Part shown: positions 1 through 24,491 of the stretch, one piece after another
Layout of the letters: each line of letters starts with the position of its first letter
Position numbering within the stretch: the stretch's first letter is position 1
DNA from: a virus
Virus record (IMG/VR): IMGVR_UViG_3300035188_000482
Coordinates: 1-24,491 of that record
Length of the DNA stretch: 24,491 nt
Strand: one strand, 5' to 3'
The notes under the pieces: model-generated
Databases searched by the model: none
The model's input: only the letters and a program-made list of their open reading frames with translations
What the model was told of the DNA's origin: nothing
Program-made: the position numbers and the translations under genes

Positions 1-100
1 CATTGGTAGCCATGGTGAACGCTGTGATGGGAAGGTCTACCGGAGACCAGTCAGCGTTGACTCCGAGCTTACCTATGTCTCTCACAGGAACTATAGTCAT
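1..100 (-). CDS. Tail/structural protein, N-terminal fragment (cut by window edge)
   Basis: Thirty-three codons are visible before the window ends, starting MTIVPVRDIGKLGVNADWSP and continuing VDLPITAFTMATN. An ATG at 98-100 on the minus strand is preceded by AAGGAG with eight bases of spacing, so the start is clear. The pattern of a short conserved head, then DLP and a hydrophobic/aromatic stretch ending in TN, resembles the N-terminus of structural proteins found after tail-collar genes in T7-like phages. That family call is inference from a short stretch. It follows the collar gene on the same strand with a 12-nt gap, so both should share a late transcript. Confidence 0.5.
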   Translation of the reverse strand, partial: MTIVPVRDIGKLGVNADWSPVDLPITAFTMATN

Positions 101-112
101 GCATATAGCTCC

Positions 113-865
113 TTATGTTTTCATAATATAGGCAAGAGCGTAGTAGGGTGGGACTGTAGGAACAACAGAACTCGCAGCCGTATTGTTGTGGATGTGGGAC
201 TGAGAGCCGCCAACAGAACTATTGGCCACAGTAATACCAGTCACCCTGTTGTTGATGGTGATACCTGTGGTGTTATTGCCCGTCACAGTGTTGGTCTTAC
301 CAGACTCCATGCTGACGAACACAGTGCCATTGGCGAAGGTTCCCGTCTGGGACCTGTCGTAGCTGTGAGTATGCCCAGGGTCATTGATGGTGTGGTTATG
401 CCCTGGGTCAGTCACAGTCGCTGTGTGACTGTGGGCAGGAATCTGGGCTTCTGTAAGCGTCACCGCCTGGTTGGTCAGGGTGATGGTCGGAGTATTGCTT
501 GCAGCCCCACCAGTGTTACCCACAGGATACGTCGTGCCTGCACAGACCACAAAACGGTTCTGTAGGTCAGGTGTCGTTATGTTACCTGTGCCATCACTAC
601 GGGCCACAGTCTGGCCATTACACAACACCCAGCCACTTGGGAGGCTATTGGTGGCCCCGGACCACAACAGGATGGCTCCAGTGGGTATGAGGGACCCATT
701 AAGCTGAGTGTGGGTTGAGGTTACCTGACCACTGATGTTCGGGAAGGTGGACTTAAGGACAGACTTGAGTAACCGGATGTGGTCATCAGCCTGACCTACA
801 GGGTCACTACCAGGTGGATTAGAGGTGTTCAGGTCGCTAATAAATGCTGCGGATTCAATGGCCAA
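113..865 (-). CDS. Tail fibre protein with phage tail-collar domain
   Basis: A 250-residue structural protein, probably part of the receptor-binding tail apparatus. Residues about 58-115 carry the tail-collar signature: IPTGAILLWSG, then PSGWVLCNGQT, then TPDLQNRFVVCAG and GNTGG. A His- and Gly-rich middle follows (AHSHTATVTDPGHNHTI, DPGHTHSY, SHIHNN), then the typical ending VPPYYALAYIMKT. The start is TTG at 863-865 on the minus strand, with AGGAG about nine bases upstream; no ATG fits better. If the genome is circular this is the first gene of the late operon, because everything upstream on this strand is the divergent control region. Confidence 0.88.
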   Translation of the reverse strand: MAIESAAFISDLNTSNPPGSDPVGQADDHIRLLKSVLKSTFPNISGQVTSTHTQLNGSLIPTGAILLWSGATNSLPSGWVLCNGQTVARSDGTGNITTPDLQNRFVVCAGTTYPVGNTGGAASNTPTITLTNQAVTLTEAQIPAHSHTATVTDPGHNHTINDPGHTHSYDRSQTGTFANGTVFVSMESGKTNTVTGNNTTGITINNRVTGITVANSSVGGSQSHIHNNTAASSVVPTVPPYYALAYIMKT

Positions 866-957
866 CTTGGGCTCTCCTAAAGTTACTTAGGGTTGACCCA
901 GGGTGGGTCTTTAATGACACAAAAGAGGTTACACAAAGGAATAGGTTTACTTTAGAA

Positions 958-978
958 GGAGACGAAGTCTCCGACTTC
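958..978. repeat. Hairpin repeat, copy A of three
   Basis: GGAGAC-GAA-GTCTCC forms a perfect 6-bp stem with a 3-nt loop, flanked by AGAA and TTCT that extend the stem across a bulge. Nineteen of 21 bases match the copy at 22560-22580 in the lysis cassette, and the first eight match the copy at 1032. It lies upstream of the late-strand tail-collar gene. Confidence 0.65.
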
Positions 979-1031
979 TGTATGCTTAGGGTAGCTTAGG
1001 GCTCACCAGGGTCCAGGTATAAGCTCTTAAA

Positions 1032-1052
1032 GGAGACGACTTCGTCTACTTC
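1032..1052. repeat. Hairpin repeat, copy B of three
   Basis: Begins GGAGACGA like copies A and C, then continues CTTCGTCTACTTC. AGACG (1034-1038) and CGTCT (1043-1047) form a 5-bp stem with loop ACTT. It would mask the AAGGAG upstream of the ORF that begins at 1054. Confidence 0.5.
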
Positions 1053-1271
1053 TATGGGAAGTCGTAATCATAATACGAAGGTTATCTTGTGGGCTTATAT
1101 CTGGTCAGGAATGGTCGCTGCGCTCTCATTCCAGGCTATGGTCTTCTCAGAGTTACTCAGAGTTACCTGTGGGTCAGGATTGGTGGCTATGGTGGTCTCG
1201 GCGTATCTTGACGCCTGCCTTGGGCTCCTGTGGGCCTCGGAGTTGAACTACGCATTTGCGCGCTGTTTCTT

Positions 1272-1293
1272 CAATAGCAGGCCCTCGTTCACT
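1272..1293 (-). promoter_or_regulatory. 22-bp repeat, copy 1; candidate phage RNA polymerase promoter facing the late genes
   Basis: Read on the minus strand this 22-mer begins AGTGAACGAG and ends CCTGCTATTG. It is identical, in inverted orientation, to 6133-6154 just before the RNA polymerase gene; flanking bases differ at both ends. Its length and its end (GCTATTG, compare ACTATAG at the T7 start site) suit a single-subunit RNA polymerase promoter. It points toward the tail-collar gene about 400 nt downstream. The promoter role is inference. Confidence 0.4.
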
Positions 1294-1580
1294 AAAGTGC
1301 TGATAAGTGATTGTTTTTGTGTTGCTTCAGCGTAACTACGCAGTTTCTCAAATTTACACAGGTTTGCGCCCGGATTCTGGTTCCATAAGAGGCCAAAAGT
1401 TGCTTGGGATGAACAACAACGCCGAGGCTTTACCGGGATTTTTGAAAGGCCTTTTGAGATGATTTCAGAGGGGGACAGAGCCGGGAGGGACCCTAAGCCG
1501 CTTGATGCAGCCCGATGTAACGCAAGTCCCTGCAAGTCCCTGTAGCTGATAGCGTAACCTATTGATAACTCTAGCCTGTG

Positions 1581-1597
1581 GCGGACAGATAGTCCGC
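1581..1597. promoter_or_regulatory. Inverted repeat, possible operator
   Basis: GCGGAC-AGATA-GTCCGC is a perfect 6-bp inverted repeat with a 5-nt spacer and no T-run after it, so it looks more like a dimeric regulator site than a terminator. It lies between the 22-bp repeat and the early promoter. Confidence 0.35.
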
Positions 1598-1630
1598 TAT
1601 GTGTAAACAGCAAATGTAGTTGCATGAATT

Positions 1631-1673
1631 GACATTTGGACATTGTGTTTCCGACATTTGCCAGCGACATTTG
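1631..1673 (+). repeat. GACATT(T)G cluster, four copies
   Basis: GACATTTG, GACATTGT, GACATTTG and GACATTTG begin at 1631, 1639, 1653 and 1666, all on the plus strand, with spacings of 8, 14 and 13 nt. The first is part of TTGACA at 1629-1634. Such a cluster in a divergent control region suggests a protein-binding array (repressor or origin-type iterons). Confidence 0.4.
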
Positions 1674-1803
1674 GGCTATGGGTTGCCATAGTCAATAGGC
1701 TACTATTTGTAGTGGGTCTAACTTTTTTATCTACTAGGTCTAGAAATTATTGATTTGTATAGGTTTTCCGAAATGTGAAAAGACATTCGACACAAGAAAC
1801 CTA

Positions 1804-1832
1804 TTGACAGACTATAGCCACAAAGCTACAGT
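1804..1832 (+). promoter_or_regulatory. Candidate host sigma-70-type early promoter
   Basis: TTGACA at 1804-1809, 17-nt spacer, TACAGT at 1827-1832. The expected start near 1839 is just upstream of the first early small gene. A CTATAGCCA motif lies inside the spacer. The -35 is perfect and the -10 matches four of six positions. Confidence 0.5.
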
Positions 1833-1870
1833 AGACCATCGGCAACACAATGCAACCCAGAGCAAACATC

Positions 1871-1975
1871 ATGCAACACATCGCCCCCATAGTTTACCCT
1901 GTGCTACACATTGCAGGCATTGTGTCCTGTGGGTTAGCCCTCGGTTACAGCACCCTTGCGTTCTTTCTCGGCTAA
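1871..1975 (+). CDS. Small single-pass membrane peptide (34 residues)
   Basis: The peptide begins MQHIAPIVYPVLHIAGIVSC and continues GLALGYSTLAFFLG; nearly all of it is one hydrophobic helix. The context CAGAGCAAACATC before ATG mirrors CGGAGCAAACACC before the next gene, which supports this start; an in-frame ATG at 1850 is an alternative (41 residues). It is first after the candidate early promoter and lies 43 nt before the 2019 gene. I recognise no family. Tiny membrane peptides in phage early regions often act on the host envelope or on superinfection, but nothing here shows that. Confidence 0.45.
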   Translation: MQHIAPIVYPVLHIAGIVSCGLALGYSTLAFFLG

Positions 1976-1976
1976 T

Positions 1977-1994
1977 CTATAGCCACTTGACAAC
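1977..1994 (+). repeat. Leader repeat CTATAGCCACTTGACAAC, copy 1
   Basis: A perfect 18-bp direct repeat with 2503-2520. Each copy lies 24-25 nt before the ATG of an early gene, just upstream of its ribosome-binding site. Shorter forms of the CTATAGCCA core occur at 1812, 3221, 3290 and 4793. Confidence 0.6.
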
Positions 1995-2018
1995 TCTTAG
2001 CAACTCGGAGCAAACACC

Positions 2019-2480
2019 ATGACAACATGTCCTGAACTCAAAGAAACCGGACGCCTCGCTTATGCTTCCATCTCAGAGATGGTTGCAGCGCTCAATTGCG
2101 ACTATGACAGACTCGAAGAATTGAAAGATGTGGAAGAATTAACTGAATCTGAATCAGAAGAATTGATCGACTTGGAAAAGGATGCGGGCGAGTGCGCCGA
2201 CCGTGAGGAAGCCGAGCAACGCATTCAGGAAGATGCGCTATCGGTGGAAGTCAGAAGCGGATGGGCTTCTGTGGGCGATGACCTCACAGCCGAAGAGTTT
2301 TGCATCCTTATAACCACTGGTGGTCCCGCCGTGCGTATACGTGGCGAGCTTGATGAAAACTGTGAGCCCCGCCGTGCTTGGCTTGAAGTTCAGAATTGGG
2401 GGACACCGTGGACACAATACTTCGGAGCAGAGCAAGCGGTGCTTCTGGATTATGCGCGCTGTTTCTACTTTGGCGCATAG
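2019..2480 (+). CDS. Conserved acidic hypothetical protein of mobile elements
   Basis: 153 residues. Residues about 20-75 are a very acidic, probably coiled segment (RLEELKDVEELTESESEEL). The second half, from LSVEVRSGWASVG through EFCILITTGGPAVRIRGELD to WLEVQNWGTPWTQYF, matches a pattern I associate with hypothetical proteins on proteobacterial plasmids and phages. No enzymatic motif is visible. The start ATG has CGGAG eight bases upstream. It shares its leader repeat with the next gene, so the two are probably expressed together early. High acidity would fit a DNA-mimic or antirestriction role, but that is speculation. Confidence 0.7.
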   Translation: MTTCPELKETGRLAYASISEMVAALNCDYDRLEELKDVEELTESESEELIDLEKDAGECADREEAEQRIQEDALSVEVRSGWASVGDDLTAEEFCILITTGGPAVRIRGELDENCEPRRAWLEVQNWGTPWTQYFGAEQAVLLDYARCFYFGA

Positions 2481-2502
2481 TTCCAAGTTTTACACGTCCC
2501 AA

Positions 2503-2520
2503 CTATAGCCACTTGACAAC
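2503..2520 (+). repeat. Leader repeat CTATAGCCACTTGACAAC, copy 2
   Basis: Identical to 1977-1994 over 18 bases. The following bases also align loosely (both run on to a GGAG ribosome-binding site and then ATG), so the two leaders look duplicated. A degenerate relative (CATAGTCACTTGG) lies before the 8673 gene. Confidence 0.6.
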
Positions 2521-2545
2521 CTACAGTTAACAAGGAGTAACCACG

Positions 2546-3019
2546 ATGCAACCCTTCAAACACCTTAAACGCTGGCAAATGCCCGATAGCTACTTCGGCC
2601 CAGAGTGGCCTGAGTATTACGTTTTCTTAGGTCAGAATCGGGACAGCGACAGTCTGACCCGCAGTAACTTCGAGTGCGCCCTAACCGCTATCGGTGGTGA
2701 GAGTGAGACTGTCGAGATTGTCCGAGAGCGACACTGGGCGGTGGGTTGGGTTGAGTGGATAGCCATCCACGAGAGCGACACTGCGGCTCTAGCGAAAGCC
2801 GATGCAATTCTAGACAAGCTCGAAGATTATCCGGTTGTAAATGAGGACCACTGGTCCAACCTCGAATACGAGGAAGCGTGCGAGTATTGGAAACGCATGA
2901 GCGTTCGTGAACGTGCGGAATACTGCAAACGTGCGGATATCTCAATCTTTGCCGCTCGCCGTGATTATCTACCCGATGACCCTTGTGGTTATCTTTTCGA
3001 GTCACTCACTGCGGCTTAA
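2546..3019 (+). CDS. Conserved hypothetical protein
   Basis: 157 residues, acidic, with many Trp and Tyr residues. ATG is preceded by AAGGAG with nine bases of spacing. Recognisable stretches are GPEWPEYYVFLGQNRDSD, RHWAVGWVEWIAI and the C-terminal RRDYLPDDPCGYLFESL. I recall this pattern from hypothetical proteins of plasmids and phages of proteobacteria, not from any characterised protein. It follows the 2019 gene with a 65-nt gap that holds the duplicated leader. No membrane segment, signal peptide or catalytic motif is apparent. Confidence 0.7.
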   Translation: MQPFKHLKRWQMPDSYFGPEWPEYYVFLGQNRDSDSLTRSNFECALTAIGGESETVEIVRERHWAVGWVEWIAIHESDTAALAKADAILDKLEDYPVVNEDHWSNLEYEEACEYWKRMSVRERAEYCKRADISIFAARRDYLPDDPCGYLFESLTAA

Positions 3020-3033
3020 GGAAACAACATTCT

Positions 3034-3174
3034 ATGACCTATCAAACACAAGCTTCAAAACCTTCGCACCTGGTATTCTATTCACTACTCGACGCCATGG
3101 CCTTTTTGTTGTGTGTCGCCAGCGGCGCTTGCGTGTTGGGTTACCTGATGTCGAGTTATATCTTCGGTTCCTGA
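3034..3174 (+). CDS. Small membrane protein (46 residues)
   Basis: A short polar head (MTYQTQASKPSH) is followed by one long hydrophobic helix (LVFYSLLDAMAFLLCVASGA, then CVLGYLMSSYIFGS). AAGGAAA lies about eight to ten bases before ATG, and the gene starts 14 nt after the previous stop. A longer in-frame version from 2983 would overlap the previous gene and is less likely. The single helix with small residues in the middle could oligomerise in the inner membrane. No family recognised. Confidence 0.5.
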   Translation: MTYQTQASKPSHLVFYSLLDAMAFLLCVASGACVLGYLMSSYIFGS

Positions 3175-3243
3175 CAGATACCCCCTAGAACGCCCAGAAA
3201 TCGCCTCTGGTGCGCCTGGACTATAACCAATAGGCTACCCTAC

Positions 3244-3309
3244 ATGAAAACCCTTAAACTCACCCAGAGCCACTACAGGCACGCCTGGAGTATAGCCCCA
3301 TGTCTATGA
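3244..3309 (+). CDS. Possible 21-residue leader peptide
   Basis: ATG at 3244 opens MKTLKLTQSHYRHAWSIAPC and one more Leu, then stops with TGA overlapping the ATG at 3306 inside the next gene's start region (ATGA overlap). The ribosome-binding site is weak. It could couple translation to the 3300/3306 gene, or be chance. The same stretch contains the imperfect repeat GCGCCTGGACTATAACC / CACGCCTGGAGTATAGCC (3212-3228 and 3280-3297). Confidence 0.2.
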   Translation: MKTLKLTQSHYRHAWSIAPCL

Positions 3310-3551
3310 CAGCATCTGAGGTCTACAGCCTGATCGGCCATAAGACCCACAATGAGCTTTGCGACCTGTGTCGAAGGCTAAACACCAAACCATGGCTGAA
3401 CTCGCGCGAACAACGCGACCAGCTACAGGCCGCCCAATGGGCTTTGGCTAACCGCTACGCCTACTCGCGCGAATGCAAGTGGCGTCGAGACTTCCCCACG
3501 ACGACCAGAAACCTTTGGACAGCCGATCAACTTCGGGAGTTCGCACGATGA
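3300..3551 (+). CDS. Hypothetical small basic protein
   Basis: 83 residues, rich in Arg, Trp and Gln (REQRDQLQAAQWALANRYAY, then SRECKWRRDF). Basic charge and predicted helices suggest nucleic-acid or protein binding, but no known fold is evident. TGGAG lies nine bases before ATG 3300; ATG 3306 is an alternative start overlapping the leader peptide stop. Its TGA overlaps the next ATG (ATGA), so the two genes are translationally coupled. It contains two CTCGCGCG octamers (3401, 3464), both read as Ser-Arg. Confidence 0.55.
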   Translation: MSMTASEVYSLIGHKTHNELCDLCRRLNTKPWLNSREQRDQLQAAQWALANRYAYSRECKWRRDFPTTTRNLWTADQLREFAR

Positions 3552-3784
3552 CCGACACAACTTACACCGTCGCAAACTTTATGGTGACCCATCTCATAGC
3601 CCCTGCCCGCCTCGCGCGTTACATGGCGCTAAACGACCCCCAGGGATTGGACAGTGACGATAAGCTACTCGCTGACCGGCTCTTGGCCGAGTACGGTGAC
3701 GTTGTGTCCTACACCTCGCGCCCTCGCGCGACTCGAAGCGACCCCGCGATGGTTGAGTTCACCTTCCTGTCATCGGTCGCCTGA
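3548..3784 (+). CDS. Hypothetical protein (78 residues)
   Basis: ATG overlaps the stop of the previous gene (ATGA). The protein begins MTDTTYTVANFMVTHLIAPA, has a helical middle (RLARYMALNDPQGLDSDDKL) and ends EFTFLSSVA. No family recognised. It carries three CTCGCGC sites (3611, 3715, 3723), the densest part of that repeat cluster. A longer reading from 3473 would run deep into the previous gene and is not supported by a ribosome-binding site. Confidence 0.55.
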   Translation: MTDTTYTVANFMVTHLIAPARLARYMALNDPQGLDSDDKLLADRLLAEYGDVVSYTSRPRATRSDPAMVEFTFLSSVA

Positions 3785-4136
3785 GGTTATCCCCAGAACC
3801 CCCAGTATCCTCAGTTTCCCCATATTTAGTGGGTGCGAAAAATTGAAGCTGCTACCTCTTGCAAACCTCGCGTTAGTTGGGGCTAACTCAGATGGTCATG
3901 GCGCGGTACACCCCGAGGGAAGCTCTCGGCGTGCCTTCCGCACCAGCAAGGAGGATAGTCAAGTGACACAGGAGCATCACCGCACGGCATGGCCTAGCCG
4001 GACTCGGCTTTGTCAACAAACTATGACAATAACGACCTCTTGTTCGCGTTGTGTTCTCGCGTTACGTTGGTCGTTTCCAACCTCGACATGGTGTTGAGGA
4101 ACGAAAAGATCGGTCTTATTTACCGGCGGAGATAAC
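3785..4136 (+). other. Gap with possible decayed or very small ORFs
   Basis: A near-ideal ribosome-binding site (AAGGAGG at 3949-3955) lies eight bases before GTG 3963. That reading gives only 44 residues of odd composition, ending at 4097. In another frame, TTG 4010 to TAA 4135 reads more naturally, ending VVSNLDMVLRNEKIGLIYRR plus Arg, but has no ribosome-binding site. A good initiation signal in one frame and protein-like sequence in another suggests a small gene broken by a frameshift. I call neither ORF. Confidence 0.3.
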
Positions 4137-4391
4137 ATGCCTAGTTTTCGTAATATCAAGGCCTTGGACATAAGTAAAGGGGAGCTTCTCTCCTTTGATT
4201 GGACAATCAACGGCACGGGTGGGCGCTTGGTCTTAGCAACAAGCCCTCGCGCGGCTGATTATATAAGCAGAAACACCGATGGCGCACAGCCAGAAACTGT
4301 AGTCTTTGGGGTAGCCTTTGCCACTGAGGGTGACTATCATGCTCTCTGTGTGGGCAGTGATGCCGAGGGCATCCCCAGAGACGATGAGTAG
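4137..4391 (+). CDS. Hypothetical protein (84 residues)
   Basis: ATG follows CGGCGGAGATAAC, giving a GGAG ribosome-binding site at about six to seven bases. The protein begins MPSFRNIKALDISKGELLSF, looks mainly beta-strand, and ends acidic (DAEGIPRDDE). No family recognised. It lies 13 nt upstream of the winged-helix regulator with its own ribosome-binding site, so the pair is probably co-transcribed and ends at the terminator at 4764. One CTCGCGCG site (4246) falls inside. Confidence 0.55.
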   Translation: MPSFRNIKALDISKGELLSFDWTINGTGGRLVLATSPRAADYISRNTDGAQPETVVFGVAFATEGDYHALCVGSDAEGIPRDDE

Positions 4392-4404
4392 AACGGAGAT
4401 AATC

Positions 4405-4773
4405 ATGGAAAAGCGTCGGCCAGGATCAGAGTATAACGACGCGGAACTGCTCGCCCTCACTCGCGCGTCTTACATCATCCGTGAGTTGAGAGAGACCAGT
4501 CAAACTATAACGACACCGATGCTCGATCTTTTCTTCACCGTAGCCCTGAATCCGGGCTATGGACCGAACGAATACTCGCGTCGCATCGGGACACTCGCGC
4601 CAAGCATAAGCAATCAGTTTGCAAAGCTTGGTGGTGAGAAGGACAGCAGGGGCAAACCAATGGATCTGCTGAAAGAAGGGCCGCCTTTGGGTGACCCTCG
4701 CGCGAAAGGTTACTACTTGTCCGAGAACGGCAAGAAGTTAATTCGCCGGATACTCAAGGCACAGGGAGTCTAG
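4405..4773 (+). CDS. Winged-helix (MarR-like) putative regulator
   Basis: 122 residues; ATG 4405 has CGGAG seven to eight bases upstream. Residues about 35-75 (TPMLDLFFTVALNPGYGPNE, then YSRRIGTLAPSISNQFAKLG) read as a first helix followed by a helix-turn-helix of winged-helix type. A wing-like turn and closing helix follow (LLKEGPPLGDPRAKGYYLSE, then NGKKLIRRIL), as in MarR-type proteins. It is the last early gene before the integrase and is followed immediately by a terminator. That position suits a lysogeny or early regulator, but its target is unknown; candidates are the repeats at 1581-1673 or the CTCGCGCG octamer. Confidence 0.65.
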   Translation: MEKRRPGSEYNDAELLALTRASYIIRELRETSQTITTPMLDLFFTVALNPGYGPNEYSRRIGTLAPSISNQFAKLGGEKDSRGKPMDLLKEGPPLGDPRAKGYYLSENGKKLIRRILKAQGV

Positions 4774-4785
4774 GACTCTCTTTTT
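4764..4785 (+). terminator. Rho-independent terminator between regulator and integrase
   Basis: GGGAGTC (4764-4770) pairs with GACTCTC (4774-4780) across a TAG loop, one pair being G-T, followed by TTTTT. The loop TAG is the stop codon of the winged-helix gene, so ribosomes reaching the stop would cover the hairpin. It should separate early transcription from the integrase. Confidence 0.75.
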
Positions 4786-4829
4786 GTCTTGTTTATAGCC
4801 AGAGACCTAACTTAGCCAAGGAGATGGTT

Positions 4830-5906
4830 ATGTCTATCTACCCTGAAAAGAGGAACAAGAAGCCAACGGGAAGGTGGATCGTAGACGTTGTGATGAACTA
4901 CAAGCGACACACTGCTCGCGTTAAATCCTTTGAAGAAGCAAGGAAAACTGAAGCGGCTATTCGTGGGTTTGATTTACCGCCGGAGGAAGTGAAGGACCCA
5001 GATGAAGGTAAGCCCTACACGCTAGGTAGGCTCCAAAGGGAGGTTGCCCCAACTTTGTATCGTGGAAACTCCGACGAGGAGTATGACCTCGCGCGTCTTG
5101 CAACTTGTGTTGAGATTATCGGACCAAAGACACCGTTGACCGAAGTCCGGTATGCAGCCTTGGAAAACCTAGTAGAAGTCTTGCGTAACAAGAAGACGTT
5201 CTACGGCAAGCACTACACCAACAAGACGATCAATCGGTATCTCTCGTGTATGTCAAAAGCCCTTCGATGGGCGCACAAGCGTGACCTTATCCTTGGGATG
5301 CCTGCGATTCCTCGCCAGAAAGAACAAGAGGGTCGCATAGCCTACCTACGCGACTACGAGATACCGAAGTTCGTTGAGTGGATCAGGGACAACGAGCGCG
5401 AGACCACAGCCCTGTGTCTTGAGACGCTCATGGTCACGGGTATGCGCGTTGGTGAACTGTTGTCATTAGACCCGGATCAGGTCGAACAGGACGCTGACGG
5501 CAACTATTTCGTCATACTTGAGCCTGAGTTTACAAAGACCCGCAGGAGTCGAACCATACCCATCCCCCAGGACCTCGGTGACCGACTCATAGCCATGCTC
5601 CACGAGAAGTTGCCGAACTACGAGCTACTCAGGCAGGCGTGTCTCAGGGCAAGCATCAAGCTAAAGCTGAAGGACACCATAACACCTCACATCCTGAGGC
5701 ATACGTGCGCCACCATCCTGACTGCTCAGGGCGTCCCATCGTTGGTTGTGGCTGATCTTTTGGGCCACTCAAATCTGGCGACGACCCGACGCTATGCCCA
5801 CCCGACACGAGCGTCTCTGATAGGCGCGATGGAGGTCATAAGCGCCAAAAGAACTACAGGGACTCTACAGGGGATTGGCGAAAAAACGATCTGTAAACAA
5901 AAGTAG
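4830..5906 (+). CDS. int: Tyrosine recombinase (phage integrase)
   Basis: 358 residues. It catalyses site-specific recombination between attP and attB through a 3'-phosphotyrosine intermediate. All catalytic residues are visible: Arg206 in TGMRVGELLSLD, a Lys in the beta-hairpin TKTRRSRTIPIP, His287 and Arg290 in HILRHTCA, His313 in LGHSNLATTRRYAHP, and the nucleophile Tyr322. Residues about 60-150 form the SAM-like core-binding domain and the N-terminus a short arm-binding region. ATG 4830 is chosen because AAGGAG ends six bases before it; the in-frame ATG 4824 directly abuts the AAGGAG. A TATAGCC motif (4793) after the terminator may be its own promoter region. The tRNA-Tyr-like attP candidate lies 30 nt downstream. 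Confidence 0.95.
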   Translation: MSIYPEKRNKKPTGRWIVDVVMNYKRHTARVKSFEEARKTEAAIRGFDLPPEEVKDPDEGKPYTLGRLQREVAPTLYRGNSDEEYDLARLATCVEIIGPKTPLTEVRYAALENLVEVLRNKKTFYGKHYTNKTINRYLSCMSKALRWAHKRDLILGMPAIPRQKEQEGRIAYLRDYEIPKFVEWIRDNERETTALCLETLMVTGMRVGELLSLDPDQVEQDADGNYFVILEPEFTKTRRSRTIPIPQDLGDRLIAMLHEKLPNYELLRQACLRASIKLKLKDTITPHILRHTCATILTAQGVPSLVVADLLGHSNLATTRRYAHPTRASLIGAMEVISAKRTTGTLQGIGEKTICKQK

Positions 5907-5935
5907 AAACAGTATTAAAAACAATGGGTTGCCAG

Positions 5936-5974
5936 TTTACAGTCCGCCCCCTTTGCCGCTCGGGACATTCCCCC
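5936..5974 (-). other. Candidate attP core: 5' half of a tRNA-Tyr(GTA) gene
   Basis: On the minus strand the sequence runs GGGGGAATGTCCCGAGCGGC, then AAAGGGGGCGG, then ACTGTAAA. This is the acceptor strand, D-arm, and anticodon stem and loop (anticodon GTA at 5940-5938) of a tRNA-Tyr. The match ends at the anticodon loop: the next bases, CTGGCAACCC, cannot complete the anticodon stem, so this is not a working tRNA. Tyrosine integrases often cross over in anticodon loops, and the fragment lies beside int. An inverted repeat CTGTAAAC (5891-5898) / GTTTACAG (5935-5942) overlaps it. On the same strand TTGACA (6013-6008) lies about 35 nt upstream of the tRNA 5' end. Confidence 0.65.
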
Positions 5975-6081
5975 AACGGGAGACCCTTTCGTCAATTCAA
6001 GGGCTTCTGTCAACCCCAGTTCAGCGTGTTTACATTGTCATAGCCCAATGGCTCCGAAGTGCGTGGGAATTTTGGAGCCTC

Positions 6082-6109
6082 TTGACTAGTGTAGGCTTTT
6101 GGCTATGTT
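6082..6109 (+). promoter_or_regulatory. Candidate sigma-70-type promoter for RNA polymerase
   Basis: TTGACT (6082-6087), 16-nt spacer, TATGTT (6104-6109). Transcription would start near 6116, about 70 nt before the ATG at 6188. It lies downstream of the attP candidate, so it would stay attached to the RNA polymerase gene after integration. Confidence 0.5.
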
Positions 6110-6132
6110 TATCAAAGGCTTGGAATCAAAAG

Positions 6133-6154
6133 AGTGAACGAGGGCCTGCTATTG
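6133..6154 (+). promoter_or_regulatory. 22-bp repeat, copy 2; candidate phage promoter before RNA polymerase
   Basis: Identical to 1272-1293 on the opposite strand (begins AGTGAACGAG, ends CCTGCTATTG). It lies between the host-type promoter and the ribosome-binding site of the RNA polymerase. If its last G is +1, the leader to ATG 6188 is about 34 nt and contains GGAG at 6178-6181. An alternative GTG start at 6134 would place the repeat inside the coding region. Confidence 0.4.
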
Positions 6155-6187
6155 CCTATACCGCTCCTAAAACGATTGGAGACACAG

Positions 6188-8638
6188 ATGGACGCTTATG
6201 CCTACACAGCCGCCAAGCTTAACCACAAGGATGAGAAAATCATCCGCAGGATGGGCCTTGGAGACACAGAGCAGGCTCAGGCTCTGACTTCGGATTACGT
6301 GGATGTCTACAGTCACCTGTTCGAGGTTTGGAAAGAAAAAGTCCGATCAGACAGAAACTTTCGTGGAGTGATAAGAGACCTACAGTCACTCGAAACTGAG
6401 ACTTTGGCTGTCCTGAGCATAAATGCGGCTATTTCTTCCCTTGGTGTGGACAACGCAACACTGACCACAACCCTCAGGTATATTGGTCAGGCTGCCTATT
6501 TTGAGTGTTACGGGAAGGCCCTGAGCCTGTTTGACGCAGAGCAGTCTGAGAAGCTTGTGTCATCCACAAAGCGGTCCAACAGCAGCTTAAAGCATCGTAG
6601 GCGAGGTATTCGTGGGCTGGCCAAGCACATCGGCTTTAAGTTTGAGGAGTGGTCGGATCAGGACAAACTGACGGCTGGCCGAAGGCTGCTTGAGGTTCTG
6701 CTTGAGGGTCCACTCTTCGCCTTAGCCTTCATGGACTACCAACCTTACCTTGTGTTGACAGACGAGGCTAACGAGCAGCTTCGAGAGATTATTGACTCCA
6801 TAACCGTCAAGCGACTGAGAGGCGTCCCTCAGGTCGGGGATGTTGTGTTTTGGGAGTCATCCACCCTGCACATTGACAACATGCCCTACCCCCTAATCAG
6901 GAGCTATCAGAAACCCGTCAGGAACCACGTAGACCGGGCAATTAAAGCCGGTCGTATGGGCCAACCTCTGGCTGCCCTGAACCACATTCAGTCAGTCAAA
7001 TGGAAGATCAACGAGGAAGTCCTTCGGGTTGTGGAAAGAGCCTATGCGGACGGTGTCTGTGTAGCCGGGATGCCATCCAAAGTTGACATTGAGCTTCCGG
7101 CTATCAGCAAACCTTGGGAAGCAATGAGCGACCAGGAGAAGTATGCGTGGCGAAGGAAGGCCAAGAGAGTAAAGCTCGCCAACATCTCACTTGAGGGTGA
7201 GCGCATCGTCTTCGAGAGCGATATGTCAACAGCAAGGCGGCTTATCGGCCAGGAGTTCTGGCTGATGTCCAACTGGGACTATCGAGGACGTGTTTACCAA
7301 ATCCCCCACTTCAACTTTCAGCGCCAGGACCATATCCGAGCGTTGTTTCAGTTTGCCGAAGGTCAACAGGTCAACCAAAGCGGTCTTTATTGGCTGAAGG
7401 TTCACCTCGCCAACTGTGGTGACTTCGGAAAGGTCTCAAAGAAAACCTTTGATGACCGTGTGTGGTGGGTAGACGACAACCTTGAGCGCATTCTTTCGCT
7501 CACACTATCGCCATTTGACTACCTATGGTGGACAGAGGCCGACAAGCCGTTCTTGTTCCTCGCTGCATGTTTCGCTTTGAGGGACGCTCTGGATGGCAAG
7601 CCGGTCCACATCCCCTGCTCCCACGATGGATCATGCAGTGGACTTCAGCACCTTGCCGCAAGTAGCCGCTGCGAGAACACCGGACGGCTTGTGAACCTTG
7701 TGTTCAACAAGAGTGGTCCTATGGACATTTATCAAACCATCGCTGACCGGGTTAAGCATAAAGCAGAGGAGGACCTGACTTCAACAGAATCACTCACGTT
7801 CAAAAACGAGAAGACGGGTGTTGAACGTAAGGTGGCCGTCGCTGAACTTGCACGCCTTCTGTTGGACAACGGGATTACAAGGAAGTTGTGTAAACGAAAC
7901 ACAATGACGTTCTCCTATAGCTCCAAGCGTAGCGGGATGCAGGATCAGATACTCGAAGACACCATGCGGCCACTCTCGTTGCAACTGTTATCTGGTGAAA
8001 TCGAACAGCATCCATATGGCGAGGATGGTGGATATGCAGCAGCACGTTATCTGTCTGGGCTGACATACTCAGCTATCGTTGAAACTGTCGATAAACCCGC
8101 AGAAGTAATGCGCTTCCTGCAATCGATAGCACGTGTCATGTCCCATGAGGGAAAACCTGTAACATGGACAACACCGATTGGTTTTCCTGTGATGCTACGT
8201 GTTCCGAATATGAAGCCCTCACAAGTCAAGCTCTTTCTACATGATAGAGGGGTTCGAACAATCTACAAACCCGTGTCACTAAACGAGAACACGGGAATAA
8301 ACAAAGCTAGGGCTTCCTCCTCGATTGCGCCGTCTGTCGTTCACTCATGGGATGCAGCGCATTTGATGATGGTTGTTCTTGCGGCCAAACAGGAGCGCAT
8401 CAACAGCATTGCTCTCGTTCACGATAGCTTTGGGTGTCTTCCGAATGAAGTTGACCGCTTCAGGAAGATAATCAGGGAAACTTTCGTCGAGCTTTATGAC
8501 AAGCATGATGTCCTTCAAGATATCTGGCAGGAAAACAACAGCAATCTTGAAACACATGCTTACAAAATGCCGACCATACCTAAGAAGGGGAAGCTCGATA
8601 TCACAGAAGTGTTGGCAGCGGAGTATTCGTTTGCCTAA
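6188..8638 (+). CDS. Single-subunit DNA-directed RNA polymerase (T7 gp1-like)
   Basis: 816 residues (T7: 883). It transcribes phage middle and late genes from phage-specific promoters. Visible elements are DYRGRVYQIPHFNFQ (equivalent of T7 DWRGRVY), motif A SHDGSCSGLQHLAASSR with metal-binding Asp480, motif B RKLCKRNTMTFSYSSKRSG with Lys569 and Tyr577 (the T7 Lys631/Tyr639 spacing of eight is kept), and motif C ALVHDSFGCLP with Asp746. The C-terminus is AAEYSFA, resembling the T7 FAFA foot. ATG 6188 is chosen because GGAG lies six bases upstream; GTG 6134 would add 18 residues and has a weaker signal. It is the first gene after int and the attP candidate. Confidence 0.96.
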   Translation: MDAYAYTAAKLNHKDEKIIRRMGLGDTEQAQALTSDYVDVYSHLFEVWKEKVRSDRNFRGVIRDLQSLETETLAVLSINAAISSLGVDNATLTTTLRYIGQAAYFECYGKALSLFDAEQSEKLVSSTKRSNSSLKHRRRGIRGLAKHIGFKFEEWSDQDKLTAGRRLLEVLLEGPLFALAFMDYQPYLVLTDEANEQLREIIDSITVKRLRGVPQVGDVVFWESSTLHIDNMPYPLIRSYQKPVRNHVDRAIKAGRMGQPLAALNHIQSVKWKINEEVLRVVERAYADGVCVAGMPSKVDIELPAISKPWEAMSDQEKYAWRRKAKRVKLANISLEGERIVFESDMSTARRLIGQEFWLMSNWDYRGRVYQIPHFNFQRQDHIRALFQFAEGQQVNQSGLYWLKVHLANCGDFGKVSKKTFDDRVWWVDDNLERILSLTLSPFDYLWWTEADKPFLFLAACFALRDALDGKPVHIPCSHDGSCSGLQHLAASSRCENTGRLVNLVFNKSGPMDIYQTIADRVKHKAEEDLTSTESLTFKNEKTGVERKVAVAELARLLLDNGITRKLCKRNTMTFSYSSKRSGMQDQILEDTMRPLSLQLLSGEIEQHPYGEDGGYAAARYLSGLTYSAIVETVDKPAEVMRFLQSIARVMSHEGKPVTWTTPIGFPVMLRVPNMKPSQVKLFLHDRGVRTIYKPVSLNENTGINKARASSSIAPSVVHSWDAAHLMMVVLAAKQERINSIALVHDSFGCLPNEVDRFRKIIRETFVELYDKHDVLQDIWQENNSNLETHAYKMPTIPKKGKLDITEVLAAEYSFA

Positions 8639-8672
8639 TACATAGTCACTTGGCTACACAAAGGATAAACAC

Positions 8673-8891
8673 ATGCCGAATATTCCTTCGCCTGATCCCG
8701 AAGAAGACGATGACGACGCTCCTCTGACACAAGAGGAGATCAACGAAATCCTCGGGCAGTTCCCCGAGATAAACGACATGTCCGCACAGGATTGCTGCAT
8801 CATGGCAGGCTTCCTGTTGGACGTAGGTATGCCTGTGCCAACTGATCTCATAGCGAGAGCGCACAGAGCAGGCTTTTACATCGCTCACTAA
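8673..8891 (+). CDS. Small acidic hypothetical protein
   Basis: 72 residues with a strongly acidic head (PSPDPEEDDDDAPLTQEEIN), then a helical part containing DMSAQDCCIMAGFLLDVGMP. AAGGAT lies about seven to eight bases before ATG. The leader (CATAGTCACTTGG at 8641) resembles the early leader repeat at 1977/2503. No family recognised. The acidic head recalls small phage proteins that bind host polymerase or nucleases, but nothing in the sequence proves this. Confidence 0.6.
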   Translation: MPNIPSPDPEEDDDDAPLTQEEINEILGQFPEINDMSAQDCCIMAGFLLDVGMPVPTDLIARAHRAGFYIAH

Positions 8892-8911
8892 CTAAATACC
8901 AAAGGAAAACT

Positions 8912-9412
8912 ATGGCCAACAAGAAGTTCATTACCACACCTATCGGAACTGCTGTTATGCCGTTCCTGTTCAAAGAGGACGAGCAATACGGTGGGTTTAA
9001 GGTAGCACTCCGTGTGGACAAGGAGACGGCTGCGAAGTTCAAAGCGCAGCTTATGGACCTGTTCAAGGGCGAGGAGTGGAAGACCAAGACGCCCAACATC
9101 CCGATTACTGAAGATACCCGTAATGAGGGGATGTATATAATCAAGACAGCCAGCGGCTATCAGCCTGCTGTGTTCGACTCCAAGAACCGTCCGGTCTCCA
9201 GCAACACCAATGTCGGTGGCGGCTCAGAGGTCCGTGTGATCTGTGAGGCCCACAAGTGGGAAGTGCAGAAGAAGGAGGGGATCAAGTTACGCCTGAAGCA
9301 GGTCCAGATTATTAAGCTTGCTGAAGGTGGTTCGAGTGGCTTCGAGTCAATCGAAGATGGCTATGAGGCCGCAGACAGCGAAGAGCCGTCCTTTGAAACC
9401 CAAGACCTCTAG
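8912..9412 (+). CDS. Single-stranded DNA-binding protein (T7 gp2.5-like)
   Basis: 166 residues. It coats single-stranded DNA at the replication fork and contacts polymerase and primase-helicase. The N-terminus KKFITTPIGTAVMPFLFKED and the segment YIIKTASGYQPAVFDSKNRP match phage SSB proteins that have a cradle of beta-strands. The end is an acidic tail closing in SFETQDL, as expected for the tail that recruits partners. ATG has AAGGAAAA a few bases upstream. It lies between RNA polymerase and endonuclease I, the same order as T7 genes 2.5 and 3. Confidence 0.82.
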   Translation: MANKKFITTPIGTAVMPFLFKEDEQYGGFKVALRVDKETAAKFKAQLMDLFKGEEWKTKTPNIPITEDTRNEGMYIIKTASGYQPAVFDSKNRPVSSNTNVGGGSEVRVICEAHKWEVQKKEGIKLRLKQVQIIKLAEGGSSGFESIEDGYEAADSEEPSFETQDL

Positions 9413-9872
9413 AACCGGAACGGTTTGTTCCTCTGAGAGCGACTACAACCCCATCCTCATCAAGGCGAGATACCGAAGTAAACTCGAAGAAACCGTAGCA
9501 AAGCAACTTGAAGCCGAAGGTATCAAGTTCAGCTACGAGCAGATGAAGATACCCTACACGGTCCCAGAGCGACAGGCCAAGTATATCACTGACTTTGTCG
9601 TAGGCGACCCTGAGCGTCCCATGATTATTGAAGCGAAGGGACGCTTTGCCCACCACAACTCATCAGATGCTCGTGAGCGACAGAAGTTCATCCTTCTGAA
9701 GCAGCAGTATCCTGACCTCGATATTCGCTTCGTGTTCCAATCCCGTAACACAAAAATTTACCCAGGCAGCAAAACCACCGTTTCGCAGTGGGCGGATACG
9801 CATGGTTTTCCTTGGGCAGACAAAGGAAAGATACCTGACGAATGGCTAAAGGAACTAAAAAAACAAGTGTGA
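9363..9872 (+). CDS. Endonuclease I, Holliday-junction resolvase (T7 gp3-like)
   Basis: About 169 residues. It resolves branched DNA and helps degrade host DNA. The catalytic set of the T7 enzyme is visible: Glu in RYRSKLEETVAKQLEAEGI, Asp in YITDFVVG, and Glu and Lys in MIIEAKGRF. The following DLDIRFVFQSRNTKIYPGSK also matches the family. The start is uncertain and must lie inside the SSB gene: ATG 9363 has GAAG six bases upstream, ATG 9357 and TTG 9318 are alternatives. The 50-nt overlap with SSB suggests coupled translation. Its TGA overlaps the next gene's ATG by one base. Confidence 0.9.
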   Translation: MRPQTAKSRPLKPKTSRTGTVCSSESDYNPILIKARYRSKLEETVAKQLEAEGIKFSYEQMKIPYTVPERQAKYITDFVVGDPERPMIIEAKGRFAHHNSSDARERQKFILLKQQYPDLDIRFVFQSRNTKIYPGSKTTVSQWADTHGFPWADKGKIPDEWLKELKKQV

Positions 9873-10087
9873 TGAAGTTACTCCGGTTGAAACCACAGGC
9901 TCGCAAGGTCCTGAGTCACCTTTCGAACAACGGCTCTATCAGCCCGCTCGAAGCACTCCACGTCTACGGCATCTATCGGTTAGCCGCGTGCATCCACGAG
10001 CTTCGTCGTGTGGGCATCCAGGTAACTACCACCATGAAAACGGATGCTTCCGGTAAACACTACGCACACTATGAGGTTGCAGCGTGA
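9872..10087 (+). CDS. Small helix-turn-helix protein
   Basis: 71 residues from ATG 9872, which shares a base with the endonuclease stop (TGATG), the classic coupling arrangement. ATG 9842 is in frame and would add ten residues. The core KVLSHLSNNGSISPLEALHV, then YGIYRLAACIHELRRVGIQV, is a winged-helix/HTH domain common in small phage proteins, followed by a basic strand (TDASGKHYAHYEV). It probably binds DNA, either as a transcription factor or a replication accessory. Target unknown. Its stop overlaps the next GTG (GTGA). Confidence 0.7.
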   Translation: MKLLRLKPQARKVLSHLSNNGSISPLEALHVYGIYRLAACIHELRRVGIQVTTTMKTDASGKHYAHYEVAA

Positions 10088-10749
10088 CTGACATGAACAA
10101 AGATGAGGGTGAACTCAACTTTATCTACTCTGGCTATGGACGACACATCAACTTCCATCTGTCTGAGGGAGACGCAGATTACTTGCCGAAGGTTATGGCT
10201 ACCTTCGCTGAATTTTGTCGTGCAGTAGGCTTTGTGTGGGTCAGTGTTGACCAGGTCCCCGGCAAGGGCATCAAAGGTTATCCCACAAACGACTATCTGT
10301 TCCGTGGTGACTACAAGTGGGACGATAGCACCGATTGGGCTGAGAGTTGGTATCGGCCAGACCCTGAAGTTGACGACGATGACGATGATGAACAGGTCGA
10401 AATCAATCAGGCCGCTGAGTCCTACTGGGATACTGAAGTAGACCGGGCGAACCTCGAAGAAGGCATCGAGCCTGGGGACACCGTGTATTACCACGGCAAA
10501 GGGACGCCTGAGACAACTCCCAACCACAACGAGGAACCTCAGGGACACGGTGGAAACACTGGCGTCTCTCTCGTCAACATGCGTGGCAAAGTCGTCAAGG
10601 TCTATGAGGCCCCGACAGCAATCCGTGTGTTGGTCCGGTGGGACAACTGGAATGATGGCCACAACGGCATGGGGGATGACCCCGAGGCACGTATGGCTGA
10701 CCGGAACTACTGGTGGTCCAACATCGATAACCTTAGTGTGAGCAACTAA
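10084..10749 (+). CDS. Hypothetical acidic protein with SH3-like C-terminus
   Basis: 221 residues from GTG 10084, overlapping the preceding stop; ATG 10093 is an alternative. The first 90 residues are mixed alpha/beta with the motif YLFRGDYKWDD. A run of Asp follows (EVDDDDDDEQVE). Residues about 127-221 (GIEPGDTVYYHGKG ... RGKVVKVYEAPTAIRVLVRW, ending WSNIDNLSVSN) have the strand pattern of a small SH3-like barrel, reminiscent of ligand-binding barrels with a WDN turn; this resemblance is weak. Its place between endonuclease I and primase-helicase suggests a replication or nucleic-acid role. Confidence 0.55.
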   Translation: MTDMNKDEGELNFIYSGYGRHINFHLSEGDADYLPKVMATFAEFCRAVGFVWVSVDQVPGKGIKGYPTNDYLFRGDYKWDDSTDWAESWYRPDPEVDDDDDDEQVEINQAAESYWDTEVDRANLEEGIEPGDTVYYHGKGTPETTPNHNEEPQGHGGNTGVSLVNMRGKVVKVYEAPTAIRVLVRWDNWNDGHNGMGDDPEARMADRNYWWSNIDNLSVSN

Positions 10750-10753
10750 TCAA

Positions 10754-12331
10754 ATGGGAACCTTCGTAAGACATATCGCCTGCGAGAACTGTGGGTCATC
10801 CGATGGAAACTGCCTTTATGTTGATGGCACCACATTTTGTTTCGTGTGCCGGACTTACGGAGGTTCCTCTACTGAACATGGAGACAAAGTGAGCAATGGG
10901 AAACTACTGGAGCGAAATAGCCGATTACTACAAGGCTCTTACACCGACATTCCTAAAAGACGCCTACGAGAAGACACTTGCCGAAAGTTTGGCTATGCCA
11001 CAGGAACAGATTCAAATGGTCAACCCCTACACATTGCTAGTTATCGGGATGCTGGAGGGCGCGTTGTTGCTCAGAAAATTCGCAGACCCAACAAGCACTT
11101 CTCGTGGCTGGGAGAACGAAGCGAATGCCTTCCTCTCTACGGCCAGCATCTATGGTCCTCCGGTCGGTATGTCATCATTACAGAAGGCGAAATAGACTGT
11201 CTGTCGGTCGCACAGGCCTTCTCTCTGAAACACGCGGTAGTCTCCCTGCCCGATGGAGCCCAGAGCGCACCCAAGGCTATCAAACAGGCCTATGAGTGGC
11301 TCTGTGGCTTCGAGAAGATAGTCCTGTGTTTCGATCAGGATGAGGCGGGTCAGAAGGCTGTTCAACAGGTGGCAGAGATGCTGCCTGTTGGCAAAGTCTT
11401 AGTCATGCACCTAACCCGTAAGGACGCCAATGAAGTCCTTGTGAACGATGGTGCTGCTCCAATTACACAAGCCTTCTGGAACGCTACCGAGTGGCGACCT
11501 GATGGCATTGTAAGTGGGGAAGACCTTTGGCAAGAAATACTGAATTCCAAAGATGCTGAGTCAATCAGTTATCCTTGGCCTTGTTTAGATGTAAGGACCA
11601 AAGGTCTTCGCAAAGGGGAGCTTGTAACCATCACAGCAGGCTCTGGCATCGGTAAGTCATCCTTTGTCCGTGAAGTTGCCTACCATCTCATCAAACACGG
11701 TGAGACTGTGGGTATGCTTATGCTAGAAGAAAGCACAACGAAAACTGCTCTTGAGCTTATGGGCCTTGCGTTGGATGTATCACTACCTCAGAGAAAATCC
11801 GAGGTAACTGAAGAACAACTCAGAGCCGCCTTCAGTCAAACTGTGGGCTCTGGTCATCTATATCTCTATGACCACTTCGGTTCCACGGACGTAGACAATC
11901 TGCTGAACAAGATCCGCTACATGTCCAAGGCACTTGGTTGCTCGTGGATCATCCTTGACCACCTATCGATTGTCGTGAGTGGGCTCGACGGTAACGATGA
12001 GCGAAAACTCATCGACCGTGCGATGACCATGCTGCGAACTCTGGTACAGGAGACAGGCATTGGGTTGCTTGTGGTCTCCCATCTGCGACGACCGGATGGC
12101 AAGGGACACGAAGAGGGCGCACAGGTGTCTCTGAGTCAACTCCGAGGTTCTCATGCCATCGCACAGCTTTCCGACATGGTCATTGGTCTTGAGAGAAACC
12201 AACAAAGTGATGTGGAGGAGGACATGACGACTGTGCGTGTGTTGAAGAACAGGTCTTATGGAAAGTGTGGCAAAACAGGGGTTCTTCTTTACAGTGATGC
12301 CACAGGACGAATGACTGACGCTGGATTGTAG
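10754..12331 (+). CDS. Bifunctional DNA primase-helicase (T7 gp4-like)
   Basis: 525 residues (T7: 566). It synthesises RNA primers and unwinds DNA as a hexamer. The zinc-binding domain has Cys10, Cys13, Cys29 and Cys32. The TOPRIM domain shows ITEGEIDCLSVAQAF (about residues 136-150) and LCFDQDEAGQKA. The DnaB/RecA-type helicase domain has Walker A AGSGIGKSS with Lys301 and Walker B SWIILDHLS with Asp402, then RGSHAIAQLSDMVIGLERNQ and a C-terminal KNRSYGKCGKTG. The T7-like acidic C-terminal tail is short here (GRMTDAGL). ATG 10754 lacks a strong ribosome-binding site and sits five bases after the previous stop. Confidence 0.95.
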   Translation: MGTFVRHIACENCGSSDGNCLYVDGTTFCFVCRTYGGSSTEHGDKVSNGKLLERNSRLLQGSYTDIPKRRLREDTCRKFGYATGTDSNGQPLHIASYRDAGGRVVAQKIRRPNKHFSWLGERSECLPLYGQHLWSSGRYVIITEGEIDCLSVAQAFSLKHAVVSLPDGAQSAPKAIKQAYEWLCGFEKIVLCFDQDEAGQKAVQQVAEMLPVGKVLVMHLTRKDANEVLVNDGAAPITQAFWNATEWRPDGIVSGEDLWQEILNSKDAESISYPWPCLDVRTKGLRKGELVTITAGSGIGKSSFVREVAYHLIKHGETVGMLMLEESTTKTALELMGLALDVSLPQRKSEVTEEQLRAAFSQTVGSGHLYLYDHFGSTDVDNLLNKIRYMSKALGCSWIILDHLSIVVSGLDGNDERKLIDRAMTMLRTLVQETGIGLLVVSHLRRPDGKGHEEGAQVSLSQLRGSHAIAQLSDMVIGLERNQQSDVEEDMTTVRVLKNRSYGKCGKTGVLLYSDATGRMTDAGL

Positions 12332-12340
12332 GAGGTAAGC

Positions 12341-12481
12341 ATGGTGACACTTGTGAACGCTCTGGCTGCTGTGGGTGCCTATACGCTGCTGAAGTTTGGT
12401 CTTCGTATCTACAGCCTGATGACGGAGGACCGTAGTGGTAACAGCGGGCGCTACAAAATGTGGGATCAGGAAGATGAGTGA
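12341..12481 (+). CDS. Small membrane protein (46 residues)
   Basis: ATG 12341 is preceded by GGAGG five bases upstream, one of the best ribosome-binding sites in the window, and begins nine nt after the primase-helicase stop. The protein starts MVTLVNALAAVGAYTLLKFG as one hydrophobic helix, then has a soluble tail (LRIYSLMTEDRSGNSGRYKM, then WDQEDE). Family unknown. It is easily missed because of its length. Similar tiny membrane genes occur at 1871, 3034 and 14599. Confidence 0.65.
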   Translation: MVTLVNALAAVGAYTLLKFGLRIYSLMTEDRSGNSGRYKMWDQEDE

Positions 12482-12531
12482 ATACGCGAGCGCGTATATC
12501 TCAATTTTATACGCAAACCAGTATAGGGAGA
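12482..12531 (+). promoter_or_regulatory. Hairpin plus T7-promoter-like sequence before the inserted gene
   Basis: ATACGCG-AG-CGCGTAT (12482-12497) is a perfect inverted repeat starting in the stop codon of the previous gene. Twenty-four bases further, TATAGGGAGA (12522-12531) equals the initiation part of the T7 promoter, with TTATACG (12507-12513) upstream. The GGGAGAGGAG stretch is also the ribosome-binding site for 12538, so part of the likeness may be chance. Confidence 0.3.
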
Positions 12532-12537
12532 GGAGTG

Positions 12538-12837
12538 ATGTTTGATACCATCGCTTACATCAAAGACAAAAAGCGACTTGCAGAAGAGAACAAAAAACTA
12601 CTTTCCCGCATTGCGGAACTGAAGGCGGCCATAGAGCCTTTCCTGCGCGTAAAGGCCATCACAACAATTTACGAATACGTTCCGGTTGAGGCTCTGCGCG
12701 ACGACGAGGAACTCATCGTCATGGTGAACGGCGCAGAAATCCGCGCCGCCCGCGCCGCGCTGAAGGGAGAGAAGTGGAAACGCTTTTTGACGAACGCTGA
12801 CGAAGCCCTGAAGGGAGATACATCTGAGCAACCGTAG
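12538..12837 (+). CDS. Coiled-coil hypothetical protein, possible inserted gene
   Basis: 99 residues from ATG 12538 with GGAGAGGAG just upstream; a GTG at 12478 would extend it through the hairpin and is less likely. Residues 10-35 (KDKKRLAEENKKLLSRIAEL) form a coiled coil. The rest (EYVPVEALRDDEELIVMVNG) is a small alpha/beta segment with Ala/Arg-rich helices. Codons are visibly richer in GCC, GCG and CGC (12741-12765) than the neighbours, and a hairpin precedes it. This suggests a later insertion between primase-helicase and polymerase. Its 3' end overlaps the polymerase start. Family not recognised. Confidence 0.6.
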   Translation: MFDTIAYIKDKKRLAEENKKLLSRIAELKAAIEPFLRVKAITTIYEYVPVEALRDDEELIVMVNGAEIRAARAALKGEKWKRFLTNADEALKGDTSEQP

Positions 12838-14602
12838 TTTACTCTTCGACATCGAGACCAACGGTCTCTTACATCAAGTCACCAAAGTCCACTGCATAGC
12901 CCTGCTTGACACAGAAACAGGAGAACAGTGGTCCTACCGAGAGGAGAACATTCAGAAGGCTCTGGAGGAACTTTACGCAGCCGATACCCTCATAGGCCAC
13001 AACATCCTCGCCTTTGATCTACCGGTTCTCAAGAAGCTCTATGCTTTCAACAGACGCCCCGGCTGCAACGTCATCGATACCCTTGTCACTGCCCGCCTGA
13101 TGCATCCCCAGGTCAAACTCGAAGACTACAAGCGCATCAACTTCGAACCAAATTTGATCGGGAGTCACTCTCTGCGAGCCTGGGGTCTAAGGCTCGGTGA
13201 ACACAAGGGTGACTACACTGGCCCGTGGGACACATGGTCCCCTGAGATGCACAGCTACATGGAGCAAGACGTAAGGACGAACTTCCGTCTCCTGACGCAC
13301 CTCAAGCCCTGGGACTACCCACCAGTCCCTTTAGCACTAGAGCATCGGGTAGCGGAGATATGCCACCTGATGCACGAGCAGGGCTGGACGTTCGACAAGG
13401 AGAAGGCAGCGAAGCTCTATGTGGACCTTGTGAAACGCAAGGATCAACTGGAGCAGGAACTGATAGCGAAGTTTGGTCAGTGGGAGGAGGTGGACAAGGT
13501 CCTGATACCCAAGCGGGACAACAAGAAGCTTGGATACACAGCCGGTGTCCCGGTGACCAAGATGAAGACGGTGGTGTTCAATCCGGGGAGCAGAGTTCAC
13601 ATTGAGAAGAAACTCAAAGAAGCAGGATGGGAACCAACAGAGTTCACAGATAGCGGACGAGCGAAACTGGACGAAAGTGTCCTTGAGCGAATTGAGTTAC
13701 CGGAAGCCCGACAGTTGGTCGAGTATCTCCTTATCCAGAAGCGTCTTGGTCAGGTTGGGGATGGAGATTTCGGATGGCTTAAGCTGGTGCAAACAGACGG
13801 GCGTATCCATGGAACCATCAATTCATGTGGCACAATCACCGGACGGGCAACACATAACTCTCCAAATGTTAGCCAGGTTCCGTCCAACCGTGCGACATAC
13901 GGAAAAGAGTGTCGCTCTTGTTTCACAGTTCCACAAGGCTGGAAACTCGTGGGTGCTGACGTGGCGGGACTGGAGCTTCGAACTTTCGCAAACAGACTCT
14001 CAGCCTACGACGAAGGGGCCTACGCCAAAGCACTGATTGAAGGAGACATCCACACACACAATCAGCTTACTGCTGGTCTTGAGAGCCGAGACCAGGCCAA
14101 GACGTTCATCTACGCCCTGCTCTATGGGGCTGGTGACCAGAAGATTGGCTCAATCGTTGGTGGTAATGCGTCAAAGGGAGCAAAGCTCAGACACAGGTTT
14201 ATGAGTGAGCTTCCCGCCTACGCAAAACTCAAAGCCATCGTGGATAAGTCATCGACCAAGGGTTACATCAACGCTCTTGATGGACGCCCTTTGCAAATCC
14301 GCAGTCAACACTCCGCCCTCAACACACTACTCCAAGGGGACGGAGCCATCCTGTGTAAGCAGTGGCTCGTGAGTTTCTACGACTACATGGTGGCTCATGG
14401 CTATACACATGGCTACACAGGCGACTTCGTGATCTGCGGATGGATTCACGATGAGATACAGGTGGCTTGCCCTGAGCATCTCTCAGACATCGTGGGTAAT
14501 GCTTTGGTATCCAACGCCAGAGTAGCAGGAGAACCTTTTGGTTTCTCTGTTCCTTTGGACAGCAGTTACACCATCGGAAACAACTGGAGCGAAACACATT
14601 GA
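12824..14602 (+). CDS. DNA polymerase, family A (T7 gp5-like), CTG start
   Basis: 592 residues (T7: 704). It replicates phage DNA and has 3'-5' proofreading. Exo I is SLLFDIETNGLL with Asp9 and Glu11, Exo II is LIGHNILAFDLPVL, and Exo III is MEQDVRTNF. Polymerase motif A is GADVAGLELRTFANRL with Asp379, motif B is RDQAKTFIYALLYGAGDQKI with Lys426 and Tyr430, and motif C is GWIHDEIQVACPE with Asp543. An in-frame TGA at 12809 precedes the exonuclease motif, and no ATG, GTG or TTG lies between. CTG 12824 has GGGAG six bases upstream and is the likely start. A prediction limited to standard starts would begin at ATG 13100 and lose the exonuclease head. The thioredoxin-binding insertion of T7 appears reduced or absent. 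Confidence 0.93.
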   Translation: MSNRSLLFDIETNGLLHQVTKVHCIALLDTETGEQWSYREENIQKALEELYAADTLIGHNILAFDLPVLKKLYAFNRRPGCNVIDTLVTARLMHPQVKLEDYKRINFEPNLIGSHSLRAWGLRLGEHKGDYTGPWDTWSPEMHSYMEQDVRTNFRLLTHLKPWDYPPVPLALEHRVAEICHLMHEQGWTFDKEKAAKLYVDLVKRKDQLEQELIAKFGQWEEVDKVLIPKRDNKKLGYTAGVPVTKMKTVVFNPGSRVHIEKKLKEAGWEPTEFTDSGRAKLDESVLERIELPEARQLVEYLLIQKRLGQVGDGDFGWLKLVQTDGRIHGTINSCGTITGRATHNSPNVSQVPSNRATYGKECRSCFTVPQGWKLVGADVAGLELRTFANRLSAYDEGAYAKALIEGDIHTHNQLTAGLESRDQAKTFIYALLYGAGDQKIGSIVGGNASKGAKLRHRFMSELPAYAKLKAIVDKSSTKGYINALDGRPLQIRSQHSALNTLLQGDGAILCKQWLVSFYDYMVAHGYTHGYTGDFVICGWIHDEIQVACPEHLSDIVGNALVSNARVAGEPFGFSVPLDSSYTIGNNWSETH

Positions 14603-14703
14603 AACTGGATGAAGCAATAGAGGTCGCGGTCTACCTGTTGATGGTGGTCACGATAGCCGCCCTAATCAACGCAATCGTATTAGCAGGAGCAATCGGACAT
14701 TGA
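14599..14703 (+). CDS. Small membrane peptide (34 residues)
   Basis: TTG 14599 overlaps the polymerase stop (TTGA) and has GGAG ten bases upstream. The product begins MKLDEAIEVAVYLLMVVTIA and ends ALINAIVLAGAIGH: an acidic head and one transmembrane helix. Its own stop overlaps the next TTG in the same TTGA pattern. This repeated arrangement supports real translation by re-initiation. No family recognised. Confidence 0.5.
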   Translation: MKLDEAIEVAVYLLMVVTIAALINAIVLAGAIGH

Positions 14704-14972
14704 TCGACCAGAAACTGTTTGACATCGTTCTGGAAGCCTTCACTCGTTCCTTCACTGTCCAATCAGACTTCGCCAGAGCCAACGCTCCCTATGTAGCTAT
14801 GGCTGCCTCCTTGGGGCTCATCTCAACCAAGGTCCACAACAACATCTTCAGTAGCGAGTGGCGACCCACAGTCAAGGGTCTCACCTGGCTCGACCGTAAG
14901 GGTATCGATGTTGCTGAGGAGACATGGTCTGAGGCTCCAGTAGACCACACGGACACTGATGAAGAAACGTAA
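14700..14972 (+). CDS. Hypothetical protein (90 residues)
   Basis: TTG 14700 has GGAG ten bases upstream and overlaps the preceding stop. The middle, YVAMAASLGLISTKVHNNIF, then SSEWRPTVKGLTWLDRKGID, reads like a small winged-helix or RNA/DNA-contacting fold seen in phage accessory proteins, but I cannot name a family. The end is acidic (DHTDTDEET). It overlaps the next ATG by 14 nt. It sits between DNA polymerase and thyX in the tightly packed middle operon. Confidence 0.55.
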   Translation: MIDQKLFDIVLEAFTRSFTVQSDFARANAPYVAMAASLGLISTKVHNNIFSSEWRPTVKGLTWLDRKGIDVAEETWSEAPVDHTDTDEET

Positions 14973-15165
14973 AGCCTTTGTGGTTCGCAAGGGGGAACTC
15001 TTCGTTGCCCCGAGATACATGCAGCGGGCTCTGGTTTCCTTCGAGAAGGCTGAACTGTTTCGCTACAGGGCAGCAGCGAGACGCATAGCATACACGAAGC
15101 AGGCTGATGAAATCATGGAAGTAACGATAACACTAGAGACACCAAATGAAGATCGAACTGATTGA
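14959..15165 (+). CDS. Small basic hypothetical protein
   Basis: 68 residues, strongly basic: MKKRKAFVVRKGELFVAPRY, then a helix with FRYRAAARRIAYTKQ and a more acidic end. It overlaps the upstream gene by 14 nt and thyX by 20 nt, consistent with operon coupling. Basic charge suggests nucleic-acid binding. No recognised domain. Confidence 0.5.
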   Translation: MKKRKAFVVRKGELFVAPRYMQRALVSFEKAELFRYRAAARRIAYTKQADEIMEVTITLETPNEDRTD

Positions 15166-15811
15166 CCATATGGGTTCAGATAACTCAGTGGTAGATGCAG
15201 CAAGAGTAAGCTTCGAGAAACTTTCGACAAACTACACGGACCATGAGAACTCAAGGCTAATCACTTACCTTGCCTATAACGGCCACTGGTCCCCCTTCAC
15301 TCACCAATTCATCACCTTCCGCATCAAGGCACCTGTGTTTGTCGCAAGGCAACTTGCCAAACACCAGGTAGGCTTTGCGTGGAATGAGGTGAGCCGAAGG
15401 TATGTCGATAGTGACCCGGAGTTCTACATGCCTGACTATTGGCGCAAGAGGGCTCCGAGCATCAAGCAGGGTAGCAGTGAGGACATCGTGTTCATCGAGC
15501 CGATGTTGGACATGGAGACCGATACAGGCTGCGTCCATCTACCTTCGGAACTCTTTGAGGCAGCCAAGGAAACCTACAAGGGCCTGCTGTCGCTCGGAGT
15601 ATGCCCTGAGCAGGCACGCATGGTTCTCCCACAAGCAGCCATGACCGAGTGGATATGGTCAGGCTCCCTGTATGCCTGGAGTCGCATGTGTAAGCTCCGG
15701 CTGGACAAGCATACACAACAGGAAACCAGAGAGGTTGCAGCGGCTATCAGCAAACTGATTGAGCCTTTGTTTCCTCTGTCATGGAAGGTGCTGACCGATG
15801 GGCATGAGTAA
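15146..15811 (+). CDS. thyX: FAD-dependent thymidylate synthase ThyX
   Basis: 221 residues. It converts dUMP to dTMP using methylene-tetrahydrofolate and NAD(P)H with FAD, supplying thymidine for phage DNA. Family marks are DAARVSFEKLS, HWSPFTHQFITFRIKAPVFV, the ThyX signature region RQLAKHQVGFAWNEVSRRYV, and the C-terminal EQARMVLPQAAMTEWIWSGS, then LRLDKHTQQETREVAA. The signature differs from the textbook RHR-x7-S: Lys-His-Gln replaces Arg-His-Arg, and eight residues precede the Ser. I believe this form occurs in other phage ThyX proteins, so activity is still likely. It overlaps genes at both ends. Confidence 0.93.
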   Translation: MKIELIDHMGSDNSVVDAARVSFEKLSTNYTDHENSRLITYLAYNGHWSPFTHQFITFRIKAPVFVARQLAKHQVGFAWNEVSRRYVDSDPEFYMPDYWRKRAPSIKQGSSEDIVFIEPMLDMETDTGCVHLPSELFEAAKETYKGLLSLGVCPEQARMVLPQAAMTEWIWSGSLYAWSRMCKLRLDKHTQQETREVAAAISKLIEPLFPLSWKVLTDGHE

Positions 15812-16001
15812 CTCAGCCTTGTTCCTGATGGCTGCTCTGGCTTTCCTTCTGGTGCTGTTGGGTTGCTCTGTGCCGCTTACAGACACCAACGGCTACTACT
15901 CCAGGATGCCGAGAGAACACCAGAGTTACTGTCAGGTGACTAAAGGTAAGGTTGTGTATTTCGTTCCGTGTAACTCGATCAAACATGATGAGGAAATATG
16001 A
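15798..16001 (+). CDS. Small lipoprotein
   Basis: 67 residues. The signal peptide SALFLMAALAFLLVLLGC ends in the lipobox LLGC, with Cys23 the predicted lipidation site. A 45-residue exported part with two more Cys (SYCQVTKGKVVYFVPC) follows. GGAAGG lies nine bases before ATG 15798; ATG 15804 is an alternative. It overlaps the thyX end by 14 nt. Being among replication genes rather than in the lysis cassette, it is unlikely to be a spanin. Superinfection exclusion at the envelope is a reasonable guess from known phage lipoproteins. Confidence 0.65.
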   Translation: MGMSNSALFLMAALAFLLVLLGCSVPLTDTNGYYSRMPREHQSYCQVTKGKVVYFVPCNSIKHDEEI

Positions 16002-16246
16002 GCAACTTTGAAACTGGATGGGTGCTTGTAGGACACAGTGCAGATGAAGGCACTGAGCAGCTTTTCAGCAAGCTCTCGTCCTACGGAATCATCCCCAAGG
16101 AGTTCATGCTCTACGGGGACATTCGGACCTTCATTCGGGCCAATAGTCTCCCTGAGAATGAGGCCATGGCTTTCCACAAGGGACACTTCATCGGGAACAT
16201 TAGTCAGGTGGATGACTACCTGAACGGAAGAGGACTGCGGAACTAA
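15998..16246 (+). CDS. Hypothetical protein (82 residues)
   Basis: ATG overlaps the previous stop (ATGA), and its stop shares one base with the next ATG. The protein begins MSNFETGWVLVGHSADEGTE and has a mixed alpha/beta pattern (YGDIRTFIRANSLPENEAMA, then FHKGHFIGNISQVDDYLNGR). No known family. Position in the coupled operon suggests expression with the nucleotide-metabolism genes. Confidence 0.55.
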   Translation: MSNFETGWVLVGHSADEGTEQLFSKLSSYGIIPKEFMLYGDIRTFIRANSLPENEAMAFHKGHFIGNISQVDDYLNGRGLRN

Positions 16247-16545
16247 TGAAGCCAATACTGGTCGATCAATGCGACCACTACAACAGCAAGACACATAACT
16301 GCAACAGGTGTGGCCGTGGGCTGCCTGATGTGTGCCTTGAGTTCGAAGAGATGAAACGGAAGGCTGAAGCTTATGAAAAACTCCCAGGTAAAAATGTTCC
16401 ACACAGCGGTTCCACGAGTTCGTCACAGGGGGCGGGTTCGGACCCCACCAGTGTGTCTGTGGGTTCAGTCGAAGCACCGAAAGAACCAAAGAAAACCCGT
16501 GGCCGCCCAAGGAAAGTAACAAGTGAAACGAACATTACTGATTGA
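16246..16545 (+). CDS. Zinc-binding, AT-hook-like small protein
   Basis: 99 residues. The head has four Cys (DQCDHYNSKTHNCNRCGRGL, then PDVCLEF; Cys9, Cys19, Cys22, Cys30), suggesting a zinc site. A Ser/Gly/Pro-rich linker follows. The end, KKTRGRPRKVTS, contains the AT-hook core GRPRK, which in known proteins inserts into the minor groove of AT-rich DNA. It overlaps the exonuclease gene by 23 nt. A DNA-binding protein is likely; its role is unknown. The C-terminal hook partly reflects the overlap region, so it also constrains the exonuclease start. Confidence 0.55.
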   Translation: MKPILVDQCDHYNSKTHNCNRCGRGLPDVCLEFEEMKRKAEAYEKLPGKNVPHSGSTSSSQGAGSDPTSVSVGSVEAPKEPKKTRGRPRKVTSETNITD

Positions 16546-17278
16546 TGGCGATGAGTTCGTTCATGTCTGCTCATCGGCTGTGGAATATGAGGCGAGGTGG
16601 GACGACCAGAACATCATCCTCGCCAGTAACGTAGAGGAGGCATGGGATGCCTTTCTGGGACGCCTTAAGACTGTTCACGATGCTATTGAGGGCGAAAAGG
16701 TCCTTCGGTTCGCTTTCACTGGATCAGAGAACTTCCGAAAGTCACTATATCCTGACTACAAAGCAAAGCGTAGTGGACGTAAGCCGCTATGTTTCTCAGA
16801 CCTCAAGGGGCGAGTACACGAGAACTTTGATTGTCACACGGAACCATCCCTAGAAGCCGATGACCTCCTTGGTATCTGGTCAACCGATGGCAACCACGAG
16901 AACCCTGTAGTCATCTCTCAGGACAAGGACATGCTCACCCTACCTACCACTATCTGGAGGGACGGTGGCCTCGTGGTCCTTGGTCAGGGTGACGCTGACT
17001 TCCACTGGCTGAAGCAGACACTGACCGGAGATACCTCGGATGGCTACCCAGGCTGTCCGGGGTTTGGTCCTGTGTCCGCTGAGAAGCTCCTGGATACCTT
17101 TGTAGCTCTGGATGGCTCATTCCTCGTTGATGAGGCGTGGAAGGCTATCGTTCAACACTACGAGAAGAAGGGGCTCTCAGCAGCCGATGCTCTCACACAG
17201 GCAAGACTTGCTCGGATACTCCGGGCAACTGATTGGGACGAAGAGAAACGAGAGGTGAAACTTTGGACACCAAACTAA
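16523..17278 (+). CDS. 5'-3' exonuclease (FEN/T7 gp6-like)
   Basis: 251 residues from GTG 16523, with GGAAAG upstream. It removes RNA primers and degrades DNA from 5' ends, feeding host nucleotides to phage synthesis. Metal-binding acidic sites are seen in LLIDGDEFVHV, EPSLEADDLLGIWSTD and VISQDKDML. The helix-three-turn-helix DNA-binding element is TGDTSDGYPGCPGFGPVSAE. It is shorter than T7 gp6. It overlaps the following TTG-started gene by 16 nt. Confidence 0.92.
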   Translation: MKRTLLIDGDEFVHVCSSAVEYEARWDDQNIILASNVEEAWDAFLGRLKTVHDAIEGEKVLRFAFTGSENFRKSLYPDYKAKRSGRKPLCFSDLKGRVHENFDCHTEPSLEADDLLGIWSTDGNHENPVVISQDKDMLTLPTTIWRDGGLVVLGQGDADFHWLKQTLTGDTSDGYPGCPGFGPVSAEKLLDTFVALDGSFLVDEAWKAIVQHYEKKGLSAADALTQARLARILRATDWDEEKREVKLWTPN

Positions 17279-17505
17279 AGGTCCCTGATGGTTGGTCATC
17301 GGACTACTACAAGATTCCACAGGGGGCTCAGGAGCTTGGGGACCTGATTGAACACCGAGCCATGAACTTCAACGTGGGCAACATCTTCAAGGCTGCCTAT
17401 CGGCTTGGCTCAAAGCCCGGTGTGTCTGACCTGTATGACCTGAAGAAGATCAAGTGGTTTGTGGAGCGAGAGATAGCGAGGGTTGAGCGTGAGCAAGGTA
17501 ACTAA
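17263..17505 (+). CDS. DUF3310 (SaV-like) nucleotide-kinase-associated small protein
   Basis: 80 residues. The family pattern is YYKIPQGAQELGDLIEHRAM, NFNVGNIFKAAYRLGSKPG, and DLYDLKKIKWFVEREIARV. DUF3310 proteins are common in tailed phages, where they stand alone or are fused to nucleotide-metabolism domains; the biochemical role is unknown. TTG 17263 is preferred over TTG 17233 because AGAGGTG lies just upstream and the domain starts soon after. It overlaps neighbours at both ends, typical of this operon. Confidence 0.8.
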   Translation: MDTKLKVPDGWSSDYYKIPQGAQELGDLIEHRAMNFNVGNIFKAAYRLGSKPGVSDLYDLKKIKWFVEREIARVEREQGN

Positions 17506-17746
17506 ATTTCCAAGCAAGGATGAACCTGAAGATGACCCTATTGAGCCTGTGCGGTTCCCTGACTTTGCTACAGTTGAGTCAATGCTCCAGGGCAAACCCC
17601 TTGAAAGCATCATGCTTATCACGGTGAACTCAGAGGGTAGCGTCAGTCACTACGCCTCTGGGGTTACAACGATGGAAGCTCTCGGTCTCATTGAGATGCT
17701 CAAGCACTCAGTGTTTCTCGGAGACATGGGGTATGGCGATGAGTAA
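17489..17746 (+). CDS. Hypothetical protein (85 residues)
   Basis: GTG 17489 has GAGGG six bases upstream; TTG 17483 is in frame. The protein has an acidic linker (SKDEPEDDPIEP), then a segment that looks like two strands and a helix (ESIMLITVNSEGSVSHYASG, then VTTMEALGLIEMLKHSVFLG). I have seen similar small phage proteins of this shape but cannot assign a function. It overlaps the pyrophosphohydrolase start by eight nt. Confidence 0.6.
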   Translation: MSKVTKFPSKDEPEDDPIEPVRFPDFATVESMLQGKPLESIMLITVNSEGSVSHYASGVTTMEALGLIEMLKHSVFLGDMGYGDE

Positions 17747-18161
17747 GCAACTGGAGCTACCCCTGGAAATCGACAGGGTAGGACTGGTCAAGCAGTTTCA
17801 GAAGGCTGACCCTGATTACCCGAGTGAGAAGAGCTTCCACTGGAGCCTGATCCGCGAAGAGGTCAACGAGGTAGCCAAGGCATACGCTGAGTTACTGAAG
17901 GAACTGACGGACCTCGAATATGTCCTCGTGGGAGCCACAGTCAAAGGTATCCACGAGCTTCCTGAAGACATCGTTACGAACCTCTATGCCTTCGAGCATC
18001 TCTATCAGGCTATCCCTCCTTCTATCCTGAACGAAGCTTTCGTTCGTGTCCACAAGAGCAACATGAGCAAGCTGACTGGCGGCAAACTCGTGAAGCGTGA
18101 GGACGGAAAGATACTCAAGCCTGACACCTATGAACCCCCGAATATGATGGAGCTTGTCTAG
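17739..18161 (+). CDS. MazG/HisE-like nucleotide pyrophosphohydrolase
   Basis: 140 residues. It probably hydrolyses nucleotide triphosphates or alarmone-like compounds to adjust the pool. An all-helical fold with paired acidic motifs for Mg2+ is visible: IREEVNEVAKAYAELLKELT followed by DLEYVLVGATVKGIHELPED, the EExxE...ExxD arrangement of the superfamily. The C-terminal VRVHKSNMSKLTGGKLVKRE, then DGKILKPDTYEPPN, matches phage members annotated as phosphoribosyl-ATP pyrophosphohydrolase-like. ATG 17739 is chosen; ATG 17733 is also in frame. It directly precedes the ribonucleotide reductase. Confidence 0.82.
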   Translation: MSKQLELPLEIDRVGLVKQFQKADPDYPSEKSFHWSLIREEVNEVAKAYAELLKELTDLEYVLVGATVKGIHELPEDIVTNLYAFEHLYQAIPPSILNEAFVRVHKSNMSKLTGGKLVKREDGKILKPDTYEPPNMMELV

Positions 18162-18163
18162 TT

Positions 18164-20173
18164 TTGGTTAGCACACGAGCAGAGATTGTAACACGCAGGA
18201 CATACAACAGACCCAAAGACAAGGAGGGCAAAGTCTTCGAGACCTGGGAAGACACCATCGACCGGGTCATCAGTCACCAGAAGTGGCTGTGGGAACGAGC
18301 CAAGAGAAAACTCTGGCACACCGAGGACCAGAAGCTTACCGAAGAAGAGGAGAAAGAACTTGAGGAACTTCGGCTTCTCTTCCTTAGCCGAAAGGCGCTA
18401 CCCTCCGGGCGGACACTATGGCTCGGAGGGACTGAGATTGCGAAGACGAGGGAAGCATCCCAGTTCAACTGTAGCTTCCTCAGGATCGAGACTGTCTACG
18501 ATGTTGTGGACGCCTACTGGCTACTTCTACAGGGTTGTGGAGTGGGCTTCTCGCCGGTTACGGGAACTCTTAACGGCTTCACGAAACCAGTAGAACTCGA
18601 AGTAATCCGGTCCACCAAGACTGACCCACAGCACAAAGGCAACCCAAACAACGTCGAATGGTTCGAGGAAGGCATAGCGGCAGAGAGTGGCTATGGCCAC
18701 ATCAGAGGCGCGCGGTGGTTCATCAAGGTAGGGGATAGCGCCGAAGCATGGGCCAAGCTCCCCGGTAAACTCCTGGCTAACAAGATCGAATGCGAGAAGT
18801 TAATACTTGACTTCTCGGAGATACGTCCAGCAGGCACACGGCTCTCAAGCTACGGCTGGATCAGTAGTGGCGACGAGTTAATAGCAGACGCCATGACACA
18901 GATGGTTCGCATCCTGAACATCAGGAACAACCGACTGCTCACTGCTATCGACATCCTCGACATCCTCAATCTACTCGGGTCAACTCTCAGCAGCCGTAGG
19001 TCTGCCGAGATTTGCTTGTTGCCTTATGGTGACCCGGAGACTCTGGACTTCGTCAATGCCAAGAGTGACCTTGCAGCCACCCCGTGGCGGACACAGAGTA
19101 ACAACAGTCTCGTGTTTTACCACAAGCCTGCCAAGAGTGACCTTGAGAAACTCTTTGCTCTTATGGTTGCGAATGGTGGCTCTGAGCCTGGCCTAATCAA
19201 CGCTCAGGCTGCCCTCAAGCGGGCTCCGTGGTTTAAAGGCGTCAATCCGTGCGCTGAGATTCTCCTCGGGACCAAGAGCTTCTGTAATCTCACTGAGATT
19301 GACCTGAGCAAGTTCAATGGTGACGAGGAGGCGCTCCATGCTGCTGCGAGACTCATAGGCCGAGCGAACTATCGTCAGACCTGTGTGAACCTCGAAGATG
19401 GCATCCTGCAACGCTCATGGCACGAGACCAATGAGTATCTCAGGCTGTGCGGTGTTGGCCTGACTGGCATCGTGGGATGGGAACACCTCAATGACCCCAA
19501 GAAGGTGGAGGCCGTCAAGAAGTGGGCTGGTAAGGGTACCACAAGCATGGCGAGAGAGCTTAGGCTACCCCTGCCCAAGGCTGTGACCACAGTGAAACCC
19601 TCGGGAACTCTGAGCAAGATTATGGATACGACTGAAGGTGTCCATAAGCCTCTTGGTCGCTACATCTTCAACAACATCAAGTTCAGCATCCATGATCCGA
19701 TAGTCGCTCAGGCTCGCAAGGCGAACTACCGGGTCTTTGATGACCCCTACAACAAGGATGCTGTGCTGGTCACCTTCCCTGTGGAATATGAGAACGTCAA
19801 GTTCACCGATGTTGACGGTAAGGAAGTGAACACCGAGTCAGCTATCGACCAACTGGAGAGATACCGTTGGCTGATGGATAACTATGTGGAACACAACTGC
19901 TCCATCACCATCTCCTACAGTGAAGATGAGGTGCCGGGAGTTATCTCGTGGCTCCTCGACAACTGGGACACCTATGTTGGTGTGTCGTTCATCTTCAGGA
20001 ATGACCCCACGAAGACAGCAGAGGACCTTGGGTATGCCTATCTCCCGCAAGAGGTAGTCACCAAGGAATCCTATGAGGCGTATGTAAGCACCCTGAAGCC
20101 CCTTAAGCTGACTGACAGCCTTGAGGAGATTCAGGATGAGCGTTGTTCAACTGGAGCATGTCCCGTCAGATGA
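18164..20173 (+). CDS. Class II (adenosylcobalamin-dependent) ribonucleotide reductase
   Basis: 669 residues. It reduces ribonucleotides to deoxyribonucleotides with a B12-generated radical and needs no oxygen. TTG 18164 has GGAG 11 bases upstream. Key residues by analogy with the monomeric Lactobacillus enzyme: redox Cys103 in SQFNCSFLRIE and Cys374 in SFCNLTEI, radical Cys363 and Glu365 in NPCAEILLG, and the C-terminal shuttle pair Cys661/Cys666 in RCSTGACPVR. The Pro-rich PSGTLSKIMDTTEGVHKPLG is the phosphate-binding loop. No separate small subunit is present, as expected for class II. The phage must use host cobalamin. It overlaps the methyltransferase start. Confidence 0.93.
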   Translation: MVSTRAEIVTRRTYNRPKDKEGKVFETWEDTIDRVISHQKWLWERAKRKLWHTEDQKLTEEEEKELEELRLLFLSRKALPSGRTLWLGGTEIAKTREASQFNCSFLRIETVYDVVDAYWLLLQGCGVGFSPVTGTLNGFTKPVELEVIRSTKTDPQHKGNPNNVEWFEEGIAAESGYGHIRGARWFIKVGDSAEAWAKLPGKLLANKIECEKLILDFSEIRPAGTRLSSYGWISSGDELIADAMTQMVRILNIRNNRLLTAIDILDILNLLGSTLSSRRSAEICLLPYGDPETLDFVNAKSDLAATPWRTQSNNSLVFYHKPAKSDLEKLFALMVANGGSEPGLINAQAALKRAPWFKGVNPCAEILLGTKSFCNLTEIDLSKFNGDEEALHAAARLIGRANYRQTCVNLEDGILQRSWHETNEYLRLCGVGLTGIVGWEHLNDPKKVEAVKKWAGKGTTSMARELRLPLPKAVTTVKPSGTLSKIMDTTEGVHKPLGRYIFNNIKFSIHDPIVAQARKANYRVFDDPYNKDAVLVTFPVEYENVKFTDVDGKEVNTESAIDQLERYRWLMDNYVEHNCSITISYSEDEVPGVISWLLDNWDTYVGVSFIFRNDPTKTAEDLGYAYLPQEVVTKESYEAYVSTLKPLKLTDSLEEIQDERCSTGACPVR

Positions 20174-20898
20174 TGAAAGTCCTCGATCTCTTTAGTGGGA
20201 TCGGTGGCTTCTCTTTGGGACTAGAGCGGGCCGGTATGCAAACCATCGCTTTCTGCGAGGTTGATCCAAAGTGCCGAGAGGTGCTTCGGAAACACTGGCC
20301 TGCTACCCCAATCTATGAAGACATTCGTTCCCTACATGCAAAGGAAATTGGTGAAACAGTTGACGTTATTTGCGGAGGATTCCCCTGCCAAGACATCAGT
20401 GTCGCAGGAAAAGGAGCTGGACTATCAGGAGAAAGATCAGGACTGTGGTGGGAGTTCCACAGGCTCATCAAGGAAGCGAAGCCGAAATGGGTCATCATCG
20501 AAAACGTGTCAGCCCTTCGCTCTAGAGGATTGGATCAAGTCCTCAGGTCGCTCTCTCAGATCGGGTATGATTCGGAATGGCATTGTATTCCCGCTTCAGC
20601 CGTTGGTGCGCCTCACCAAAGGGACCGGGTCTGGATCATTGCTTACCCCATCGGCTCAAGGATGGAAGGCTTGGACTTTCCGAAACCCTTATGCGCTTAT
20701 TCGGAAGAATCACGCAGATGGCAACTTGCAGGAGCAGTTGATGCGGCTTTACCAGCGGATGATTACGCCAGAATGCGAGGAACTTTTAATGGGGTTTCCG
20801 AAGTCATGGACCGACTTAAGCAACTTGGAAACGCAGTAGTCCCACAGATACCCGAGTTAATCGGGAGGAGCATCCTCAAACATGACACCAACCCGTAA
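20170..20898 (+). CDS. DNA (cytosine-5) methyltransferase
   Basis: 242 residues. It transfers a methyl group from S-adenosylmethionine to cytosine C5. Motif I is VLDLFSGIGGFSLGLERAGM, motif IV GGFPCQDISVAGKGAGLSGE with catalytic Cys73, motif VI VIIENVSALRSRGL, motif VIII GAPHQRDRVWIIAYP, and motif X RLKQLGNAVVPQIPELIG. The target-recognition part is short, so specificity cannot be read. ATG 20170 overlaps the reductase stop. No restriction endonuclease is nearby, so it is an orphan enzyme, probably protecting phage DNA. A second ORF with its own family motifs overprints most of this gene (20351-20839). Confidence 0.93.
   Translation: MMKVLDLFSGIGGFSLGLERAGMQTIAFCEVDPKCREVLRKHWPATPIYEDIRSLHAKEIGETVDVICGGFPCQDISVAGKGAGLSGERSGLWWEFHRLIKEAKPKWVIIENVSALRSRGLDQVLRSLSQIGYDSEWHCIPASAVGAPHQRDRVWIIAYPIGSRMEGLDFPKPLCAYSEESRRWQLAGAVDAALPADDYARMRGTFNGVSEVMDRLKQLGNAVVPQIPELIGRSILKHDTNP
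20351..20839 (+). CDS. Overprinted ORF inside the methyltransferase gene
   Basis: 162 residues in the +1 frame relative to the methyltransferase. GTG 20351 has AAGGA five bases upstream. The product shows motifs I recognise from proteins found beside phage methyltransferases: QLTLFAEDSPAKTSVS, RSGMIRNGIVFPLQPLVRLT, then KGTGSGSLLTP, and LLMGFPKSWTDL near the end. The same bases that encode LTLFAEDSPAKTS encode catalytic motif IV (GGFPCQDIS), and those for GFPKSWTDLSNLET encode DRLKQLGNAV. Keeping both sets of motifs argues against a chance ORF. It could also be a relic of a frame change. Function unknown. Confidence 0.5.
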   Translation: MKQLTLFAEDSPAKTSVSQEKELDYQEKDQDCGGSSTGSSRKRSRNGSSSKTCQPFALEDWIKSSGRSLRSGMIRNGIVFPLQPLVRLTKGTGSGSLLTPSAQGWKAWTFRNPYALIRKNHADGNLQEQLMRLYQRMITPECEELLMGFPKSWTDLSNLETQ

Positions 20899-21610
20899 GG
20901 AGCGCCGAAGACTCCTGCGAGAACAAAGAGCAGCCGCCGGTTTCCCAAAGCAACCACAAGTCCCACCCCCGTTATCTCTGGCTACCATTCGTCCCATGAC
21001 GATCAACCAGAACCGTGTGTTCAAGGAGTTTAACCGGGGGCAACACCTGGTTCTCCATGGTTACGCCGGGACCGGCAAGTCCTTCCTGAGCCTATACCTC
21101 GCCCTCAATGAGGTGGTGGGTAAGGGAACCTACAAGCGGGTCATTGTGGTTCGCTCGGCGGTCCCCAGTCGAACTCAGGGCTTTCTGCCAGGAACTGAGG
21201 AGGAGAAGGCGGCTGTCTATGAGTCAGCCTATATCTCGATTGTGGATGACCTGTTCAAGAAACACGGGAGCTACAACCGACTCAAGGACCAGAAGGCCAT
21301 TGAGTTTACCACAACATCCTATCTCCGTGGTCTTACCATAGATGACGCCATCATCATCATCGATGAGGTTCAGAACATGATAGACGGCGAGATAAACACA
21401 GTCATGACCCGAGTAGGTCAGAATGCCCGTGTGGTGATCTGTGGGGACTTCAGGCAGAACGATCTGGTCAGCAAGCGGGAGGAGAGTTGCATCCGGTCGC
21501 TAATGGACACGGTGAACCGTATGCCCAGCTTCTCGGTCATCGAGATGGGCCACGATGATATTGTGAGGTCTGGGCTGGTCCGCGAGTGGATCATAGCCAG
21601 AGAGCCGTAG
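20882..21610 (+). CDS. phoH: PhoH-like ATPase
   Basis: 242 residues, overlapping the methyltransferase end by 17 nt. PhoH proteins are RecA-fold/helicase-like ATPases common in phages; their role is uncertain, with RNA metabolism and phosphate stress proposed. Walker A is LHGYAGTGKSFLSLYLAL with Lys66, Walker B is AIIIIDEVQNMIDGEIN, and sensor-like strand VVICGDFRQNDLVSKREES follows. The basic N-terminus (RKERRRLLREQR) is a variable extension. It is the last plus-strand gene, followed by the bidirectional hairpin region where the minus-strand lysis genes end. Confidence 0.92.
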   Translation: MTPTRKERRRLLREQRAAAGFPKQPQVPPPLSLATIRPMTINQNRVFKEFNRGQHLVLHGYAGTGKSFLSLYLALNEVVGKGTYKRVIVVRSAVPSRTQGFLPGTEEEKAAVYESAYISIVDDLFKKHGSYNRLKDQKAIEFTTTSYLRGLTIDDAIIIIDEVQNMIDGEINTVMTRVGQNARVVICGDFRQNDLVSKREESCIRSLMDTVNRMPSFSVIEMGHDDIVRSGLVREWIIAREP

Positions 21611-21613
21611 GAG

Positions 21614-21682
21614 ACTCACTGGTAAGCGAAAGGACTGAGAGCTACTAGGGTAGCTTGATGTTTCTCCAGGCTACTCAGTGAG
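21614..21682. repeat. Nested inverted repeats between convergent operons
   Basis: CTCACTG (21614-21620) pairs with CAGTGAG (21676-21682). Inside, GCTAC-TAGG-GTAGC (about 21641-21654) forms a perfect 5-bp hairpin. There is no long T-run, so it could be a structured RNA end or a weaker terminator element ahead of the main one. Confidence 0.45.
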
Positions 21683-21699
21683 CTTCTCTGAGCGTTTAA

Positions 21700-21748
21700 A
21701 CCGATAGACAACCCTTGGGTATACCTTGGGCTGTCTATCGGTATTTTT
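21700..21748 (+). terminator. Strong hairpin terminator at the convergent junction
   Basis: ACCGATAGACA (21700-21710) and TGTCTATCGGT (21732-21742) form a perfect 11-bp stem. Three further C-G pairs (CCC/GGG) follow after one mismatch, and then ATTTTT. The T-run favours the plus strand, ending the PhoH transcript. On the minus strand the stem is followed by TTTAAA, so it may also slow late transcription, whose last gene stops at 21747. Confidence 0.85.
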
Positions 21749-21995
21749 AGCTTCTGTGGGCCGTCAGTTGGTGTATCCAGGCGACCAGTTGGTCCCAGTT
21801 CAGCCAACCTAAGACCGTGGTGGTCAGAGCCAACACAAGTTTCCCCATGTTGTAGGCCACCTTGGCTGTCAGGTCTATCTCCAGTTGCCTGTGGCCTATC
21901 CTGTCCAGCTTCTCGTCCATATCGACCAGAGTGACCTTAAGGCTATCCAGCTTCGTCTCAAGGATAGCTATTCGTTGCGAGTGGTCGTCTGTCAT
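21747..21995 (-). CDS. XhlA-like small membrane protein of the lysis cassette
   Basis: 82 residues. A coiled-coil head (RIAILETKLDSLKVTLVDMD, then EKLDRIGHRQLEIDLTAKVA) is followed by one transmembrane helix (MGKLVLALTTTVLGWLNW) and a short tail, the layout of XhlA-type haemolysin/holin-associated proteins. ATG at 21995 overlaps the Rz1 stop (ATGA); an upstream in-frame GTG at 22013 is less likely. It is the last gene of the late operon and probably assists membrane permeabilisation at lysis. Confidence 0.65.
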   Translation of the reverse strand: MTDDHSQRIAILETKLDSLKVTLVDMDEKLDRIGHRQLEIDLTAKVAYNMGKLVLALTTTVLGWLNWDQLVAWIHQLTAHRS

Positions 21996-22234
21996 TTCTT
22001 GAGCCACCCACACTTCAAAGCCAGACCAACCGCATTGTGTTCCCTGATCTGGGCAATGGTAGGTTTGGTGTCATGTCGGGAATAGTAGATGGCTCTGGCT
22101 GCCTTACAGAACTCAGGGCCACCCTCAGTCTCTAAGGAACGGGTCGTTGTCTGGCAGGCTGTCAGGGTCACGAGCAATGGCAGCACGAATAGCTTCACGG
22201 GCAGCCACTGCGATTTGAGCTTGAGTAACTTCAT
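21992..22234 (-). CDS. Rz1: Outer-membrane spanin lipoprotein (Rz1-like)
   Basis: 80 residues. The basic N-terminus and hydrophobic stretch (LFVLPLLVTLTAC) end in the lipobox LTAC, with Cys27 as the lipidation site. The mature part is EFCKAARAIYYSRHDTKPTI, then AQIREHNAVGLALKCGW, a pattern common in phage o-spanin-like proteins. The first 110 nt overlap the Rz-like gene in another frame, the classic nested Rz/Rz1 design. It would span the periplasm with the inner-membrane partner and fuse membranes at the end of lysis. The presence of spanins indicates a Gram-negative host. Confidence 0.8.
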   Translation of the reverse strand: MKLLKLKSQWLPVKLFVLPLLVTLTACQTTTRSLETEGGPEFCKAARAIYYSRHDTKPTIAQIREHNAVGLALKCGWLKK

Positions 22235-22361
22235 GTCTCAGGGCCTCTAGCTGCTGCTGTGTCCTACCGGCGTCTACAAGTCGGTTGACGTAGAGCCATT
22301 CGAATAGTTTACCGACAGCAGCAAAAGCCGCTGTCAGTAGACTCAGGAGAACACTTATCAC
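22125..22361 (-). CDS. Rz: Inner-membrane spanin (Rz-like)
   Basis: 78 residues from GTG at 22359-22361, which overlaps the holin-like stop (GTGA). It has an N-terminal transmembrane helix (MISVLLSLLTAAFAAVGKLF), then a long helix with coiled-coil character (RTQQQLEALRHEVTQAQIAV) and the ending DPDSLPDNDPFLRD, often seen in phage Rz proteins. It shares 110 nt with the Rz1-like gene. The two together form the spanin complex. Length is short compared with lambda Rz. Confidence 0.78.
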   Translation of the reverse strand: MISVLLSLLTAAFAAVGKLFEWLYVNRLVDAGRTQQQLEALRHEVTQAQIAVAAREAIRAAIARDPDSLPDNDPFLRD

Positions 22362-22540
22362 TGCTCTACGTTACCACCAGCAACATTGAGGTCCTTGGAT
22401 GCGATGAGACCAAAGGCCCCAAGCAACGCAAGGATATCATCAACACTGAAGGTCCCTTCGAAATACCACTTGGCTGCAATGGTGATGAGCATGGAGACAC
22501 CAGCAGCCGTGGTCTTCCAGTTCTTCCTAACGTAATCCAT
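22358..22540 (-). CDS. Holin-like small membrane protein
   Basis: 60 residues with two hydrophobic segments: NWKTTAAGVSMLITIAAKWY and DDILALLGAFGLIASKD, then VAGGNVEQ. The NWKTT...GLIASKDxNVAGG outline is common in small phage proteins next to endolysins that are annotated as holin or holin-like. It would form the inner-membrane lesion that releases the endolysin. It lies 30 nt after the endolysin stop and overlaps the Rz-like gene by four nt. The functional call is from context and topology. Confidence 0.6.
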   Translation of the reverse strand: MDYVRKNWKTTAAGVSMLITIAAKWYFEGTFSVDDILALLGAFGLIASKDLNVAGGNVEQ

Positions 22541-22559
22541 GGTTCTATGCTTTCTTTGA

Positions 22560-22580
22560 GGAGACGAAGTCTACGACCTC
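22560..22580. repeat. Hairpin repeat, copy C of three
   Basis: GGAGACGAAGTCTACGACCTC, matching copy A (958-978) at 19 of 21 bases. AGAC-GAA-GTCT forms a short stem. It overlaps the endolysin stop region and lies just before the holin-like gene on the late strand, so late mRNA would carry AGACTTCGTCT here. Confidence 0.6.
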
Positions 22581-22987
22581 TTGGGATATAGCTTTGCGGG
22601 CAGTTGGTAGTGAGGGCCATCCTTGAAGGACCGCCAGTCACCACCCCATTCAATAGGAACACCAACAGCCTTGGCGGCTTCCTTAACTATCTTCGAGAGC
22701 TTGGCGTATAGCGGCCAGTCCCACCTGATTTCACCACCATCAACCACACCATCACCGTCAGCATCCACCCACACAGCAAGATCAACTGCGTGTCCTGTGA
22801 TATGCCGGGAGTTCATGGTTCTGGAGGCTCCCGCCTTGACTAACTGTCGCTGACGGTCAACTGTGCGTAAACCCTCGGTCACGATGAACTTCATGTCCGA
22901 GAGTTCCGCAGCTTTGTTAATGACTTTCTGTAAATCAGGGTGAACTCCCGCCAACCTCTTCTTCGAGGCGTCGTTGAGTTTAATCAT
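22571..22987 (-). CDS. Endolysin, M15-family peptidase
   Basis: 138 residues. A zinc peptidase of the VanY/L-Ala-D-Glu type that cuts peptidoglycan cross-bridges. Zinc ligands appear in NSRHITGHAVDLAVW (His and Asp) and DGPHYQLPAKLY (His), with TEGLRTVDRQRQLVKAGASR as the upstream helix and loop typical of the family. No signal peptide is present, so export depends on the holin. ATG at 22987 overlaps the previous stop by eight nt; a TTG at 23002 is in frame. Single-domain and small, as in many podoviruses. Confidence 0.9.
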   Translation of the reverse strand: MIKLNDASKKRLAGVHPDLQKVINKAAELSDMKFIVTEGLRTVDRQRQLVKAGASRTMNSRHITGHAVDLAVWVDADGDGVVDGGEIRWDWPLYAKLSKIVKEAAKAVGVPIEWGGDWRSFKDGPHYQLPAKLYPKRS

Positions 22988-23165
22988 TTGATTCAGGTTC
23001 AACCTTTAGTTTTGCTTCAGCCTGCTCACGGATGCTTGAGATAACTTCAGTCACCTCAACATACGGACGGTTGCCCAGAGCATTCATAACGATGTTCCAG
23101 GCTGCTACGGGTAACTCTATGCTAATAACTTTCTGTTCCACGAATAGTCTTTCTACTGATTCCAA
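22980..23165 (-). CDS. Hypothetical small protein of the late operon
   Basis: 61 residues from TTG at 23163-23165, overlapping the upstream gene by 13 nt and the endolysin by eight. The sequence VISIELPVAAWNIVMNALGN, then RPYVEVTEVISSIREQAEAK, has one strand and two helices. Similar small proteins occur between fibre and lysis genes in phages. No function can be assigned. Confidence 0.6.
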   Translation of the reverse strand: MESVERLFVEQKVISIELPVAAWNIVMNALGNRPYVEVTEVISSIREQAEAKLKVEPESND

Positions 23166-23506
23166 GGCAAAGCCGGACGAACTACCGGCGGGTTGATCTG
23201 GTCTTCGATCTGTTTGTCCAAAGCAGCTTTCTGCGCTTCGAGTGTCTCAGGGCCGAAAGCATCTTCGAGCCACCCGATGACCTGTGCTTCCGTCAGGTCT
23301 TCATATGGCGTGAAGGGTGCTTCCGGGTCGAGGGTGACGGACTGTGAGCCGTATATGTCGGCTGTGTGTGCAGAAGCGCCAGCTTCGCTGCCTGTGCCGT
23401 CAGTCGCTACCCTTCGCCAATGGACGGTGAACACAACGTCCGTGTGGTCGTCCTGTTGTGGGTAGCAGTCAAGTTGGGAAATTACCCATGTGTATTGATT
23501 AGCCAT
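23153..23506 (-). CDS. Conserved phage protein of unknown function, tail-fibre neighbour
   Basis: 117 residues. The pattern ANQYTWVISQLDCYPQQDDH, then DVVFTVHWRR, then GSQSVTLDPEAPFTPYEDLT, then QVIGWLEDAFG and DKQIEDQINPPVVRPALPW is a strongly conserved family I recognise from many tailed phages, usually next to tail or lysis genes. It is probably a virion or assembly protein rich in beta-strands, but its role is unknown. ATG at 23506 overlaps the fibre stop by eight nt. Confidence 0.8.
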   Translation of the reverse strand: MANQYTWVISQLDCYPQQDDHTDVVFTVHWRRVATDGTGSEAGASAHTADIYGSQSVTLDPEAPFTPYEDLTEAQVIGWLEDAFGPETLEAQKAALDKQIEDQINPPVVRPALPWNQ

Positions 23507-24491
23507 TGAGTTGTTCCTCTAGGGCGGTGACTTTTGCGGCGAGTTCTTGGATGCCAGCAACAAGAACAGAAACAAACCGGTCATATGATACGCTGTCAGG
23601 CTCATTATCTTTGTTCAGGCTAACGAGTTCTGGTATTACATCTATTACTTCTTCTGCTATTAGGCCGACGTCTGTTCGCCCATCATCCTTGTATTCAAAC
23701 ATACGCGACTTGAGAGCGATAATTGCTTCGAGGCCATATTTTGAATTTCGGATGTTGTCTTTGTATCGCGCCGATGATGTATCGTACGTAATAACACCGC
23801 CAGTTGAGTTCCATTTGAGAGTATTCGTTCCCGCCCCACTTCCAAGCTGCGGCGCAGTTAATTGCCCATCATTGCGTACAGTAAATGTGGTATTTGGTGT
23901 GGAGTTTTCAACGAATAATCCGAATTGCGTGCTTGATGCGTTGCCGCCTCTGACACGAAGGCGCTCTACACTTGGAGTGCAGTTTAGGCCAGTAAATCCA
24001 TTCGCATCGAGCACCATGCTGTTGCTCGCGGCGCTACCATTGAAAGAAACTGCCGGTGAACCGGATGAACCAGCGCCAAGGATGCGGAAGGTGCCGCTGC
24101 TGTCGATGCGGGCGCGTTCTGTGCCATTCGTCTGAAAAATCAGATTGTTCGCCGTATGCTGACGAATAAAGAACTCGCCGGAATTGTTGATGTATAGCGC
24201 GCCTATCAACGAACCGCTTCTTAGAAGCTGAATAGCGCCGTCCTGAGTACCTGTGGCGTTTGCCACTATCAGAGGATTTGCCGAAGCACTTTGCACGACA
24301 AGAGGCGAACCGGGTGAAGCCGTCCCAATACCAAGCCGCCCACTAGCATCCAGCGTCATCGCCGGCGTGAAGGCACCCGTGCCATTTACAAGATTACCTG
24401 CGGTGCCGGAGGCGGCAGTTACCCACCCATGCGTCCCGTTAAACTGAGTATAATACGTTGCGTTTCCGTTAGTAATGTATCTCCACACGCT
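23499..24491 (-). CDS. Tail fibre with C-terminal S74 chaperone domain (partial, cut at window end)
   Basis: At least 330 residues; the reading frame is open to the window edge, so the start is missing. The body holds fibre-like repeats (ASGRLGIGTASPGSPLVVQS, then LRSGSLIGALYINNSGEFFI, then GTERARIDSSGTFRILGAGS). The last about 100 residues are the intramolecular chaperone/auto-peptidase S74: SSARYKDNIRNSKYGLEAII, then DVGLIAEEVIDVIPELVSLN, then YDRFVSVLVAGIQELAAKVT ending in a coiled coil. The domain trimerises the fibre and then cleaves itself off at the Ser before Ala-Arg-Tyr-Lys (by family analogy). Host-range determinant. Confidence 0.9.
   Translation of the reverse strand, partial: SVWRYITNGNATYYTQFNGTHGWVTAASGTAGNLVNGTGAFTPAMTLDASGRLGIGTASPGSPLVVQSASANPLIVANATGTQDGAIQLLRSGSLIGALYINNSGEFFIRQHTANNLIFQTNGTERARIDSSGTFRILGAGSSGSPAVSFNGSAASNSMVLDANGFTGLNCTPSVERLRVRGGNASSTQFGLFVENSTPNTTFTVRNDGQLTAPQLGSGAGTNTLKWNSTGGVITYDTSSARYKDNIRNSKYGLEAIIALKSRMFEYKDDGRTDVGLIAEEVIDVIPELVSLNKDNEPDSVSYDRFVSVLVAGIQELAAKVTALEEQLNG

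Follow-up and report, generated by a model that had tools for sequence, protein, structure and literature searches.

Two inverted copies of a 22-bp element are predicted promoters for a phage-encoded T7-type RNA polymerase, one at the head of each divergent arm, in an uncultured podovirus

The closest described counterparts of the locus reported here are phages with a T7-like RNA polymerase (RNAP). Residues 739 to 770 of T7 RNAP read promoter positions −12 to −8, and the bases at −11, −10, and −12 separate T3 from T7 (PMC11617373). LUZ100, a T7-like Pseudomonas phage with temperate features, has a phage promoter (phi1) before its RNAP gene, for which positive feedback has been proposed; repression of that RNAP promoter by a MarR-like protein has also been suggested (PMC10134795). 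The Pseudomonas phage gh-1, which is lytic and unidirectional with 17 annotated promoters, has its own phi1. Here, we describe a 22-bp element present twice, in opposite orientations, in an uncultured virus of bacteria whose RNAP is about 31% identical, at best, to that of any cultured phage. On the evidence of sequence comparison, the two copies are very probably two promoters for the phage's own T7-type RNAP.

The window, that is, the whole stretch of DNA that was analyzed, is one entire IMG/VR virus record of 24,491 bp. The 22-mer AGTGAACGAGGGCCTGCTATTG occurs in it exactly twice, at 1272 to 1293 (minus strand) and 6133 to 6154 (plus strand), and is its longest exact repeat, direct or inverted. 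The initial annotation had described a 22-bp inverted repeat with different flanks, and both sets of coordinates are exact: the copies are identical over 22 bases, the neighboring base differs on either side, and the flanks are unrelated. Base composition alone would predict about 1.3e-5 exact inverted matches of this length. No third copy was found in the window at up to three mismatches (shuffled sequences also gave zero), and a 22-mer scan of IMG/VR found no exact match elsewhere because relatives have their own versions.

The plus copy faces a T7-type single-subunit RNAP gene of 816 amino acids (6188 to 8638, plus strand; PF00940, 7.5e-84; phrog_414, 1.7e-178) with a profile match to the T7 RNAP structures 1cez and 1qln. 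The previously noted spacing of 34 nt between this copy and the RNAP ATG holds, as the start at 6188 (MDA...) is common to the family. Upstream lie genes for a small winged-helix (MarR-like) transcription regulator (4318 to 4773, plus strand; phrog_9665 transcriptional regulator, 8.1e-7; syntenic homologues in relatives G007 and G013), whose “MarR-like” label comes from position and analogy with LUZ100, and for a tyrosine integrase (4824 to 5906, plus strand; PF00589, 6.1e-23; phrog_1, 5.4e-50). Genes for primase-helicase, DNA polymerase, a ThyX-type protein, ribonucleotide reductase (RNR), and PhoH follow the RNAP gene, all on the plus strand; the 500-amino-acid DNA polymerase open reading frame was considered as a truncation, which we rejected since an open, homologous reading frame runs from about 12833 and the issue is one of start codon only. 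The minus copy faces the true late block, so the polarity that had been assigned to both copies stands. The first late gene encodes a tail-collar/fiber protein (113 to 865, minus strand; PF07484, phrog_5795) 59 to 61% identical to the product of the first late gene in G013 and G007, and the right end of the window holds tail-fiber, endolysin, and small lysis-type genes (21747 to 24488, minus strand). Because minus-strand late genes occupy both ends, we read them as one late arm cut by the window ends, with its middle missing.

The length of the element fits positions −21 to +1 of a promoter, and its end is the T7-class TATA/+1 core, which would place the +1 G of a predicted late-arm promoter at 1272 and that of a predicted autogenous RNAP-gene promoter at 6154. 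In the window and its relatives, this core reads TATA or TATT followed by G. The window element has T at −1, where most relatives have A, as in the TATAG of T7; TATTG is shared by L046 only. No dyad symmetry is present in the element, whose polarity is the same at both sites.

Six relatives with RNAPs 48 to 56% identical to that of the window share its layout, each with its own inverted element pair at the same two positions: an element ending in CTATAG, or a close variant, lies just 5′ of a T7-type RNAP gene (14 to 53 nt from its start), and an inverted copy heads the late operon. RNAP searches of IMG/VR reached relatives at 54 to 56% identity, and late-leader counterparts with their own sequence were found in L006, L031, L032, G007, G008, G013, and G009. 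The pairs are TTCTATCTATTC(C/G)TATAG in L006, TCATATCTCCTC(C/T)TATAG in L009/G007, and TTCTATCTATGC(C/A)TATAG in L010/G008. Scanning for post-+1 sequences recovered the late element of L031, TTCTAACCCAGCCTATAG, which equals the RNAP-leader element of L004 (this pair spans two contigs from sister samples and may represent two strains), and that of L032, whose match, L005, comes from the same sample. A search with the first late gene reached G013, whose inverted repeat (CCCCCTAGCTGCGACACGCTATAGA) is perfect over 25 bp, as well as G009, which has ATCAGACACACACTAT and whose RNAP-leader copy (CTATTAG) departs at −1/+1. No pair was found in G015 or in L019 to L021 (RNAP identity 40% in each case) and no late half for L046, and no RNAP was detectable on the contigs of late-leader records L056, L058, L060, L063, and others. 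Five further candidates (L035, L041, L042, L052, and L053) were rejected as family members, being chance matches to short patterns.

Across this set, the sequence of the element differs between phages, yet the two sites of a phage always change in step, over a shared length of at least 18 nt. From −17 to −6, the two elements of a phage agree completely in 7/7 cases (84/84 positions), whereas agreement between phages averages 4.7 of 12 positions, and no other of the 5,040 permutations does as well as the true pairing. The sequence after +1 is instead kept by site type: across the closer phages, late leaders have GAAGAGAACACGCG and RNAP leaders have GCATATACGCCG. In the window, the late site has GAAGAAACAGCGCGC, matching the late-leader consensus, and the RNAP site has GCCTATACCGC; CCTATACCGC, downstream of the plus copy, resembles the RNAP-leader consensus CATATACGCC. 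The late leaders of L031 and L036 are nearly identical except for ACCCAGCC/TCTATTCG, as are the RNAP leaders of L004 and L010 except for ACCCAG/TCTATG. Site-specific leaders joined to a phage-specific element shared up to +1 are the expected mark of promoters for one phage-encoded polymerase, and covariation of the element while leaders stay by site type argues against a duplicated segment.

We then compared the residue at T7 position 748 with the bases at −11/−10, using alignments anchored on both sides of the specificity loop. In the window RNAP, K681 (codon 8228 to 8230) aligns with T7 N748, and the promoter bases are GG; Klebsiella phage K11 also has lysine, with GG or GA. Aspartate accompanies CC in T3, gh-1, L003, and L004, and CA in L007; glutamate accompanies AA in L046; glutamine accompanies CA in G009; and asparagine accompanies GA in T7 and G013 and CT in L006, L009, and L010. 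An acidic residue thus always occurs with A or C at both positions (hypergeometric P = 0.002 for 14 partly related sequences, the pattern having been noticed after the fact). Because this pattern was seen post hoc in few, partly related sequences, we treat it as supporting evidence only, yet the apparent agreement between the lysine enzyme of the window and its K11-like AGGGC is striking. K681 would read −11G/−10G, as in K11.

The proposal in the initial annotation that the repeat is a promoter for the phage RNAP thus gains support from its length, polarity, T7-class core, loop residue, and paired relatives. In these relatives the repeat does not belong to a duplicated element, the outcome that the initial annotation had named as a refutation; autogenous control together with late activation would follow from the positions of the copies. 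An operator, bound by a MarR-like repressor or other regulator that silences both arms in a lysogen, would likewise vary in concert at two sites, and the small winged-helix regulator gene at 4318 to 4773 lies nearby, with precedent in the repression thought to act on the LUZ100 RNAP promoter (PMC10134795). However, the element lacks dyad symmetry and keeps one polarity at both sites, it ends in TATA/+1 as T7-class promoters do, with a class-conserved leader right after +1, and its sequence tracks a loop residue of the RNAP, not a protein that binds dyads. We therefore consider an operator very unlikely.

The leaders around the two predicted phage promoters hold further candidate signals. A putative host sigma-70 promoter (TTGACT-16-TATGTT; 6082 to 6109, plus strand) stands in tandem 5′ of the phage promoter; alone it is at chance level. 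Similar sites occur in L006, L009, and G013, with the −10 box 27 to 31 nt 5′ of the phage element, which makes four members with such a site; the shuffle P value, pooled over eight leaders, is 0.0002. Such a site could start polymerase synthesis before self-amplification. Just 3′ of the late promoter, alignment points to a leader RNA (1200 to 1263, minus strand) with three small hairpins (1250 to 1263, 1223 to 1236, and 1200 to 1215); single-sequence folds agree with the alignment, and the third hairpin shows two compensatory pair changes by inspection. The fold z score of about −1.4 is weak alone, and no Rfam matches were found in the window.

Another reading makes the copies chiefly origins of replication that the phage RNAP fires, transcription being a secondary role. 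RNAP promoters of T7-group phages also prime replication, and in the T3 record the annotated primary origin directly follows promoter phi1.05, but a main role as origins leaves unexplained why both copies lie exactly at gene-arm starts with class-conserved leaders. Origin use is moreover not exclusive and would still need promoter activity; as the main function, we judge it highly improbable beside the promoter reading.

A putative attP core of 39 bp (5936 to 5974, minus strand), identical in sequence to nucleotides 1 to 39 of an alphaproteobacterial tRNA-Tyr (gta), sits between the integrase gene (or its last codons) and the phage promoter. It is unchanged in six members (the window, L046, L006, L009, L010, and L004) and exact in at least 119 genome contigs, and ARAGORN placed a tRNA-Tyr beginning at the core match in 8/8 tested; a search of Escherichia coli gave no match. 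G013 and G009, read by eye, have a tRNA-Cys-like 3′ half in place of the tRNA-Tyr core. Inferring hosts from tRNA-type attachment cores is established but coarse (PMC3861242). Genome contigs searched with the RNAP alignment yielded no prophage. The lineage is probably temperate and appears to comprise divergent podoviruses of Alphaproteobacteria; the searched collections contain no cultured member. Given the position of the core between integrase and phage promoter, integration should leave the RNAP gene apart from the early operon.

Two inverted repeats that flank an integrase gene, some 4.9 kb from each other, could serve for recombination, but the idea that the element is a recombination product (a duplicated fragment, an integrase arm site, or the end of an invertible segment) is scarcely credible and largely refuted by the relatives, given that the seven phages share only 18 to 25 nt between sites, with flanks that follow site type, that the sequence differs in every phage, that the attachment core lies elsewhere (the tRNA-Tyr match), and that the orientation is the same in 7/7 phages with no inverted state seen.

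The promoter reading also accords with the genome plan of the longer relatives. The 36.5-kb G007 and the 42.6-kb G013, the latter judged nearly complete from its content, each have two arms on opposite strands, one with the regulator, integrase, RNAP, replication, and nucleotide metabolism genes and the other with the collar, tail, ejection, terminase, portal, scaffold, and capsid genes. Each genome has exactly two promoter copies, one per arm, and everything 3′ of the minus copy in G007 is late (collar, tail fiber, terminase, portal, scaffold, and capsid). We envisage that host RNAP would first read the early arm and use the sigma-70 promoter at 6082 to 6109, giving some phage RNAP, which would then initiate at 6154, amplifying its own synthesis and reading the replication arm, and would also initiate at 1272, on the opposite strand, into the late arm. 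With rather less than even confidence, we extend this to a model in which these phages, as a temperate family, drive the whole phage-RNAP regulon from just two promoters, one per divergent arm, respecified together with one polymerase loop, and in which the tRNA attachment site is a physical lysogeny switch on a self-amplifying RNAP. If true, integration cuts the polymerase off from an early operon that otherwise reads into its gene.

These phages offer a natural series of about eight polymerase-promoter sets (the window, L046, L003, L004, L006/L010, L009, G013, and G009) whose flanks stayed as they were while the promoter pair and the specificity loop changed. The series suits study of how a polymerase and all its promoters switch together and is a source of candidate orthogonal RNAP-promoter pairs. 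Since each genome has only two promoters, two coordinated changes suffice for a switch, so that this evolutionary question becomes directly testable.

The element has the attributes of a T7-class promoter, namely a length of ∼17 to 23 bp, a TATA-like core, a purine at +1, and repetition 5′ of transcription units, and a cognate single-subunit RNAP in the same genome appears to coevolve with it (seven covarying pairs and the agreement at 748). It resembles the T7 and T3 promoters (TAATACGACTCACTATAG and AATTAACCCTCACTAAAG) in length, TATA core, +1 G, and specificity bases at −12 to −8, and the relatives with D748 use CC as T3 does, while G013 (N748) uses GA as T7 does; T7 and T3, however, have many copies on one strand, whereas here there is one per divergent arm. 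K11 shares the lysine at 748 and has AGG(G/A)C at −13 to −9 followed by CTAT, where the window has AGGGC, but its RNAP is about 29 to 30% identical, it has many promoters on one strand, and positions −8 to −6 and −1 differ. The T7-like RNAP that is the hallmark of Autographiviridae/Autographivirales is present, but the one-strand T7 gene order is not, the late arm being opposite in the window, G007, G008, G013, and G009, so on gene order these phages fall outside Autographiviridae. The G007 portal best matches phrog_1216, and most of its 20 best cultured relatives (27 to 29% identity) are large podoviruses from E. coli (SU7-like), Vibrio, and Aeromonas. We also considered the Liberibacter phages SC1 and SC2 as divergent alphaproteobacterial podophages.

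LUZ100 is like the window in having a regulator and a tyrosine integrase 5′ of the RNAP gene, a phage promoter directly before that gene, and a replication module that includes genes for RNR and thymidylate synthase (PMC10134795), and the regulator at 4318 to 4773 occupies the place of its MarR-like gene. Unlike the window, LUZ100 has eight phage promoters and a unidirectional, T7-like gene order; here, there are two copies and divergent arms, the late genes being encoded on the opposite strand. In gh-1, phi1 is annotated, like the plus copy, directly 5′ of the RNAP gene, behind host promoters. Because LUZ100 and gh-1 already have a phage promoter before the RNAP gene, autogenous control is not itself new, and the present phages extend self-amplifying phage RNAP control to divergent, probably temperate alphaproteobacterial podoviruses. 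New relative to these systems are the plan of two promoters on divergent arms, the lineage itself, and the natural series of pairs that switched together.

Between the tyrosine integrase gene and the promoter proposed for the phage RNA polymerase (RNAP) lies a putative attP core, a 39-bp tRNA-Tyr 5′ half (window 5936-5974, minus strand). This core is invariant in the window and in the IMG/VR relatives L046, L006, L009, L010, and L004, in each of which it sits at the 3′ end of the integrase gene or directly past it. The window 39-mer also occurs in many genomes of Methylobacterium, Bosea, Brevundimonas, and Caulobacter, a sequence match pointing to alphaproteobacterial hosts for these phages.

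Just after the proposed late-arm promoter copy, the leader of the late transcript appears to form three small hairpins (window 1200-1263, minus strand), a fold that seems common to the window, L031, L006, and L009; compensatory changes were found in the third hairpin (GGCGU/ACGCC, GGGGU/ACCCC, and GAGGU/ACCUC). In the early region, an 18-bp direct repeat, CTATAGCCACTTGACAAC (window 1977-1994 and 2503-2520, plus strand), lies near gene starts, and a TTGACA-17-TACAGT site (window 1804-1832) overlaps the similar CTATAGCCAC; the repeats and this site are possibly early host promoters or operators.

At either end of the window (1-865 and 21747-24491) the genes are late ones on the minus strand; the contig is therefore a single genome with a circular map, lacking the capsid/terminase block between its two ends. 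Among cultured phages, the closest matches to the portal of the relative G007 (L026:6491-8530, minus strand) come mainly from large podoviruses that infect E. coli (SU7-like), Vibrio, and Aeromonas, not from T7-like phages, a pattern that suggests a mosaic genome combining a T7-like replication arm with a foreign structural arm. The inverted pair of probable promoters in another relative, G013, has the element AGCTGCGACACGCTATAG (G013:11533-11550, minus strand, and 16828-16845, plus strand), which closely resembles the promoter of T7 (CGAC-C-CTATAG); despite this likeness, the G013 RNAP is only a distant relative of that of T7.

Follow-up and report, generated by a model that had tools for sequence, protein, structure and literature searches.

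Genes and elements of the early region

The window, by which we mean the whole 24,491-nt stretch of DNA that was analysed, is the genome of a temperate T7-like phage with a MarR-type regulator, an integrase and a T7-type RNA polymerase (RNAP). Its relevant features are as follows, with small genes named by their first coordinate and relatives by contig number.

1272..1293, minus strand: candidate promoter for the phage RNAP, directed at the leftward tail gene; identical to its partner at 6133-6154
3300..3551, plus strand: small early gene, 83 aa; all-helical model; conserved in L012, L015 and L016
3548..3784, plus strand: small early gene, 78 aa; conserved in L010, L012, L015 and L016
4137..4391, plus strand: small early gene, 84 aa, hypothetical
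4405..4773, plus strand: MarR-fold regulator; PHROG 9665 (transcriptional regulator); top Foldseek matches are MarR-family proteins
4830..5906, plus strand: tyrosine integrase (int)
5936..5975, plus strand: attachment core; 39 bp of its reverse complement occur exactly in bacterial genomes
6133..6154, plus strand: candidate promoter for the phage RNAP, upstream of the RNAP gene; matched exactly over 22 nt by 1272-1293 (minus strand)
6191..8638, plus strand: T7-type single-subunit RNAP gene; the octamer array described below is absent from here onward
20143-20898: phage-encoded C5 DNA methyltransferase

The module order MarR-int-RNAP, with a single-subunit RNAP and a tyrosine integrase, is that of temperate Autographiviridae; regulator, integrase and T7-type RNAP follow one another in the same order in LUZ100, Pasto and the Roseobacter CRP phages. 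The attachment core matches a host tRNA gene, the 39-bp exact match being called tRNA-Tyr(GTA) by ARAGORN in the single locus checked. When the `phages` collection was searched with the window DNA, the only matches were 41 bp at 5936-5976 in Prevotella Lak phages, probably tRNA-Tyr, with no related DNA beyond them; the MarR protein had no match in that collection, a search with the int protein of the window alone returned none, and an RNAP-based search for prophages in genome contigs was likewise negative.

An oriented octamer recurs in the early genes

The octamer CTCGCGCG occurs eight times on the plus strand of the window and never on the minus strand; no other 8-mer of the window is as frequent (runner-up, seven copies). 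An exact search agrees with the preliminary description in placing these copies at the starts listed here and nowhere else in the window; the variants that it named are real, and one more, at 4915, had been overlooked. The copies had been assigned to six early genes; they sit in five (two each in 3300, 3548 and 4405, one each in 4137 and int).

3401..3408, plus strand: CTCGCGCG copy 1; gene 3300, Asn-Ser-Arg-Glu
3464..3471, plus strand: CTCGCGCG copy 2; gene 3300, Tyr-Ser-Arg-Glu
3611..3618, plus strand: CTCGCGCG copy 3; gene 3548, Leu-Ala-Arg
3715..3722, plus strand: variant CTCGCGCC; gene 3548, Thr-Ser-Arg-Pro
3723..3730, plus strand: CTCGCGCG copy 4; gene 3548, Pro-Arg-Ala
3867..3874, plus strand: variant CTCGCGTT; outside assigned genes
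4056..4063, plus strand: variant CTCGCGTT; outside assigned genes
4246..4253, plus strand: CTCGCGCG copy 5; gene 4137, Pro-Arg-Ala
4460..4467, plus strand: CTCGCGCG copy 6; MarR gene, Thr-Arg-Ala
4575..4582, plus strand: variant CTCGCGTC; MarR gene
4594..4601, plus strand: variant CTCGCGCC; MarR gene
4697..4704, plus strand: CTCGCGCG copy 7; MarR gene, Asp-Pro-Arg-Ala
4915..4922, plus strand: variant CTCGCGTT; int
5088..5095, plus strand: CTCGCGCG copy 8; int, Leu-Ala-Arg

Every exact copy is preceded by A or C, as had been noticed before. The core CTCGCG occurs 14 times within 3401-5093, against a single CGCGAG in the early region; all eight exact sites and 12 of the 14 core sites are intragenic, and an antisense core copy at 24025 is the sole exception in the window to confinement of the sites to the early segment. 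Information is restricted to about eight positions, with flanks close to background. Integrase arm-type sites are judged unlikely, because the array spans kilobases and the stretch from 5093 to the attachment core (5936) is free of cores.

Chance, composition and protein sequence do not account for the excess

The preliminary description had suggested a Markov model and a codon-aware shuffle as checks, and the excess survives both. In simulations from whole-window Markov models (orders 1-5, 400 runs each, 2000 in total) no 8-mer exceeded six copies per 1695-base span, against eight observed, and no such model up to order 4 reached eight copies. Models trained on 3301-5200 itself absorb the octamer signal by construction; with these, at least eight copies of CTCGCGCG arose in 0.4% of 2000 order-4 runs and in 47% at order 5, and at least eight copies of any 8-mer in none of 400 runs at orders 1-3 and in 5 of 400 at order 4. 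When the five genes were shuffled among synonymous codons (10,000 times under each of three schemes), the means were 0.74, 0.35 and 0.18 copies and the maximum was five, so that none of 30,000 reached the observed count. The octamer is used at eight of the ten places where the five early proteins could encode it, and at none of ten such places in the other plus-strand genes of the window. These tests rule out chance, base composition and codon usage as the cause.

PRA does recur in several of the small early proteins, as would be expected if shared Ser-Arg, Leu-Ala-Arg and Pro-Arg-Ala peptides, or else random clustering, had produced the array. However, the copies are read in all three frames (Ser-Arg twice, Leu-Ala-Arg twice, (Pro/Thr)-Arg-Ala four times), two variant sites are non-coding and the codon shuffles fail to reproduce the count; a peptide motif is rejected, in keeping with the earlier view that protein sequence is not the cause, and we give this explanation almost no credence.

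The word is conserved in relatives

The octamer was sought in the early regions of related phages, as had been proposed. Five relatives (RNAP identity 54-59%) have an early region that could be read, and every one of them has the same core there in the same orientation. In the window, L017, L010, L012, L015 and L016 alike, the 8-mer most over-represented in the early region is CTCGCGCG or CCCTCGCG, and of 200 simulated early regions 0-2 had a word that beat the best one observed. Pooled over these six early regions, four of them from closely related contigs, CTCGCG outnumbers CGCGAG by 93 to 12, with 6-26 cores per region. Four further contigs with little or no early region (L009, L011, L013 and L014; CTCGCG/CGCGAG 2/0, 2/2, 0/0 and 2/0) were excluded from the k-mer counts; L018-L020, L144, L149, L151-L153, L155, L157, L158, L161 and L194-L197 are duplicates of other contigs in the set.

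Most site positions differ between the two clades (window and L017; L010 and its relatives), and the early stretch is only about 50% identical between the compared genomes, yet the codons under two shared sites are identical (six of six, versus 7 of 46 other invariant codons; p 8e-5). At copy 4 (3723) the PRA codons are kept in all five rows, being identical in L010, L012, L015 and L016; at copy 2 (3464) the SRE codons TCG.CGC.GAA are kept in all four, and a Trp codon turns the site into GTCGCGCG in L012, L015 and L016. The synonymous loss under conserved protein that the preliminary description had regarded as refuting is thus not seen at these two sites; beyond them, amino acids and octamer sites change together. 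At copy 7 (4697), L010, L012 and L016 carry CTCGCGC in a different frame (Asp-Ser-Arg), and the stretch of L017 matching the 4056 variant, read by eye, carries CTCACGCT. Within the L010 clade, pairwise comparison of L010, L012, L015 and L016 (six pairs) shows the core to be retained at a higher rate than permuted 6-mers, for example in 24 of 27 versus 58 of 100 cases between L012 and L016, which share one stretch of identical site spacing and are not independent.

The octamer is very probably a selected nucleic-acid signal. Of the earlier proposals, that of an oriented protein-binding site stands as far as an oriented, frame-independent signal, recurrent in relatives with codons kept, is concerned; its alternative, the mark of a donor genome, does not fare as well. 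HIP1 of cyanobacteria is a palindromic, highly iterated octamer found genome-wide and inside genes; the present word is likewise an iterated octamer inside genes but is oriented and regional. Recent acquisition of the early genes from a genome with such a word would fit their richness in CGCG and their CpG ratio (1.02 versus 0.76 in the rest). However, GC content equals that of the rest (0.53 versus 0.52), the word is strand-biased, it is also carried by int and MarR, both syntenic family genes, and it persists while its positions turn over between clades. Nor do 200-kb samples of Methylobacterium and of Brevundimonas, proxies that may not be the host, show over-representation of CTCGCGCG (z 0.3 and 1.6, respectively). 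A donor mark is thus very improbable.

Chi and KOPS are oriented octamers distributed across whole host chromosomes, and the array resembles them in length, orientation and independence of reading frame, and Chi also in GC-richness, but is restricted to the early region of a phage. Another oriented DNA signal, whether for recombination or DNA protection in the manner of Chi or for replication, entry or partition in the host-phage pair, is improbable given this restriction and the same host proxies, where CCCTCGCG reaches z 2.9 in the 200 kb of Methylobacterium, again possibly not the true host, and orientation was looked at only briefly, per 20 kb. Seven unrelated viral contigs that share the attachment core and carry no RNAP relative also count against it, having 0-6 unclustered octamers per strand; a tie between octamer and attachment core is rejected on the same ground.

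The array is absent from the next clade (L021 and L023) and from roseophages of the same gene order, including three CRP phages, and from Pasto; it is therefore not needed for this life cycle generally. Different words stand out in some genomes: TCTAACCC in CRP-113 and TCACAATA in L167 beat all 200 simulations, and simulations beat the best word of Pasto and of L021 in 3 of 200; in CRP-113, L167 and L021/L023 these words were inspected by position only.

The array lies between divergent promoter-like repeats

In the three contigs where both array and repeats could be located, the cores lie between two divergent promoter-like repeats (14 of 15 in the window, 23 of 23 in L012 and 11 of 11 in L015). 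The segment between them is probably transcribed only by host RNA polymerase. Assignment of the promoters is by repeat pairs, of which that of L012 comprises just 13 exact nucleotides plus scattered matches and that of L016 is unclear; a segment of L012 at 3675 (minus strand) resembles the window promoter element at 17 of 22 positions.

Downstream, the sense-strand core is missing from RNAP and the following genes of the six contigs (0 observed, 8.4 expected). For overlapping words the avoidance outside the array is not strand-specific (TCGCGC 0 versus 11.9 expected, GCGCGA 1 versus 8.1), which counts against a strand-specific role and may be plain avoidance of CGCG; all such counts come from related, non-independent genomes. 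CGCG itself is scarce outside the early region (15 observed versus 28.8 expected in the window, 10 versus 27.1 in L010, 11 versus 25.4 in L012 and 15 versus 32.3 in L015) and not under-represented within it. Together with the encoded C5 DNA methyltransferase, this scarcity is what would be expected had CGCG been purged against a host restriction enzyme and the early region spared, CTCGCGCG being the visible remainder. A restriction footprint would leave unexplained the excess over expectation, the orientation, the same word in relatives and the codon conservation beneath it, and we consider it quite improbable.

A tentative role in gating host transcription

We suggest, with a probability of roughly 0.4, that the octamers form an oriented, intragenic, stoperator-like array that gates host transcription into the RNAP gene. 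The predicted binding sites would be short, asymmetric and in one orientation, mostly inside immediate-early genes; a phage or host DNA-binding protein would occupy them, and the occupied sites, by analogy with stoperators, would impede host RNA polymerase in this orientation only, as it moves from the early promoter across MarR and int towards the phage RNAP gene. With a candidate promoter at 6133, just upstream of its gene, the phage RNAP probably amplifies its own transcription; suppression of host read-through would therefore hold lysogeny, and loss of occupancy would release the phage. It is more doubtful whether the array is confined to the host-transcribed part such that its occupancy decides whether host polymerase reaches the self-amplifying RNAP gene.

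According to the available text of two papers (PMC9283540; PMC6550527), the stoperators of Cluster A mycobacteriophages such as L5, Bxb1 and TipsytheTRex are short asymmetric sites present in many copies in temperate phages, oriented with transcription and non-functional on reversal, with motifs similar but not identical between relatives. The array shares their orientation (93 versus 12 in the six early regions, 8 versus 0 in the window). In contrast to stoperators, which are 20-30 sites of 13-14 bp across the genome, mostly in short intergenic spaces and bound by a known monomeric repressor, it has a 7-8 bp core, 6-26 copies per early region and a mostly intragenic placement limited to the early segment, in another phage family. 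The short, mostly intragenic site counts against a gate, as does the start of the array upstream of MarR and int, both of which would therefore be damped too. A published hypothesis for LUZ100, in the part of the paper available (PMC10134795), has host read-through over MarR-int yield the first phage RNAP and places MarR sites at a promoter upstream of RNAP; the octamers differ in lying further upstream, inside early genes.

MarR proteins usually bind palindromes, as dimers. The regulator encoded at 4405 is a possible reader, with a confirmed MarR fold but a recognition helix that is not conserved, differing between the window/L017 and L010 clades, which have the core in common; this too counts against a gate. 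The gene 3300 product is rejected as reader, its helical model having no match in a structural search (best E 1.4).

The main rival to a gate is an RNA-level signal, which we regard as unlikely, if less so than the other alternatives: CUCGCGCG in early mRNA would be recognised by a protein that binds RNA, by an antitermination complex or by a sequence-specific nuclease, setting the lifetime of the host-made early transcripts or their elongation. All sites are sense to early genes and mostly in coding sequence, none lies on the sense strand of RNAP or of the genes downstream, and a 6-8 base word is typical of RNA readers. RegB of T4 cuts GGAG in early mRNAs, mainly at translation starts; its sites are likewise short sense-strand words confined to early messages, unlike the octamer, a GC-rich word inside coding sequence. 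However, over 65 sites single-strandedness does not exceed that obtained with shuffled flanks (mean z -0.13, s.e.m. 0.11), and no Rfam match was found in 1000-6400. A tRNA or known RNA family is rejected as an explanation, none having been found.

In the literature covered, which did not extend to subscription journals, no description of such an array was found, and a search for the octamer gave only unrelated work among the matches listed. For the silencing of RNAP in integrating T7-like phages, the LUZ100 paper, in its available text, offers a hypothesis only (PMC10134795); the array is a concrete, conserved and testable candidate in front of the RNAP gene. If it acts as a gate, it would fill the place of the missing lysis-lysogeny element in this lineage and would shape the amino acids of several early proteins; as a roadblock array it would show stoperator-type control, here overlaid on coding sequence, in a second and unrelated phage family. 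If the word is read in RNA, it would be a new early-mRNA signal. On either reading, a nucleic-acid word would dictate amino acids in several genes.

Distribution of the octamer

The most frequent 8-mer of the whole window is CTCGCGCG, and a recount agrees with the preliminary description in finding eight exact copies on one strand, at the same starts, and none on the other:

3401, 3464, 3611, 3723, 4246, 4460, 4697 and 5088, + strand: exact matches to CTCGCGCG

Its core, the hexamer CTCGCG, occurs 14 times within 3401-5093 and once more at 24025, antisense in a leftward tail gene; the complement of the core, CGCGAG, has three copies in the window. The cluster does lie over the early genes, but the eight octamers sit in five genes rather than the six first proposed, where they use all three frames, as previously noted (Ser-Arg, 2; Leu-Ala-Arg, 2; Pro/Thr-Arg-Ala, 4); variant sites at 3867 and 4056 are both outside genes. 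Site information extends over about eight positions, (A/C)CTCGCG(C/T), with flanking bases near background. The non-coding stretch 3785-4136 has no Rfam match; by eye it resembles positions 684-913 of L017, a related viral contig, with common pieces such as GTGGTCGTTTC/TTGGTCGTTTC and AAAGATCGGTC.

Markov models of orders 1-5 trained on the window (400 simulations each) never placed more than six copies of any 8-mer in a 1695-base span, compared with the eight observed; when the region itself was the training sequence, the order-4 and order-5 models sometimes reached eight, because that sequence already contained the word. The excess also holds against a codon-aware model: none of 30,000 synonymous-codon shuffles in total yielded eight copies, the mean being 0.74 when codons were shuffled within genes, 0.35 when they were drawn from the early pool and 0.18 when they were drawn from the whole-window pool. 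By strand, the five genes contain 12 cores versus 1, whereas codon use predicts at most 3.3 versus 1.9. The octamer is used at eight of the ten places permitted by the early proteins, and at none of the ten permitted in other + genes of the window.

Relatives and conservation

Relatives were gathered by searches with the phage RNA polymerase (RNAP) and integrase (int); their RNAPs are 54-59% identical to that of the window, and the early region is readable in five (L017, L010, L012, L015 and L016). The preliminary description proposed looking for the same octamer in related phages, and a core-bearing word is the top over-represented early-region 8-mer in all five: CTCGCGCG in L017, as in the window, and CCCTCGCG in the other four. 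In these six contigs the top word is mostly on the + strand, with 0-2 copies on the - strand, and is absent from the rest; simulated early regions equalled it in 0 of 200 cases for five contigs and in 2 of 200 for L010. CTCGCG is not among the top words in L021 and L023 (40% RNAP identity), CRP-125, CRP-113, CRP-361, HTVC031P, Pasto or L167. Candidate host genomes had also been proposed as a place to look for the octamer; two proxies, Methylobacterium and Brevundimonas, do not over-use it, but both may differ from the real host. L167, a distant relative, has another oriented word, TCACAATA (13 + copies, 3541-15197), several copies of which are inside RNAP and replication genes in differing frames.

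The early stretches of the window and the L010 clade are about 50% identical in nucleotides, with 0-2 cores at aligned positions per comparison. Among L010, L012, L015 and L016, cores are retained more often than permuted 6-mers in all six pairs (L012 versus L016, 24/27 against 58/100; L010 versus L012, 20/23 against 52/81). Beneath the word, codons are frozen where the protein itself is shared between clades: Pro-Arg-Ala of gene 3548 (genes are named by start) is CCT.CGC.GCG in five of five, and Ser-Arg-Glu of gene 3300 is TCG.CGC.GAA in four of four, though this site reads GTCGCGCG in three owing to the preceding Trp codon. Codons are identical at 6/6 motif positions versus 7/46 other invariant codons (p = 8e-5), and the loss of octamers at synonymous positions, named beforehand as an outcome that would speak against a signal, is not the pattern found at these two sites. 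One place in the MarR gene is read in two frames, as Asp-Pro-Arg-Ala in the window and as Asp-Ser-Arg-Lys in L010, L012 and L016. The word is a genuine, oriented nucleic-acid signal that lies within early genes and is conserved in the lineage. In the DUF932 gene of L012 (3719-4588) eight CTCGCG cores are spread over all three frames, which illustrates strongly how the word dictates amino acids.

Outside the early region, CGCG is avoided (window 6191-21610, 15 versus 28.8 expected) and GATC is under-represented (40 versus 81.0), as both are in the matching parts of L010, L012, L015, L016 and L017; restriction avoidance is the likely cause. Words overlapping the core are avoided there on both strands, so that part of the contrast between the early region and the rest may stem from restriction. 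In CRP-125 the count of CCGG is 1 versus 55.4 expected.

Phage identity and attachment site

The + genes of the window encode a tyrosine integrase, single-subunit RNA polymerase, T7-type primase-helicase, DNA polymerase and C5 methyltransferase. Gene 4405 matches a transcription-regulator PHROG, and its structure model has a MarR fold (mean pLDDT 82.8). The regulator-int-RNAP order is that of temperate T7-like phages and is common to the window, Roseobacter phages CRP-125, CRP-113 and CRP-361, and Rhizobium phage Pasto. A 119-aa ORF (12478-12837) lies between primase and DNA polymerase (12332-13100); the DNA polymerase frame runs on 5' of its first ATG (13100), where it lacks any ATG, GTG or TTG start, and in tblastn the L012 protein matches over residues 8-597 in one frame.

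5936-5975, 3' of int: attachment core, shared without any difference by the window and L009-L017, the ten contigs examined that include the place

In bacterial genomes, 39 bp of the complement of this core are present at no fewer than 119 places, many in Methylobacterium, Bosea, Methylocystis and Brevundimonas. The complement belongs to tRNA-Tyr(GTA) in Rhizobiales and Caulobacteraceae, as called by ARAGORN at the one locus checked. The probable integration site of the phage is therefore tRNA-Tyr in an alphaproteobacterium. The attachment core is present in unrelated viral contigs too, and seven of these have no octamer clustering; the word therefore tracks phage lineage, not integration site.

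Putative promoters and a possible transcriptional gate

A 22-nt sequence ending in CTATTG has exactly two copies in the window:

6133-6154, + strand: 22-nt repeat, ending 36 bases 5' of the RNAP start codon
1272-1293, - strand: exact partner, facing the leftward tail gene

L015 has a different repeat pair at corresponding places (24/28 alike) and L012 a pair of 13 nt. The variable part differs among phages, and the initiation part, CTATAG, is similar to the T7 promoter; the pairs look like phage-RNAP promoters whose specificity differs between phages. In the window, 14 of the 15 cores fall between the two repeats, as do all 23 in L012 and all 11 in L015, which would confine the array to a segment 5' of the RNAP gene where only host RNA polymerase should transcribe. 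Other elements, CTATAGCC, stand before early genes at 1812, 1977 and 2503 (+), and less exact copies are at 3221, 3290 and 4793; the two elements at 1964-1994 and 2490-2520 agree at 81% of positions over 31 nt. In L190 (CRP-113), TCTAACCC repeats at 1, 110, 669, 2899, 4689, 5486 and 11231, some just 5' of genes, are perhaps promoter parts.

The best-fitting reading, to which we assign a probability of roughly 40%, is a stoperator-like array that would gate the entry of host RNA polymerase into the phage RNAP gene. What the data establish is the word with its orientation, confinement and conservation; a bound protein, the roadblock and a part in lysogeny are inferred. Stoperators, the repressor sites of Cluster A mycobacteriophages, are described as asymmetric, oriented with transcription and abolished in function by reversal (PMC9283540, PMC6550527). 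For the temperate T7-like phage LUZ100, its authors hypothesize that the first phage RNAP comes from host read-through over MarR-int and then self-amplifies, and that MarR works at the promoter of RNAP (PMC10134795). Several results count against a gate: stoperators are longer sites, whereas those of the window are shorter and mostly intragenic; the MarR recognition helix differs between clades sharing the core; and related phages with the same regulator-int-RNAP module have no array. The word could instead be read at the RNA level, which we consider less likely; in predicted RNA folds, the exposure of 65 sites is neutral (mean z -0.13). No earlier description of such an array came up in the literature searches. 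If the array is stoperator-like, a protein bound at the sites in one orientation would impede host RNA polymerase heading for the RNAP gene, and lysogeny would be held by the array until site occupancy falls.

Follow-up and report, generated by a model that had tools for sequence, protein, structure and literature searches.

The DNA analysed here (the window) is an entire viral record of 24,491 bases whose gene set is that of a T7-like podovirus, with genes for an integrase, a single-subunit RNA polymerase, endonuclease I, a primase-helicase, and a family A DNA polymerase, together with ThyX, a 5'-3' exonuclease, a ribonucleotide reductase, and PhoH. Between positions 4824 and 21610, the T7-like podovirus set lies alongside the integrase, ThyX, the ribonucleotide reductase, which is short (669 amino acids), and PhoH. 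Two genes, here called alpha and beta, occupy the same DNA in different frames. Alpha (positions 20170 to 20898; like all features of the window given below, on the plus strand) encodes a cytosine-C5 methyltransferase with motifs I to VIII and X that, by Pfam, profile, and fold comparisons, is without motif IX or a target-recognition domain (TRD). Its ATG start codon shares the sequence ATGA with the TGA stop codon of the upstream ribonucleotide reductase gene. Beta (20351 to 20839) encodes 162 amino acids in the +1 frame of alpha and is recognized by its family match, its open frame, its start signals, and the selection acting on it. The original prediction of a 162-residue +1 open reading frame (ORF) with a ribosome-binding site inside the methyltransferase gene was confirmed in the sequence, the probable ribosome-binding site being AAAGGAA (20340 to 20346), a type of site that is enriched in relatives. 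We infer that beta starts at the GTG at 20351; because the frame is open further upstream, as far as a TTG at 20261, the exact start is a predicted one.

The family motifs attributed to the +1 product, LTLFAEDSPAKTS, RSGMIRNG, and LLMGFPKSWTDL, are present, and their base-for-base overlap with the catalytic motif and with the approach to motif X is as originally described. The bases of GGFPCQDIS, the catalytic motif IV of alpha (20374 to 20400), encode EDSPAKTS in beta, with GAGGATTCCCCTGCCAAGACA giving EDSPAKT in the +1 frame where the methyltransferase frame encodes GGFPCQDIS. At the other end of the overlap, the GFPKSWTDL of beta overlies the alpha residues directly before motif X (RLKQLGNAVVPQ), and motif X itself (LGNAVVP, 20824 to 20844) overlaps the end of beta.

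Alpha is a cytosine-C5 DNA methyltransferase. It matches Pfam PF00145 over residues 2 to 165 (E 9.8e-53) and contains motifs I (FSGIGG), IV (PCQ), VI (ENV), VIII (QRDRVW), and X (GNAVVP) in addition to the large-domain fold. Profile comparison matched it to M.HhaI and M.HaeIII; the alpha profile covers M.HhaI residues 15 to 189 and, weakly, motif X, with nothing in between. In line with this, an AlphaFold model, built from an alignment without GenBank phage rows, aligned to M.HhaI with a Z score of 26 and had pLDDT values mostly above 90 in the large domain and the motif X helix. In the same model, residues 166 to 210 had pLDDT values below 50, and together with the omega-like values of relatives (see below), this identifies a disordered linker (20665 to 20799) at the canonical place of the small domain. 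Alpha thus differs from single-chain C5 methyltransferases, in which one polypeptide bears the large domain together with the TRD and motif IX; motif IX is likewise absent from the alpha proteins of relatives, with few exceptions.

Several lines of evidence bear on whether the +1 frame is more than a chance opening. When synonymous codons were shuffled in alpha according to the codon usage of the phage, the +1 frame remained open over the stretch between the catalytic motif and the beta stop with a P value of 0.0016. Among 73 distinct viral relatives picked through alpha alone, 70 had a +1 frame open for at least 400 nt, compared with 4.2 expected under synonymous shuffling, and none had a +2 frame that was open by the same criterion. 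A Shine-Dalgarno sequence with a start codon was found in the +1 frame at 46 of 74 loci (11.9 expected) and in the +2 frame at only 1 (2.4 expected). No +1 frame was open as far as motif IX in the unsplit control methyltransferases with PCQ in frame, which numbered only 11. In a few relatives (loci L029, L040, L079, L121, L131, L133, L135, and L007), the +1 frame has a stop shortly past the catalytic motif, and in L007 the beta core is still legible downstream of it; the LFAEDSPAKTS leader of beta may be dispensable.

Frame-by-frame selection was assessed in 16 independent pairs of relatives, most of them from metagenomic contigs, by classing substitutions by their effect in each frame against expectation, which yields omega-like values that are simple counts with no correction for multiple hits. 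By this measure, only alpha is constrained upstream of the overlap (0.22), alpha is constrained from the catalytic PCQ to motif VIII (0.18), and from motif VIII to the beta stop it is beta that is constrained (0.43; 0.24 to 0.58) and alpha that is not (1.34; 1.14 to 1.65). The constrained frame therefore switches along the gene, and the alpha frame in the C-terminal half of beta is relaxed filler. Between PCQ and motif VIII, synonymous change in alpha is depressed relative to the region before the overlap, with a dS ratio of 0.54 (95% interval, 0.38 to 0.83), bearing out the expectation that synonymous change in the methyltransferase frame would be reduced there. In the same interval, beta-synonymous changes are enriched among alpha changes of either class (p = 0.006 and 0.002), an enrichment that is absent upstream of the overlap when substitutions are sorted in the same way. 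Across the family, selection acts on each of the two frames as coding sequence. The +1 ORF could in principle go untranslated and simply reflect codon usage and the conservation of the methyltransferase, and part of the LFAEDSPAKTS segment is indeed forced by GGFPCQDIS; however, the shuffling result, the excess of open +1 frames among relatives, and the flip of frame-specific selection to +1 past motif VIII mean that such an origin is almost certainly not the explanation.

These data also bear on the suggestion that beta arose by overprinting of the methyltransferase. For the N-terminal half of beta, which consists of out-of-phase catalytic codons, that origin fits; it is not supported for the C-terminal half, where +1 is the constrained frame.

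What, then, does beta encode? A database search of both frames matched alpha to PF00145, as described above, and placed beta in a phage protein family, as predicted, namely phrog_1008 (E 4.8e-14), to which all 57 aligned relatives also belong. The sequence searches of Pfam, NCBIfam, and the PDB returned no match to beta. The end of beta (ITPECEELLMGFPKSWTDL, 20762 to 20818) was placed by hhalign on the canonical motif IX (RRLTPVECARLQGFPDDW; P 0.0018, the motif being short), and in tandem-split relatives (see below) the equivalent motif runs into motif X. An HMM of the canonical motif IX alone proved too short, barely separating beta from shuffled sequences. As in enzymes of the M.EcoHK31I type, motif IX is thus found on the second polypeptide, at moderate strength given the shortness of the motif. 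Just upstream lies a probable target-recognition segment (LLTPSAQGWKAWTFRNPYALIRKNHADGNLQEQLMRLYQRM, 20639 to 20761), suggested by purifying selection in the beta frame of relatives while the alpha frame is free and by its being shared across phages. AlphaFold modelling of beta alone gave a low-confidence structure (mean pLDDT, 58.5). Alpha, then, is without the small domain, and beta ends in a motif IX-like segment; most likely, the TRD and motif IX belonging to this enzyme are found in the C-terminal half of beta. The original prediction did not recognize that the companion protein is probably the small domain missing from alpha.

Comparison with relatives in which the enzyme is divided differently supports the motif IX assignment more strongly than hhalign does. 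In phages Arturo, Schuy, and Lilbooboo (L384, L385, and L386), the first ORF ends directly after motif VIII, and the second ORF, in +1 and in each case a member of phrog_1008, contains the LPTP blocks, a segment resembling LNxxFxEWMMGW, and then motif X, all on one chain. Since the LNxxFxEWMMGW-like segment directly precedes motif X, it occupies the obligatory place of motif IX. A profile of these second ORFs gave no methyltransferase match when compared with the PDB. The tandem split form is possibly an intermediate or a derivative of the embedded form. That the second ORF sits just past motif VIII in +1 would also fit a scheme in which ribosomes shift into +1 after motif VIII to produce the C-terminal part of beta, yielding a single chain with motifs I to VIII, the TRD, and motif IX. 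We consider frameshifting very unlikely, because the +1 frame is kept open for about 280 nt upstream of any useful shift, +1 starts with ribosome-binding sites are enriched in that upstream part, beta is constrained upstream of the useful shift point, and the shifted product would be without motif X, which remains in the alpha frame.

A scan of viral contigs for the pattern LMGFPxGWT found 81 places, of which 78 are in +1 relative to an alpha; the remaining 3 (L189, L191, and L202) have alpha in the third frame and are probably indels or disrupted copies. When genome contigs from many bacterial phyla were picked by alpha, beta was found in +1 at 75 of 79 scored loci, and in 73 of those 75 motif IX was absent from alpha. 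The idea that the second family later became separate or fused in some phages is not supported by these surveys: no such copies were seen among the viral and genome loci scanned, which held only overlapping or shorter-overlap forms, and the LMGFPxGWT pattern never occurred in the same frame as the catalytic domain (0 of 81). "Separate" applies only in the limited sense that shorter-overlap tandem forms occur in mycobacteriophages. The same observations weigh on the proposal that beta acts independently in some other role, such as that of a regulator or an anti-restriction factor, and was overprinted on the methyltransferase. The out-of-phase catalytic sequence that makes up the N-terminal half of beta and the lack of a Pfam entry for its family would suit such a protein, but nearly every copy examined sits on an alpha of this kind, alpha is without exactly the piece that beta resembles, and relatives have motif X and the beta-like segment on one chain, making an unrelated function highly improbable.

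The distribution of beta segments among alphas is of interest with respect to specificity. From LLTPSAQGWKAWTFRNPYALIRKNHADGNLQEQLMRLYQRM through motif IX, the beta segment is mostly 77 to 96% identical in phages whose alpha catalytic regions are only 40 to 60% identical. Many of the loci compared were located through beta, a route that biases how many there are but not the fact that they exist. Different beta segments accompany the nearest alphas, which reach 78% in the same comparison. Mapped on an alpha tree, the labelled segment types imply four changes, of which well-supported branches require at least two; one row (L139) was mislabelled by pattern and is really of the same segment type. 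Judged from these sequences, TRD type moves between distant alphas. Phages may use the +1 frame as a swappable specificity subunit, with the whole recognition domain out of frame in beta and TRD cassettes passing between distant alphas while the catalytic frame stays intact, and the assignment of the M.EcoHK31I TRD to its large chain would need revision; we put this forward tentatively, as a possibility slightly short of an even chance.

Overall, the locus very probably encodes a naturally split C5 methyltransferase of the M.EcoHK31I kind, with beta supplying the TRD and motif IX in trans. In this model, alpha would provide the AdoMet-binding and catalytic large domain (motifs I to VIII and X), and ribosomes would initiate inside alpha at the +1-frame GTG to make beta, the C-terminal half of which would furnish the small-domain pieces missing from alpha, namely the target-recognition segment and motif IX. 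Alpha and beta are predicted to come together on DNA as a single active enzyme whose target sequence is determined by beta, and the role of the enzyme is most likely that of an orphan methyltransferase marking the phage's own DNA against host restriction. Counting against the split reading are the predicted location of the M.EcoHK31I TRD in the large chain (PMC3404938), the poor model of beta, the lack of a Pfam or PDB sequence match to beta, and the short motif IX match.

At present, the only description attached to phrog_1008 is "DNA methyltransferase," and most of the records examined annotate just one frame of the two. Should beta prove to be the recognition subunit, many phage and prophage methyltransferases are annotated as half an enzyme; an assay of the annotated frame by itself would then yield a false negative, and the search for specificity would be directed at the wrong frame. 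The locus is also well suited to the study of overlapping genes: the same-strand overlap is long, widespread, and easy to test, and the constrained frame changes along its length.

Divided C5 methyltransferases have precedents. The small chain of M.EcoHK31I is encoded in another frame inside the gene for its large chain, and M.EaeI is another two-polypeptide C5 methyltransferase. M.EcoHK31I, which recognizes YGGCCR, consists of two polypeptides, a large chain with motifs I to VIII and X and the predicted TRD and a small chain with motif IX (PMC3404938; also PMC3439449). The phage pair resembles it, as likened by description, in having a large chain with motifs I to VIII and X and a second chain with motif IX, but differs in that its patterns of selection and conservation favor beta as the site of the TRD. 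The large domain of alpha is also that of M.HhaI and M.HaeIII, but in these enzymes a single chain includes the TRD and motif IX as well. In M.AquI, motifs I to VIII lie on one chain, and motif IX and part of the TRD lie on a second (PMC3404938). The Arturo, Schuy, and Lilbooboo pairs resemble the window in having motifs I to VIII on one chain and TRD-like blocks and motif IX on a +1 second ORF; M.AquI and these tandem pairs differ from the window in carrying motif X on the second chain and in their short overlap.

A further comparison is provided by Streptococcus phage MM1, in which the depositors annotated orf13 and orf14 (DQ113772) as overlapping C5 methyltransferase alpha and beta subunits (L383; coordinates 1450 to 2607 and 1601 to 2026). 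As in the window, the MM1 beta is embedded in +1 across the same catalytic codons, and it has a weak phrog_1008 match. Unlike the window, the MM1 alpha retains its own motif IX (RKLTPRECWRLQGFPDW), and its beta belongs to another family, phrog_16143, with DILEEEVDERYFLS near its end. This second companion type also occurs in L388 to L396; 130 phage records cover at least 80% of the phrog_16143 +1 companion, and the methyltransferases in which it is embedded retain their own motif IX. The companion contains DILEExVxExFFLS, a main-frame block in unsplit methyltransferases, and past motif VIII (4 pairs) its +1 frame looks constrained (0.61) and alpha relaxed (1.79). Split methyltransferases of this general kind are thus already known; what is new, as far as sequence comparison can indicate, is their phage-wide extent, the predicted placement of the TRD, and the apparent exchange of +1 cassettes.
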